A DNA stretch of 55,091 nucleotides from Verrucomicrobiota bacterium (GTDB taxonomy: Bacteria; Verrucomicrobiota; Verrucomicrobiia; Verrucomicrobiales; Akkermansiaceae): positions 1-55,091 of the forward strand of contig JAGWXY010000004.1 of NCBI GenBank assembly GCA_018969605.1, given 5' to 3'. Shown here piece after piece: positions 1 to 55,091 of this stretch. Each line of letters starts with the position of its first letter. The stretch's first letter is position 1. A model generated the notes under the pieces. The model worked only from the letters and a program-made list of their open reading frames with translations. It was not told the DNA's origin and did no database searches. Made by a program: the position numbers and the translations under genes.

Positions 1-83
1 TTGCGGTCAACTACCAAGATGATCTGGCCAATGCTGCCATCATAACAGCTGACCCGGAACGCATCCGAATTCGCATTCCATAA
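1..83 (+). CDS. 3' end of an unidentified protein (partial)
   Basis: One plus-strand frame is open from base 3 to a TAA at 81-83 and gives a 26-residue tail ending in RIRIRIP. The composition is protein-like and the other two plus frames are closed, so this is probably the C-terminus of a gene that begins left of the window. It is too short for a family call. The 237-bp repeat block starts 10 bases after its stop codon. Confidence 0.45.
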   Translation, partial: AVNYQDDLANAAIITADPERIRIRIP

Positions 84-93
84 GCCCACGCGT

Positions 94-330
94 TCGGCGC
101 TGCGAGGCCGCATCGCCCTACCGGGCATTAAAATGTGTCCCGCAAGATGCGTGACACTGCCAGCGCGACGCTGGCGCTCCCCTTGGAAGAAGCTGCTTCT
201 TCTTCATCCTCAATCCGCAATCTACGATCCACAATCTTTCTGATTCGCGTGCATTGGCGTTCATTCGCGGATTCATAATCTTCTTCAAACGGACCTTTGG
301 GGACAAAGGTCCCTGCCTAAGAGAAGCCGC
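94..330. repeat. Long direct repeat, copy 1 (composite, contains REP-like hairpin)
   Basis: About 237 bases that recur almost unchanged at 414-649. Order inside the unit: a GC-rich lead (ggcgctgcgaggccgcatcg), a GTGTC...GACAC hairpin, a GCCAGCG/CGCTGGC hairpin followed by GCTCC, an AT-richer stretch, and a perfect hairpin GGACCTTTG/CAAAGGTCC near 291-312. The copies differ by a few substitutions and one base in the last hairpin loop. The open frames crossing it are not conserved coding sequence. It looks like intergenic repeat DNA. Confidence 0.85.
135..180 (-). repeat. REP-like element, copy A
   Basis: On the minus strand it reads GGAGC followed by the stem GCCAGCG, loop TCG, stem CGCTGGC (hairpin 159-175, GGAG foot at 177-180). 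A second imperfect hairpin GTGTC...GACAC lies at 135-157. A GTAG/GGAG tetranucleotide 5' of a small hairpin is the hallmark of bacterial REP sequences that RAYT transposases recognise. Confidence 0.7.
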
Positions 331-413
331 TTCTCCATTCTCTTCCCCTAATAACCAATCACCAATAACCAATAACTCTTCCCCCGCCTTGGCGGTGAAA
401 TATTCTGAAAGAG

Positions 414-649
414 TCGGCGCTGCGAGGCCGCATCGCCCTACCGGGCAATAAAATGTGTCCCGCAAGATGCGTGACACGGCCAGCGAGACGCTGGCGCTCC
501 CCTTTGAAGAATCCGCTTCTTCTTCATCCTCAATCCGCAATCTACGATCCACAATCTTTCTGATTCGCGTGCATTCGCGTTCATTCGCGGATTCATAATC
601 TTCTTCAAACGGACCTTTGGGACAAAGGTCCCTGCCTAAGAGAAGCCGC
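414..649. repeat. Long direct repeat, copy 2
   Basis: Second copy of the unit at 94-330, in the same orientation, 320 bases downstream. The spacer between the copies (331-413) contains runs of the text-like tract ccaataaccaataac. This copy ends about 60 bases upstream of the glycosyltransferase start codon, so it forms part of that gene's upstream region. Confidence 0.85.
455..500 (-). repeat. REP-like element, copy B
   Basis: Same element as copy A inside the second long repeat: hairpin arms at 479-485 and 489-495, loop AGA on the plus strand, GGAG foot complementary to 496-499. The outer GTGTC/GACAC hairpin is at 455-477. Confidence 0.7.
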
Positions 650-710
650 ATCTTCATATTCTTCGTTTCGGTTTTATGCTTAGAATTTAGTGCTTCTACC
701 TCTCCTCCCC

Positions 711-1619
711 ATGCCCTCAATTGCCGCCGTTTTTGCCACCATGAACCGTTCGGCCACGGCATTGGCTTGTGTCCGCGCGCTAGCGGCGCAGACGCGTCCG
801 CCTGAGTTGGTGGTGGTGGCGGACAATGTTTCGACCGACGATACAGTGGCCGAGCTGGGGCGATTGAAAGGGCTCCCCTTCCGTCTGATCGTGCAGCGGA
901 TGGATGAAAACCGTGGCAATGCCGGCGGGGTTCAGGAGGCGATGGATTTGGCCTTTGCCGAAGGCGTTGATGCGGTGTGGATCTTGGATGACGACTCATG
1001 GCCGCGACCCGAGGCATTGGAGGCACTGATCAAAGAGCCATGGGATGCGAGGGTCGTTCGCCACTCGTTGCAGATCGATCCGAAAACGGGCAAGTTCACT
1101 TGGCCTCTGCAAATCATAAATCATGATGAACATCTTCATCTTGTTTATTCGGTAGCTGACTTTTCTTTAATCAGCTCACCACGATCGCAAACATCATGGA
1201 CGGGAGCACTGGTCTCGCGTGAAATTCGGCAAAAGGTGGGCGCGGTGAACGGTGCCTTATTCATTCGTGGTGAGGACGAAGAATATCCCTATCGGATTCG
1301 ATCCTGCGGCTATCGATTCATGCCTGTTATCTTATCCATTCTCGATCACCCCGGGCCGTCAGAGATCGTTCGTTGGAAATTTTTTGGCAAGCACCTCTTC
1401 TTCGAGCCCGGACTCGCGGATTGGAAACTTTATTACAAAATCCGCAACATGGTGTGGCTCAAAAAAAAGCAATCAGGCGCATTCAATGCCTTTGCAATGG
1501 GCATGGCCTATCTCGTTGCCACTGCAAAGATCGACGGACTTCACCGCGTGCCACTGGTTCTCGAGGCCGCATTGGATGGATGGAACGCTCGCCTCGGCAA
1601 ATGGCGACGGCATGTTTAG
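711..1619 (+). CDS. Glycosyltransferase family 2
   Basis: A 302-residue GT-A-fold transferase moving a sugar from a nucleotide donor to a glycan or lipid-linked acceptor at the inner face of the membrane. The N-terminus has the GT2 nucleotide-binding start (FATMNR, then VVVADNVSTDDT) and a DDD metal-binding motif in WILDDDSWP at about residues 93-95. GEDEEYPYR about 80 residues later is like the acceptor-side acidic motif of rhamnosyl- and galactofuranosyltransferases. I chose ATG 711 over GTG 690 because the GT2 fold begins directly after it; neither has a clear ribosome site. It is separate from the large polysaccharide locus and stands alone between repeats and tex. Donor and acceptor cannot be told from the sequence. 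Confidence 0.85.
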   Translation: MPSIAAVFATMNRSATALACVRALAAQTRPPELVVVADNVSTDDTVAELGRLKGLPFRLIVQRMDENRGNAGGVQEAMDLAFAEGVDAVWILDDDSWPRPEALEALIKEPWDARVVRHSLQIDPKTGKFTWPLQIINHDEHLHLVYSVADFSLISSPRSQTSWTGALVSREIRQKVGAVNGALFIRGEDEEYPYRIRSCGYRFMPVILSILDHPGPSEIVRWKFFGKHLFFEPGLADWKLYYKIRNMVWLKKKQSGAFNAFAMGMAYLVATAKIDGLHRVPLVLEAALDGWNARLGKWRRHV

Positions 1620-1741
1620 GCGCAAGCAAATTGTGACAATTTTTCATGATCACAAATCGGGCTCGCTCCTTGCCCGACGGGTGGAATCTGCTTTGATTTC
1701 CGCTCTTCGAAATTCTTCCTGAAGAAAATTTTTTTGCATTC

Positions 1742-4021
1742 ATGACCCATCACCTCGAAACCATTGCGCGCGAGAGCGGCATTTCACTTTCATCCGTCAC
1801 ATCCACTGCCAAACTCCTTGCCGAAGGCGCGACCGTGCCATTCATCTCGCGCTATCGGAAGGAACAAACAGGCTCGCTCGACGAAGTACAGATCACCACC
1901 ATTCGCGACCGCATGCTGCAACTTGCGGAGCTCGACACCCGTCGCAGCGCGATTCTCAAGTCACTCGAGGAGCGCAGTCTGCTCACCCCCGAGTTGAAGA
2001 AAAAAGTCGAAGCGGCAAGCACTCTGGCAACGCTCGAAGATGTCTTCGCGCCCTTCCGACCAAAACGCCAAACCCGTGCGACCATCGCCATCGAGCGGGG
2101 ACTCACTCCGCTCGCCGACTGGCTGCTTGAGCATCAGTCCGAAGATTCTGCCGACGAAGCAGCAAAATTTGTCGATGCCGAAAAGCAAGTGGCCACCGCA
2201 AGCGATGCGTTAGCCGGGGCCCGCGACATCATTGCCGAACGCGTGGCCGATGATGCGACCCTCCGCGGCAAGGTGCGAAAATTGTATGAAGAGGAGGCGA
2301 CCGTTTCCTCGAAGATCATGTACGGCAAAAACGAAGAGCCGGATGCGCAGAAATTTCGCGACTACTTCGAATGGAGCGAGCCATTCAAGTCAATCCCCTC
2401 GCACCGCATGCTGGCGATTCGCCGCGGCGAAAAAGATGGATTTCTTCTAATGCGCGTCGAGGTGCCGCTCGACCGCGTGACCGCACTCGCCCTGCCCGAC
2501 TGGGTGAAATCACATGGCGAAGCCGGCAAGCAAGTCGCACTCGCGGTCGAGGACGGCTGCAAACGCTTGCTCATGCCCTCGATGGAAACCGAGGCGCGGC
2601 TCATCGCCAAAAAACGCGCCGACGAAACGGCGATCAGCGTGTTTGCCGAAAACCTGCGCGAACTGCTGCTCGCATCACCGCTTGGCAGCAAGCGTCTCTT
2701 GGCGATCGACCCCGGATTTCGCACCGGTTGCAAAACCGTGGTGCTCGATGCCTCGGGCAAACTGCTGCACCACACCGTCTTGCACGCGACGGCAGGCTCG
2801 AATACGCAGCTCTATGAGGCCGCGGTAGAATTCACAACGCTGATCAAAAAATACAGCATCGAAGCCATCGCCATCGGCAACGGCACCGCCAGCCGCGAAA
2901 CCGAGGCCTTCGTCAAAAAATTGAAACTTCCCGCATCCATTCCGGTGATCATGGTCAACGAAAGCGGAGCGTCGATCTACTCGGCATCCGATGTCGCACG
3001 CGAGGAATTCCCCAACGAGGATGTCACCGTTCGCGGCGCGGTTTCGATTGGCCGTCGATTGATGGATCCTCTTGCTGAATTGGTGAAGATCGATCCGAAA
3101 TCCATCGGCGTTGGACAATACCAGCACGATGTCGAACAACGCGCGCTCAAGACCAGTCTCGATGACACGGTCATTTCCTGCGTCAACGCGGTAGGCGTCG
3201 AACTCAACACCGCTTCAAAGCAGCTGCTATCGTATGTCTCGGGACTCAACTCGACTCTGGCTGAAAACATCGTCGCATGGCGCAACGAAAACGGTGCTTT
3301 TCAGTCGCGCGAGGAACTCAAAAAAGTGCCAAGGCTTGGAGAAAAAGCCTTTGAGCAAGCGGCCGGATTCCTCCGCGTTCGCGGCGGCAAGCATCCGCTC
3401 GATGCCTCGGCCGTCCACCCGGAACGCTACACGCTCGTCGAACGCATGGCGGCCGATGCCGGATGTGCCACGGCTGAGCTCATCGGCAACGAAGACGCGC
3501 GCAAGAAGATCGACCTCAAACGCTATGTCAGCGATGATGTCGGACTGCCGACGCTGCAGGATATCATCAACGAACTCGCCAAGCCTGGACGCGATCCGCG
3601 CAAGCAATTCGAACTTTTCTCGTTCCAGGAGGGCGTGGAGAAACCCTCCGACCTCCAACCTGGAATGAAAATTCCGGGTATCGTCACCAATGTCACCGCA
3701 TTCGGAGCGTTCGTCGATATCGGCGTTCATCAGGACGGACTCGTTCATGTGAGCCAACTCGCCGACCACTTCGTACGCGATGCCTCCGAGGTGGTGAAGG
3801 TCGGCCAAAAAGTTCAGGCCACCGTTGTCGAGGTCGACCTCAAGCGCAATCGCATCGCTCTCTCCATGAAATCAAAGCCCGACCTCGAAAACCGCCGCTC
3901 AAGCTCCGAGGACCGAGGCACACCCCGCCAAACAAATCGCAATCAAGGCCCTTCCGGGAATCAGGGAGCTTCCAACAACGACTGGTTTTCCCAAGCGATG
4001 CAAAACGCGAAGAGGAAATGA
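1742..4021 (+). CDS. tex: Tex family RNA-binding transcription accessory protein
   Basis: A 759-residue protein, full length for the Tex/YhgF family. Tex is a cytoplasmic nucleic-acid-binding protein tied to transcription and stress tolerance. Domains in order: helical Tex N-domain (about 1-190), YqgF/RNase H-like domain starting near residue 319 (LLAIDPGFRTG), helix-hairpin-helix region (about 490-560, with VSGLNSTLAENIV and LGEKAFEQAAGFLR), and an S1 RNA-binding domain at about 640-712 (GMKIPGIVTNVTAFGAFVDI). The tail after S1 is polar and low-complexity. The gene stands alone and is closed by a strong bidirectional terminator 27 bases after the stop codon. Confidence 0.97.
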   Translation: MTHHLETIARESGISLSSVTSTAKLLAEGATVPFISRYRKEQTGSLDEVQITTIRDRMLQLAELDTRRSAILKSLEERSLLTPELKKKVEAASTLATLEDVFAPFRPKRQTRATIAIERGLTPLADWLLEHQSEDSADEAAKFVDAEKQVATASDALAGARDIIAERVADDATLRGKVRKLYEEEATVSSKIMYGKNEEPDAQKFRDYFEWSEPFKSIPSHRMLAIRRGEKDGFLLMRVEVPLDRVTALALPDWVKSHGEAGKQVALAVEDGCKRLLMPSMETEARLIAKKRADETAISVFAENLRELLLASPLGSKRLLAIDPGFRTGCKTVVLDASGKLLHHTVLHATAGSNTQLYEAAVEFTTLIKKYSIEAIAIGNGTASRETEAFVKKLKLPASIPVIMVNESGASIYSASDVAREEFPNEDVTVRGAVSIGRRLMDPLAELVKIDPKSIGVGQYQHDVEQRALKTSLDDTVISCVNAVGVELNTASKQLLSYVSGLNSTLAENIVAWRNENGAFQSREELKKVPRLGEKAFEQAAGFLRVRGGKHPLDASAVHPERYTLVERMAADAGCATAELIGNEDARKKIDLKRYVSDDVGLPTLQDIINELAKPGRDPRKQFELFSFQEGVEKPSDLQPGMKIPGIVTNVTAFGAFVDIGVHQDGLVHVSQLADHFVRDASEVVKVGQKVQATVVEVDLKRNRIALSMKSKPDLENRRSSSEDRGTPRQTNRNQGPSGNQGASNNDWFSQAMQNAKRK

Positions 4022-4047
4022 GGGCACGAAGCATTTCAAAATTAACG

Positions 4048-4090
4048 AACACAAAAAACCCGACGGCATCCCGTCGGGTTTTTTGTGTTT
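4048..4090. terminator. Bidirectional intrinsic terminator after tex
   Basis: The stem CCCGACGG/CCGTCGGG with loop CATC is flanked by an A-run on the left and a T-run on the right, so the whole structure extends to ACACAAAAAACCCGACGG and its complement. It works in both directions and sits between tex (plus) and vapC (minus). The sequence closely resembles the terminator at 11391-11435. Confidence 0.93.
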
Positions 4091-4107
4091 CAGAAACCGT
4101 GGTGATT

Positions 4108-4512
4108 TCAACGTACGGCGTGTCGGCGCACGGGGATGATTTTGGCGATGTTTTCGAAATCTTTGTCGGTACTTAGCACCGAGTACCCACGGTTTTTGGC
4201 GGCAGCCGCAATCAGAAAATCGGTGTGAGCGGCTTGGACTCCTTTCGCGATGCAGCGATTGCAAAGTTGCGCGGCCAATTCAAAATCTTTTGTGCTAAGC
4301 TCAAGGTCCGGAAATGCTGAAAGTATTTCGCGAAGCTTTTCGAACTGATGCTGATGCCGTATCCCCGAAAGTACCTCCTGCCGCACGGGACCAAGCATCA
4401 CCACTTGGCCCTGCTGCACCAGTTTTCTGAGGCTCGATACCCATCGATCTTCGGCTGGTTTTTGCCGACGAAAGGCGAGCGACCAAACGGATGTGTCGAC
4501 AATTACTTTCAT
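4108..4512 (-). CDS. vapC: VapC-type PIN-domain toxin ribonuclease
   Basis: A 134-residue PIN-domain protein, normal length for VapC toxins, which cleave RNA with bound metal ions and are held inactive by the partner antitoxin. The acidic active site is visible: VDTSVW (Asp6), a mid-protein Glu in QEVLSGI, TDFLIAAAA and the final STDKDF. The start is set by the ATGA overlap with the stop codon of the upstream antitoxin gene (4509-4512), the usual coupling of a vapBC operon. A longer reading that runs back through the antitoxin gene in another frame is not credible. It converges with tex across the terminator at 4048-4090. Confidence 0.93.
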   Translation of the reverse strand: MKVIVDTSVWSLAFRRQKPAEDRWVSSLRKLVQQGQVVMLGPVRQEVLSGIRHQHQFEKLREILSAFPDLELSTKDFELAAQLCNRCIAKGVQAAHTDFLIAAAAKNRGYSVLSTDKDFENIAKIIPVRRHAVR

Positions 4513-4709
4513 GCCCTGCGGCGCTGCTTTCGGTAATCGTAACCTTTTGCGTATTCGATGCTGCCAAATAGATCTAGAACCTTCATTTGCTTGCGCCGCG
4601 CTACATATTCTTGCAGCGCCTCGATCACCGCCGCCTTCTTGCTTCGATGGTGCCCGATGCTCACCGCCTCTTCCAACAGATCTTGGTCGATGTCCAAATT
4701 TGTTGCCAT
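4509..4709 (-). CDS. vapB: VapB-type antitoxin
   Basis: A 66-residue antitoxin starting MATNLDIDQ. The N-terminus is the short ribbon-helix-helix-like DNA-binding part (ATNLDIDQDLLEEAVSIG, then SKKAAVIEALQEYVARR), typical of the VapB/DUF2191 group. The basic C-terminus (YDYRKQRRRA) is the likely toxin-binding part. I chose ATG 4709 over an alternative six codons upstream because family members begin at this point. It overlaps vapC by four bases and has a perfect palindrome just upstream, which suggests autoregulation. Confidence 0.92.
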   Translation of the reverse strand: MATNLDIDQDLLEEAVSIGHHRSKKAAVIEALQEYVARRKQMKVLDLFGSIEYAKGYDYRKQRRRA

Positions 4710-4719
4710 GCACAAAAGA

Positions 4720-4739
4720 TCGCACAAGGCATTGTGCGA
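4720..4739. promoter_or_regulatory. Probable VapBC operator (perfect inverted repeat)
   Basis: TCGCACAA-GGCA-TTGTGCGA: perfect 8-base arms with a 4-base spacer, starting 11 bases upstream of the vapB start codon. VapBC complexes are known to repress their own promoters through inverted repeats at this place. That this one is the operator is inferred from position. Confidence 0.65.
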
Positions 4740-4871
4740 GTCAATTTTGTTATTTTCGGTTTTTACAACATGATCGCCTCGATCGCCCGAATCAGAAGGG
4801 CTTTAGGTCCCTCGCTCGCTATGCGATTCCATATTTATCAGAACCACACACAGACTCATTTGTTTCCTGGC

Positions 4872-5444
4872 TCACCACTTCATCATCGGCAGCGGGTTCA
4901 GAGGCCTTTTCCAAAATTCCTTGCGCGTGATGCGGATCAGGTTGCTGTGAAATCCAAGGTTTGGGAATACGACTTGGACCTCCTTGACCTGCCCGCGAGT
5001 GAGCCCGAATCGCCGAAGCCCCATCGTGGCATCGACCCAGTCACCTTCTCGGAACACCTCGACAAGCGGGTTCGCCGAAGCCGGCGCTTTGCGAAAGCGG
5101 TGGTGCAGGTCGATCATTTGGGTGATCTCCGGAATCCATGACTCCAGGCAACGCTCTTTGAGATATTCCTGCGCGAGACGAATCGATGGCTCCAGATAAT
5201 CAATCACATCCCCGGGCCACATGCCGAGGTCATGAAAACACGCGGCTGTGACCAATTTCGCTTCGTCGTCTCCCTCGCACTGATGAAATGCGAAGCAAAA
5301 ATGGAGCACGCGGCACACATGGTTCTTATAGGCTTCGTACTGGGCGCCGATCACCGTCGCGCGCGGTGAGAGAATTTCCTCAAGCAATGGAATGTGTGTG
5401 CGAATGTGCACGCTAGAGAGTTCAATACATACACCTCTTGGCAA
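4872..5444 (-). CDS. HD-domain protein (putative metal-dependent phosphohydrolase)
   Basis: About 190 residues. The HD superfamily signature is present: a first His in YKNHVCRVLHF, then the doublet in ACFHDLGMW (about residues 90-97), followed by helical sequence with DLHHRF and a conserved-looking Asp in GDWVDATMG. HD proteins hydrolyse phosphate esters, often of nucleotides, using a metal bound by His/Asp. The substrate cannot be told. The start is uncertain: the longest reading begins with TTG at 5444 without a ribosome site, and a GTG lies at 5411. It is monocistronic, between the vapBC operator and the repeat patch. Confidence 0.75.
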   Translation of the reverse strand: MPRGVCIELSSVHIRTHIPLLEEILSPRATVIGAQYEAYKNHVCRVLHFCFAFHQCEGDDEAKLVTAACFHDLGMWPGDVIDYLEPSIRLAQEYLKERCLESWIPEITQMIDLHHRFRKAPASANPLVEVFREGDWVDATMGLRRFGLTRGQVKEVQVVFPNLGFHSNLIRITRKEFWKRPLNPLPMMKW

Positions 5445-5636
5445 GCAATTCTTGTATAGAAGCGCATTGGCGAATGAAAGACGCGGACTGTTTTACCTCG
5501 GCTTCGCACAGTCCATACTGAATCCAATTCCGCATTGGTGTTTCAGAACTTGGAGCGGGACCCTCCAAGGACGGCCTGGATCAGGATGATCCAGCTACGA
5601 TGAAGAAGCTAGATCAGAAGCAGTCTCATCATTTTC

Positions 5637-5785
5637 TTCCACTTCAATGTTCGATGTTGAATGTTCGATGTTCGATGTTCCTCCTGCTTCAGAAGAGGTG
5701 CCCCGCAAGATGCGAGACACTGCCGGCGAGACGCCGGCGCTCCCCTTGGAAGAATCCGGTTCTTCATCCTCTTCCTCATTCAAAA
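5637..5785. repeat. Tandem composite repeat, unit 1
   Basis: First of two units with a period of about 176 bases (second at 5813-5961). Each unit begins with heptanucleotide tandem repeats of ATGTTCG (ATGTTCG ATGTTGA ATGTTCG ATGTTCG), then ctcctgcttcagaagagg, then a REP-like element, then ttcttcatcctcttcctcattcaa. Between the units lies (ATTCAAA)3 at 5778-5802. It reads through in several frames on both strands, which explains apparent small proteins here. I regard it as non-coding. Confidence 0.85.
5698..5743 (-). repeat. REP-like element, copy C (covarying stem)
   Basis: Same layout as copies A, B and D, but the hairpin is GCCGGCG/CGCCGGC (5722-5728 and 5732-5738) instead of GCCAGCG/CGCTGGC. 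Both sides of the stem changed together, so pairing is kept. The minus-strand GGAG foot pairs with 5740-5743. Confidence 0.72.
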
Positions 5786-5812
5786 TTCAAAATTCAAAAT
5801 TCCTCTCTCCTC

Positions 5813-5961
5813 TTCCACTTCAATGTTCGATGTTGAATGTTCGATGTTCGATGTTCCTCCTGCTTCAGAAGAGGTGTCCCGCAAGATGCCTGACACGGCC
5901 AGCGAGACGCTGGCGCTCCCCTTGGAAGAATCCGCTTCTTCATCCTCTTCCTCATTCAACA
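5813..5961. repeat. Tandem composite repeat, unit 2
   Basis: Second unit of the 176-base period described at 5637-5785, with the same order of parts. A third, shortened run of the ATGTTCG heptamer follows at about 6013-6036 beside the gspF stop codon, so the array ends at that gene. Confidence 0.85.
5874..5919 (-). repeat. REP-like element, copy D
   Basis: Hairpin arms at 5898-5904 and 5908-5914 with an AGA loop, minus-strand GGAG foot at 5916-5919, outer GTGTC/GACAC hairpin at 5874-5896. Sequence as in copy B. Confidence 0.7.
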
Positions 5962-5975
5962 TTGAAAATCCAACA

Positions 5976-6014
5976 TTCCTCTTCCTCTTCCTCTTCCTCT
6001 TCCTCTTCCTCTTC
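5976..6014. repeat. TTCCTC hexanucleotide microsatellite
   Basis: A little over six head-to-tail copies of TTCCTC, ending just before a short run of the ATGTTCG heptamer and about 32 bases past the gspF stop codon (downstream of that minus-strand gene). Such a pure hexamer tract is a candidate for slippage. Confidence 0.9.
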
Positions 6015-6045
6015 GATGTTCGATGTTCGATGTTCGCCTCCCCCT

Positions 6046-7323
6046 CTACCCCAGATTCGAGATCGTCTGGAAGATCGCGGTGATCATCAGGTAGGCCATG
6101 GTGCCGATGAGTCCGGCCATGATGATCAATACAGTCGGCATGATCAGGGCCATGATGCGCTGAAGGTCTTTGTCGAGTTCCTTGTCGTAGCGTTCGGCCG
6201 AGCGGCGCAGCGACTGGTCGATTTTTCCAGTTTGTTCGCCGACGGAGATCATGTCGATGAGGAGGGGCGGAAAAGCGCCGGTGCGGATGAGCGCTTTGGA
6301 AAACGAGCGGCCGTCGCCGACTTGTTCGATCACTTTGTCGAGACCGGCGCGCAGCGAGCGGTTTTGCGTGGCATCGCGTGAAAGCTCGAGGGCGCGCAAG
6401 AGCGGCAAGCCATTGCCAACAAGGTTCGCCATCGTTTCGAGAAACTGCACATAAAAGCGGCTGGTGATGACCGGACCAATCAAGGGCAAACGCAATTTGA
6501 TGCGATCCCACGCAGGTTTGTTTTCCTCGTTGTCCTTCCATGCCTTGAAGAAAATGAATGCGGCAATCAGCAGAAGCAAAATCACCAGCCACCACTTCGA
6601 GAGAAACTCCGAAGCGCCGATCAAGATGGCAGCGCCCAACGGGATTTTTCCTCCCGGCGTGCTCTCAATCAACTGCGTGAGTTGTGGGATCAGCGTTGTG
6701 ACAAACACGATCGATACACCAATGCCAGCCAGCACGAGGAAGGCCGGATAAATCATCGCCAGCACGAGGCGGCTTTGCAACTCGGCGAGCGTCTTGAGGT
6801 AATGCGCCTGGCGCTTGAGAATCGTGTCGAGCGCGCCCGATGCTTCGCCCGCTGCGGCGAGCGAGCAATAAAGCGGCCCGAAGCTCGGGCTTACTTTTTT
6901 CAGCGCGACAGAGAAATTAACACCATCGCGCACGATCTGCCGGATCTTGTAGGAAACCGCTTTGAGGTTGCCGAGCTCTTGGCGGTTTTCCATCGACTTC
7001 AATGCCGGCTCGAGTTGCAAGCCGGCGCCGAGCATGTCGGACAACTCTTCCGTGAAGAGCACCACTTCCTGGCGCTTGAGCTTGATCGGGCCTTCAGGGA
7101 TCGGCGCCTCATCGGGCTTTGTTGAAGCAGCCGCTGCCTCATCGGATTTTGTTTTCGCACCTTTTCCCGCAGCAGCGACGATTCCCGCCGTTTCGCGAAG
7201 GTTGACCGGTTGAAGCCCCTTGCGATCGAGAATGCGCAAGGCCTCTGGACGGTCCGCCGCATCGAGCTCGCCGCTCGTGACTGAGCCTTTGGAGTTGAGA
7301 GCTTTGTAAGCGAAGACGGGCAT
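6046..7323 (-). CDS. Type II secretion/type IV pilus inner-membrane platform protein (GspF/PilC)
   Basis: 425 residues, standard length. It is the polytopic platform protein that couples the assembly ATPase to pseudopilin or pilin insertion. Two T2SF domains are visible, each a helical cytoplasmic part followed by a membrane segment: the first around FTEELSDMLGAGLQLEPAL with the hydrophobic stretch LAMIYPAFLVLAGIGVSIVF, the second around FLETMANLVGNGLPLLRALE with a C-terminal segment IMALIMPTVLIIMAGLIGTM. The start MPVFAYKAL is the usual GspF beginning and is preferred to an ATG seven codons upstream. It lies 31 bases downstream of the GspE-type ATPase and surely shares its operon. Confidence 0.94.
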   Translation of the reverse strand: MPVFAYKALNSKGSVTSGELDAADRPEALRILDRKGLQPVNLRETAGIVAAAGKGAKTKSDEAAAASTKPDEAPIPEGPIKLKRQEVVLFTEELSDMLGAGLQLEPALKSMENRQELGNLKAVSYKIRQIVRDGVNFSVALKKVSPSFGPLYCSLAAAGEASGALDTILKRQAHYLKTLAELQSRLVLAMIYPAFLVLAGIGVSIVFVTTLIPQLTQLIESTPGGKIPLGAAILIGASEFLSKWWLVILLLLIAAFIFFKAWKDNEENKPAWDRIKLRLPLIGPVITSRFYVQFLETMANLVGNGLPLLRALELSRDATQNRSLRAGLDKVIEQVGDGRSFSKALIRTGAFPPLLIDMISVGEQTGKIDQSLRRSAERYDKELDKDLQRIMALIMPTVLIIMAGLIGTMAYLMITAIFQTISNLG

Positions 7324-7354
7324 GACGAATAAATGAGTGGGCAATCGTTATGGC

Positions 7355-9073
7355 TCAATCATCACCGCCACCGATGTCGGATGAGGTCACCGATATCACT
7401 TCCTCGATGGTGGTAAGACCCTGCATCACCTTGTGCCAACCGTAGGTGCGCATCGGCACATAGCCATCGCGCAGGGCCTGATCGCGCATCTTCGGAGCGG
7501 GCGCGCCGTGGGCGACGAGCTCCTGCATCGCAGGGGTCAGCAAGACGACTTCGTAAATCGCAAGTCGTCCGGAAAATCCCGTGCCACGGCAACGGTCGCA
7601 TCCACCGGGCGAATAGATCGTGCCCTGAAGTTCGTCCGGGATGCCAAGGTTGCGGCGGTCGACAAGGCTGACCTCGCGAGGCACGCGGCAGTTGGTGCAA
7701 AGTTTTCTCACCAAGCGCTGCGCGAGGAAGGCACGCACCGCGGCGGAAACAAGGAATGGCTCGACCCCCATGTCGACGAGGCGGCTGATCCCGCCCATCG
7801 CGTCGTTGGTGTGCAGCGTGGAGAAAACCAAGTGACCGGTCAGCGATGCGCGGATCGCGATCTCCGCCGTCTCGAGGTCGCGGATCTCACCAATCATCAC
7901 GATGTTCGGATCGGCACGCAGGATCGATCGCAGCGCATTGGCAAAGGTGAGCCCGATGTCCGACTTCACCGCGATTTGCATCACGCCGGTGAGTTTGTTT
8001 TCCACCGGATCCTCGACCGTGACGATACGACGCTCGGGGTGATTCACTTCGCTAAGGAAGGAATAAAGGCTCGTCGATTTTCCGGATCCCGTCGGACCGG
8101 TGATGAGGATGATGCCATTGGGCAGGTGAAGTAGGGCTTCGATTTTTTTCTGCACGAAGGGCTCCATGCCGAGCTTCGCGAGATTGAATTTTTCCTGGTT
8201 GAGCAAACGCAGTGAAACACTTTCGCCCTCGACCGTTGGCACTGTCGCCACGCGGACGTCGATGGTCTGGCCTTCGAATTGCAGGTTGATGCGGCCGTCC
8301 TGCGGCACCCGGCGCTCGGCGATGTCGAGGCGTGCCATGATTTTCAAACGCGCAATCACCGAGCTTTGCAGCGCCTTGATGTTTTCCGGCACCGCGACTT
8401 CGATCAGGCGACCATCGATGCGGTAACGAATGCGCAGATTCGTGCTTAGCGGCTCGACATGGATGTCGGTCGCGCGTTGGTCGAGCGCCTCACGGATGAT
8501 CTGATTGACGAATTTGACGACGCTCGCCTCCTCATCATCGTCCTGGTCGATGACATTTGCCTCGTCCTCGCCGGCATCGAGGTGGTCGTAATCGAAATCG
8601 CGGCCCTCGAGAATTTGTTCAAAAGTGTCGGCACCCACGCCATAAAGCCGACGAAGCGCTTCGTGCAGGCGCTTGCGTGATGTCATGCACCAGTCGATCG
8701 GCAGCGCGAGTTCCTGCGCGGCGGCTTGCCTCGCAACGAGATTGAAGGGATCGAAGGTCGCGAGCTTGAGACGCTTCACGCCATTGACTTCGGTGATTTC
8801 CACCGGCAGCAGGCGATGGCGCAGGGCGATGCGTGGGCCGCAGGCTTCACGCAGTGGCAGCGGCACCTCGGCGATCGGTATGACATCGAGCCACTCCATG
8901 CCCAGATCGTGGGCAAGCTCGCGCATGTATCTCTCCTCGTCGACGACCCCGGCATCCAGCACATCGTCAATCGGCGAGCACTGGCGTTGCGCGGCATTGC
9001 GCAGCACCTCGTCGAGTGCGGCAAGGTCCTCGCATCCGGTGCGGCGGGCGGGTTCGATCAGTAGTTGGGTCAT
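7355..9073 (-). CDS. Type II secretion/type IV pilus assembly ATPase (GspE/PilB)
   Basis: 572 residues. It is the hexameric cytoplasmic ATPase that powers pilus or pseudopilus extension. An N-terminal MshEN/T2SSE_N-type domain (about 1-150) is followed by the ATPase core with Walker A GPTGSGKST (about residue 323), an Asp box, Walker B in ADPNIVMIGEIRD (about 390), the His box HLVFSTLHTND, and a zinc-binding tetracysteine (CTNC near 458, CDRC near 495). The zinc site and extension-type motifs favour GspE/PilB over the retraction ATPase PilT. Only the F protein follows; pseudopilin, secretin and peptidase genes are not in the window. Confidence 0.95.
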   Translation of the reverse strand: MTQLLIEPARRTGCEDLAALDEVLRNAAQRQCSPIDDVLDAGVVDEERYMRELAHDLGMEWLDVIPIAEVPLPLREACGPRIALRHRLLPVEITEVNGVKRLKLATFDPFNLVARQAAAQELALPIDWCMTSRKRLHEALRRLYGVGADTFEQILEGRDFDYDHLDAGEDEANVIDQDDDEEASVVKFVNQIIREALDQRATDIHVEPLSTNLRIRYRIDGRLIEVAVPENIKALQSSVIARLKIMARLDIAERRVPQDGRINLQFEGQTIDVRVATVPTVEGESVSLRLLNQEKFNLAKLGMEPFVQKKIEALLHLPNGIILITGPTGSGKSTSLYSFLSEVNHPERRIVTVEDPVENKLTGVMQIAVKSDIGLTFANALRSILRADPNIVMIGEIRDLETAEIAIRASLTGHLVFSTLHTNDAMGGISRLVDMGVEPFLVSAAVRAFLAQRLVRKLCTNCRVPREVSLVDRRNLGIPDELQGTIYSPGGCDRCRGTGFSGRLAIYEVVLLTPAMQELVAHGAPAPKMRDQALRDGYVPMRTYGWHKVMQGLTTIEEVISVTSSDIGGGDD

Positions 9074-9216
9074 GGGTGACGCTTTCTTTGTCGCTTAAAA
9101 CCGCCGAGCCTGCAACCTGTCTCTTGAAATAGACACAAAGCGGTCTTTGTTGCCTCCGATGCCAAAAATTTTTTGTGGAAATCCCCAAAGCCCCGCCCAT
9201 CATTGCCCTCAAGTCC

Positions 9217-9951
9217 GTGAAAAAACCTGCATTCTGCGTTTTTCTGCTGCTCGTGTGCAGCGTGTCCTGCGAAAAAAGGTCAGCCAAAATGGATACCTCA
9301 TCCCTGCCCCAAGCCGAGGCCGCTTCTGACCGGGTGCAGCCTTCCATCGAGACAGCCCTCGCGGAAAAAAATTTGAAGCTTGGCGATGAGGTCTTCATTC
9401 GCGCCTTCAAGCAAGAGCGGGTACTTGAACTTTTCATCGAGAGCCAATTCACCGGACGCTACGAACTTTTCCGCAGCTATCCGATCGCCGCCGCATCCGG
9501 AACGCTCGGCCCAAAACTCGCCGAAGGCGACCGCCAAGTGCCGGAGGGATTCTACGCCGTCCCACCCTCGGCGATGAATCCCAACAGCCGCTTTCACCTT
9601 GCCTTCAACATCGGCTACCCGAATGCCCTCGACCGCTCGCTCGACCGCACCGGCAGCGCGATCATGATCCACGGCGACCGCGTTTCTACCGGCTGCCTCG
9701 CGATGACCGATGAACTGATCGAGGAAATCTACACCATTTGCACCGCGGCGCACAGCGGCGGCCAAGCTGCTTTTGACGTGCACATTTTTCCCTTCCGCAT
9801 GACTCCGCAACGCATGGACATGGAAAAAAATTCCAAATGGCACGCGCATTGGGCGAACCTCAAGGAAGGCTACGATCACTTTGAGGAAAAACAGCGCACT
9901 CCACGCGTCACCGCGAAGGGCGGACGCTATCATTTCGAAGCGCTTGAGTGA
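9217..9951 (+). CDS. YafK/DpaA-like L,D-transpeptidase-fold lipoprotein
   Basis: 244 residues. The YkuD fold is shown by MIHGDRVSTGCLAM, holding the His and catalytic Cys, followed by TDELIEEIY and the YafK-like FPFRMTPQRM. E. coli YafK (DpaA/LdtF) cleaves the bond between lipoprotein Lpp and peptidoglycan, while other family members cross-link; which reaction applies here is unknown. I chose GTG 9217 (VKKPAFCVFLLLVCSVSC) because it gives a short charged start, a hydrophobic core and a Cys suited to lipidation, although the lipobox is imperfect (SVSC). An alternative GTG lies at 9175. It is divergent from gspE and monocistronic. Confidence 0.86.
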   Translation: MKKPAFCVFLLLVCSVSCEKRSAKMDTSSLPQAEAASDRVQPSIETALAEKNLKLGDEVFIRAFKQERVLELFIESQFTGRYELFRSYPIAAASGTLGPKLAEGDRQVPEGFYAVPPSAMNPNSRFHLAFNIGYPNALDRSLDRTGSAIMIHGDRVSTGCLAMTDELIEEIYTICTAAHSGGQAAFDVHIFPFRMTPQRMDMEKNSKWHAHWANLKEGYDHFEEKQRTPRVTAKGGRYHFEALE

Positions 9952-9972
9952 AAGCGCGAGGCAATTGAGCGA

Positions 9973-10419
9973 TCAGGCATTTGCGCGCTTCGCCGCATCG
10001 AGAAGCCCCGCGGCGTAAGCTTCGAACACGCGGCGAATCTCATCACGGACGCGGCGGAATACCGCCATTTGCTCATCCTCGCTGCCGGTGGCATGCGCGG
10101 GATCGTCGAAGCCCCAATGATGACGATTCAGCTGACCGGGGAAAACCGGGCATGCCTGATCGGCGTTGCCACAAACGGTGATCACCGTTTCGACTTGGTC
10201 ATTGAGGAATTCGTCGAGGTGTTTCGAGCGATGATCGCTGATGTCGATGCCTATTTCGGCCATCGCCTTGATGCCGAGGGGATGGACATAGCCCGCAGGC
10301 TTCGAGCCCGCGCTTTCGACGCGGTACTTGTCGCCGAGCGCGGCTTGCAGGATGCCTTCGGCAAGGTGGGATCGGCAGCTGTTGCCGGTGCAGAGAATCA
10401 GGATGACGGGTGGTTTCAT
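9973..10419 (-). CDS. arsC: Thioredoxin-coupled arsenate reductase (LMW-phosphatase fold)
   Basis: 148 residues. It reduces arsenate to arsenite in the cytoplasm. The low-molecular-weight phosphatase P-loop CTGNSCRS follows the first strand, and DDPA near residue 110 gives the general acid. The redox pair VCGNADQACP places two cysteines seven residues apart, as in the S. aureus-type enzyme that is recycled by thioredoxin. The start at 10419 begins directly with the first strand (MKPPVILILC); a longer reading adds an unrelated stretch shared with the upstream gene. It is last in the arsR-DUF6428-arsC operon, 23 bases after the middle gene. No arsenite pump gene is in the window. Confidence 0.93.
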   Translation of the reverse strand: MKPPVILILCTGNSCRSHLAEGILQAALGDKYRVESAGSKPAGYVHPLGIKAMAEIGIDISDHRSKHLDEFLNDQVETVITVCGNADQACPVFPGQLNRHHWGFDDPAHATGSEDEQMAVFRRVRDEIRRVFEAYAAGLLDAAKRANA

Positions 10420-10442
10420 GGTTTGGTTGATGTAAAAAAATT

Positions 10443-10922
10443 TCAGCAGCTGCCGCCTGGCCCGCAGCAGGGCGACTTGCCACCGATCGCGGGCAGTCGA
10501 CCGATGGACGGAAGTCCGCACAACTCAGGCGCGAGGCACTCGGTGTGCTTGCGCGCAAGACGCAACACGACCGCATCGGCCGTGAGCTCAAAGCTATTGA
10601 TGGTGTATTGAGAAATCACGCGGTCCTCGTACTCGATCTCCACCGGCACGCCATCATCAGGAAAAATCGACTGCGCCTTTTCAAGGATCCCGGCCATCTT
10701 GCCGGTCTCGATGCGGTGGTCGTAATCTTCGCCCACCCACACCTGCAGCAGGCAGTTCGACCGCTCGCGCAGCTTGCCACCGCAGTCGATGAAGGTTTTT
10801 TGCACCAAGCCCACCTCGGTGACGTGAAAGGATACAGGCACCGCCGAACCATCGGGCAAGGCCAAACGAAAATGCCGTTGCGAATGCTCGGCCAAGAGAG
10901 ATTTGAGTTCGGAAAGATTCAT
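10443..10922 (-). CDS. DUF6428-like protein of the arsenic operon
   Basis: 159 residues, function unknown. The fold looks alpha/beta with an N-terminal LSELKSLLAEH helix, a FHVTEVGLVQKTF strand region and a QVWVGEDYDHRI segment, matching my memory of DUF6428 proteins found beside arsR. The C-terminus ends in a Cys-rich tail with CCGPGGSC (residues about 152-159) plus two further cysteines (TECLAPELC), possible sites for arsenite or another soft metal. It overlaps arsR by four bases (ATGA), so it is translationally coupled to the sensor. The family name is recalled and not searched. Confidence 0.75.
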   Translation of the reverse strand: MNLSELKSLLAEHSQRHFRLALPDGSAVPVSFHVTEVGLVQKTFIDCGGKLRERSNCLLQVWVGEDYDHRIETGKMAGILEKAQSIFPDDGVPVEIEYEDRVISQYTINSFELTADAVVLRLARKHTECLAPELCGLPSIGRLPAIGGKSPCCGPGGSC

Positions 10923-11299
10923 GCCTTGATCGTTGTTTTCGCGGATTTTGCGAGTTTCACCGGCCCGGGGCAGCAGCTACCTTCGCGTCGCGCCATACGC
11001 GCTTCCGTCCGCTTCAGATCCGACGCTCGCAGTCCGCTGCCGGGGAAGTTTTTCAACACCGCCCGCAACAAAGGCAAATGCCCGCGCGCAATGCGAAAAT
11101 ATGTCCACTTTCCGCAGGTCTCGCTCTCAAGCATGCCCGCCTTGCGGATGATTTGCACATGGCTTGATACCGACGACTGCGGCATTTCGAGGATGTCCGC
11201 CAATTCACAGACGCACAACGCACGATCCGCCACCAGACGGACAATCCGCCAGCGCGTCTCATCGGCCATCGCACGGAAAAATGCCAGTGGCTCACTCAT
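10919..11299 (-). CDS. arsR: ArsR-family arsenic-responsive repressor
   Basis: 126 residues, a winged-helix SmtB/ArsR repressor released from DNA by arsenite. The recognition region is DILEMPQSSVSSHVQIIRKA. The metal site motif is ALCVCELAD, the classical ELCVCDL motif with both cysteines. An extra CC pair sits in the basic tail (SCCPGP). The start at 11299 (MSEPLAFFRAM) fits the family; upstream in-frame codons run into the promoter. First gene of the operon, with a perfect palindrome CGAAAATTTTCG 17 bases upstream of the start as a possible operator. Confidence 0.93.
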   Translation of the reverse strand: MSEPLAFFRAMADETRWRIVRLVADRALCVCELADILEMPQSSVSSHVQIIRKAGMLESETCGKWTYFRIARGHLPLLRAVLKNFPGSGLRASDLKRTEARMARREGSCCPGPVKLAKSAKTTIKA

Positions 11300-11316
11300 G
11301 ACGGGATTTATCGTTA

Positions 11317-11328
11317 CGAAAATTTTCG
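11317..11328. promoter_or_regulatory. Palindrome upstream of arsR (possible operator)
   Basis: CGAAAATTTTCG is a perfect 12-base palindrome between the arsR start codon and the terminator at 11391. ArsR repressors bind short inverted repeats in their own promoters, so the position suits an operator. AT-rich palindromes of this size also arise by chance, so the call is tentative. Confidence 0.35.
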
Positions 11329-11390
11329 GGATGTCGAACTGAAAATGAATGAAAAATTTGCCCCTGCACCAAAAAGGGCGCTGTTTCACC

Positions 11391-11435
11391 AACACAAAAA
11401 AACCCGGCGGTTTCCCGTCGGGTTTTTTGTATTTG
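11391..11435. terminator. Intrinsic terminator ending the polysaccharide locus
   Basis: Hairpin CCCGGCGG/CCGTCGGG (one G-T pair) with loop TTT, an A-run on the left and a T-run on the right. For minus-strand transcription it lies 45 bases past the stop codon of the last polysaccharide gene and before arsR, so it ends the long locus and insulates arsR. It closely resembles the terminator after tex. Confidence 0.92.
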
Positions 11436-11479
11436 ATCGTAATGTAAGGCGACGCATCGCCATCAACAAAAACGCCGTT

Positions 11480-12127
11480 TTACCAAACGCTCTGTTTCAC
11501 ATAGATCACATCATAGGGCCTCACATAAAACGGGCTGCTTTGCGCCGATGTGAGCGTGTCGTTCATGTTGAGCAAATAGCGCATGCTTTTGCCATTCTGG
11601 TTGCGCACCAGCACGACTTGCTTCGGATTGGCCATGCGCGTGAATCCACCGCTTTCCATCACCGCCTCGAGCACGGTCATCGGACGATCAAGCGGGATCC
11701 TACCCGGCCGCAAGACTTCGCCCGAGACATAAACGCCCGCCGCGGCATTCTCCAAGGAAACCTGCACATTAGGGTCCTGCAGGTGCGGCTGATAACGCGC
11801 CATCAAGCTCGACTGCAGGCCCCCAATCGTCTGCCCAGCTGCCTGCACATCGCCAACCGTCGGCAAGCTCAACCTGCCATTGGCAGGAATCTTCTGCCGC
11901 GTGTCCAACTCAGGTGCCCCGCGAAAGGTCACCTTCACTTCATCACCCGGCGACAGGACACCGCCGAAGCCGGCGATCCTCGCTTCCGATGGAATGGCCG
12001 CCGAACTGCCGCCATTCCCGCAACCAACCACACCAGCGACCATTGCCAAGGCCGCCAAGGCTCCAATGATCAGACAACATGTCGGTTTGCATACTCCATC
12101 TTTACTTTTTGTCTTCATGATATTCAT
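11480..12127 (-). CDS. Wza-like polysaccharide export lipoprotein (short form)
   Basis: 215 residues. A signal peptide (CCLIIGALAALAMVAGVVGC) ends in lipobox VVGC, giving a lipoprotein at the outer membrane. The Poly_export domain starts at LSPGDEVKVTF and continues through PANGRLSLPTVGDVQAAGQT; one SLBB-type domain follows (GVYVSGEVLRPGRIPL...TVLEAVMESGGF). It is much shorter than E. coli Wza (about 380 residues): only one SLBB unit is present and the C-terminal membrane helix is missing, so the outer-membrane pore may need another partner. Last gene of the polysaccharide locus, far from the wzc-like gene at its other end. Confidence 0.88.
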   Translation of the reverse strand: MNIMKTKSKDGVCKPTCCLIIGALAALAMVAGVVGCGNGGSSAAIPSEARIAGFGGVLSPGDEVKVTFRGAPELDTRQKIPANGRLSLPTVGDVQAAGQTIGGLQSSLMARYQPHLQDPNVQVSLENAAAGVYVSGEVLRPGRIPLDRPMTVLEAVMESGGFTRMANPKQVVLVRNQNGKSMRYLLNMNDTLTSAQSSPFYVRPYDVIYVKQSVW

Positions 12128-12174
12128 TTTTCTACTTGTTCACTATCGGGATAAAAAAAATTCAGTTTTTACGC

Positions 12175-12912
12175 TCAAATCCCCCACTCGAGGTGGTCGA
12201 TCCAATCTTCCGGCAGCAACGCTCTTTCCACGCGGCTTGCAATGCGCCCCTCCCATTGCGGGTTGAAGGATGTGCTGGTGCCGTAGACCATGATGAGATC
12301 CTCCGCGCCAATGCTGCGAATTGCATGACCCACGCCCGGCGGAATCACCACCCCACCGGTATCCGGACCACTTCGCATGTCGCCGCAAATGATCAAACGC
12401 ATCACCCGCCGCGGCATGCCGTCCCGCTCATCCACAAGAATCATCTCGCAGATGCCCGTCAGGAAAAACATCACATCCCATTGCTCGAGACCATAAGGCC
12501 TGCGCGAATAATCATAGGGATGCTCGACATAAAGCCCGTGAAACCACTCAGCCGCCGCAGTGCCATCAGGCAGGTATGGAGGATGAATGTGAAAACCCTT
12601 CGCGCTGTCGCGATGCATCATCGCCGATGCCCACTGCCTTGGAACAAGGCCGATCCTCGAAAGCACGCCGTCATCCATGCGCGCGAGTTCCGCAAAATGC
12701 CCCCTGCCCTTTTGCGGGTAAATTTTTCGCGGAAAAACTTCCACGCCGGGTATCCAAGAGTCCGCCAACTCCGAACGCCCCGAGATGGCATCCATCACAC
12801 CGATGCCATCATCCGAAACTCGCTTTGCCAAAGAACCAGATGCGTAGTTTCTCGTTTCCAACCTCAACCTCGCCTGCGGCCGCAAACCCATCCATGAATT
12901 TTGAATCGCCAT
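12175..12912 (-). CDS. Divergent RmlC-like cupin (dTDP-4-dehydrorhamnose 3,5-epimerase family)
   Basis: 245 residues, cupin fold. RfbC-like features include HRDSAKGFHIHPPY (His near residue 108), YDYSRRPYGLEQWDVMFFLTG and the late GVVIPPGVGHAIRSIG, which resembles the RmlC strand pattern. It is longer than a typical RmlC (about 180), and the usual RGMHYQ motif is replaced by GFHIHP. Position directly after rmlA in an rmlD-rmlB-rmlA run suggests it does the 3,5-epimerase step or a single-position variant. A standard rmlC also exists at 20870-21403, so this one may act on another sugar. The spacing of 24 bases to rmlA supports one transcript. Confidence 0.7.
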   Translation of the reverse strand: MAIQNSWMGLRPQARLRLETRNYASGSLAKRVSDDGIGVMDAISGRSELADSWIPGVEVFPRKIYPQKGRGHFAELARMDDGVLSRIGLVPRQWASAMMHRDSAKGFHIHPPYLPDGTAAAEWFHGLYVEHPYDYSRRPYGLEQWDVMFFLTGICEMILVDERDGMPRRVMRLIICGDMRSGPDTGGVVIPPGVGHAIRSIGAEDLIMVYGTSTSFNPQWEGRIASRVERALLPEDWIDHLEWGI

Positions 12913-12936
12913 ATTCTTCGTTTTTTTCGAAACGCC

Positions 12937-13851
12937 CTAAAGCTGCTTGAGATATTCGCCGTACGGCGTGCCCTCGTACCTGGCGACCGATTGACCGAGC
13001 CTGTCGCGATCGATCATCCCTTGCGCCAATGCAATCTCCTCCGGGCACGCAATCTTGCACCCCTCGCGCTCTTGGATGCCCCGCACAAAGTACGATGCCT
13101 CGGCCAAAGATTCCGGCAGGCCTGCGTCAAACCAGGCTATGCCTTCATCAAGCAGCTCAACCTTCAACTCACCACGCTCGAGATACAAGCGGTTCAGGTC
13201 AGTGATCTCAAGCTCACCGCGCGCTGACGGCCGCAGACATCGCGCATAATCAACAACTTTGTCATCGTAGAAATAAACACCGGGCACAGCGTAATTCGAC
13301 TTCGGCACATCTGGCTTTTCCTCAAGCGAGATGGCTACCCCATCTTGATCGAATTCGACCACCCCGAATTGCTCGGGAGCCTCAACCTCACACCCGAAAA
13401 CGGTTGCCCCGCGGGTTCTCTCCGATGCTGCCAGCAGAGCCTCCGGCAAAGCGTCTCCATGCATCAGGTTGTCGCCCAACACCAAACACACCGGCTCCCC
13501 TTCAATGAACTCCTCACCAATCAAAAACGCCTGCGCGAGACCATCAGCGCGCTCCTGCTCGGCATAATAAATATCGAGCCCCCACTGCGCGCCATCTCCC
13601 AACAAAGCATGAAATCCGCCGAGGTCGCGTGGATTGACAATCACAAGGATATCGCGAATCCCGGCAAGCATCAGCATGGAAAGCGGGTAATAAATCATCG
13701 GTTTGTCATAAACCGGAACGAGTTGCTTGCAGACGGAATGCGTGATCGGAAAAAGCCGACTGCCAGTTCCCCCAGCAAGGATGATCCCGCGCCGCGTGGT
13801 AGCTTTTTCCGCAGTCATTCCAATGCCGTCCGTCTGAATGTTCTGTATCAT
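12937..13851 (-). CDS. rmlA: Glucose-1-phosphate thymidylyltransferase
   Basis: 304 residues. It makes dTDP-glucose from dTTP and glucose-1-phosphate, the first step to dTDP-rhamnose. The nucleotidyltransferase signature is GIILAGGTGSRLFPIT followed by VCKQLVPVYDKPMIYYPLS, and the metal-binding region is in CLVLGDNLMHG. The start at 13851 is supported by a GGAG seven bases before the ATG and by the ATGA overlap with rmlB. It carries about 15 more N-terminal residues than most RmlA proteins; a shorter start at 13818 lacks a ribosome site. Confidence 0.96.
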   Translation of the reverse strand: MIQNIQTDGIGMTAEKATTRRGIILAGGTGSRLFPITHSVCKQLVPVYDKPMIYYPLSMLMLAGIRDILVIVNPRDLGGFHALLGDGAQWGLDIYYAEQERADGLAQAFLIGEEFIEGEPVCLVLGDNLMHGDALPEALLAASERTRGATVFGCEVEAPEQFGVVEFDQDGVAISLEEKPDVPKSNYAVPGVYFYDDKVVDYARCLRPSARGELEITDLNRLYLERGELKVELLDEGIAWFDAGLPESLAEASYFVRGIQEREGCKIACPEEIALAQGMIDRDRLGQSVARYEGTPYGEYLKQL

Positions 13852-14960
13852 TCCAGAACTCCTCTCAGCCCCAGGCGTTGCCCGAGATAGCTTTTGTGTT
13901 CGATTCCACGAATCCATTCCTCGTGATCGATGTACCACCGCACGGTCTCATGCAGTCCGTCGCGAAAGTCCTTTTTCGCGCGCCATCCGAGCTCTTTTTC
14001 GATGCGCGTAGGATCCACCGCATAGCGGCGGTCATGACCAGGCCGATCCTCAACAAAGCGAATCAAGTCATGGCTGATAGTCCGCTCGCCGGACGGAAAA
14101 TTTTTCCGCACGATGTCGATGATCTCGTGAACGACCTCGAGGTTGCTCTTTGCGCAGCGGCTGCCGATCAGGTAATTGCGACCCGGAACTCCTTTGAAAA
14201 GTGCTGCGCACAAGGCGCTGCAGTGATCCGACACATGGATCCAGTCGCGCACATTTCCTCCATCGCCATAGACCGGCAGCTCCTCACCACGCATGGCCTT
14301 GCGGATCATCAGAGGAATCAATTTTTCTGGAAACTGAAACGGACCATAGTTGTTCGAGCAGTGCGTGGTGATCACCGGCACCCCAAAGCTTTTGAAGTAC
14401 GCACGCGCCATGTGATCCCCTGCAGCCTTGCTCGCGCTGTACGGGCTGTTGGGCGCGTAAGACGAATACTCGGAAAACGGCGCATCGCCAGTCTCAAGCG
14501 AACCGTAAACCTCATCGGTCGAGACATTGAGAAAAATGCCTGATCCCCCATCGGCCACGGAACACATCCGTCCATCGCGACGACCGCTTTTCCCAAGGTA
14601 ACGGTAGAAGGCTTCAAGCAAGCGCTGCGTACCGATCACATTCGTGTTGATGAAGTCTGCCGCATCGTCAAGCGAACGGTCGACATGCGACTCGGCAGCC
14701 AGATGGACGATGGAATCGATCCGATGCTCATGCAGCAATTTTCCCACCAGCGCACTGTCACTTATGCCACCCTCAACAAAGACATGCCGCGGATCATTCT
14801 TAAGATCCGCAAGGCTTGCTAGGTTACCCGCATAGGTGAGTTTGTCGAGATTGACCACTTTCTCGACGAGCATGCCCACCTCGCCGGGGCATTTCCCAAG
14901 CAGATGTCTGACGAAATTTGATCCGATGAATCCGGCGCCGCCGGTGACGAGTATTCTCAT
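13848..14960 (-). CDS. rmlB: dTDP-glucose 4,6-dehydratase
   Basis: 370 residues, an extended short-chain dehydrogenase that converts dTDP-glucose to dTDP-4-keto-6-deoxyglucose using bound NAD. TGGAGFIGSNF at residue 6 is the Rossmann glycine motif, STDEVYG holds the catalytic Thr-Asp-Glu, and YSASKAAGDH is the YxxxK pair. The C-terminal RPGHDRRYAVD is typical of RmlB. The start at 14960 is the canonical MRILVTGG beginning. It is 67 bases downstream of rmlD and overlaps rmlA by four bases. Confidence 0.97.
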   Translation of the reverse strand: MRILVTGGAGFIGSNFVRHLLGKCPGEVGMLVEKVVNLDKLTYAGNLASLADLKNDPRHVFVEGGISDSALVGKLLHEHRIDSIVHLAAESHVDRSLDDAADFINTNVIGTQRLLEAFYRYLGKSGRRDGRMCSVADGGSGIFLNVSTDEVYGSLETGDAPFSEYSSYAPNSPYSASKAAGDHMARAYFKSFGVPVITTHCSNNYGPFQFPEKLIPLMIRKAMRGEELPVYGDGGNVRDWIHVSDHCSALCAALFKGVPGRNYLIGSRCAKSNLEVVHEIIDIVRKNFPSGERTISHDLIRFVEDRPGHDRRYAVDPTRIEKELGWRAKKDFRDGLHETVRWYIDHEEWIRGIEHKSYLGQRLGLRGVLE

Positions 14961-15027
14961 GAACGCATGTGATGGGGTGAATGCAACCATGCCTTGCATA
15001 GGCGATTACAGGTTACGCATACCTCCA

Positions 15028-15957
15028 TTAAACCATGAACTGTCCGCTTTGAATTACAAAATGGCGTAATGCCTCACTCCAGGGACGCGGGCGAATGCCG
15101 GTCAACTTGGAAAATTTTCCGGTGTACATTGCGGAATTCAAAGGGCGTGATGCGACGAATGCCTCAACCTCCGCCAGCGTAATACCCCTGATTTTATCAG
15201 CCAAATTCGCCATTCCGTTCATTCGCGCCAAGTCGACGCAGGCCTCACCCCATTCCTGCCATGAGCATGTCCCAGCATTGCAAAGATGCACCACCCCCGA
15301 TGCCGGGGCATCCGCATTTCCGAACACCAAGGACTCCAACCATTCGACGAGATCAATCGTGTAAGTTGGTCGTGCGAATTTGTCCTCAGGCAGCGCCGGG
15401 CACTCGCATAATGCTGCCTGGCGCACAATCCATTCGGGAAACCCTGGGCGCGAAGGACCAAACAACCATGAAACACGCGTCACCAAATTTCCTTCCGATG
15501 CAGCAAGCACCCGACGTTCCCCATCATGCTTGGTGTGACCATACACACAGATCGGCAGTGGCGGATCTGTTTCACGATACGGAACGGCATTCGATCCATC
15601 GAAAACCATATCGGTGCTGAGGTAAGTCACATGCGCATTTTTTTCCGCAGAAACCTCCGCAACAATTCCCGCGGCCTCGGCATTGATCACATATGCCTCA
15701 CGAGGATGCGTTTCGCAGTAGTCAACATCGGTCAACGCGGCTGTCAGAAATAGCCATCCGTAATCAATCGCACCGAGCACGCGCCGGATCGAGTCTTCAT
15801 CGGCAAGATCAAGATCGCTGCGGTCGAGGGCGATGACCCGATGCCGCTTCGAGAGCTGCCCAGCAAGCAACGAGCCAAGCCTGCCACCAGACCCGACGAC
15901 GACCACCGACGAATCGCGCACACCAACCGCGCGATGGTAATTTTCATCAAACCACAT
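15028..15957 (-). CDS. rmlD: dTDP-4-dehydrorhamnose reductase family protein
   Basis: Up to 309 residues. It catalyses the last reduction to dTDP-L-rhamnose, or a related sugar. Rossmann motif GSGGRLGSLLAGQLS, conserved ALTDVDYCE, STDMVFDG (usually STDYVFDG) and YGHTKHDGE with the YxxxK dyad. The Tyr-to-Met change in the STD motif and the mid-sequence divergence leave room for another 4-keto sugar substrate. It overlaps the stop codon of the upstream glycosyltransferase by about ten bases at the longest start; a shorter start within the first 15 codons is possible. Confidence 0.85.
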   Translation of the reverse strand: MWFDENYHRAVGVRDSSVVVVGSGGRLGSLLAGQLSKRHRVIALDRSDLDLADEDSIRRVLGAIDYGWLFLTAALTDVDYCETHPREAYVINAEAAGIVAEVSAEKNAHVTYLSTDMVFDGSNAVPYRETDPPLPICVYGHTKHDGERRVLAASEGNLVTRVSWLFGPSRPGFPEWIVRQAALCECPALPEDKFARPTYTIDLVEWLESLVFGNADAPASGVVHLCNAGTCSWQEWGEACVDLARMNGMANLADKIRGITLAEVEAFVASRPLNSAMYTGKFSKLTGIRPRPWSEALRHFVIQSGQFMV

Positions 15958-16936
15958 GAGATTCAGTCATTACGCGCCATTTTTTGGAAAACCATTTTTG
16001 CGAAACCGTAAAGGCCATGAGAACCATCAGATTTCTTGCCAGACACTTTGGGCCACTCCACAAACCTAGCCCGGCACGCGCATGCGAAAATGCCGCCTCA
16101 CGACATCCAATCGCGCAGGCAATTTCGGCCAATCTCGAAGAAAAATACCCCATGTTACGCCGCACCAAACGCGCCGTGACAGGATCAATTTTCAACAATC
16201 GGCGAAAAGCCTGCACCTGCACACGCAAGTAGCAGTCGTACCTGCCATATGCCAAACCCGCATCCATGTCATCAGACAGACCCGGCGTTGCGCGCATGCG
16301 CTGCACACGCACAAGTTGCTGGTTGAGTGCGACAAATCCATGTGCCAACACCATGCGGTGAATCAGACACGTGTCCTCTGCCACACGCAAGGACTCATCA
16401 AAAGTTGAATCCTCACGCAGGCATGAGCGCCTTACCAACATCGACTGGATGAAGGGATGACGTTGATAGAGAAACATCGAACAATCACGACGCGGATAAT
16501 ATATAGTGTCACCTGGTTCGTTACCGGAATTCATCAATGGCAAATCATCAAGCGCCAAGCCATCCTCATCGATGCTCATGCAAAAGCAGACTACAGCTTC
16601 ATGCACGCGCAAGGCCAACATTTGCTTCTCAATTTTGGCAGGATGCCATAGATCGTCGGAGTCAAGAAATGCAATCCATGATCCTCTTGATTCGCGAATG
16701 CCGCGGTTTCTGGCGGCCGCCACACCGCGATTGTCGGTTTTGACATATCGGATGCGATCGCCATATACCTCAAGCGCATGGCAAGTATCATCAGTCGACC
16801 CATCATCAACCACGATCACCTCGCAGTGTCGCCATGTCTGATTCAACACGCTTTGCACTGCCTCGCCGACCTGTTCCGCTCGGTTGTAGGTCGGGATGAT
16901 GACGCTTACTAGGTCATCGCAAGGCGCATCATCCAT
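15947..16936 (-). CDS. Glycosyltransferase family 2
   Basis: 329 residues. A GT-A transferase starting VSVIIPTYNRAEQVGEAVQS, with VVDDGSTDDT and the metal motif FLDSDDLW at about residue 93. Helical C-terminal part with many Arg/His and no clear membrane span. I chose ATG 16936 because AGGA lies nine bases upstream and the overlap with the preceding gene is then short (8 bases); an upstream ATG at 16975 lacks a site. One of the chain-building enzymes of the locus; donor unknown. Confidence 0.9.
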   Translation of the reverse strand: MDDAPCDDLVSVIIPTYNRAEQVGEAVQSVLNQTWRHCEVIVVDDGSTDDTCHALEVYGDRIRYVKTDNRGVAAARNRGIRESRGSWIAFLDSDDLWHPAKIEKQMLALRVHEAVVCFCMSIDEDGLALDDLPLMNSGNEPGDTIYYPRRDCSMFLYQRHPFIQSMLVRRSCLREDSTFDESLRVAEDTCLIHRMVLAHGFVALNQQLVRVQRMRATPGLSDDMDAGLAYGRYDCYLRVQVQAFRRLLKIDPVTARLVRRNMGYFSSRLAEIACAIGCREAAFSHARAGLGLWSGPKCLARNLMVLMAFTVSQKWFSKKWRVMTESHVV

Positions 16937-17879
16937 GCACGCAATTCCTGCATGCCCGGAGGCCGTGTTTTTCATAAAATCTTGAATGTTTCGCCTCTCT
17001 CAAATGAGCCACGGCCATGGCGTGTTTGAAGACCAACCGCAGTTCACTTTCGTCGCAGCCTTCGCCCTCAAATCTCCGTGAATGACTCATTCGCCACCAT
17101 CGCAAGGCAGCTGCCGTACGGACGGTCTTGAGCTTCCCACCACGGCATGGCCAATGCTCCCAGTGATGACCCACATAAGCCTGCGACAATCCGCGGCTCC
17201 ATGCAGCATCAAGCCAAGCTTTTCTTGTCAGTCGATCTTTCTCTGGATGATGTATGACGCAGACATTAAGCCCATCCGCGATGCGATAGCCGGCACGAAT
17301 CAGCTGAGAGGAAAACAACACATCGTCGCAATAGCCCAAGGCACCCGGTCCAAGAGATGAATCGTAATTCGGCACCCGATCAAGCACATGTCGAGCGATC
17401 GCCATGTTGGCACCGACATAGGACTGCGGATTTCCACGATCGAGCCAGCAGGTCTCCGCCAACCAAGCACGATGCATCGACGTCATCCAAGGCCGCAATA
17501 AATCGGGCGCCAAGACAACACCACCCGCGACCGCATCGGCACCAGCGTCAACCATGGGTTTAAGCATTCCGCCAATCCAATCGGCGGGAAACCTCACATC
17601 ATCATCGGCCGAAAGGATGAAATCACCTCGCGCTTCAATGAATGCGCGGTTCATTCCGGCACTCTTGCCGCGCTTCGATTCGAAAACATGCCGCACCGAA
17701 ATGCCGTCACGTTCAAAAAGTTCCAGAACACGAGATGTTTCATCGGTCGATCCGTTATCGATCACCATCAGTTCGCAATCCAAACCCGCAGGCACCACCA
17801 CCTGGCGCAAGGAATCAAGCGTAGCAGCAAGATGCTCCGCACGGTTGCGTGTCACAATGGCGATGCTGGCTTTCATCAA
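16929..17879 (-). CDS. Glycosyltransferase family 2
   Basis: 316 residues. Starts MMKASIAIVTRNRAEHLAAT, has MVIDNGSTDETS, and the acidic motif is SADDDVRFP near residue 90, a DDD/DDDV form typical of GT2 enzymes such as WcaA-like proteins. A large acceptor-side region follows (GPGALGYCDDVLFSSQL). Eight-base overlap with the next gene indicates coupling. Substrate not identifiable. Confidence 0.9.
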   Translation of the reverse strand: MMKASIAIVTRNRAEHLAATLDSLRQVVVPAGLDCELMVIDNGSTDETSRVLELFERDGISVRHVFESKRGKSAGMNRAFIEARGDFILSADDDVRFPADWIGGMLKPMVDAGADAVAGGVVLAPDLLRPWMTSMHRAWLAETCWLDRGNPQSYVGANMAIARHVLDRVPNYDSSLGPGALGYCDDVLFSSQLIRAGYRIADGLNVCVIHHPEKDRLTRKAWLDAAWSRGLSQAYVGHHWEHWPCRGGKLKTVRTAAALRWWRMSHSRRFEGEGCDESELRLVFKHAMAVAHLREAKHSRFYEKHGLRACRNCVHG

Positions 17880-17901
17880 GGCATGAAGAAAACATGCCGC
17901 A

Positions 17902-19038
17902 TCAAACAGCGACCAAACTTTGCAAACGCGTCACAAACGCTCCAACCGGATCCTCGGGCATCACCGCAAGCAGCCGCTCCTTGGCGGATTTTGCCATCGT
18001 CGCCCATTCGTGACGACGCTGCCACGCTCGCTCAAGTGCATCATCCAAATGACGTACCGTAGGCGCTTCGGCGATAAAACCATCGATGCCGTCGCGCACA
18101 TGCTCGGCATTGCCCGCAACATCCGTTGCCACGACTATGCGCCCGCATAATATCGCCTCGATGATCGCCAGGGGCAAACCTTCGTAGCGCGATGGCATCA
18201 GCAGGCCGTGATGGCTTTCCCAAATGGCTCTCACATCATCAGTCTGACCCAGAAAATTTACATTTTCAGCCGCGCACATTTTTGCCATCCGCTCCAGGCT
18301 TTCAAGATACGGACCCGTGCCATAGAAACTCACTTCCAGCGGACGAAGCCTCCATTTGCGCATCGCCATGACCTGCAACACAAGATCCTGGCCTTTTGCC
18401 ATGGGATCGAGCCTGCCCACACACGCGAGCCGCATGGGTCCCTCCATGTCGGGTTCCGGCAAATCAAACTCGTGCGCGACATTCCATGGGTTGCTGACGA
18501 CCTCGGCATTGACCAATTCCATGCCGCACTGGAGTTCCATCAAGCGGCGGTTCGCATTGGAAACAAAGTACACACTTTCGGCGATCTCCAAGCCGTTTCG
18601 CAAATCAACAAGCCACGAATCCATCGGCCACCACGCCTCATGATGCGCATGCACCACCAGTGCATATTTCAAGCCAAGCTTCCTGCATGCACTCATCCAT
18701 GGCAGGCCCTCCCATGGTCCGCCCTGCGAGATGACCACAAGATCCGGCTTGAATGACTTCAACCAACGCATCGAGGCGGCATCAACCGCAGGCGAAGCAT
18801 CGCGAGAAGTCATCCGGTCGGCCATGCGCCGCATCAGCGATTTGCGTCTCGGTCGAAAATGCACTCGTGCGCCGCAGGCCGCCAGATTATCAATGGCCGG
18901 ATGCTGCGGATCCCATTTGAGCACCGAACACCTGAGCTCATGGCCGAGTCCACACAAACGCATCGCGGTGCGACTCCATAACTCCTCACTGCCACCCCAT
19001 GCGAGACCGGCCATGGTCGATACAAATGCCGCCTTCAT
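17902..19038 (-). CDS. Glycosyltransferase family 4 (GT-B, retaining)
   Basis: 378 residues. GT-B fold with an N-terminal acceptor domain (MKAAFVSTMAGLAWGGSEELW, the glycine-rich GGSE loop) and a C-terminal donor domain with VGRLDPMAKGQDLVLQ, FYGTGPYLESLERMA and the EX7E motif region SRYEGLPLAIIEAILCG. Family 4 enzymes keep the anomeric configuration and often use GDP-mannose, UDP-sugars or dTDP-rhamnose. Position in the block that ends with rmlDBA makes a rhamnosyl or mannosyl role possible but unproven. Confidence 0.92.
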   Translation of the reverse strand: MKAAFVSTMAGLAWGGSEELWSRTAMRLCGLGHELRCSVLKWDPQHPAIDNLAACGARVHFRPRRKSLMRRMADRMTSRDASPAVDAASMRWLKSFKPDLVVISQGGPWEGLPWMSACRKLGLKYALVVHAHHEAWWPMDSWLVDLRNGLEIAESVYFVSNANRRLMELQCGMELVNAEVVSNPWNVAHEFDLPEPDMEGPMRLACVGRLDPMAKGQDLVLQVMAMRKWRLRPLEVSFYGTGPYLESLERMAKMCAAENVNFLGQTDDVRAIWESHHGLLMPSRYEGLPLAIIEAILCGRIVVATDVAGNAEHVRDGIDGFIAEAPTVRHLDDALERAWQRRHEWATMAKSAKERLLAVMPEDPVGAFVTRLQSLVAV

Positions 19039-19044
19039 TTCAAC

Positions 19045-20022
19045 CTACCAAATGTTATACGCATAAATTTCGCGCTGCAAATTCCGCACATGCCGTCGCG
19101 GGTAGACTGCAAGCAAGGCACCAGCCAATGCCTTGGCGCCAAGCGCCGAGACCCAACGCTTAGGCCCAGAATCCTGGCGCATTCCGCGAAGCACCAACGG
19201 CATCCATATATCCCGCAAAATTTCAGACAGAAACACGCAGGCCGGGACATGACGATTGAATAACAACACCAGTTCTTTGATAATGGCATCATTGCCGACC
19301 ACGGATTTATTCACACCTGTATAACGGTAGTGACTCAACACCTCATCACTGCGCCCCCAGTTTCTTTCATTCTCCACAAAGTGACACCAAAGCTCGCGAT
19401 CCAAGCAGTAATGCAGGTTTTCATCGACCAAAAATTCCCTCGCCAACGCGGATTTTCTGAAAAAACAACTCGGCTGCCAAATGCCATCGGAATAGGGATG
19501 CTTTTCCCATTCGGCACCTGCCGCAGGGCTGTCATGGATGCGCCCGCCATCGCAGTCGTATTGCAGCCGGCATGCCGCCGCCAACACATCCATCTCCGGC
19601 CTGCGCAGGAACTCGAACGCAACCTTCCACAATGCGTCAGGACGCAGAAGATCATCACTACACAACCAACTGACAATGTCGCCGCTCGCAAACCGAAATC
19701 CTCGATTGATCGCATCCGATTGCCCTTTGTCAGGTCCGCTGCTCCAACTCGCAAGCCATGGAGCATACTTTTTGATGATGTCCACCGAGCCGTCCGTACT
19801 CCCACCATCGACAATGATGTATTCGAGATTCGGATAGCGCTGTAATAGCACCGAGCGAATCGTTTCTTCAAGGTATGCGACTTGGTTGAAACTCGGCGTG
19901 ATGAGACTGATTCTTGGGAGTTGAAGCCATGACCCCTGCAATAGCGGTTGCTCATCATTAGGCGAATTCCATGGCCATGTTTCAAATCCAGCGGGGGCAG
20001 GTGGTAGGGCATCAATATTCAT
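19045..20022 (-). CDS. Glycosyltransferase family 2
   Basis: 325 residues. PRISLITPSFNQVAYLEETIRS, IIVDGGSTDGSVDII, SDAINRGFRFASGDIVSWLCSDD: the classic WcaA/PGL-like GT2 pattern with DD metal motif. The start MNIDALPP at 20022 gives an ATGA overlap with the upstream gene. Beyond residue 240 is a hydrophobic but not clearly transmembrane stretch and an Arg-rich end. Confidence 0.9.
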   Translation of the reverse strand: MNIDALPPAPAGFETWPWNSPNDEQPLLQGSWLQLPRISLITPSFNQVAYLEETIRSVLLQRYPNLEYIIVDGGSTDGSVDIIKKYAPWLASWSSGPDKGQSDAINRGFRFASGDIVSWLCSDDLLRPDALWKVAFEFLRRPEMDVLAAACRLQYDCDGGRIHDSPAAGAEWEKHPYSDGIWQPSCFFRKSALAREFLVDENLHYCLDRELWCHFVENERNWGRSDEVLSHYRYTGVNKSVVGNDAIIKELVLLFNRHVPACVFLSEILRDIWMPLVLRGMRQDSGPKRWVSALGAKALAGALLAVYPRRHVRNLQREIYAYNIW

Positions 20023-20873
20023 GTCAACAGATGCGGCTCCCAAAAACCACGGTCATAGCGTTCCCACGCATGACAACCAAATGGCATTTGCCCGTGATTC
20101 ATGCGCAAGCATTCGCGTGGCGAAACCTCGAACGCAAAACGCAATCCTTCGTGAAATGGTGCCACGCGAAAACCAGGAAGATAATAGTTCGCCATGTCCG
20201 ACCAGAAGATGTCGTTGTTCCTATTGTTGGTCGCCGGATCCATAAACTGCCGCCACTCGTCCACCAAGCGCCGAAGAATCTTGGAGCTTGGAAACCATTT
20301 CGCGAGGCACTCCATCCCATGAACGACAAATTTCGGCGTCCATTTGACATGCAAGTCAAGCCACTGACTACCCCGGATGAAACGATGCCTCGCATCTAGA
20401 GCCTCGATCGCTTTGGATACTCTCAATAATGCGAAGCCGCCATTGCCCACCCTCGCCAGATCGACCCATGGGCTATCCCCGCACTTGAACCATGGAGCGC
20501 CGATGTAGTCATGTGCCTTGTCACACCACTCGGCCAATTCGTCCGAAAAAACCAGACTGTCGAGGTGGTAAAACATGACATGCTCATAGTTTCTGAATTT
20601 TTTGTAAAAGCTCTTCGTCATCAACAATAAGCCATGCGCAGCAGCTGAGCCAAAATATCGCGCCCGAAAGCGCTTGGTTTTGATGCCGCCAATACGGCAA
20701 CGCGACCACCATGGTGCGATCATATAGATGTCATGACCGCCTAGATAGTGCTGCAAATGCTTTAACGAAATACGCTGCGACTCGGTCAATGCGTCATTGC
20801 CCGGCCACGGTACGACAATCGCAACACTGGGCTTGGGTCGATCCATGATGCATGCAGACAACCGCCAACTCAT
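20019..20873 (-). CDS. DUF5672-like putative glycosyltransferase
   Basis: 284 residues. SVAIVVPWPGND near the N-terminus, FYHLDSLVFSD (a DxD-like site), YIGAPWF and VGNGGFALLRVSK match what I recall of DUF5672 proteins, which are found in capsule and O-antigen clusters and are thought to be sugar transferases. The start at 20873 is set by the ATGA overlap with rmlC. No experimental function is known to me. Confidence 0.72.
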   Translation of the reverse strand: MSWRLSACIMDRPKPSVAIVVPWPGNDALTESQRISLKHLQHYLGGHDIYMIAPWWSRCRIGGIKTKRFRARYFGSAAAHGLLLMTKSFYKKFRNYEHVMFYHLDSLVFSDELAEWCDKAHDYIGAPWFKCGDSPWVDLARVGNGGFALLRVSKAIEALDARHRFIRGSQWLDLHVKWTPKFVVHGMECLAKWFPSSKILRRLVDEWRQFMDPATNNRNNDIFWSDMANYYLPGFRVAPFHEGLRFAFEVSPRECLRMNHGQMPFGCHAWERYDRGFWEPHLLT

Positions 20874-21403
20874 TCCATGCCCAACAAGGGCCAAGCAAGA
20901 TCACGGCGGCTGATCCTGTTCAAAGGCAGCGGCCAGCGGATACCGATGGCGGGGTCATCGTACCGCAAACCCGCTTCATGACCCGTCTGATAGGATCCGT
21001 CCATAAGGTAAAAAAGATCAGCCTCATCGGTGAGGGCCTGATGCCCGTGGGCAACTCCATCCGGAATGCACAACGCGAGACCATTGGCATCGCTCAGTTC
21101 AAAAGCGAGATGCTGAAGCCTCGTCGATGACCCTTCCCTCATGTCGACAACGACATCCCAGACCGCCCCGCGTGTGCATCGTACGACCTTAGCCTCGTGA
21201 ATGCCCGGCTCTTGATAATGCATGCCGCGTATCGTCCCTTTGCCGCAGCTTTTCGATAGGTTGACCTGTGAAACATGAAAGGGAAATCCCGCTGCGCGAA
21301 ACTCACTCTCACAGAATGCCCTTGCAAAACAGCCACGCGAGTCTTCATTTCTTTCGAGTTTGACAAGGAAAACACCTTTAATCGCCATCTCGCCGAAAAT
21401 CAT
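20870..21403 (-). CDS. rmlC: dTDP-4-dehydrorhamnose 3,5-epimerase
   Basis: 177 residues, standard RmlC length. NEDSRGCFARAF is the N-terminal DxRG motif, SKSCGKGTIRGMHYQ holds the active-site His, and GAVWDVVVDMREGS and PDGVAHGHQALTDEA complete the pattern. It epimerises C3 and C5 of the 4-keto-6-deoxy sugar. The start could be 21403 or the Met five codons later; neither has a clear ribosome site. It lies eight genes away from rmlDBA and just past the inverted Gfo/Idh gene. It could serve dTDP-rhamnose or the CDP-linked sugar of the neighbouring block. Confidence 0.93.
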   Translation of the reverse strand: MIFGEMAIKGVFLVKLERNEDSRGCFARAFCESEFRAAGFPFHVSQVNLSKSCGKGTIRGMHYQEPGIHEAKVVRCTRGAVWDVVVDMREGSSTRLQHLAFELSDANGLALCIPDGVAHGHQALTDEADLFYLMDGSYQTGHEAGLRYDDPAIGIRWPLPLNRISRRDLAWPLLGME

Positions 21404-21433
21404 AATTTCGTGGATCTTGAAATCATCCCACAC

Positions 21434-22522
21434 ATGAAGCCCAGCCACAAACTCAGAATCGCCATCATCGGCACCGGTAACTTTGCCGAGGTATGTCACA
21501 TTCCGGGCGTCCTCTCCCATCCCAATGCCGAAATCAGTGCGATCTATGGCCGCGATGCGGACAAAGCAAAAACACTCGCAGCCAAGTTCGACATACCACA
21601 CGCGACCGATGACCTAGAATCCATTTGCGCCGATCCAAACATTGATGCTGTCACGATTGCCAGCGCGAATTCGGTACATGCCAAGCAAGCGATCATGGCA
21701 CTCAGTCATGGCAAACATGTCTTTTGCGAAAAGCCCCTTGCGATGAATGATACTGAGGCCGCCGCCATGCTCAAAGCGGCAAAACTAAGCGGAAAGATTC
21801 ACCAAGTTGCATTCACCTTCCGATACAATTACGGCATCCGCGAACTCCGTCGCCGCATCGCCGCCGGCGACATCGGCACGCCATTTCACACACGTATCCA
21901 ATACGACCGCTGGGACGGACTGGCGTCGACCAGCAAAGCAAGCTGGCGCGACCGACGAGATGTCGCCGGCGCCGGACTTCTCTTCGATCTCGGCTCGCAT
22001 TTGTTCGACATCCATCGCCATGTGCTCGGACCCCTTGATTCGGTCATCGGCTACACTCACACCGTGCCACGCATGCTTCCCCACAAGGACAATGCTGAAT
22101 TGGTGGAGATCGAGACCGACGACATCGTCAACACTTGGATCCAACATCAAAACGGTCTCCGCGGGCAATTTTTCGTCAGTCGTGTCACACCGCCCTTTGC
22201 GGAGCTCGGCTATTTCGAAGTCGTCGGCACCGAAGGCGCACTCAAAGCGGCACTCAGCCGCGGCGGCGTCGATTTCCTGAAAGCCTCAAGTCCAGACTCA
22301 CCCGAATGGATCAATCTGGCATTACCGCCGGAAGCGTCTGACGGCAAAACGCACGCACTCGACATGATGATGCGTGGATTTGTTGATGCCTGCATCACTG
22401 GACAAATCAATCTGGAAGTTGATGCTAACTTTGAGGACGGCTGCGCAGCGCAATTCGCAATGTCTGCATTGATGAAATCACAAACGAGCATGCGTTGGGA
22501 AAGTATTCCATCATTCCTTTAA
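21434..22522 (+). CDS. Gfo/Idh/MocA family NAD(P)-dependent sugar oxidoreductase
   Basis: 362 residues. RIAIIGTGNFAEVCHIPG is the Rossmann start and FCEKPLAMND the family's catalytic-lysine motif (EKP). The C-terminal alpha/beta domain includes DLGSHLFDIHRHVLG, a metal-free substrate site typical of the family. Likely oxidises or reduces a sugar or sugar nucleotide. It is the only plus-strand gene in the 41.6-kb minus-strand locus: 30 bases separate its start from that of rmlC, and its stop codon overlaps the next gene tail-to-tail by 12 bases. It therefore needs its own promoter, which must lie in or near rmlC. Confidence 0.93.
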   Translation: MKPSHKLRIAIIGTGNFAEVCHIPGVLSHPNAEISAIYGRDADKAKTLAAKFDIPHATDDLESICADPNIDAVTIASANSVHAKQAIMALSHGKHVFCEKPLAMNDTEAAAMLKAAKLSGKIHQVAFTFRYNYGIRELRRRIAAGDIGTPFHTRIQYDRWDGLASTSKASWRDRRDVAGAGLLFDLGSHLFDIHRHVLGPLDSVIGYTHTVPRMLPHKDNAELVEIETDDIVNTWIQHQNGLRGQFFVSRVTPPFAELGYFEVVGTEGALKAALSRGGVDFLKASSPDSPEWINLALPPEASDGKTHALDMMMRGFVDACITGQINLEVDANFEDGCAAQFAMSALMKSQTSMRWESIPSFL

Positions 22523-23797
22523 CTCCTCTAACAATCCCACCTCCGTAAGTTTCTGGGTAGCTTCAAGGATAACCTTAAAATCGATTCCTGAAATTTCCGA
22601 AATCGCCAACAAATCGTTAGATCCATCAGAAAAACCCAAGACCCAAAGCAGGGCCAGTTCGTCAAAGACGTCTGACTTGGCCCCTCCTGTTATTTCGTAC
22701 AGGCCGTATTTTCCAAGCATCGGTTCTGCCATTGGCTTGAGATTCAGATGGCGCGTGTTTTGGTCGACAATAAACAAGATTCGCTCAAGTTTTTCGAGAG
22801 TATCCTGCAAGGCCTCCGCCGTGATGAATGATAAATCGTCGGCGCTTGTATGATACTCAGGAAATGTGCCGTAGGCGCTTCGGCTAAGACATCCGATTGC
22901 AAGATTAATACCCGGCGATCCGTACTGACGCTCGTCATATCCATAGGGCATGAAATCCCGTATGTTCGCATCCGGACATGAATTTCGAAATACCGACTCA
23001 ACCGCACGATCAATCAGCGAGTTTTTTCTTTTTGTTCGTTTGTATGTGAGAGCACCCGGATCGCCCACACAGGCCAGCACCAATCCACAGGCGATTCGTG
23101 GTATCAGTGACTCATTCGATGCCAACCACGCAATGGATCCAATAGTGCCAGGAACGAAAAGAAAGCGGTATGAATAACGAAGAGGTTGCTCCATCAAGCG
23201 CGTGGCAAGCTCAGTGGCTAGGACCATGCCCGATAAGTTGTCATTCGCCATCGATGGGTGGCAGCAATGACAGGAAATCAAAACTTCTTCATCGCAGATT
23301 CCAGGAATCAGTAACTCGCCGTAATTTAGCTCACCATGAAAGAGATCAGTATCAACGCAAACATCATAATCACCATCGCCGAGTTGATCCAACGCATTTT
23401 GAGACAAGCAAAAGCCCCAGTCATCATTGTAATATCCCGTGCGGTACGGTATCGCATCAGGCATCTTGGGATTTGCATGCAAATGGGGCAACAGCTCTGC
23501 CAACGACATCCGCTTTTGCACAGGCCTACTGTAACTGACAAGATGAAGATTGTGATCACGAAAGTTGACCACATCATTTCCAATAGAATCACGGATCCAT
23601 GCTTCCCTCACTTTCCACTCTTGCGGAACCTGCCAGTCGAATACCCGGGTGCCACTCGGCACAGACTTGATATCGATAGGAATTTTATCAGAAATGACAC
23701 GAAGTGATTCACGCAATCCTTCACCCGTAATGCTTCGGCACAACGGATACAGAATCTCCGCCAACGCATGCATGCGCTGTCCTGAATCCTCAATCAT
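22511..23797 (-). CDS. DUF4910/DUF2172 aminopeptidase-like protein
   Basis: 428 residues. Fold of M28-type zinc peptidases: SCHCCHPSMANDNLSG holds candidate metal ligands (His and Asp), VGDPGALTYK and GYDERQYGSPG are nearby, and SAYGTFPEYHTSADD carries a late His. The C-terminal 70 residues (GLYEITGG to LEELKE) look like the winged-helix domain that follows DUF4910. Such proteins recur in surface-polysaccharide clusters and their substrate is unknown to me; a role on an N-acyl or amide-bearing sugar is only a guess. The start MIEDSGQRM at 23797 lies 24 bases after the methyltransferase stop codon. Confidence 0.78.
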   Translation of the reverse strand: MIEDSGQRMHALAEILYPLCRSITGEGLRESLRVISDKIPIDIKSVPSGTRVFDWQVPQEWKVREAWIRDSIGNDVVNFRDHNLHLVSYSRPVQKRMSLAELLPHLHANPKMPDAIPYRTGYYNDDWGFCLSQNALDQLGDGDYDVCVDTDLFHGELNYGELLIPGICDEEVLISCHCCHPSMANDNLSGMVLATELATRLMEQPLRYSYRFLFVPGTIGSIAWLASNESLIPRIACGLVLACVGDPGALTYKRTKRKNSLIDRAVESVFRNSCPDANIRDFMPYGYDERQYGSPGINLAIGCLSRSAYGTFPEYHTSADDLSFITAEALQDTLEKLERILFIVDQNTRHLNLKPMAEPMLGKYGLYEITGGAKSDVFDELALLWVLGFSDGSNDLLAISEISGIDFKVILEATQKLTEVGLLEELKE

Positions 23798-23820
23798 ATA
23801 CAAGTCTTCCCGCAAACCAC

Positions 23821-25068
23821 TCAATCGAGTACCCTTACATTTGGTATCGGCACCACGAATCGTCCGCCCCACTCGCGAATTCCCGACATTTCACTGCGAA
23901 CCTCGTCACTTATATTCCACGGAAGAATCATCACATAATCCGGACGAGTCTCGAAGATCTTCGATGGCGGATGAATCGCCACATTGGCTCCCGGGATGAA
24001 ACGGTCCTGCTTGTGAGGGCTTTTGTCGACCACATAGTCGATCATGTCAGATCCAAGTCCGCAGAAATTCATCAGCGTCACTCCCTTGGCAGCGGCGCCG
24101 TAACACACCACCGACTCACCACGCTCATTGACATCAATCAGGAACTTCAATAGATCGCGCTTTGCCGCCTTGGATCTTTCTGCGAATGCTCGATACGTGC
24201 CCATTTCAGCCAAGCCAAAGGCGTTCTCTTGCTCACGCAACTCAGCAACACGGCCGGTCGGCCTATGCAACTCAGATTCATATCCCGCATGCTTTCCGAA
24301 AATACGAAGCGATCCGCCATGAGTCGGCAGCTCCTCAACATCAAATATCTCAAGGCCATAACGCGCAAAAATTTTCTCCACGCTCAATAAGGACAAATAC
24401 GAAAAATGCTCATGATAAATCGTATCGAACTGATTGCCGTCAATGAGTCGCATCAGATGCGGAAATTCAAAGGTGAAAATGCCACGAGGCCTTAGCGCAA
24501 TCTTGACGCCCCTCACGAAATCTTTGATGTCCGTCACATGGGCAAGGACATTGTTGCCAATCAACAGGTCGGCTCCTCGCCCGTCGGAATGCAGCATCCT
24601 CGCTGTTTGCGAGCCGAAAAATCTGACTAGGGTTTCAATGCCCTTTTCCTCCGTGGCATGATACGCAATGTTCGCTGCAGGCTCAATGCCAAGAACCGGT
24701 ATGCCTTGTGTAGCAAAATGTTGGAGCAAATAACCGTCATTGCTCGCAACTTCTACCACGAGGCTATTTTCATCGAAACCGAATCGGTTGATCATCATGC
24801 ACGCATAGCTTCTCGCGTGCTCAACCCATCCGCTCGAAATACTGCTAAAATAAGAATAATCGCTGAATATAGCCTCTGGAGATTCGAATTCCTCAAGCTG
24901 CGCCAGTAAGCATTTTTCACACACCCACACCTTGAGTGGATACGCCTTCTCACCTTCTGAAAGATCTTCCGCTCTAGGATACGAGTTCGCCAACGGTGAC
25001 ATCCCAAGATCACACATCACGTGATTCAATGGCTCCTCACAATACCTGCATGTTGCGGTTTTGGTCAT
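23821..25068 (-). CDS. Sugar C-methyltransferase (TylCIII/NovU-like, SAM-dependent)
   Basis: 415 residues. An N-terminal zinc knuckle (CRYC near residue 7, CEKC near 50) precedes a class I SAM domain (VVEVASNDGYLLQHFA) and a C-terminal domain with YHEHFSYLS and VCYGAAAKGVTLMNF. This three-part layout defines the C-methyltransferases that add a methyl to C3 or C5 of a nucleotide-linked keto-sugar. It implies that the polymer contains a branched deoxysugar. It is 18 bases downstream of the SDR gene. Confidence 0.92.
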   Translation of the reverse strand: MTKTATCRYCEEPLNHVMCDLGMSPLANSYPRAEDLSEGEKAYPLKVWVCEKCLLAQLEEFESPEAIFSDYSYFSSISSGWVEHARSYACMMINRFGFDENSLVVEVASNDGYLLQHFATQGIPVLGIEPAANIAYHATEEKGIETLVRFFGSQTARMLHSDGRGADLLIGNNVLAHVTDIKDFVRGVKIALRPRGIFTFEFPHLMRLIDGNQFDTIYHEHFSYLSLLSVEKIFARYGLEIFDVEELPTHGGSLRIFGKHAGYESELHRPTGRVAELREQENAFGLAEMGTYRAFAERSKAAKRDLLKFLIDVNERGESVVCYGAAAKGVTLMNFCGLGSDMIDYVVDKSPHKQDRFIPGANVAIHPPSKIFETRPDYVMILPWNISDEVRSEMSGIREWGGRFVVPIPNVRVLD

Positions 25069-25086
25069 AATTTCGAATTTGATCAG

Positions 25087-26133
25087 TTAAGCATGAGTCA
25101 AGCCCCCAGACTTCCAGTAAAAATCGCCATCAATCTGACCGGTCCTAATCAAAAAATTCAATTGCTGAAGGCGGGTAAAAGCGCGGTTTTCGAAATCCTC
25201 GCGTTTGAGATCGAGCTGCCTGAACAACTTATGAAACTGGCGAATACCATCATCGAGATTCCACTGGCACCGGAAATCAGGCAAATGCTTCGCAAGTTTG
25301 TCGAAAACCACGCGGTAACTGCGCTTATCTTCCGTGCCATCACCGTATTCAACCGCACACCCCTCAAATCGTTGCGCGACCGCATCAGCTATTTCGCGCA
25401 CCCTAAGGTTAAGATCGTTGTTTCCAATGTTGATCACCTCACCATGAATTGCCTCTGTCGGCGCTTTCAACGCGCATATGATTGCTCTTCCGATATCGCT
25501 CGCATGAACCAAAGGCCGCCACGGGCTGCCATCACTGTTCATCCTGATGCATCCGCTTGTCCAGGCCAGCCCGCATAGGTTGTTCACCACTAAATCAAAT
25601 CTCTGCCGCGGCGATGCTCCAAAAGCAGTTGAATTCCGAAAACAGATCGGCGCAAAAGTGATTCCCGCCATGGCGGTAATATCACGCTCACAAAGCGTCT
25701 TGCAATGCGCATATGACGTCTGCGGGTTTGGTGGAGTGGATTCATCCACCTCGTTGTCACCATCCACCACGCCATAGACTGAGCAGGACGACATATAAAT
25801 GAAACGGGAGATCCCTGCCCTTTTTGCCAACTCAGCGAGTCTCACCGATCCATGGTGATTGATCTCACGCGTGATGCGTGGTGCCAATTCACCTGAAGGA
25901 TCATTGGACAGTTCCGCCATATGGACCAACGCATCATACCCTGCAAGATCACGCGATTCCAATGCACGGATATCACGCGTAATGGTTTTCACCTGGTCGG
26001 TGCCCAATTCATAAAGCCACCCCGACCTGTAAAATCCGACGTCCACGCCGGTGACTTCGTAACCTTGGCTCAGCAACATCGGAACAAGCAAAGATCCAAG
26101 GTATCCATCAGTACCAGTAACGAGTATATTCAT
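25087..26133 (-). CDS. NAD-dependent epimerase/dehydratase (extended SDR)
   Basis: 348 residues. TGTDGYLGSLLVPML Rossmann motif, SSCSVYG, and SYAHCKTLCERD with the YxxxK pair. It acts on a nucleotide sugar as epimerase, reductase or dehydratase. Between the LhgO-like oxidase and the C-methyltransferase it is the best candidate for a 4-reductase/epimerase step on the CDP-linked sugar. It lacks the length and motifs that would make it an obvious CDP-glucose 4,6-dehydratase. Confidence 0.9.
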   Translation of the reverse strand: MNILVTGTDGYLGSLLVPMLLSQGYEVTGVDVGFYRSGWLYELGTDQVKTITRDIRALESRDLAGYDALVHMAELSNDPSGELAPRITREINHHGSVRLAELAKRAGISRFIYMSSCSVYGVVDGDNEVDESTPPNPQTSYAHCKTLCERDITAMAGITFAPICFRNSTAFGASPRQRFDLVVNNLCGLAWTSGCIRMNSDGSPWRPLVHASDIGRAIICALKAPTEAIHGEVINIGNNDLNLRVREIADAVAQRFEGCAVEYGDGTEDKRSYRVVFDKLAKHLPDFRCQWNLDDGIRQFHKLFRQLDLKREDFENRAFTRLQQLNFLIRTGQIDGDFYWKSGGLTHA

Positions 26134-26154
26134 GATTTCGAAGAGTGAAAAAAT

Positions 26155-27348
26155 TCAAGATGCCAATGCCCTACGGGCAAGATGCCGACCAATAACCAAG
26201 GATGCCGTGGCTGCTGGTGATGGAGCGTTGATGACATTCAAATAGCCCGGCCCCTGATCGATAAGGAAATCGTCTACAAGCCGACCATCATTGAAGACCG
26301 CCTGTGCTCGAACACCAGCCACACAAGGCATGAGATCATCAGGCCCGATGTTCGGAAGCATTTGACGCAAGCTGTTGACGAAATATTTTTTCACCAAGGA
26401 TCGGCGCATCTCGGCAAGACCATTCGCAAGGTGTTCGGAGGCCATTTTCCAAAATCCGCCATAAGACAGCGTTTCTATCAGATCAATCGCTGCAAAATCG
26501 GTTTTACGGTAACCCTCGCGCTTGAATGCCAACACCGCATTTGGGCCGGCATGCACACAACCATCGATCATTTTACTGAAATGGACGCCAAGAAAGGGCA
26601 GTGTCTCACTGGGAACCGGATAAATCAGTCCGTTGACCAAATACGATTTGCTCGGAACAAGACTGAAATATTCGCCACGAAAAGGGATGATCCGCGCGCT
26701 TGGCGGACGACCATTCATACGGCCGATCCTGTCACTGTGGAGACCCGCGCAATTGATGATGTGGCGCGCGGGAAACACATCTCGAGCAGTCTCGATGAAA
26801 CGCATTCCACCGGAGTCGAGAATGTGCAACACATTTTGATCAAAACAAATTTCTCCGCCAGCATCTTCAATGTCGCTTAACATTGCTTTGCAAACCTCAG
26901 GGTAACTTGTAACCCCCGTAGATCGCACATGGAGCGCCTCAAGACATGACACATAAGGCTCGATTTCGCGCGCTTTATCGCCATTTATCCATTCAGCGCC
27001 TATGCCATGGCATGTGGCATTGTTGAAAAGCCTTCGCAGCCCTGAAATTTCTTTATCGTTGTTTGCAACGATTAGTTTGCCGCATATCTTCATGGGTATA
27101 CCGCGCTCTATGCAGTATTCTTTCATCGCCTCCGCGCCCTCTTTGCAGAACGTCGCCTTCAGGCTGCCCGGCTTGTAGTAAATGCCCGAGTGAATCACGC
27201 CAGAATTTCTGCCACTTTGGTGTCTAGCTGATGCCGCCTCCTTCTCGATCACCACTACTCTTGCACCAGGTGCTTGCACGCATAGTTCCCGCGCAGTCGC
27301 AAGCCCGACAATGCCTCCACCTATGATTGCATGATCATACGGCTTCAC
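26155..27348 (-). CDS. LhgO-like FAD-dependent oxidoreductase
   Basis: 397 residues. DAO-fold oxidase with YDHAIIGGGIVGLATAREL (FAD-binding), HQSGRNSGVIHSGIYYKPGS and the C-terminal CVAGVRAQAV...GPGYLNVINAPSPAATASL. These match L-2-hydroxyglutarate oxidase, which turns L-2-hydroxyglutarate into 2-oxoglutarate. In polysaccharide loci homologues probably oxidise a sugar-related hydroxy acid, so I would not assign the housekeeping role. GTG 27348 overlaps the rfbF stop codon by four bases (GTGA); an ATG at 27372 is the alternative. Confidence 0.82.
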   Translation of the reverse strand: MKPYDHAIIGGGIVGLATARELCVQAPGARVVVIEKEAASARHQSGRNSGVIHSGIYYKPGSLKATFCKEGAEAMKEYCIERGIPMKICGKLIVANNDKEISGLRRLFNNATCHGIGAEWINGDKAREIEPYVSCLEALHVRSTGVTSYPEVCKAMLSDIEDAGGEICFDQNVLHILDSGGMRFIETARDVFPARHIINCAGLHSDRIGRMNGRPPSARIIPFRGEYFSLVPSKSYLVNGLIYPVPSETLPFLGVHFSKMIDGCVHAGPNAVLAFKREGYRKTDFAAIDLIETLSYGGFWKMASEHLANGLAEMRRSLVKKYFVNSLRQMLPNIGPDDLMPCVAGVRAQAVFNDGRLVDDFLIDQGPGYLNVINAPSPAATASLVIGRHLARRALAS

Positions 27349-28130
27349 AGGACACCAGCCTTTCTCCTCCACGGCAAATCACCCTTTGCCACAAGCTCTT
27401 CCAAAAAGATGCGATCCCGCAGCGTGTCCATCGCATGCCAAAACCCGTCGTGCCGCCAGGCCATGAGATCGCCTTTAGCTGCCAAGTGTTCAAGCGGATC
27501 CCGTTCCCACACGGTCTCGTCGCTATCAATGAGGTCCACTACTGCGGGCTCAAGCACGAAGAATCCACCGTTGATCCACGCTCCATCTCCTTTGGGTTTT
27601 TCACGAAACGATGAAATGCCATCACTAGCACCATCTAACACAAAGGCACCAAAACGGCCCGGACTTTGCACCGCTGTCAATGTCGCCAACTTTCCATGCC
27701 GTCTGTGAAAATCAATGCATGCACCAATGTCAACATTGCCAACTCCATCACCATAAGTCATACAAAAAGTCTCTCCATCAAGGTATCGTGCCGCACGCCT
27801 GAGCCTACCACCGGTCATTGTCGATTCACCGGTCTCCACACAAGTCACTCGCCAATCCTCAGTTTCACGACGGTGGATCACACGCGTCATGCCACCAAAG
27901 TCATATGTCACATCCGACCCATGAAGTACATAGTCATCAAAGTACTTTCGTATCATTCCTCCCTTGTAACCGCAGCATATGATAAAATCACGTATGCCAT
28001 GAGACGCATAAATACTCATCACGTGCCAAAGAATCGGTTTCCCTCCAATGGTGATCATCGGTTTCGGACGAATGCTACTTTCCTCGCTGATTCGCGTGCC
28101 GAATCCTCCCGCCAAAATGACCGCCTTCAT
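27345..28130 (-). CDS. rfbF: Glucose-1-phosphate cytidylyltransferase
   Basis: 261 residues. MKAVILAGGFGTRISEE, then IRPKPMITIGGKPILWHVM and FIICCGYKGGMIRKYF, are the RfbF signatures. It makes CDP-glucose from CTP and glucose-1-phosphate, the entry to CDP-linked 3,6-dideoxy and branched sugars. The expected next enzyme, CDP-glucose 4,6-dehydratase (RfbG), is not evident in the window. Confidence 0.95.
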   Translation of the reverse strand: MKAVILAGGFGTRISEESSIRPKPMITIGGKPILWHVMSIYASHGIRDFIICCGYKGGMIRKYFDDYVLHGSDVTYDFGGMTRVIHRRETEDWRVTCVETGESTMTGGRLRRAARYLDGETFCMTYGDGVGNVDIGACIDFHRRHGKLATLTAVQSPGRFGAFVLDGASDGISSFREKPKGDGAWINGGFFVLEPAVVDLIDSDETVWERDPLEHLAAKGDLMAWRHDGFWHAMDTLRDRIFLEELVAKGDLPWRRKAGVL

Positions 28131-28156
28131 TTGTTATTTTTTTTGAGTATCGATTT

Positions 28157-28906
28157 CTATGCAATGGCACCCATTTTACACGCATCGGATTTAGACATGT
28201 CTCCCACATTGACTCCGGGCCGGTAACTCACCACTCGCGCCGGTACACCTGCAGCTATGGCATTCTCTGGGATGTCATCAACCACCACCGCTCCCGCACC
28301 TATGACAGCACCTGCCCCGATTCGCACGCCTTGCAGCACAGTAACGCCATGCCCGATCCATGTACCATCGCCCACCACAATTCGGCCTTTGCTGGCAAGA
28401 GGCTGATCCATGATCGGCCTACCCAACATTGTGCCATGGTCATAACTGTAAAAGGCACACTGCGGAGCAATCTCAACATGGCTGCCAATTGCGATATCGG
28501 AAACAAACGCATGAACCCTGCATCCGGGCTGCATGTGCGTGCCTTTCCCGATATGGATGTTACCGCCCGAGCCCGTCTCAAGGTAACTATCTCCATAAAG
28601 ATGAACCCTATCGGCGATCTTGACCGCCCCACCAGCCGTGTTTCTCGTGATTACCACGCGATCACCTAGATAAACATGCTTGCCAATTGAGGTTTCGGGA
28701 TTGGCAAGCACCGCCGTCGGCGTAATAAATCCCGAGGGGCAATAATTTGCCAAATGGGAGCGATGATGGAATGGAAGTGTTCCCAAACAGGCAATCCTTG
28801 CAGCCATACGTCCACTTAAACTCAAGCCTGATCGATCCAACCAGAATGAGATCCATCTGCGGTAAAAAAACATCAGCAATCGTTGCCAGTCATATCGAAT
28901 ACCCAT
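28157..28906 (-). CDS. Hexapeptide-repeat acyltransferase (left-handed beta-helix)
   Basis: 249 residues. After a hydrophobic N-terminal part come hexapeptide repeats (IGKHVYLGDRV, KIADRVHLYGDSYLE, NIHIGKGTHMQPGCRV) and the WbbJ/CatB-type end GTWIGHGVTVLQGVRIGAGAVIGAGAVVVDD with catalytic His region YSYDHGT. It transfers an acetyl or other acyl group from CoA to a sugar. It follows the multidomain SGNH gene by 30 bases and precedes rfbF. Confidence 0.9.
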   Translation of the reverse strand: MGIRYDWQRLLMFFYRRWISFWLDRSGLSLSGRMAARIACLGTLPFHHRSHLANYCPSGFITPTAVLANPETSIGKHVYLGDRVVITRNTAGGAVKIADRVHLYGDSYLETGSGGNIHIGKGTHMQPGCRVHAFVSDIAIGSHVEIAPQCAFYSYDHGTMLGRPIMDQPLASKGRIVVGDGTWIGHGVTVLQGVRIGAGAVIGAGAVVVDDIPENAIAAGVPARVVSYRPGVNVGDMSKSDACKMGAIA

Positions 28907-28936
28907 CTCTCAAGATCAATGTATCATCTTATAGCT

Positions 28937-31900
28937 TCACTGTTTGGAAACAACGCGCAGACGCGTGAATATTTTTGTGCTCTTGGTAATCGTTCTTGGG
29001 ATGTGAACACTGACGAGATCGACTCCACCTGCAAACCTATTGGCCTGGTTTTTCTCTATCACGCCGGTCTCATAGGCGACATTCCTCCATCCCTCTTTTG
29101 CATTGGCTCTCCATTCCACCAAAATCGTCACATCCGGATCACTGGCAGAAGCTTGGGTTCTGCGATATGAGAACACCAAATATCTGCTTTTTTGGCCATC
29201 TCCATCCGGATCCGCATTGGTAATTCTCGATTTCGGAAGGAACGTGGTGCCAGTTTTCTTAACAGGATTGGTTCCTAAAACATACTCTATTCCATTCACT
29301 ATGGTATCCTTGTCAGGGTTTGCATCCAAACCTCCGGTAGCTCCAAATCCAGCCATCCACTGGTCAAATTTAAAAATCTTCTTGATGACATTGATTGATA
29401 CCTTCGCGGTTTGCGACTGTTTGGATCCGTCAGTCACAACGAATTCAAAATAATCCGCACCGCTGAACCCAGCGTTCGGGGTATACACAAGATTCGGAGC
29501 GCTTCCAGTCAGTATGCCATACGAAGGCGCAGCGGTGACTTGAAATTCCGGCTGTAATCCTGCCATGCCTGCAGAACCTATCAAAAAGATCGGCAATGAA
29601 CCATTTTCAACCAACTCGACGGATTGTGACTGTGCAGTTGGATCCACCCCTGGCTCGGCCATCGGCACAATTCTTACATTGTCCAAAAGAAGATCCGTAT
29701 TGCGGGTGGATGACTCAGCATAACTTCCCGATTGATCAAGAAATGTCAGCAGCACATTAGAACCATCTGCAACAAACTCATGAATTTTAGGCACCCATGA
29801 ACTAAATGCCCCTGCGGATTGGATAACTTCAGTACGATTGATCAAAGGCAGTGATGAACGTCCATAAAGGCTGACTGCAAGCGCCTGTTGACGTCCAGAT
29901 GCTTCCGAAACCACTCCCATATCATACATAAGCTGGTATTTTTGACCTGTTACCGTTGCAAACCTTTGCGAAACGCTTCCGCCAAATTCATTGCTGCCAG
30001 CACTGAAAACAAGCATTCGATTACCCTCACTCGGCGAATAGGACGGCGTAATACCCTGCCCACTCCTGGTATAACCGACCGGCAATGACCCATTTTTACC
30101 TCCGGTTCTCCACGCATCGACCGTTCCGAAATCCGCCACATCACCAAACTCGAAACCACCATTTGAGAGTGGAGCCGCACCCTTCACATCGATGCTTACC
30201 ATAGCTGGAGCAGACTCGGAAAATCCGTCGCTCGCAGCAAATGTAAATGAATCCGAGCCAAGATATCCCGACGCAGGATTGTAGACAATGTTCGGAGGTG
30301 CGCCGCCGATAGTCCCGTGCGAAGGTCCAGATACAACTCGATAAGTCAACACATCGCTAGGATCTTGATCTTGAGCAATTAGGGTGATTGGCACAAAGTC
30401 ATCTTGCGTCACGGATGCTATCTGTGCTTTCGCGGTTGGAGGATTGCTGCCTGATTTTTGCCTAGTCACTGAAACACCATCGATCAGCAGATCCGAGTTA
30501 TAGCTTTGGTTAAGCGGAAATATTTCAGATTGGTCGGACAAAATAAGTCTTGTTTGTGTGCCTGCCGCTACAAATGATGCGCTGAAGTCCATCCATGTTG
30601 TGCCGCTACCGGGTGAGACTAAAGGTTCAACACGCGAAAGAATCGCTGCCCCACCGCTATCCGCAACGGAAACCTGAAGGGCTTGCCTGCGTCCAGCTGC
30701 CTCGGTCACAATTCCCATCTTTAGCTTCACCAAATAAGTTGCTCCACGAATGGTGGCAAAAGCCTGAGACATGGCGCCGGCGTAGTCGTTATTGCCGGCG
30801 CTAAACAACGCCATCCTAAGGCCTTCCTGAGGAACATATGCGGGCTGGAATCCGGGCACGGTTGTGGAGAATCCGACCGGTTGCGCCCCCACATTTCCCG
30901 ACACCTCCCAACTCGTCAGCGTGCCGAAATCTGTTGGCGTTCCCGACTCAAATCCGCCATTCGCGATTTCGTTGTCAGGATCACTCGCACTCGGCTCACC
31001 TAAGGACGGACCCGCGACATAACTTGCCACCAAACTTCTTTGCTGGTGCATCCGCACCGATATGGTCCGCGAAGATGAAAGAACTGTGCCATTTTCCTTC
31101 CATGAGGCAAAACGATAAACTCCTACCTTTTCTGTGGCGGTCAAATCGACACGGTCATCATCAGCAAATGATCTTGCAACACCAGCAACCAGCGATGATG
31201 GGCCAGAAAGATAAGAATTCATTGGAATAATCAATGCCGATGGCCCTTCGACATTCACGCTAAGACTCCAGTTAATCGCAGGCATCACTCGTACATCGTC
31301 GAGCATAATCTCTGCGCCGGATACTGCAACCGAGGCATCCTCGAAGCGAATTGTTGTGAGTTCTGAATTGGCTGTGAACTCAATCGATTTTTTTGACCAT
31401 TTTGGATCACCTCCACTGATCGACGACTGGTTCTCAAGCTTGGTAAGGATTTCGCCCGAACCGGCAATCCGAATCCTCATGCTTCTCTGGAGCGCACTCG
31501 CGGCACGCGCACCAAGATCGAATTCCGCCCGGTAAATTTGTCCAGGGGTTGTCGCAAACGATTGGCTTATGCTACCGTTGCCTGCATTTCCCGCAGAGTT
31601 GAAGCGTGCCCATTTGAGACCATTTGTCGCGGCTAACACAGATTGATCGACAACAGCGACGTCGCCACTTGCAACCCACGATTGTCCATTGTTTTCGAAA
31701 CTTCCATCAAGCAGCAACGGTGTCACAAACGAGCGCTGTGAGCCGATCGCAATCATGTTACCTTCTGGGCGGCGATCACGAACCCCTGAAACCCCTAGAA
31801 AATGAACCGCACCTGCAATACGCGGTGCCGTAGTAAGCCGTACGGAACGCTTTGTCACGGGATCAAGAGTCGCTTGTAGAACCGCTACTCCTTCACTGAT

Positions 31901-32731
31901 TTTGAAATTTGCCGCCACAGCATCCTCTTCACGGATGGGTTTGCTAAAAATCACATTGATGTGTGCCAGATCTTCACGCGCGTCAATCTCCACAATCGCA
32001 GGTGCTGCTTTGCTGCCTTGTGGATCGATTTCTGTGGAAATTGCCGCAAGCCATTTGGCCGCCATTTTTTCATAGCCACTCACATTCGGATGCACTCCAT
32101 CGGCGATCAAGTCCTGCGCGCCAATCACGCCTCCGGGCAAACCACTGTTTCGCATGTCCAGAAATGACACATTTCTTCCTTTAGCAGCCAATTCCGCTAC
32201 CAAACTTGGAATCTGCTGATTGTAAGAAACTTGCACTACATCAAGTGAATCTGTGCGTGGAATCAGATTCGATACGATGATCTTCGTGTTAGGCCTTTCG
32301 TAACTAATATCCTCAACCAATGCCTTGAGCCGTTCGAAAGAAGTAGAAGCAGGATTGCCTGTCCATATGTCCACAGTTCCCGCCATGAGCAGCACCACAT
32401 CAGCTTGGCCAGCCTGCTTGAGCCACACGCCGATACCGTCACGCAACATGCTGATCGAATAGCCGGGATGCCCCTCGTGGTCCTTGTCAGGAAGTGCCGG
32501 ATCAGTATCGGTCTGGGTGCCAATGAAATCGGATACAAATCCGGCATTGCCAAGAAGGTTGCGCAAGGGAGCCCTGTATCCCCCTTGTACGTCGATGCAA
32601 CACCCTTGGGTAAGAGAGTCTCCCACAGGCAAGAACCGCAGTGCTTTCCAGTCAGTGACGGACTGACCAACAAGACTTACCCCAAATAAGGGTGCAAATG
32701 ACATCAACAATGCAAAACAGCTTTTTTTCAT
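28937..32731 (-). CDS. Secreted multidomain SGNH/GDSL hydrolase with Ig-like and jelly-roll repeats
   Basis: 1264 residues, with a signal peptide (MKKSCFALLMSFAPLFGVSL). SGNH domain at about 30-230: GDSLTQG (Ser39), Gly90, DGVHP (Asp211, His214). Block III reads GTVD in place of the usual GTND, so the oxyanion Asn is Val120. An Ig-like domain (about 235-330) and three jelly-roll units beginning GSFENNG, NGGFESG and NGGFEFG follow, with two cadherin-like Ig units (YRVVSGPSHGTIGG; FQVTAAPSYGILTG) and a C-terminal region with DPDGDGQ that looks calcium-binding. Likely an extracellular esterase or sugar O-acyl hydrolase held to glycans. No PEP-CTERM or membrane anchor is seen. Confidence 0.85.
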   Translation of the reverse strand: MKKSCFALLMSFAPLFGVSLVGQSVTDWKALRFLPVGDSLTQGCCIDVQGGYRAPLRNLLGNAGFVSDFIGTQTDTDPALPDKDHEGHPGYSISMLRDGIGVWLKQAGQADVVLLMAGTVDIWTGNPASTSFERLKALVEDISYERPNTKIIVSNLIPRTDSLDVVQVSYNQQIPSLVAELAAKGRNVSFLDMRNSGLPGGVIGAQDLIADGVHPNVSGYEKMAAKWLAAISTEIDPQGSKAAPAIVEIDAREDLAHINVIFSKPIREEDAVAANFKISEGVAVLQATLDPVTKRSVRLTTAPRIAGAVHFLGVSGVRDRRPEGNMIAIGSQRSFVTPLLLDGSFENNGQSWVASGDVAVVDQSVLAATNGLKWARFNSAGNAGNGSISQSFATTPGQIYRAEFDLGARAASALQRSMRIRIAGSGEILTKLENQSSISGGDPKWSKKSIEFTANSELTTIRFEDASVAVSGAEIMLDDVRVMPAINWSLSVNVEGPSALIIPMNSYLSGPSSLVAGVARSFADDDRVDLTATEKVGVYRFASWKENGTVLSSSRTISVRMHQQRSLVASYVAGPSLGEPSASDPDNEIANGGFESGTPTDFGTLTSWEVSGNVGAQPVGFSTTVPGFQPAYVPQEGLRMALFSAGNNDYAGAMSQAFATIRGATYLVKLKMGIVTEAAGRRQALQVSVADSGGAAILSRVEPLVSPGSGTTWMDFSASFVAAGTQTRLILSDQSEIFPLNQSYNSDLLIDGVSVTRQKSGSNPPTAKAQIASVTQDDFVPITLIAQDQDPSDVLTYRVVSGPSHGTIGGAPPNIVYNPASGYLGSDSFTFAASDGFSESAPAMVSIDVKGAAPLSNGGFEFGDVADFGTVDAWRTGGKNGSLPVGYTRSGQGITPSYSPSEGNRMLVFSAGSNEFGGSVSQRFATVTGQKYQLMYDMGVVSEASGRQQALAVSLYGRSSLPLINRTEVIQSAGAFSSWVPKIHEFVADGSNVLLTFLDQSGSYAESSTRNTDLLLDNVRIVPMAEPGVDPTAQSQSVELVENGSLPIFLIGSAGMAGLQPEFQVTAAPSYGILTGSAPNLVYTPNAGFSGADYFEFVVTDGSKQSQTAKVSINVIKKIFKFDQWMAGFGATGGLDANPDKDTIVNGIEYVLGTNPVKKTGTTFLPKSRITNADPDGDGQKSRYLVFSYRRTQASASDPDVTILVEWRANAKEGWRNVAYETGVIEKNQANRFAGGVDLVSVHIPRTITKSTKIFTRLRVVSKQ

Positions 32732-32848
32732 ATGATTATTCGATTGATTAGGCGGTTATAGTTTCACGACAGCAGACATTCTGAGTTCGGACGTCTGTGA
32801 AATGAATGACGACTTCGGGTATGTACGACCCTGCGCGAAAAAACGTTT

Positions 32849-33853
32849 TTACTTGTTTATGAATCCAATTACTTGACGCAACTGACACGCCAAATTTCTG
32901 CTTCGACTTATGGAGGCCTCTTCCGTCGGATGATAGATCGTGTCGAAGAAGTCGACCTGGGGCATTAGGACCTCGCGCATCCCACCCACCACATCTATTC
33001 CCTCCTTCAAATAGTACTCTCTCAATTGCGCCTCGACACTGTCGGCCATACCCGAATCGTATTCCTTGCGATGAATCATCGTGGGAAATCCCGCCATTAC
33101 ACGCACACGATTGGCTTTGGCCCAGCGCCTGAATTCAGTAATCAACTCAAATCCCGCGGCATCTGGTGAAATACCCTTTTTCAGAATCTCACAGACACGC
33201 TGGTCACGATCAACAGCCACCGTTGGACGCCGTGCGGCACAATGACCGGTCATGTCTCCATGATCGTTCAACCACGTGGCATCATAGGGATTGTACTCCG
33301 GTGTCGGTGTGATTATTTCGGGAAAGCATTTGCCTCTTATGCCCCTACCAATGCGTTCCAATGGAGTCATCAATGCTATCTCAATCTGATCGTTAAGTGG
33401 AAGATCACGGTAGTAATCAACATCGCGTGAGAGTATGAAATCGATGTATGTGATCGCAGCCCATTCACGACGGTTCTTTTCGCCAAAACCATACAACTCG
33501 TATTCGGGAAAAAGCATGACCGTATCCCCAGGTCTCAGCATTTTTTTTCCTACTCGCAAAATGCATGCCATGCCAAGGCCCGCATGTAGTCCACCATTGA
33601 TGACCGGTACGCCAAGTTCCGATTCGAGAACGGACGCCTTGATTCCAAAAAGCGTCGACGAACCGCCAAGAAGAACCAACTTTGGCCGATCAATCACACA
33701 TGCGGCTTTTTCTTTGTGGTCAATGATTTGTTTATTCCATGTGGAAGATGTGGTCGGCACGCCAAGCTGAAATCTCACCACCGACATGAAAATCAAAAGC
33801 CCAGCAGAGAAACCAAACGGAATCGCGCACAAGAATTTTTTTGGGCATCCCAT
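32849..33853 (-). CDS. DltD/AlgX-like SGNH partner of MBOAT acyltransferase
   Basis: 334 residues. A membrane-anchoring N-terminal helix (FLCAIPFGFSAGLLIFMSVV) is followed by a SGNH-like domain: LLGGSSTLFGIKASVLE gives the nucleophile Ser, NGGLHAGLG a block II Gly, and FFDTIYHPTEEA the Asp-His pair. Such proteins work with MBOAT proteins to O-acylate exported glycans outside the inner membrane. Seven bases separate it from the MBOAT gene, supporting one functional unit. Confidence 0.82.
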   Translation of the reverse strand: MGCPKKFLCAIPFGFSAGLLIFMSVVRFQLGVPTTSSTWNKQIIDHKEKAACVIDRPKLVLLGGSSTLFGIKASVLESELGVPVINGGLHAGLGMACILRVGKKMLRPGDTVMLFPEYELYGFGEKNRREWAAITYIDFILSRDVDYYRDLPLNDQIEIALMTPLERIGRGIRGKCFPEIITPTPEYNPYDATWLNDHGDMTGHCAARRPTVAVDRDQRVCEILKKGISPDAAGFELITEFRRWAKANRVRVMAGFPTMIHRKEYDSGMADSVEAQLREYYLKEGIDVVGGMREVLMPQVDFFDTIYHPTEEASISRSRNLACQLRQVIGFINK

Positions 33854-33859
33854 GCAGAA

Positions 33860-35398
33860 TCAAAAATTGAAGTATATGAACGGACTCGGTACGGCTGTGA
33901 ACCTGGAATACAAAAATCCGGTCAATAAAATACCGCCAGCCAGTCCATGTCGAAATCCAAGCCGGTTCGTTTCAGGCAACTGAATCTCCGTTAGATCTGA
34001 GCATTCACGCAGATTTGAAAAAAGCTGCCTGCTGTTTGGTAATGCTACCACGATAACGGACAGAACAGCCAAATGAAGACATACCCATAACCACCCTACC
34101 GGCGGATTTGGCATCGGAACGCCATTGAGAAATTCTACTAGAATGGGAATGTTTGTCGCCATTTTTGCCCAACGCTCCGGTATGCCTATGCCATCAAATC
34201 CCAACATTGCGCGTGACATGCGCAGTGCCGAAGCAACGTCATGCGCACGAAAAAAAACCCATGCAAACATAACAGCGGCCGTCGTAAGACACCATGCAAA
34301 TGCCGTCCAGACCTGCCCACCGGGTTTCCACCTCAAACTTTGGATCATGCTCTTCCAAGTAAGATGTGTTGCCAAATAAAATCCATGAAGCGCACCCCAG
34401 ATCACAAAGGTCCAGCCTGCACCATGCCAAAGGCCGCTGATCAAGAATACCAAAAGAATGTTGCGCGCCTGAATCCAATATCCACCACGGTTACCTCCAA
34501 GCGGGATATAAATGTAGTCGCGAAAAAAACGCGTTAGACTCATGTGCCAACGTTTCCAGAAATCGCTGATGCTTAATGCTTTATATGGAGAATTGAAATT
34601 GATCGGAAATCGTATCGCGAACATGGTCGCCAATCCGATCGCCATGTCGGAATAACCTGAAAAATCGAAATAAATCTGCAATCCGTATGCTATCGCTCCG
34701 ACCCACGCACTGAACCATGTCAGCCCGTCACCCTTGGCAACATGATTGAATATCCAATCGGCATGTACAGCAGCGGGATCTGCCAAAAGGGTTTTTTTGT
34801 ACAGCCCAACAAGGAAAATAGCTGTGCCCGTAGCAAGACATGCCCAATCGGGCTTAAGCTCGCGATTTGCATACTGTGGCACGATTTCGGAGTGACGCAC
34901 AACCGGCCCTGCAATCAGGTGCGGAAAGAAAACCACAAACAAACAATAATCAACAAAACCACAGCGCAAACTGGGTTTCTTAGCCACATCCATGAGATAG
35001 CCAATTTGTGTAAACGTGTAAAAAGAAATCGCCAGCGGTAAAACGATCGGGGCAATTTCAAAGGAAACACCGAACAAACTTCCAAGGCTTTCCTTGAACA
35101 TGTTCGAATACTTAAAGTGAAATAGCAATAGCAGGTTGGCGCAGATTCCCGCTATAGCCACCGGCCAATGCCCACGGCTTTCGGACTTCCGTCCAATCCA
35201 CTCAGCGAGCAAGTAGTTGAATCCCATGGAAAAAACTAGCAGCGCTGCACATTTCAAAGAAAACCATGCGTAAAAAACCATCGAGGCCGCCACCAGCAGA
35301 AGTTTTCTCGAGAATTGGAAACGGGACGGAATCAAATGAAATGCCACCACCGTCAACGGTAGGAAATACAAAAGAAAGTCCCAAGAAGTAAACGGCAT
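33860..35398 (-). CDS. MBOAT-family O-acyltransferase (AlgI/DltB type)
   Basis: 512 residues, a polytopic inner-membrane protein with about ten hydrophobic segments. FSGYSDMAIGLA and the His-containing LISGLWHGAGWTF, with the catalytic His, identify the AlgI/DltB/PatA group, which passes acyl groups across the membrane to an outside acceptor. The typical opening SWDFLLYFLPLTVVAFHL is intact. With the DltD-like gene it forms a polysaccharide O-acetylation module. Confidence 0.94.
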   Translation of the reverse strand: MPFTSWDFLLYFLPLTVVAFHLIPSRFQFSRKLLLVAASMVFYAWFSLKCAALLVFSMGFNYLLAEWIGRKSESRGHWPVAIAGICANLLLLFHFKYSNMFKESLGSLFGVSFEIAPIVLPLAISFYTFTQIGYLMDVAKKPSLRCGFVDYCLFVVFFPHLIAGPVVRHSEIVPQYANRELKPDWACLATGTAIFLVGLYKKTLLADPAAVHADWIFNHVAKGDGLTWFSAWVGAIAYGLQIYFDFSGYSDMAIGLATMFAIRFPINFNSPYKALSISDFWKRWHMSLTRFFRDYIYIPLGGNRGGYWIQARNILLVFLISGLWHGAGWTFVIWGALHGFYLATHLTWKSMIQSLRWKPGGQVWTAFAWCLTTAAVMFAWVFFRAHDVASALRMSRAMLGFDGIGIPERWAKMATNIPILVEFLNGVPMPNPPVGWLWVCLHLAVLSVIVVALPNSRQLFSNLRECSDLTEIQLPETNRLGFRHGLAGGILLTGFLYSRFTAVPSPFIYFNF

Positions 35399-35417
35399 GC
35401 GTGAGATTGGCTAAGAG

Positions 35418-36617
35418 TCAGATGCCTTGGTTTATGCTTTTGCTGGCACTTGTCTGCAATTCTGAAGGCGTCATCAAAGACTCTAATGCCATAATCATTC
35501 GCTTCTTGTAACAACGCATTCTAGCGAGGACTGGGCTAACACTCTCAATCAGGCCGAAGCGCACTGAATCGCTTCGAAAGACTGTCCATGTCATGCTCTC
35601 CTCAACATTTGAAAGCGCGGACTTGTAACCTGAACAGCCTGCCATAAAATCGTATATTTTGTATTTCCGTCCTGCTAACGCCCGCATCGCGAGCACATGG
35701 CACACAAGGCCAGGCATGGAATTTCGCTCAACCATATCGTAATCAAAGCCGCATTGGTAAAGGTAGAACCTTTCCTTGTCAGCGAACCCGTAGAGATAAC
35801 CAAGTGCCGCTTCCCCTACATTGACACGCATCACAATCACGCGGCCTTTTCCAAGGTTGCGAGCAATCATCATGCGATGGAATCTAACGAATCGTGGATT
35901 GCTAAAACATCCGGGCTGGCCTTTTGAAATCCATCGTTTCTGATGCAACGACTCGAGTGAATCCAACCACTCAAGCCCTTGTATTACTGAGCTGGCGGTT
36001 TCAACTCTCAAATCTCCCAAAGACGAGTACTCACGCATGGCCCGACGAATTTTTGCCCGTGTTTTTGCATCCAGAAGCGCCACAGGGTCACCTCCATTCC
36101 GGCGCACCTCGTCGAGATCCATCGCATGCGACTTTATGGTCATGTCGAATCGCTGCATGCCATATTTGCTAGGATCAATCGATTCAGACAACCAATCACC
36201 ACGACTCGTGCCAGGAACACTCAACTCACTTACACGAAAGACTTGCTCCAACCAATGATTGATCATTGCAGCCCTGACTTCATCCTCAGCTGAGGCGTCC
36301 AACAGGAAATCATTGTGCTCAATCACCATGTCGAGCTCTCTCACACCGGTCTCATGCAAGTGCTCGGTGGCACAATATGGGACATTACATATTTTTTTAG
36401 ATTCACCGCCCGCAAAAATGCCAAGACCAACGATTCGCACATTCTTTTCTGCTACCATTAATCGTAGTGGCCATCCGTGAGGTAAGTTTGCCAACCAAAC
36501 ACCAATCCATGACCATGTAACAAAAAATCCGGCTCTGGAACGACACTCAAGATCGAGCCACATCTTTTCCAATTCCTCGATCTCAGGTAGCTCGCCAATC
36601 CTCACTACGATACTCAT
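35418..36617 (-). CDS. CelD/BioF2-like GNAT-fold acyltransferase
   Basis: 399 residues. The two-GNAT-domain layout of the CelD/Acetyltransf_6 group is suggested by SRAGFFVTWSWIGVWLANLP at the N-terminus, a central helical stretch DAKTRAKIRRAMREY, and YLYQCGFDYDMVERNSMPG with YDFMAGCSGYK at the end. These proteins are common in exopolysaccharide loci and are presumed acyl or aminoacyl transferases acting on sugars. Twelve bases after the Wzt gene. Confidence 0.8.
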   Translation of the reverse strand: MSIVVRIGELPEIEELEKMWLDLECRSRAGFFVTWSWIGVWLANLPHGWPLRLMVAEKNVRIVGLGIFAGGESKKICNVPYCATEHLHETGVRELDMVIEHNDFLLDASAEDEVRAAMINHWLEQVFRVSELSVPGTSRGDWLSESIDPSKYGMQRFDMTIKSHAMDLDEVRRNGGDPVALLDAKTRAKIRRAMREYSSLGDLRVETASSVIQGLEWLDSLESLHQKRWISKGQPGCFSNPRFVRFHRMMIARNLGKGRVIVMRVNVGEAALGYLYGFADKERFYLYQCGFDYDMVERNSMPGLVCHVLAMRALAGRKYKIYDFMAGCSGYKSALSNVEESMTWTVFRSDSVRFGLIESVSPVLARMRCYKKRMIMALESLMTPSELQTSASKSINQGI

Positions 36618-36629
36618 TCTGTATGAAAA

Positions 36630-37919
36630 TCAATTGAAATTGGAGGTTTCGCCCACTGCATGCTGCCATGAGTGATCTACCAACACCATATCGCGCCAAC
36701 CTTCGTGTCGTAGCTTTCCCGATCTATGAAAATCCCCGTCAATCACATCAATTGAGGCCGCATCTTCAATAAAATCCTCCATCACGCCATTGCTTCCCAC
36801 ATATGTATTAATGTGATAAGTTCCTTCCATCAATGGCCATTTAGGGATAATAAAATCAATCCTGCCTGGGCCAGAAACATCCAGCTTTTTTTGATGGACG
36901 AGAGCAGTGGAAAGCGCGATGTATGACCTCGCTTCTTTTTTGATCTCGACGCAAAAAATACAGTTTTCAACGGTAATTCCGTCACGGGTGACATATTCGA
37001 AAGAAATCCTTACTTCTGATCCGGAAATTGCTTCACGCATGACATTACCATCGGCATCGCGCATGGCGACACCAATAACTTGCACCCGACCTTTGCCAGC
37101 ACGATCCTTGCGTTCTTTGAGCGCAACTTTAACCAAATTTGCCCCGCGGGTCATGTAGGTTCCGATCACCTCATCCGTAGGACCATCGGCGATGATTCGG
37201 CCCTGATCCATAAGCACGCAACGATTACAAAGATTTTGAATGAGTGGCAGTTGGTGACTTACCAAAAGCACCGTTCGACCTTCGCGGGAGGATGCATCTT
37301 CCATCTTGCCTACACATTTTTTTTGAAACTCCGAATCACCAACCGCCAGGACCTCATCCACGATGAGTATCTCAGGTTCCAGGTGCGCAGCCACAGCAAA
37401 TGCCAACCGTACATACATTCCACTGCTGTACCTTTTCACAGGCGTATCGAGGAACTTTTCGACCTCCGAGAAATCCACAATTTCATCAAAGCGGTTTTTG
37501 ATTTCTCGTCGACTCATGCCAAGGATCGCACCATTGAGAAAAATGTTCTCCCTACCGGTAAGCTCGGGATGAAATCCAGTACCCACTTCAAGTAAGCTCG
37601 CCACCTTTCCGCGCAATTGAATCTTGCCACTAGTAGGCTCAGTGATCCGGCTAAGCAGCTTTAGCAATGTTGACTTTCCCGCCCCGTTACGGCCAATGAT
37701 CCCTACCATGCCGCCGCGCTCAACATCAAGGTTTAGGTCCTTCAAGGCCCAAAAAATCGATTTATTTTTTCCCCTTTCACCAAACATTCCGCGCAATATT
37801 CCCGTTGGCTTGCGAACCGCATTTTCAAGCAAATGTCGCAACCCATCTGACTTGTCACCACGCCTATCGAGAATATATGATTTCGATAGATTGCTAACGG
37901 AAATGATGGATTCACTCAT
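36630..37919 (-). CDS. wzt: ABC transporter ATPase of polysaccharide export (Wzt)
   Basis: 429 residues. The nucleotide-binding domain (about 1-240) has Walker A GIIGRNGAGKSTLLKLL, signature YSSGMYVRLAFA, Walker B EILIVDEVLAVGD and an H-loop in LLVSHQLPLI. The C-terminal half (about 260-425) is the Wzt_C carbohydrate-binding jelly roll, which recognises a terminal modification on the chain in ABC-type O-antigen export. With the Wzm permease it moves undecaprenyl-linked polymer across the inner membrane. The start at 37919 (MSESIISVSNLSKSY) is the usual ABC beginning. Confidence 0.96.
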   Translation of the reverse strand: MSESIISVSNLSKSYILDRRGDKSDGLRHLLENAVRKPTGILRGMFGERGKNKSIFWALKDLNLDVERGGMVGIIGRNGAGKSTLLKLLSRITEPTSGKIQLRGKVASLLEVGTGFHPELTGRENIFLNGAILGMSRREIKNRFDEIVDFSEVEKFLDTPVKRYSSGMYVRLAFAVAAHLEPEILIVDEVLAVGDSEFQKKCVGKMEDASSREGRTVLLVSHQLPLIQNLCNRCVLMDQGRIIADGPTDEVIGTYMTRGANLVKVALKERKDRAGKGRVQVIGVAMRDADGNVMREAISGSEVRISFEYVTRDGITVENCIFCVEIKKEARSYIALSTALVHQKKLDVSGPGRIDFIIPKWPLMEGTYHINTYVGSNGVMEDFIEDAASIDVIDGDFHRSGKLRHEGWRDMVLVDHSWQHAVGETSNFN

Positions 37920-37956
37920 GCGGCACTTTGTTTGGTGCAATTGAATTCAATACTCA

Positions 37957-39327
37957 TCAGGCTTTGATCACGCGGCAGCCATTCAGGTCGACACAAGCCA
38001 TCGCATTGCGTGTGTCGACAACACATTGCGCCCAATCGGCCAGCTCCTGGTAATCGATGCAATCATGGGCAGTCGCAATGACAACGACATCAAATGCGCT
38101 CACCACCACCTCATTCCATCGAACGGATTTTTCTCCGACCCACTGAGCATGCTCACGCGTCATGCCAATCACCGGTATGTAAGGATCATAGTATGAAACT
38201 CGAGCTCCGTTCGCCTTGAGCTGATCCATGATTCGATAACTGGGCGACTCTCTCTCGTCATCGACATTCGGTTTGTACGCAAGACCAACGACCAATACGC
38301 TAGAATCCTTGATTGAGCGATGAACCTCATTAAGCGATTCTGCGACCTTTCTCACCACATGATTTGGCATTGCCGTGTTGATCTCGCCCGCGAGCTCAAT
38401 GAATCTAGTGGAATTTCCGAATTCGCGCGCTTTCCATGTGAGATAGAAAGGATCAATCGGTATGCAATGCCCCCCCAAACCTGGCCCGGGATAGAATGGC
38501 ATAAATCCGAAAGGTTTTGTACCTGCAGCATCGATCACCTCCCAGATATCAATACCCATAGCCTCGTACACGATCTTGAGTTCGTTCACCAACGCGATGT
38601 TGACGCTGCGAAATATGTTCTCCAGAAGCTTGGCAGCCTCGGCCACACGGCACGATGAAACTGGGATTACATCCGAAACCGCCTTTCTATACAGAACGAT
38701 GGCCTTGTCGAGACAGGCATCAGTATAACCTCCGACCAATTTCGCAACATTGCCAACACAACTCGCAGGATTTCCCGGATCCTCCCGCTCAGGTGAATAC
38801 GCAAGATGAAAATCATCCCCTGCACTCATTTTTGAGCCTGATTCCAAAACTTCTCGCAACAACTCATCGGTCGTCCCAGGAAATGTCGTCGACTCTAAAA
38901 CAACCAGACATCCCTCACGCAAATGCGGCGCTATCGACTTTCCTGTTTCTAACACGTAAGAAATGTCTGGATCGCGGTTCCTGCCCAACGGAGTCGGCAA
39001 GCACATAATTACCGCATCGGCATCAGATACTACTGAAAATTCTCCTGAAGCGCAAAACAAACCTTTTTTCCTTAAATTTGATATTCTTCCCGAATCGATG
39101 TGACTAATGTGACTTAGACCTGAGTTCAAACCGTCGACTTTGTTTGGGTCGATATCGATACCTATGACTTTTACCCCCACCTCGGCGAATCGAAGGGCGA
39201 GGGGCAATCCCACATAACCCATTCCAACCACTGCCACCTCACAAAATTGAGGCGGCATTTCAAATTTTTTTACCTGCGTATCTGCTTTGCCGATGTCCGT
39301 GGTTGATTGCATTCGAAAACTGTTCAT
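37957..39327 (-). CDS. UDP-N-acetylhexosamine 6-dehydrogenase (WbpA/WecC type)
   Basis: 456 residues. Rossmann VVGMGYVGLPLALRFAE, AYSPEREDPG, NELKIVYEAMGIDIWEVIDA and the catalytic GPGLGGHCIPIDPFYL with the active Cys, followed by LAYKPNVDDERESPS. It oxidises UDP-GlcNAc or UDP-ManNAc to the uronic acid in two NAD-dependent steps. The motif set fits the WbpA/WecC group better than UDP-glucose dehydrogenase; the exact hexosamine is undecided. It implies an acidic sugar in the polymer. Confidence 0.92.
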   Translation of the reverse strand: MNSFRMQSTTDIGKADTQVKKFEMPPQFCEVAVVGMGYVGLPLALRFAEVGVKVIGIDIDPNKVDGLNSGLSHISHIDSGRISNLRKKGLFCASGEFSVVSDADAVIMCLPTPLGRNRDPDISYVLETGKSIAPHLREGCLVVLESTTFPGTTDELLREVLESGSKMSAGDDFHLAYSPEREDPGNPASCVGNVAKLVGGYTDACLDKAIVLYRKAVSDVIPVSSCRVAEAAKLLENIFRSVNIALVNELKIVYEAMGIDIWEVIDAAGTKPFGFMPFYPGPGLGGHCIPIDPFYLTWKAREFGNSTRFIELAGEINTAMPNHVVRKVAESLNEVHRSIKDSSVLVVGLAYKPNVDDERESPSYRIMDQLKANGARVSYYDPYIPVIGMTREHAQWVGEKSVRWNEVVVSAFDVVVIATAHDCIDYQELADWAQCVVDTRNAMACVDLNGCRVIKA

Positions 39328-39359
39328 TTTTTATTGATGTTATCGTCTATTCGCGCAGC

Positions 39360-40175
39360 TCAGATGATGTCGGCGAAAGTTTTTTCAGTTATCCTAAAAT
39401 AATACAATCCGCTCACGATCAATAGGGTGATGGATGCGACCGAGAACAAAATCTCAACTCCCGTAACGCTACTCTCGCCCAACAATGCGTATCTGAATCC
39501 GTCGATCACACCGGCCATCGGGTTGATGGCTTGGAAAAATTTCCATTTTTCAGGAACCTGTGTGCTGCTAAAACCGACCGGAGATATGTACAATCCAAAC
39601 TGCACGATGAACGGAATCACATAGCGGAAGTCGCGATATCTGACCATCAATGCCGACACCCAAACACCAGCACCAAAAGCGGTGCCGAATGCCAACGTCA
39701 CAAAAAATGGCAGGGTAAATATCCGAAAATCAGGCAGATGGCGGTAATAAACAAGCAATGACGCCAACAATACCGCGCTGATCATGAAATCAACAAAGCT
39801 GGTCACCACACTGCTGATTGGCACTACAAGCCTTGGGAAATACACCTTGGTGATCATACCTTGATTCGAAACAAGACTGTTACCGCTTTCGGCAAATGCG
39901 TTCGCAAAAAACTGCCATGGCAACATTCCGCACAAAACCATCAGGGGGTAAGGAACACCGCCCGATGCCATCCCTGCAAATTCTCCAAAAACAATCGTAA
40001 GCACGATCATCGTCAGCACCGGACGAATCACCGCCCAGGTAACGCCAATGACGGTCTGCTTGTATCTAACCAGTATGTCCCGCCATGCCAAAAAGTAAAG
40101 GAGCTCCCTGTATCGCCAAAGGTCACGCCAGTACTGACCGCGGTTCTTTCCTGCTTCAATCGTTAGCGTATTCAT
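39360..40175 (-). CDS. wzm: ABC-2 type permease of polysaccharide export (Wzm)
   Basis: 271 residues. YRELLYFLAWRDILVRYKQTVIG is the ABC-2 membrane coupling helix; about six transmembrane segments follow (WAVIRPVLTMIVLTIVF, PYPLMVLCGMLPWQFFA, SFVDFMISAVLLASLLVY and others). It forms the channel that Wzt powers. It overlaps the upstream glycosyltransferase by four bases (ATGA). The two ABC genes are split by the dehydrogenase gene. Confidence 0.95.
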   Translation of the reverse strand: MNTLTIEAGKNRGQYWRDLWRYRELLYFLAWRDILVRYKQTVIGVTWAVIRPVLTMIVLTIVFGEFAGMASGGVPYPLMVLCGMLPWQFFANAFAESGNSLVSNQGMITKVYFPRLVVPISSVVTSFVDFMISAVLLASLLVYYRHLPDFRIFTLPFFVTLAFGTAFGAGVWVSALMVRYRDFRYVIPFIVQFGLYISPVGFSSTQVPEKWKFFQAINPMAGVIDGFRYALLGESSVTGVEILFSVASITLLIVSGLYYFRITEKTFADII

Positions 40176-41125
40176 GGGGGTGTTTGGCAGGATTTATTAA
40201 CCATCACCTCTTTGGTCACCGCTCCTGGAATGCGTCTCCTTGCGATGAAATTGCCGATGCTTGATTGCACGCGCCCCATCCTTCCTGCAAATCTATCCAT
40301 CCAATCCTCACTCAAAATCTGTTCTTCGTTCCGAATCACGCGCGCATTGCCGCGCAAGCGTTTTTCAATATGGTTTCGAATATCCACATCATGGATGAGT
40401 CCTGACTCAAGCACACCCGTGAGCGCGATACGTTGCGCACGCGCATGTTCCAGTGGGTTTTTCCCACATTCGACACCGATCCCTCTTGTTTCATCAGACT
40501 TGACGACCATCGGCGTCTTGATCATGCCCCAGACTCCGTCGAGCGAAGCTAACTTTAGAGCAAGGTCATGATCTTCCAACAAATTGATGCGCGGGTTGTA
40601 TCCGCCCACCTTTACAAATGAGTTGCGCTTTATCGCCGCAACTTGGTTGAACAATAAAAATCGACTGGCTAGTACCTCTCCAGGGTTTTTCCAGACAGCC
40701 TCTTCGTGTTCGCTTTCTATCCTGGCGATATCAAATGCATAGGTATCGTTTTTGCCTGCTCCGTAGATGATCTGCGCGTTGCAAACACAGCAATTCATCG
40801 CATTTCCATATGATTCCATCAATGCGACCTGACGCGCTATTTTTTCCGGAGACCAAACATCGTCGGAGTCCAGGAACGCTAGAATATCACCATTTGCATA
40901 GCGCGCGCCATGGTTTCGCGCAGCTGATGGACCAGCATTTCTTTTGCGCAAAAAATTGATTCGCGACAAGTAAGTTGAAAGCCGCTCCGCTGTATCATCA
41001 GTTGAACCATCGTCGACCACAATGATCTCGATCAAAGGATACGTCTGTTCCAACGCACTTTGGACTGACGCATGCACCGTAGCGGCGCGATTGTAGGTGG
41101 GAATGATGACCGAAACCTTTGTCAC
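40172..41125 (-). CDS. Glycosyltransferase family 2
   Basis: 317 residues. VSVIIPTYNRAATVHASVQSA, VVDDGSTDDT, NAGPSAARNHGARYANGDI and FLDSDDVW at about residue 91 form the GT2 core. The C-terminal end is basic and may lie against the membrane. It is translationally coupled to wzm. Confidence 0.92.
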   Translation of the reverse strand: MTKVSVIIPTYNRAATVHASVQSALEQTYPLIEIIVVDDGSTDDTAERLSTYLSRINFLRKRNAGPSAARNHGARYANGDILAFLDSDDVWSPEKIARQVALMESYGNAMNCCVCNAQIIYGAGKNDTYAFDIARIESEHEEAVWKNPGEVLASRFLLFNQVAAIKRNSFVKVGGYNPRINLLEDHDLALKLASLDGVWGMIKTPMVVKSDETRGIGVECGKNPLEHARAQRIALTGVLESGLIHDVDIRNHIEKRLRGNARVIRNEEQILSEDWMDRFAGRMGRVQSSIGNFIARRRIPGAVTKEVMVNKSCQTPP

Positions 41126-41167
41126 GATATTTGCCGATTTTCCAAAAACTCTTCAGAATTGCACAAT

Positions 41168-41725
41168 TTAGTCATCAATAGATATCCGACGCACAACCTT
41201 CGCCGGCACACCGCAGACCACGCTACCCTCGGGCACACTCTTGGTAACAACCGCATTGGCACCAACCACCGAACGCTGACCAATGCGAACACCTTTCAGC
41301 ACAACACACCCCTCGCCGAGCCACACGCCATCTTCAATAATCACTGGTGATGAAACCAAATCCCGACACAGGCGCGCCGGCAAGTCGTGGTGATCGAAAA
41401 CGTGATCATGATCGGTAATGTAGACCCTGCCGGCGATCAATACATCCTTGCCTATAACCACATGATTGGCAGCGCCGCAATGAAAATTGAATTGAATGCT
41501 TGTTCCATCACCAATCTCAATCGTACCACCATCTCTCACGACCTCGATCCTCGATCCCTTTCTTATGCTCACGCCTTTTCCAATTCGTACACTGGCGGTA
41601 TTTGTTAGCAATGCGGGCGAAGAGAGTCTCGATCGGAATCCGAATCCACCGAATCTCCACGACCATCTTACATAGTGCGCCACTGCGCCAACGCCGCGCC
41701 ACATACGTTGGCACTTACCTTTCAT
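41168..41725 (-). CDS. Hexapeptide-repeat sugar O-acetyltransferase
   Basis: 185 residues. Left-handed beta-helix repeats (VRIGKGVSIRKGSRIEV, TIEIGDGTSIQ) and the WbbJ-like end ITDHDHVFDHHD, VWLGEGCVVLKGVRIGQRSVVGANAVVT. The His in DHDH is the probable base. The start at 41725 overlaps the upstream membrane protein by four bases (ATGA). The acceptor is a sugar of the repeat unit or its precursor. Confidence 0.92.
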   Translation of the reverse strand: MKGKCQRMWRGVGAVAHYVRWSWRFGGFGFRSRLSSPALLTNTASVRIGKGVSIRKGSRIEVVRDGGTIEIGDGTSIQFNFHCGAANHVVIGKDVLIAGRVYITDHDHVFDHHDLPARLCRDLVSSPVIIEDGVWLGEGCVVLKGVRIGQRSVVGANAVVTKSVPEGSVVCGVPAKVVRRISIDD

Positions 41726-43014
41726 GTCGTTATCGGCATTGCGGCTATGCGTCGTTCTGAAGTTTTTTCCTCCAGTCCGATGAATCCGCTTAACCCACCA
41801 ATCAACACCCAATAAAATACATGCATCTGATCAAAATACGAAATCGATAGAAATGTCACCGTGTGCGCCGCCAAAGCGGAAGCCAGACACCAAAGTCTGA
41901 ATTTCTCGACGTTGCCTCGACGCCAATCATAAGGACCACGCATGATGTCATGGCCAAGCAAACGAAATGATCGCCACTGGATCGCAATCAAAGCGCCTGT
42001 CAATGCAAGGCCGCCGGTGATTCCGAGCTGAATGTAATAATTCGTGATGTCACAATGGTTTGGATCGCTCGCAAGCCCATAGGGCATCCAATGGCGGGTA
42101 AAGTCAGTGCCAAATGCCCACCACTCATCGAGATGCTGCACCGCCATATCGATCAGATAAGCCCGATGCCAGCCGGTACTTCCTCCGACAAAATCCATCA
42201 ATGCCATCAAGTACCACACCGGGCGATTCTTGATGAAGTGCATGAGCACCAATGCCACCACCATCCACACAAGAATTATACCGGCTTTCGATCTCCATTT
42301 CCATACGCACATGACAGCTATCGCAACCATGGCTGTGGCAATCGGACCACTCGATGATGTCGAAAAAATCGTCATGAACGCCGCGAACATCGCTACCAAT
42401 GCGAGGCCTTTTTTCTCACGCCAAATCGATACAAGAAATGGCAGTGAAGTCGCGGCCACGGTCCCGGCAAGAATCGGCGTACCGAACGAACCCTGCGCAC
42501 GAATGCGCCCGTCACGCACGATTGTCACCAACGATTGCCCGCCAAAAAACCGATATGGATTATTGCCCGTAAGCCTCTCATAAAACATAATTAGGCCAAA
42601 AGGAATCAGTACGACTGCAAGGCCAATGGCAAATCGCCCCAGCGCCTCTCTTTCCGTCAAATAGGCACGGGCAAATAGATAAGTACCGGCCACATCCAAC
42701 GAGATTCTCAATCGCGTGATCAAGGCATCACCGCCATTCCAAGGATGAGCAAACCCGCTCAGCATTACGATCATGACAAAAAGCCCAACCAATCGGTCAA
42801 TCGGATGCGAGGCATCAATCTTCATAAACCCTGCCGACCAAGCCCTCAAGAATCCGGCGATGATCACAATCCGCACAACCGTGAACGATCCCGCAAACGG
42901 CACATACGGCGTATGACATGCCGCGATGAGCAAAGGCAGAAACGCCCATCGATACGGCAAACAGAACTGCATGCCTGCAAGCAGCAGGCTGAATATGAGC
43001 ATCGTTGCGTTCAA
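41722..43014 (-). CDS. O-antigen ligase/polymerase-like membrane protein
   Basis: 430 residues with about eleven hydrophobic segments. A large periplasmic loop follows WYLMALMDFVGGSTGWHRAYLID, where an Arg-His pair occurs in GWHRA as in WaaL/Wzy_C proteins. It could polymerise or ligate undecaprenyl-linked repeat units. In a locus exported by an ABC transporter a ligase role is more natural than a Wzy role, but the sequence does not separate them. Confidence 0.82.
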   Translation of the reverse strand: MNATMLIFSLLLAGMQFCLPYRWAFLPLLIAACHTPYVPFAGSFTVVRIVIIAGFLRAWSAGFMKIDASHPIDRLVGLFVMIVMLSGFAHPWNGGDALITRLRISLDVAGTYLFARAYLTEREALGRFAIGLAVVLIPFGLIMFYERLTGNNPYRFFGGQSLVTIVRDGRIRAQGSFGTPILAGTVAATSLPFLVSIWREKKGLALVAMFAAFMTIFSTSSSGPIATAMVAIAVMCVWKWRSKAGIILVWMVVALVLMHFIKNRPVWYLMALMDFVGGSTGWHRAYLIDMAVQHLDEWWAFGTDFTRHWMPYGLASDPNHCDITNYYIQLGITGGLALTGALIAIQWRSFRLLGHDIMRGPYDWRRGNVEKFRLWCLASALAAHTVTFLSISYFDQMHVFYWVLIGGLSGFIGLEEKTSERRIAAMPITT

Positions 43015-43056
43015 ACGCAGTCCTTCCCTACTGTTTTTCGACGATGAAACAAAACA

Positions 43057-44901
43057 TTACTCGGTCTTCAGACCCGTTGGCCTACTTGGCTTCACGGCTG
43101 GGATTTTCACAAAGTTATCCTGACCACTCCAACCATCGACACCCGTGTCGTAATCCATCTGCCACCATGTGATGTTGTTGGCATCCTTGCCGATCGGCCC
43201 GCCAACGATCGTGCCCTTAGCAAAAGCCACTTGCGTGCCGAGCAGAGTTCCGGTCAGCGCACCGCTTGATCTTACATTGGTGTTGTTTGCAAGTTCGACG
43301 CGGTCCCCGATGGCAAAGGTCACCACTGGCGGCGGTGGAGGTGGTGGTGAAGTGATTTTTACAAAGTTATCCTGGCCGCTCCAACCATCAACGCCTGTGT
43401 CGTAATCGATCTGCCACCAAGTGATATTGTTGGCATCTTTTCCGATCGGCCCACCTATGATCGTGCCTTTCGCCAATGCCGGCTGAACTCCTAGCAAGGT
43501 TCCGGTTAGCGCAGCAGTCGCGCGTACATTGGTAATGGCTGAAACCTCGATCCGATCGCCAATTGCAAATGTCACAGTTTGAGGTGGAGGCGTAATTACG
43601 GTGCCCGGCGTGTAGGTTTTGTATGTGTTGTAAAATTGCTTGTGAAAAGCCGGAGTCGGGTTGTAGTTGAACTCACCTTTATAAGTCGATCCCTGCTCGT
43701 AGTTGAGATGTCGCTCCTGATAAAGGTACATTTGCTCCCACTTGCTTAATAATCGAATGCCCATGACCCTTGCCGCCATTGCCGGAGCGGTCAGCTGACC
43801 GCCACAAATGTCGCGATAATAGGCATTCCAGTTGTTGCCGTCGCGAGTCGGATTGTCAGTGTGAGTCTCACCCCATTCCGGCATGCCAATATTCGCGCTG
43901 GTGTATGGCAAACGCGGTCTTCCATCGGCTGTATATCGCACACGATCCACATCAGCCTGTGTCACAAAAAATGTTTGGCAGTACTCCGAAAATCCCAGCT
44001 GAGTTCCATCCAGCCGTGCTTGAAGCGAAGCATCATCAAGCGCAGTCGCTGCGACCATCAACGGTGCCAAGCGCCCGATGTTGTGGCCCCCAGTATCATA
44101 CCATCGCCCGCCGGCCGCACGAATGCCAGCAATATCAATGCCATACTGCACATAATTGATGAGCAGCTTACGTTTCACATCATCGCTATAATTCATGTTC
44201 AACATCAACGCGACATCACCGGTCTTGATTGCCATGTCCTTGCCATAGCCATTTGCGGCCTGATACGGTGCATGCAGGTAACGTCCGGTCCAGGTAAGAT
44301 CCTTCTCAAACCATAGTTTTTCGAAATCCGCCTCATAGTTTGCCCAATTAGGAATCGTCGTGAACCCCGTGGTCGGGAGTTTCTGCAGTTTTGCAAAGTT
44401 GAGTGACGAGGCATTCCACGGGCTCGTCTTGATTGCTGCTCCGATATACGCAGGCCTAAAGCTTCCCGTTGGCGGAGGTGATGACACACAGGTCAACACC
44501 GCAAACATCTGCGTGAGACCCCATTGCTGGTAATTCACTGCCGATATACTCGATATGAGCGAGCTGTTTGCAGCGACCGTAAGAGGAAGTTTGATGCCAA
44601 CATTCAACGTGTTGTCGTATGGATTGTATGTGGCGATGTATCGATCGTCGAAGGCCTGACGGCTGCCTAAGGTAGGATTGAGCATCGAACCGTTGCGACC
44701 TACACTCGGCTTTGGAGTGATCGCCGTAATGACCACCGGACCAACCACCCACGGATCGCCATTGGCATAGACGCCGGTGACCCTGTCCCTATCAAACGTC
44801 CAAGTGATGCCATGTCGACTCACCGATGTGGCGGCCCTCGCATGAGCACCAAGCGCGATAGCCACCAGCATGGCATGAATATAACGGCTGATTTTTTTCA
44901 T
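43057..44901 (-). CDS. Secreted protein with helical domain and two SH3-like repeats (possible polysaccharide lyase)
   Basis: 614 residues. Signal peptide (MKKISRYIHAMLVAIALGAHARA). The first about 440 residues are rich in Trp, Tyr and His and contain RWYDTGGHNIGRLAPLM and GMPEWGETHTDN, the type of sites seen in (alpha/alpha)-toroid lyases, but I recognise no named family. Two bacterial SH3-like repeats follow (about 442-515 and 527-598), each containing NITWWQ and DTGVDGWSGQDNFVKI, joined by a polyproline linker (PPPPPP). I chose the start at 44901, where AAGG lies eight bases upstream. It could trim or process the polymer during export. Confidence 0.75.
   Translation of the reverse strand: MKKISRYIHAMLVAIALGAHARAATSVSRHGITWTFDRDRVTGVYANGDPWVVGPVVITAITPKPSVGRNGSMLNPTLGSRQAFDDRYIATYNPYDNTLNVGIKLPLTVAANSSLISSISAVNYQQWGLTQMFAVLTCVSSPPPTGSFRPAYIGAAIKTSPWNASSLNFAKLQKLPTTGFTTIPNWANYEADFEKLWFEKDLTWTGRYLHAPYQAANGYGKDMAIKTGDVALMLNMNYSDDVKRKLLINYVQYGIDIAGIRAAGGRWYDTGGHNIGRLAPLMVAATALDDASLQARLDGTQLGFSEYCQTFFVTQADVDRVRYTADGRPRLPYTSANIGMPEWGETHTDNPTRDGNNWNAYYRDICGGQLTAPAMAARVMGIRLLSKWEQMYLYQERHLNYEQGSTYKGEFNYNPTPAFHKQFYNTYKTYTPGTVITPPPQTVTFAIGDRIEVSAITNVRATAALTGTLLGVQPALAKGTIIGGPIGKDANNITWWQIDYDTGVDGWSGQDNFVKITSPPPPPPPVVTFAIGDRVELANNTNVRSSGALTGTLLGTQVAFAKGTIVGGPIGKDANNITWWQMDYDTGVDGWSGQDNFVKIPAVKPSRPTGLKTE
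43111..43575 (-). repeat. Duplicated SH3-like coding unit
   Basis: The two SH3 units (DNA at about 43111-43325 and 43354-43575) are similar at both protein and DNA level, with many identical stretches such as the segment coding for GGPIGKDANNITWWQ. Differences are mostly at codon third positions plus a few substitutions, so the duplication is fairly recent. Confidence 0.8.
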
Positions 44902-44929
44902 GATGTTTACCTTCAGTTTCCTTCCCGTC

Positions 44930-45901
44930 TCAAGCATTGCAAATCACGCGTCTGGGTGTGGTCGTGAAGTGATGACTCGCCCACTTTTCCGCACCAAAAC
45001 ACCATCTCAGCACAAGATGCCACTTTTCAATGACGCGATCGATTCGCTTGCGAGAAGATCTGTCACAGAACAACCGCACCACCGATGCGGTCGCTAATCT
45101 TGCCAAAGCCGACACAGTTATGAGCAATCGACAGCATAATGCCGCAATAGGCCCATGGTGTATGCGAATAAATACATCAACAGCCTGACGAATCATCACC
45201 TGCGAAAATCCACTACCCCTGCTTGCGGAACTCACGCCTCCATGGTGAACCACCTCAGCCATCGGCACATGACATACCTCATATCCAGTCGTTCGTACGC
45301 GCTGACAGAGATCAACATCCTCTCCGTACATGAAAAATCGGGGATTGAATCCGCCAATTTTTTTGAACAATGATGTGCGAATCATCAAGCATGCACCGGA
45401 TACGGCATTCACCATAAATGGCGATCTCCTGCGCGATCGGCCCGAAACACGCCATGCCAGCCTTCTGATAAATGCGCAGTCTAAAACCGTGTTGAAAATC
45501 CCCGGCAAGGGATGCGTGCTGGAGGTCTGAAATGCGCCGTCGGGATCAATCAGCCTCGCTCCGACGAGCCCGATTCTTGATTGAGCACTAAGCGCCGACA
45601 TCATCGCTGCAACCGCTCCTGGTTTCAGCTCGGTGTCGGGATTGAGAATCAACAGCAGATCCCCGCGCGCCGCCCGAGCCCCAAGGTTGCAACAGCGCCC
45701 ATAGCCGATGTTTTCAGGGCTTTGGATGAAATCAACCTCCGGAAAGCGATCCTTTACCAAGGACTCCGAGCCATCATATGAAGCACTATCGACGACGACA
45801 ACTTCGGTGTCGCTAGTCAATCGTTGGTGACGAATCGACTCGAGACATTTGGCAAGGTAATCACGGGAATTCCAGTTGATCACGACGATCGAGAGATTCA
45901 T
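44930..45901 (-). CDS. Glycosyltransferase family 2 (rhamnosyltransferase-like, WbbL type)
   Basis: 323 residues. MNLSIVVINWNSRDYLAKCLE, VVVDSASYDGSES, ENIGYGRCCNLGARAARGD and LILNPDTELKPGAV are the WbbL-type signatures, and MYGEDVDLCQRVRTTGYEV follows. WbbL-like enzymes transfer rhamnose from dTDP-rhamnose, which the rml genes here supply; the donor assignment remains inference. The C-terminus is basic (SSRKRIDRVIEKW). Confidence 0.9.
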   Translation of the reverse strand: MNLSIVVINWNSRDYLAKCLESIRHQRLTSDTEVVVVDSASYDGSESLVKDRFPEVDFIQSPENIGYGRCCNLGARAARGDLLLILNPDTELKPGAVAAMMSALSAQSRIGLVGARLIDPDGAFQTSSTHPLPGIFNTVLDCAFIRRLAWRVSGRSRRRSPFMVNAVSGACLMIRTSLFKKIGGFNPRFFMYGEDVDLCQRVRTTGYEVCHVPMAEVVHHGGVSSASRGSGFSQVMIRQAVDVFIRIHHGPIAALCCRLLITVSALARLATASVVRLFCDRSSRKRIDRVIEKWHLVLRWCFGAEKWASHHFTTTPRRVICNA

Positions 45902-45928
45902 GGAAATGACTATTTCGGGTTTTTTTAT

Positions 45929-46630
45929 TCACTTAATTTTTCCACAACTCGCGATCAGCGACTTGGGCAGGAACAGGAATCGTTCCCTCAAGATAATTGC
46001 TTCGGGAAAAAGTTCTGCCATCATCGGAGCACTCAGCAGACGCGCGCTCTCGGCAGTGGCCACCGCCGCATCAACACTCCGCCTACCACGCCAGTAACCA
46101 AGGTCAAAATGCCTCAACAACCACACCCGTGCAGCAAAGGGAAGCCAATGGAAAAATGGAGTGACACAGTGAGGCTCGAGCGGAAACCAAAAGTTTGGGG
46201 TCTGCACCAAATAGGCCTTGGACACTCGCCTTACCTCGTTTGCAAAACTCCGCATCCTCTTCCAATCACCCACATGTTCAATGACCGAATTAGAAAACGC
46301 GATGTCAAAGGAGCCATCCTCGTAACTCGATAAATCACATCCATCCGAATCATCAAAAGTCATCCGACCTTCCCTTCGAGGATTTTCCACACCAGGCAAG
46401 TTGACGACCAAAACATTGGCGTTGAATTGATCCAACACAGGACCAATCGCTGTTTTCCAAAATCGGCTTGTACCTCCGATGTCAATGATTTCGACACGTC
46501 CGTTCTTCGTGTGGCAGTCGGAAATCATCCGAATGAGTGGCGACATTCTTCTGCGGCGCATGATCGGTCCAAAGCGTTCGACAAAAGCAGCCGAAATCGG
46601 CTTGGGTGCATGAATGGTGGTCGGCATCAT
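45929..46630 (-). CDS. Class I SAM-dependent methyltransferase
   Basis: 233 residues. VEIIDIGGTSRFWK is the SAM-binding loop, followed by FDIAFSNSVIEHVGDW, the motif of Methyltransf_11/25 proteins. It probably methylates a sugar hydroxyl or terminal residue. Chain-end methylation is a known stop signal read by Wzt C-terminal domains in other species, so this gene may set chain length; that is inference. It overlaps the upstream transferase by four bases. Confidence 0.88.
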   Translation of the reverse strand: MMPTTIHAPKPISAAFVERFGPIMRRRRMSPLIRMISDCHTKNGRVEIIDIGGTSRFWKTAIGPVLDQFNANVLVVNLPGVENPRREGRMTFDDSDGCDLSSYEDGSFDIAFSNSVIEHVGDWKRMRSFANEVRRVSKAYLVQTPNFWFPLEPHCVTPFFHWLPFAARVWLLRHFDLGYWRGRRSVDAAVATAESARLLSAPMMAELFPEAIILRERFLFLPKSLIASCGKIK

Positions 46631-47541
46631 GGAGTTTCACGATTTGTAATTGTACTTATTTTAAAGTCTTTTATTGAATATTTGGAACGAAGGAACATCT
46701 GCTTCATGCGCTCGATTTGCTCGAGGCGCAGGTGTTCTTTGACCGCCTCTGGCACGATGGATTTTTTGCGCGTGATCCATCCTGTGAGATAGCCGCACCA
46801 CCATGCGAAAGATCCAGCGACGCATGGAGCATCACCGATCCGGCTGAGGCATTTGACAATCTCGAAGCATGGGTGGTATCCAACCGCAAAGTCGCGCAAG
46901 CCCATTTGCCAACGACGCTTCAAAATGTTTCCCTGCGAGATATTGCGCGGCTTGAGATGATCGACCACCAATTCGCTCAACAATCTCGTTCTGTATCCTG
47001 CCATCCGTGCCATGGCACAGGCAATGCCATCCCATCCACCCTCGGGGATCGCAATCAAACCACCTATGGCATCGAAACATTCCTTGCGAAAAAACTGCAC
47101 CGCACCCGGTATATCCAAGCGGTTTCGAGGCACTTGCTCACGTGATTCGCCGGGGTCGACCACTACACCACCGGCAAGACCAAGCATGGGATCGCACTCA
47201 AAAATCCACATGGTCTTTTCATAATAATCCGCATCAAATATCACATCCGCATCAAGCAAACCAATATAGTCATGATCCGTTGATTCCAATTGCGAAATCG
47301 CCGTCATGGTATTGATGACCACCGAAGAAAAACAACGCCCTTCCCGAGGCGGCAGCTCCAACAATCGGATCCAAGGATGCTTATGAAGATAACCACGAAC
47401 AATTCGATTGGTACCATCGGTCGATCCATCGCTCGCAATGACCCACTCGACTGGCCTGATCGTCTGCGCCACGACCGCATCGATTGTCTTACCAATGCTT
47501 TGCTCCTCGTTTTTTACGGGTGTCACGAGCACATAGTTCAT
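46627..47541 (-). CDS. Glycosyltransferase family 2
   Basis: 304 residues. MNYVLVTPVKNEEQSIGKTI, IASDGSTDGTN and YIGLLDADVIFD, then IPEGGWDGIACAMARMAGY form a GT2 domain of the succinoglycan/EpsF-like kind. A hydrophobic patch near GSFAWWCGYLTGWIT may touch the membrane. The start is set by the ATGA overlap (47538-47541) with the upstream gene. Confidence 0.9.
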   Translation of the reverse strand: MNYVLVTPVKNEEQSIGKTIDAVVAQTIRPVEWVIASDGSTDGTNRIVRGYLHKHPWIRLLELPPREGRCFSSVVINTMTAISQLESTDHDYIGLLDADVIFDADYYEKTMWIFECDPMLGLAGGVVVDPGESREQVPRNRLDIPGAVQFFRKECFDAIGGLIAIPEGGWDGIACAMARMAGYRTRLLSELVVDHLKPRNISQGNILKRRWQMGLRDFAVGYHPCFEIVKCLSRIGDAPCVAGSFAWWCGYLTGWITRKKSIVPEAVKEHLRLEQIERMKQMFLRSKYSIKDFKISTITNRETP

Positions 47542-48038
47542 TGAATCGCCCATGACTTTCTGTTTTGATGAATGAAATCCCGAATGCTTGCAGTGAGACT
47601 TTCCTCGGCATGACTGCAAATAGTAACGAAGTTTTTCTCATCATCAATGCCCCGAAGTTTTTCAACCAACTCTCGTTCGTCGAGCGCGACATCGATACCA
47701 TCAATGGATTCAAGCATCCTTGCCGTGTCCATCTGGTGATCATTTCTTGTTTCACCCATTCCGCCCCTTCTTGGCATCACCAACAAGGGAGTTTTGAGTT
47801 GCAACGCGGTGAGAATAGTCCCCATACCCGCATGACCAACTACTACCCGTGCTGCCTTCACATGATGCGTGAAATCTCGTGGGCCAAGCATATCGGAATA
47901 TGCGACAAACTGCGGTTTCCATGCATTTTTTCCGATCTGCGCGAACACATCACGTCGGCCATTGCCAAAGGCCCAACGGTCAACTGTTTTGATCAATCGG
48001 TCAAAAGGCGTGTCGCTGCCAACGGTCACAAATATCAT
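47538..48038 (-). CDS. Alg13/PssE-like glycosyltransferase subunit
   Basis: 166 residues. MIFVTVGSDTPFDRL, then GHAGMGTILTALQLKTPLLVMPR is the C-terminal donor-binding half of the MurG/GT28 fold. In Alg13/Alg14-type enzymes this half binds the nucleotide sugar (UDP-GlcNAc in eukaryotes, a UDP-hexose or uronic acid in PssDE). It works with the Alg14-like partner encoded directly upstream, with a four-base overlap. Confidence 0.93.
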   Translation of the reverse strand: MIFVTVGSDTPFDRLIKTVDRWAFGNGRRDVFAQIGKNAWKPQFVAYSDMLGPRDFTHHVKAARVVVGHAGMGTILTALQLKTPLLVMPRRGGMGETRNDHQMDTARMLESIDGIDVALDERELVEKLRGIDDEKNFVTICSHAEESLTASIRDFIHQNRKSWAIQ

Positions 48039-48523
48039 GTCAATGCACTGCTGTTCAAAACCGCTCCGCGAAAATGCGGACCACCATCGCCAGTCAGATG
48101 CCGCCACTGGGTCAGACATAGATCCGAAAATCGCATAGCTTTACGACCTGAGGCAGAGAGACTTCCGGCGTTCGCCATGCTGTCGAGCCACAAGGTACGC
48201 GCACCGACAAGCTTGCCAAACATCACCGCAAATAAACCTGGCGCCGCGCCAGTCGTCACGACCACCTCCGGTCGCAATTTCATAAGCAAACGCCCAACAC
48301 CAAACGCCGAATGCATCAAGCTCCACATGCTCCACAAATTTCCATTTGGTATGCGCACGAATCTGCAATCCTCTACATCTGCCGCGTATCCATCGTCCAC
48401 CGTGGCATAGGTCACATCACACCCGTCGAACGCAGAGCGTATCCTGAGCAACTGAATCCAATGCCCGCCACCCGATGAAACAGCCAGCACCTTCGGCTTT
48501 ATTTCAATTTCGACACCCTTCAT
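48035..48523 (-). CDS. Alg14/PssD-like membrane-anchoring glycosyltransferase subunit
   Basis: 162 residues. KVLAVSSGGGHWIQLLRI is the glycine-rich N-terminal half of the GT28 fold, and KLRPEVVVTTGAAPGLFAVMFG and GARTLWLDSMANAGSLS complete the PssD/Alg14 pattern. It holds the acceptor lipid and recruits the catalytic partner. The start ATG 48523 overlaps the stop of the phosphoglycosyltransferase gene by one base (TGATG). It probably adds the second sugar to the lipid-linked first sugar. Confidence 0.93.
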   Translation of the reverse strand: MKGVEIEIKPKVLAVSSGGGHWIQLLRIRSAFDGCDVTYATVDDGYAADVEDCRFVRIPNGNLWSMWSLMHSAFGVGRLLMKLRPEVVVTTGAAPGLFAVMFGKLVGARTLWLDSMANAGSLSASGRKAMRFSDLCLTQWRHLTGDGGPHFRGAVLNSSALT

Positions 48524-49965
48524 CAGCACGCCCCCCTGCTCGTCAACACCGCTGGAATCGTTTTCAACAAAATCTGCATATCAAGCCACAGCGACCAGTT
48601 TTCCACATAGTCCTGATCCATCCGCATCCATCGCGCGAAAGACACATCACTGCGGCCGCTTATCTGCCAAATACAGGTCATACCAGGCTTCACCGAGAGC
48701 CGTTTGCGAAACATCCACTCGTATCGATCAACCTCATCCGCTAGTGGCGGGCGCGGACCCACCAGACTCATCTCACCACGCAGCACATTGATCAACTGCG
48801 GCAACTCATCGAGGCTTGTCCTGCGCAAAAATTTCCCAACACCCGTAACGCGAGGGTCGTTCTGGATCTTGAACACCGGCCCATCAACCTCATTGAGATG
48901 AATGATGGAATCACGCATTTGCTCCGCGTCATCACGCATCGATCGGAATTTTATCATGCGAAATGTCCGCTTGTTCAAGCCCACCCGCTCCTGGGTGAAA
49001 AATACCGGACCCCTGCTCGTCGCCTTGATGCAAACAGCAATGATGAGAAAAACCGGACACAAGACCAACAGCAGAATCGATGAAAGCACGACATCAAGCA
49101 CGCGTTTCATGAACAACTGCCCAATCATCCTCTCGCGAAACATGGTGATGACAAATTCATCGTCAAAATGCTCAAAATGCATGCCATCGAGAATCCGGCG
49201 TTCCACCGCACCCGGCACCAGTCGCATAACTACCCCAAGATCACGCGCATAACCAGTGACGCGGGCAATCTCATCGATCTTAGAATCGATCGGCAAACAG
49301 GCAATGATTTCATCGACACTCTCGCGCTCCAGAATTTCCCTCAATACGTCAATTTTTCCAAGTACAGGCCATTCCTTTCGTCCGGTCGATGGCTCGGGTG
49401 ATTCCTCTGCCGTATTCTCATCGACAAATCCGACAATGCGAAACCCGAGCTCTGGCTTTGATACAATCTTACTCGCGACCCTCAAGGCGTGATCGTTGAT
49501 GCCCACAAACAGCAAGTTTCTGAAGTTGTAACCCGATTTCCTAGCGCCAATCACCACCGACCTCACCAACAACCGACTCGCGGCACCACCCGTTCCAACC
49601 AACGCAAAAAACAACGCTAGAGACGCACTATCCATGCCGAAGCCGGGTACCAGCAAGGCGATCAGCATCAGCCACAAACACGCAACGCCGCTGGCTTTGA
49701 TGAAATCAACAATCTCTGCCGAAAAGGGCACGAAACGGTCGGCCCGGTAACGCACAAAATGATCATGGATGAACACCCATCCGGTCATCAGCACGATCAA
49801 ACCCGCGGCATTCGCAAAAAAGGATCCAAAACAGCGATCCGTCAGTCCATTCACACCCGAATCAAGAATGACCGGCCGCATCACCACCCACAACGCCACC
49901 GCAAGAATCAACTGATCCGTGAGCCTCAGCATGCGGATCAAAAATTTGTGGCGAAGCCTCGTCAT
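48523..49965 (-). CDS. Polyprenyl-phosphate sugar phosphotransferase (WbaP/WcaJ type)
   Basis: 480 residues. The N-terminal part has four membrane segments (for example TDQLILAVALWVVMRPVIL, AAGLIVLMTGWVFIHDHF) and a cytosolic Rossmann-like domain with LLFVGINDHALRVA. The C-terminal bac_transf domain begins KRVLDVVLSSILLLVLCPVFLI and contains FFTQERVGLNKRTF, TSLDELPQLINVLRGEMSLVGPRPPL and PGMTCIWQISGRSD, with the Asp-Glu dyad in LDELPQ. It puts the first sugar phosphate on undecaprenyl phosphate. It is followed by the Alg14/Alg13-like pair, whose product would be the second step. Confidence 0.95.
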   Translation of the reverse strand: MTRLRHKFLIRMLRLTDQLILAVALWVVMRPVILDSGVNGLTDRCFGSFFANAAGLIVLMTGWVFIHDHFVRYRADRFVPFSAEIVDFIKASGVACLWLMLIALLVPGFGMDSASLALFFALVGTGGAASRLLVRSVVIGARKSGYNFRNLLFVGINDHALRVASKIVSKPELGFRIVGFVDENTAEESPEPSTGRKEWPVLGKIDVLREILERESVDEIIACLPIDSKIDEIARVTGYARDLGVVMRLVPGAVERRILDGMHFEHFDDEFVITMFRERMIGQLFMKRVLDVVLSSILLLVLCPVFLIIAVCIKATSRGPVFFTQERVGLNKRTFRMIKFRSMRDDAEQMRDSIIHLNEVDGPVFKIQNDPRVTGVGKFLRRTSLDELPQLINVLRGEMSLVGPRPPLADEVDRYEWMFRKRLSVKPGMTCIWQISGRSDVSFARWMRMDQDYVENWSLWLDMQILLKTIPAVLTSRGAC

Positions 49966-50010
49966 GATGAAAATGTCGGTGCCGTAATGGTTTTTTGAAA
50001 TTTCGAATGA

Positions 50011-52209
50011 TCAGTTCGCACACAGCCACGATGGCACATCGGATCGAGCCTTGTTGAAAACGCAAGAAACATCGGCCTTGCCTTTGGTCAGCTCGGAATA
50101 GGTCCAGACGAGCATGTCCTTGATGGTGTTTTCAGCATCGAGCACCAGCACGACCTTGTCCATCAACGCTGCCATGGTAAGCGTGCGACCGGATTTCTCG
50201 ACCGATGGCATTTCAAAGATGATGTAGTCATACGGGCTGTCCTGCATTTCCGGCAGCATGCGGCTGAACTGCACGGCATTGATACCGCGGGCTCCTAGCC
50301 CGATCCCATCGCCGCTGGCATGGAAGAGGCTGCGCTCGTTGTTGGCAAAGTTCGGACTTTCCGCCATGCGCAGCGCACGGTTGAGCGTGCATTTTTGGCC
50401 ATCGGCATTATCATCGCCGCCGACATCAAATGCACTGAGATCCACCCACAAGACCTTTGCTCCTGGGATTTCGGAAAACGACTTTGCCAAACCCGCAGCG
50501 ATCGTGGTCGTGCCCGATCCGGCGCACAGGCTCGTGACCGCGATGAGCTTGGGCTTGTGTGTGATCCGGTTTGCTTCGAAATCAAAAATAACCCTGTCAC
50601 GAATGGTCTCGGCATAAGGCAGAATGAAATGCCTCGCGTCACCCGCGTGAGGATCACCGGGTGGCGCGACCTCATCACTGTTTCCAAGCAAAGGAGTGTC
50701 GCCGAAGGTGAGGAAATTACCGCCATCCGCATCGCGAAGATACGGGATGCACGACATCAACGGAATGCTCAAGCGCCTTTCGATCTCATCAGGACGCTTC
50801 ACACGCTTGTCGAGCAATAGCTCCATCAGCAATGCGAGCGCAAGGCCCAGCGAAATACCGCCCCCAGCCAAGCCCATGATGATCTTGTTCTCGCGCTCGT
50901 CATAATATCGAAACGGCTCGGTCGGCTGCTGCACGATCGTGATGTTTGGCATCCTCGATGGATCAAGCGTCTGGTCGACCTTTGCATTCTTGAGATTCGC
51001 CTCAAGATTGCGGTACTCGGCATCTTCCATTTGTCTCTGCCTCTCAAGCTCCTCAATGCGCGAACCGATCGCGTATTGCTCGCTGAACTGCGTGGAAATT
51101 TCTTTGAGATGGTTTTCAAACACCTTGATCTTTGCCGCATACGCCGCAAGCCGAGCCTGTTCGATGGATTGACTCCAGAGAGGATTGTTCGAATCGTCTT
51201 TGGTGCCAGCGGCCAGCATCGGATACGCGGCAACCAGCGCTTGGCGCTTCGATTCGCATTGAGCGATCTGACTGCGGTTCAATTCAAGCAATCGGTTGCC
51301 AGGCTTGAACTTGATTCGCAACTCGATGTCTCGCTTGCGCAGGAAATCCAACATTTCCAGATTCACCCGATACTCGGCAAACACCGAAGATGTGATGCCC
51401 GATGCGGGATCTGATGGACCGGATGGACCCACAACCCGATCACCAGCGCCGGTCGGCTTCTGCCTCAATGATTCGATTTTTGCCTGCTGTTCCGCGTATT
51501 CCGCACGCACTTTGATGAGCTCTTCGTTGGTCGACGCCCGCTGATTGGCGAGGGTGCCGGTCGCCTCACCGAGCGAGGTGATACCGGATTCCGTGCGCAA
51601 CCTGTTGAGCTTCTGTTCAGTCTGGCCGAGCTTCTCTTTCACCTCCTTGGTTTGGTTCGCAATGAGATCAAAGGCCGCTGCCGAACGGTGAATCAAAAGG
51701 TGCTTCTGAAAATACGCATCCATCAGCTTGTGCAGGACCTCCTTGGTCACTGCCGGATCACCGTGCGAGTATTTGACCAACAACACATTGTTGCTCTGGC
51801 CCACCACAACCTTGAGGTGGCCAATCAGCTCGGCAGCCGCCTTTTCAAAATCTCGCTCGCCCTTAAGACCCGGTGAAATTTTCTCAACCCCGACATCGCG
51901 CGCAACCTCAAGCGCAAGATCCATGCTGGTGAGAATCTCGATCTCGGTCTGAATCACCTGATCCGCCTTCGCCGCACCTGGATTCTGACGCGCCTCGTAA
52001 GGATCAACCGCACCGCGCTCGAGCACATATCGCACCAGGAGCTTGGCATCGGAGGCATAAACCGGCTTGCGCGAAAAATGCATCCACGCAGCCAACAGTA
52101 ACCCGCACAGCGCGAGGGAAACAATCAGCACACGCCGACGACGCAAGGCATACAAAATATCATGTAATCCGACAGCCGAGGAATGATTCGTTTGATAATG
52201 GTTTGGCAT
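50011..52209 (-). CDS. Wzc-like chain-length protein with degenerate BY-kinase domain
   Basis: 732 residues. Wzz-type region with two transmembrane helices (about 26-45 and 435-462) around a long periplasmic coiled-coil part (EVKEKLGQTEQKLNRLRTES and EELERQRQMEDAEYRNLE). The C-terminal P-loop domain resembles a BY-kinase but is altered: Walker A reads AGSGTTT where PGEGKST is expected (Lys lost), A' reads VDLSAFD instead of DxDxR, and Walker B reads FEMPSV with Asp replaced by Glu. The C-terminus (SWLCAN) has no tyrosine cluster. It probably acts as a structural chain-length or export scaffold, not as a kinase. Confidence 0.9.
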   Translation of the reverse strand: MPNHYQTNHSSAVGLHDILYALRRRRVLIVSLALCGLLLAAWMHFSRKPVYASDAKLLVRYVLERGAVDPYEARQNPGAAKADQVIQTEIEILTSMDLALEVARDVGVEKISPGLKGERDFEKAAAELIGHLKVVVGQSNNVLLVKYSHGDPAVTKEVLHKLMDAYFQKHLLIHRSAAAFDLIANQTKEVKEKLGQTEQKLNRLRTESGITSLGEATGTLANQRASTNEELIKVRAEYAEQQAKIESLRQKPTGAGDRVVGPSGPSDPASGITSSVFAEYRVNLEMLDFLRKRDIELRIKFKPGNRLLELNRSQIAQCESKRQALVAAYPMLAAGTKDDSNNPLWSQSIEQARLAAYAAKIKVFENHLKEISTQFSEQYAIGSRIEELERQRQMEDAEYRNLEANLKNAKVDQTLDPSRMPNITIVQQPTEPFRYYDERENKIIMGLAGGGISLGLALALLMELLLDKRVKRPDEIERRLSIPLMSCIPYLRDADGGNFLTFGDTPLLGNSDEVAPPGDPHAGDARHFILPYAETIRDRVIFDFEANRITHKPKLIAVTSLCAGSGTTTIAAGLAKSFSEIPGAKVLWVDLSAFDVGGDDNADGQKCTLNRALRMAESPNFANNERSLFHASGDGIGLGARGINAVQFSRMLPEMQDSPYDYIIFEMPSVEKSGRTLTMAALMDKVVLVLDAENTIKDMLVWTYSELTKGKADVSCVFNKARSDVPSWLCAN

Positions 52210-52252
52210 GGAGTTTTGGAGTGATGGAATTGATCGGTAAAAATTTGCTCTT

Positions 52253-53035
52253 TCACTCGGGCGCACCGGCATTCATCTCGTCGCCAAATATGGAGTTTCT
52301 CAGCACGCAAAAAACCTGGCGCAGCAACACGACCGGTGTTTGCAGCATGATTTTCAAATCCAGCCACGGCGAACAGTGACGCACATAGGACGCATCCATC
52401 GCGTTCATTTCGACAAAGGTCGAAAGCCCCCGACCCTTGATCTGAAACAATCCGGTCAGCCCCGGCAACACATCAAATCGCCGCCTCTGAATCGCAGTGA
52501 AAAAACACAACTCAGCAGGCAGGCAGGGACGCGGGCCAACCCAACTCATGTCACCCCACAGAATATTGATGATCTGCGGCAACTCGTCCAAACCCGATGC
52601 ACGCAACAAACGCCCACCCGGGATCAATCGCGCATCACGCGCCAAATCAAGCCTCAGCAATGGCGAACCCGCGCGCACCAGATTCCCGAAATTCCGATCT
52701 TCCGGCACACCATACGCATCAATCCTCATCGTGCGAAACCGGTACATCGGAAAACAGCGGCGGTTCCTTCCGATCCTGTCCTGCCTCACCATTACCGGCC
52801 CGCGCGACACGGCGGCAATCCACAAACCAACCAACACCATGCACGGCAAGGCCACCGGCAAACTCAAAAGCAACAGCACCGCATCAAGCACATGTTTCCA
52901 AATCGGTATGCGGCATCCCTCATCAGCCGGCCCCTGCACATCAGCAGCCATGCCGCCAAATTTTCGCGACGCATCCAGATCGCGACGGTAAAACGGACCT
53001 ATGTGCATGGCGGTGAAATGGAAATTGACATTCAT
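52253..53035 (-). CDS. Polyprenyl-phosphate sugar phosphotransferase (short form)
   Basis: 260 residues. One reentrant membrane helix region (VLDAVLLLLSLPVALPCMVLV), then RGPVMVRQDRIGRNRRCFP, GLDELPQIINILWGDMSWVGPRPCL and LPGLTGLFQIKGRG: a monotopic phosphoglycosyltransferase without the N-terminal membrane domain. It transfers a sugar-1-phosphate to undecaprenyl phosphate. As first gene of the locus, with a second initiator two genes on, it may start a different glycan or act first on another sugar. The start at 53035 is the longest; an ATG at 53008 is also possible. Confidence 0.93.
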   Translation of the reverse strand: MNVNFHFTAMHIGPFYRRDLDASRKFGGMAADVQGPADEGCRIPIWKHVLDAVLLLLSLPVALPCMVLVGLWIAAVSRGPVMVRQDRIGRNRRCFPMYRFRTMRIDAYGVPEDRNFGNLVRAGSPLLRLDLARDARLIPGGRLLRASGLDELPQIINILWGDMSWVGPRPCLPAELCFFTAIQRRRFDVLPGLTGLFQIKGRGLSTFVEMNAMDASYVRHCSPWLDLKIMLQTPVVLLRQVFCVLRNSIFGDEMNAGAPE

Positions 53036-53460
53036 CGGTATTTTTTCGGTGTGTGTTTTTGAAATGATTTGCCCGAGCAGACCGGAAACGCTGCCGCCCT
53101 TGGTCGATCAACGCGTCGCCGCGTCAAAACCTGTCCATGATGTTTTTCGTGAGAGAGAATCCTTCCGCACAAGCAGCGCCGGATGTCGTCGACCTCATGA
53201 ACACCGCGAGCCAGCCAACCGCTGTGCGTCACGACGATCATGCCGCAACGGAATCAGGGGCTGTGAACGGGTAGAAATTTCATCGGATGCGATGCGCACG
53301 GGTCACGAGCGCAACGAAAAAGACGATGACAGAAAGATTCCAAACCCACATAACGCGATGGCGTGCGCGCGCCCCACAGGTCCGCGCACTTGATAAGTTA
53401 CACGATCCGTGAAACGGAAATTCACCCGCCGCACCGCGCATCGAGCTGTCAATTCGAAAC
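53036..53460. other. Divergent non-coding region between polysaccharide locus and Y-family polymerase
   Basis: About 425 bases without a convincing gene. Apparent open frames here have no recognisable sequence. It must carry the promoter for the 41.6-kb minus-strand locus. I see a TTGACG-like sequence on the minus strand (complement of 53122-53128) but no matching -10, and a small inverted repeat ACGCG-TCGC-CGCGT at 53111-53124. No JUMPstart/ops element was found. Confidence 0.6.
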
Positions 53461-53465
53461 TATAA

Positions 53466-53493
53466 TTTTAAATGTTCAAATGAACATTTAAAA
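53466..53493. promoter_or_regulatory. LexA/SOS box in front of the Y-family polymerase
   Basis: A perfect inverted repeat with 12-base arms TTTTAAATGTTC / GAACATTTAAAA around AAAT. Its core TGTTC-N4-GAACA (53473-53486) is the LexA-binding motif I recall for Verrucomicrobia. A -10-like TATAAT lies at 53461-53466, so LexA bound here would cover the transcription start. The palindrome ends directly at the TTG start codon at 53494. Confidence 0.85.
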
Positions 53494-54792
53494 TTGACCA
53501 CCGGATTTTGCCACGCGAAGCTCGCGGCCTTGGATCATCCGCTTACAGCGCTTTTTGTCGATTGCGACTCGTTTTTCGCATCGGTCGAACAACACCTGGA
53601 CCCTGCCCTGCGCGGCCGCCCGGTAGGTGTCGCTCCGGTGATGGCAGAGTCATCTTGCTGCATCGCGGCTTCCTACGAAGCCAAGGCTTTCGGAGTCAAA
53701 ACTGGCACGCGGATCAGCGACGCGCGAGTGCTTTGCCCCGGCATCGCGATCGTGGAATCCAAACCCGCCGAATACATCGCCATCCATCATCGCGTGGTCG
53801 AAGCGGTCGAGGATTGCATCCATGTCGAACAGGTCCTGAGCATCGACGAAATGTGGGCATGGCTGCCCTTCAACCGACGCGATCCAGCAACAGTCGAAAG
53901 CATCGGCAGAAAAATCAAAGCCACCGTCACCCGCGAAATTTCTCCTTTCATCAAAGTAAGCATCGGCGCCGCACCAAACAAGTACCTCGCGAAAATGGCT
54001 TCAAAGATGCGCAAGCCCGACGGGCTGTTCATCATCGAAAGCAAGGACCTGCCGCAGGTGCTCTACGAACTCAAGCTGCGCGACCTCACCGGCATCGCGC
54101 GGCGCACCGAAGCGCGCTTGCACGCGGCCGGTATTCACAACGTCGAGGCACTTTGCAATGCGCCAAAACATCTGCTGCACGGAGTATGGGGCGGCGTGCT
54201 CGGCGACCGACTTTGGCACCTGCTGCGCGGCGACGAAATCCCCGAGCTCGTCTCCGCCCGCAAATCCATCGGCCACTCGCATGTACTGCCACCCGAACAC
54301 CGCCACCCAGACAAGGCATGGCCGATCCTTTGCAAGCTGCTTCACAAAGCCTCCGAACGACTGCGCTCCCACGGCCTGCTCTGCGGCGCTCTCACCATGC
54401 AAATCGCCTACCTCCGAGGCCCGGCATGGGCACCGGAAATCCGCATGCCCGAGACCGACTCAACACTGCGCCTGATGCACCTGCTAGACCGCCTCTGGCG
54501 CGAACGACCCGATCCGCGCGAGAAGATCCTCCATGTCGGCGTCATGCTCACACGCCTTGTCACCCACGACAACCACACGCCCGAGTTGTTCCAAAGTTTC
54601 GTCGCCGAATCAATGGAATCAACCGAGGACATTACCGAAGAAAAACTCCGGCGCCTCGATGTCACACTTGATCAACTGCGCGCCCGCTACGGTCGCTCGG
54701 TCGTATACTTCGGCGGCGTTCAGGAAAGCCGCGACACCGCTCCGATGCGAATTTCATTCACCCACATCCCCGACATCCGCGTGGAAATGTGA
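53494..54792 (+). CDS. Y-family translesion DNA polymerase (DinB/UmuC-like)
   Basis: 432 residues. Catalytic palm motifs: FVDCDSFFASVEQ near residue 22, VLSIDEMWAWL near 117 (the SIDE box; usually SIDEAFLD) and KVSIGAAPNKYLAKMASKM; the thumb HhH region is KLRDLTGIARRTEARLHAAG. It copies damaged DNA at the cost of errors. The start is the TTG at 53494, just after the LexA box; an in-frame TTG lies at 53530. The altered SIDE box and C-terminal part suggest a branch apart from classical DinB; no RecA-like or UmuD partner is nearby. It is plausibly SOS-induced. Confidence 0.92.
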   Translation: MTTGFCHAKLAALDHPLTALFVDCDSFFASVEQHLDPALRGRPVGVAPVMAESSCCIAASYEAKAFGVKTGTRISDARVLCPGIAIVESKPAEYIAIHHRVVEAVEDCIHVEQVLSIDEMWAWLPFNRRDPATVESIGRKIKATVTREISPFIKVSIGAAPNKYLAKMASKMRKPDGLFIIESKDLPQVLYELKLRDLTGIARRTEARLHAAGIHNVEALCNAPKHLLHGVWGGVLGDRLWHLLRGDEIPELVSARKSIGHSHVLPPEHRHPDKAWPILCKLLHKASERLRSHGLLCGALTMQIAYLRGPAWAPEIRMPETDSTLRLMHLLDRLWRERPDPREKILHVGVMLTRLVTHDNHTPELFQSFVAESMESTEDITEEKLRRLDVTLDQLRARYGRSVVYFGGVQESRDTAPMRISFTHIPDIRVEM

Positions 54793-54841
54793 AAAAATTT
54801 AGAATGAATCCCGAAAACCAAACCTGAAATGATTCGCAACC

Positions 54842-55091
54842 TCAAACCCGCAGCCGCAAATCCCGGGCACTCCATAACAAGTTTGCTGCTGGTCGCGCGC
54901 TGCCTCTCAGTTTGCGCGCGCCGTCTTTGCGTCTCGAACTGAAGCGTTCTCTCGCACCGGCGAAGGCTTCGTTGACAAATGCCTTGCTGCCAATCACCGC
55001 GCCATCCGTGAAATACCGCACGCGACAGCGCAGCATTTCCGCCATGCCAAGATCGGGCAACACGGTGCCGTTTTCCTTCGCTTCGAGGGCT
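54842..55091 (-). CDS. REP-associated tyrosine transposase (RAYT), 3' part, cut at window edge
   Basis: A minus-strand frame open from the right edge down to a stop at 54842; the beginning lies beyond the window. The visible 80-odd residues include LRCRVRYFTDGAVIGSKAF and RERFSSRRKDGARKLRG, ending in SARDLRLRV, which I recognise as the C-terminus of the Y1/RAYT (TnpA-REP) proteins seen in this phylum. These enzymes act on REP hairpins like those at 135-500 and 5698-5919. The catalytic HUH motif would lie beyond the edge. Confidence 0.75.
   Translation of the reverse strand, partial: ALEAKENGTVLPDLGMAEMLRCRVRYFTDGAVIGSKAFVNEAFAGARERFSSRRKDGARKLRGSARPAANLLWSARDLRLRV

Follow-up and report, generated by a model that had tools for sequence, protein, structure and literature searches.

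Export in Wzy-type systems is considered to depend on phosphorylation cycling of Wzc, the PCP-2a BY-kinase of E. coli, and polysaccharide co-polymerases (PCPs) of the PCP-3 type by definition lack a cytoplasmic P-loop domain. E. coli Wzc forms octamers when dephosphorylated or as the K540M variant (PMC11986026, PMC12881504), and octamerization of the Y-kinase domain promotes Wza engagement (PMC12881504). In EcpK/EpsV of Myxococcus xanthus and HfsB/HfsA of Caulobacter, a protein with the BY-kinase fold but without Walker motifs or Tyr tail serves the co-polymerase (PMC12004946). Fused pseudokinase PCP-2 variants are also already known, among them SMc01795 and VV1_2305 (Cuthbertson et al., as described in PMC12004946).

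The window considered here, the whole analyzed stretch of 55,091 nucleotides from a member of the Akkermansiaceae (Verrucomicrobiota), encodes a protein, P0001, that shares with Wzc its fold, the order TM–periplasmic domain–TM–P-loop domain, and an OPX partner in the locus, but lacks the Walker A Lys, the DxDxR motif, and the Tyr tail (Table 1). EcpK and HfsB are separate proteins, whereas the pseudokinase of P0001 is part of the fused PCP and has far more of the P-loop left. By their description in PMC12004946, SMc01795 and VV1_2305 resemble P0001 in joining PCP and pseudokinase in one polypeptide; the present clade differs from the variants so described in belonging to the Verrucomicrobiota and in including ABC exporter loci. 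The PCP-3 protein KpsE, which works with KpsMT, likewise has an ABC exporter and OPX in its locus, and its periplasmic core can be aligned with that of P0001 (Z about 12.5); however, KpsE has no cytoplasmic P-loop domain, while P0001-type loci carry a Wzy_C protein and polyprenyl-type initiating transferases. Among solved structures, the best sequence match is PslE of Pseudomonas aeruginosa (9v6l, E 8.2e-9, best stretch residues 122-495), a match essentially to the periplasmic part and TM2, with an insignificant alignment of the C domain. We consider it probable, at roughly 0.6, that P0001 is an ancient fused PCP-2 with a BY pseudokinase, acting as a phosphorylation-independent oligomerization scaffold.

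Table 1. Features of the window, with motif residues numbered as in P0001.
Feature	Coordinates	Strand	Basis or remark
P0001, fused pseudokinase polysaccharide co-polymerase (PCP-2-like)	50011..52209	-	732 aa; Pfam Wzz, Foldseek vs Wzc, 28 orthologs aligned
Degenerate Walker A AGSGTTT, residues 563-569	50503..50523	-	Lys position 567 is Thr
Degenerate Walker A' DLSAFD, residues 590-595	50425..50442	-	no DxDxR
Walker B FEMPSV, residues 665-670	50200..50217	-	Glu here, Asp in 42/47 homologs
Sugar-phosphate transferase	52253..53035	-	260 aa; Pfam Bac_transf E 3.7e-47; adjoins PCP in most relatives
Polyprenyl glycosylphosphotransferase	48523..49965	-	480 aa; NCBIfam TIGR03025 404 bits, over cut-off; synteny
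Alg14/PssD-like glycosyltransferase subunit	48035..48529	-	profile matches, synteny
Alg13/PssE-like glycosyltransferase subunit	47538..48119	-	profile matches, synteny
Wzy_C-family protein, putative polymerase or ligase	41722..43014	-	weak Pfam E 0.012; homology to Wzy_C of Wzx loci
Wzm, ABC exporter permease	39360..40175	-	Pfam ABC2_membrane E 1.4e-17
Wzt, ABC exporter ATPase with Wzt_C	36630..37940	-	Pfam ABC_tran E 1.7e-23, Wzt_C E 6.8e-13
OPX (Wza-type outer membrane export)	11480..12127	-	215 aa; Pfam Poly_export 9.9e-16 and SLBB; opposite end of cluster

An alternative start of the P0001 ORF is possible at 52272, though relatives favor the one at 52209. The Wzz domain is recovered by Pfam (E 4.9e-9, 36.8 bits against a cut-off of 25.5); the C-terminal part yields sub-threshold P-loop matches only, and the NCBIfam BY-kinase model eps_fam scores 30.5 against a cut-off of 108.05. 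An AlphaFold2 model built from 29 sequences (mean pLDDT 77) places TM helices at residues 26-45 and 438-466, flanking a large periplasmic domain; its pTM of 0.43 means that domain arrangement and oligomer state are not predicted. Foldseek returns full-length matches of the model to Wzc (E 1.8e-19), and the C domain reaches Z 19.4 to CapA1B1 and 19.0 to the Wzc kinase domain (range 18.5–19.4 including Etk). The modeled fold is thus that of a BY-kinase PCP from which the catalytic motifs are missing, and the earlier note's view that the kinase was lost and the fold kept agrees with these scores of about 19 against CapB, Wzc, and Etk kinase structures. Assignment to an XrtA/PEP-CTERM system was rejected: the XrtA models are the best in NCBIfam but fall far under their cut-offs (73.5 vs. 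278.85 for the PCP; 96.2 vs. 180 for OPX).

The PCP gene lies between two sugar-phosphate transferases, followed by the Alg14/Alg13-like enzymes and the Wzy_C protein, and much of this gene order recurs across the phylum. At least 15 relatives have OPX on the same contig as the PCP, and in most complete loci it lies at the opposite end of the cluster. The window Wzm is 61-72% identical to Wzm in other typed ABC loci. The window Wzy_C protein belongs with its homologs from Wzx loci, the alignment having 61 near-invariant columns, several Arg and His among them. The earlier note was right that the locus carries an ABC exporter, Wzm/Wzt being real; the locus is not simply of the ABC type, as it also has OPX and the Wzy_C protein, which had gone unmentioned. 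No partner phosphatase was shown in the window. An LMW-PTP-like ORF (9973-10521) was considered as a Wzb phosphatase and rejected, its nearest match being thioredoxin-type arsenate reductase, at 147.3 bits and short of the curated cut-off; together with an ArsR-family regulator it forms an ars-type pair beside OPX (9973-11395) that could be mistaken for Wzb. Elsewhere, the stretch 28937-35398 encodes a 1264-aa protein combining GDSL lipase, DUF642, and Ig-like domains; a 334-aa ORF with no Pfam match and a DltB-like MBOAT acyltransferase come next, and together these may be an O-acylation module. A Y-family DNA polymerase-like gene (IMS, IMS_C) lies on the plus strand just outside the cluster (53494-54792). 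In one close relative (L056:2407-3859, G176:C128), the 480-aa transferase beside the PCP is split into two ORFs by a frameshift or assembly error.

Scanning genome contigs with P0001 gave only two near copies, and whole-genome searches were needed; run at the levels of family, order, and phylum, these found orthologs not only in several genera within the family but also in further families of its order and phylum. Motif counts leave out matches in G389, G555, G722, and G549. Position 567 is Thr in 16, Ala in 10, Val in two, and Asn in one of 29 aligned orthologs and Lys in none; Lys is also absent from 19 further homologs across the phylum, for a total of 48/48 without the Walker A Lys. Because this position is never Lys in the homologs, its loss in P0001 is neither chance nor sequencing error. 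Both flanking Gly of the P-loop are invariant in the 29 aligned sequences. In A', the first Asp (590) is kept in 27/29, while the second Asp and the Arg are absent; most homologs have a VDLSS-like motif, and a distant member (L195) has IIDADVD, which may be a vestige of a kinase ancestor. The C-terminus of P0001 (ending ...FNKARSDVPSWLCAN) lacks a Tyr cluster. Translation and alignment thus bear out the earlier note on the coordinates of the gene, the Walker A motif without Lys, DLSAFD in place of DxDxR, and the missing Tyr-rich tail. Its broader statement that all kinase motifs are altered holds for P0001, where Walker B has Glu, but is fully true in few lineages only: Walker B is Asp in 42, Glu in four, and Asn in one (L193) of the 47 homologs covering this stretch, and the Asp is kept in 27/29 aligned sequences. 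The carriers of Glu are the window species, its close relatives G176 and G381, and, separately, G224. L193 (G735) is the most degenerate member seen, with a destroyed P-loop (GTNANDAS instead of GxGxST) in an otherwise retained protein.

Under the scaffold reading, P0001 would assemble into an oligomeric ring, probably an octamer like that of dephosphorylated Wzc K540M, and the cytoplasmic P-loop domains of P0001 would provide the assembly platform; naturally without Lys and Tyr tail, P0001 should sit on the assembly-competent side. The ring would dock on OPX and guide chain length and export without tyrosine phosphorylation; if cycling is needed, binding and unbinding could supply it, in line with the proposal for EcpK and HfsB (PMC12004946). 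Rather unlikely, though the best placed of the alternatives, is a nucleotide-gated switch, in which phosphorylation is absent but ATP or ADP is bound, perhaps slowly hydrolyzed, with the nucleotide state controlling assembly of the ring. Nucleotide binding could retain a role, given the preserved G-x-G-x-S/T-T skeleton: conservation is high across P-loop residues 560-575 (JSD 0.69), including the invariant Gly pair, and most sequences keep the Walker B Asp; moreover, Wzc K540M entries 9exo, 9exq, and 9i2q are titled as MgADP complexes, so that loss of the Lys need not abolish binding. Set against this are the near-universal lack of DxDxR in A', the Walker B Glu of the window species, and the vanished loop of L193, which implies that nucleotide binding is not needed in all members.

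Canonical BY-kinases coexist with the pseudokinases in most genomes. In 24 of the pseudokinase-bearing genomes, a further PCP has the full set of canonical features (GEGKST, DADLRRPRLH, VDSPP, and a Tyr tail, which in L059 reads YQYYTSYYTYY); these intact motifs in the same genomes indicate that the alignment and motif calls for the pseudokinases are sound. On the tree, the pseudokinases group in a single clade separate from the canonical kinases (support 100). A BY-kinase over the cut-off is also present in 25/28 genomes, and the copy in the window genome (at C21) adjoins its own OPX, outside any glycan cluster. This distribution would suit trans-regulation, whereby a canonical BY-kinase PCP encoded elsewhere in the genome either joins the pseudokinase PCP in mixed rings or controls it. 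We regard this as improbable: P0001 has no Tyr tail to phosphorylate, the two types of protein align end to end at only 18% identity, and the pseudokinase is kept in three genomes with no BY-kinase over the cut-off (G178, G168, and G176; assemblies only 88-95% complete), for which reason it does not seem to need a canonical BY-kinase.

Transporter genes vary among pseudokinase loci. Wzm/Wzt genes, downstream of Wzy_C, are found in 10 of the 26 loci typed on the PCP contig (G000, the window genome, and G146, G076, G069, G139, G182, G135, G158, G013, and G394), and a Wzx-type flippase in the other 16 (G178, G174, G039, G019, G125, G056, G114, G006, G108, G064, G149, G379, G385, G224, G700, and G735); two more loci have Wzx on a partner contig (G079 and G138). 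In G149, G379, and G385, Pfam recognizes Wzx less strongly (E 9e-15 to 9e-9). Most typed relatives thus have a Wzx/Wzy-type pathway, while the window species has Wzm/Wzt for Wzx and keeps the Wzy_C protein. No Wzx was found elsewhere in the window genome, the sole PF13440 match being MurJ (E 6.6e-117) and PF01943 giving none. In G120 (L053, L054, L099; G120:C126:102000-161999), a complete-looking locus with PCP, OPX, and Wzy_C, neither Wzx nor Wzm/Wzt was recognized. Alongside Wzx, G174 has an ABC pair of a second type close to its OPX; a pair about 65% identical to it, WzmB/WztB, occurs in the window genome (L129, G000:C62:8826-10810), and orthologs lie near an OPX gene in G174, G076, and G176.

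On the PCP tree, transporter type changes at least three times in all; every ABC locus is nested within one 16-row subclade, and every typed group outside it has Wzx. By this topology, loss of the Lys predates the ABC exporter and cannot be explained by it. The earlier note had proposed the reverse, that the loss fitted P0001 to ABC export as a PCP-3-like scaffold. Wzm/Wzt in the window locus and nine others speak for this, as does the true PCP-3 KpsE, which encloses KpsMT as an octamer (PMC11041684). We nonetheless judge it very unlikely, since the ABC loci are derived and the expected co-occurrence of lost motifs with wzm/wzt fails in the homolog alignment, the 16 same-contig Wzx loci having lost the same Lys; the P-loop domain absent from PCP-3 is, moreover, kept here and exceeds the periplasmic domain in conservation (mean JSD 0.63 vs. 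0.49). The ABC exporter as cause of the loss is thus contradicted, but PCP and Wzm could be in direct contact within the ABC subclade. That P0001 is a decaying, functionless remnant, as the vanished catalytic motifs might imply, deserves almost no credence given the retention of the protein across the phylum, the higher conservation of its C domain, and a C-domain dN/dS of 0.07-0.09 between the window and near relatives (a rough value, as dS is near 1). The C domain is under strong purifying selection and represents a kept pseudokinase.

Returning to the phosphorylation-independent scaffold, these loci probably encode, judging from the missing ATP-binding Lys, a chain-building machine that runs without tyrosine phosphorylation, whichever transporter feeds it. 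Its PCP/OPX/Wzy_C chassis appears to accept either Wzx or Wzm/Wzt, the latter in the window species. More tentatively, and with the odds still leaning against it, Wzm/Wzt may have displaced Wzx from a Wzy-type pathway in one Akkermansiaceae subclade and may now supply lipid-linked glycan to a Wzy polymerase that was kept and to a phosphorylation-free PCP-2/OPX export ring, making the pathway a hybrid of two textbook export routes. The ABC loci would represent such a hybrid if the Wzy_C protein is a polymerase; if it is a ligase, the PCP would regulate another step.

As far as the literature searched shows, it is new that a pseudokinase clade spans the phylum and coexists with canonical kinases, and that Wzm/Wzt takes the place of Wzx while the PCP/OPX/Wzy_C chassis stays unchanged. 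A clade without phosphorylation cycling, in genomes that mostly encode a canonical BY-kinase PCP as well, would offer a natural comparison of the two modes. The division between PCP-2 (Wzy) and PCP-3 (ABC) assumes that the PCP/OPX ring is not indifferent to the inner-membrane transporter, and the transporter exchange in otherwise matching loci makes that indifference testable.
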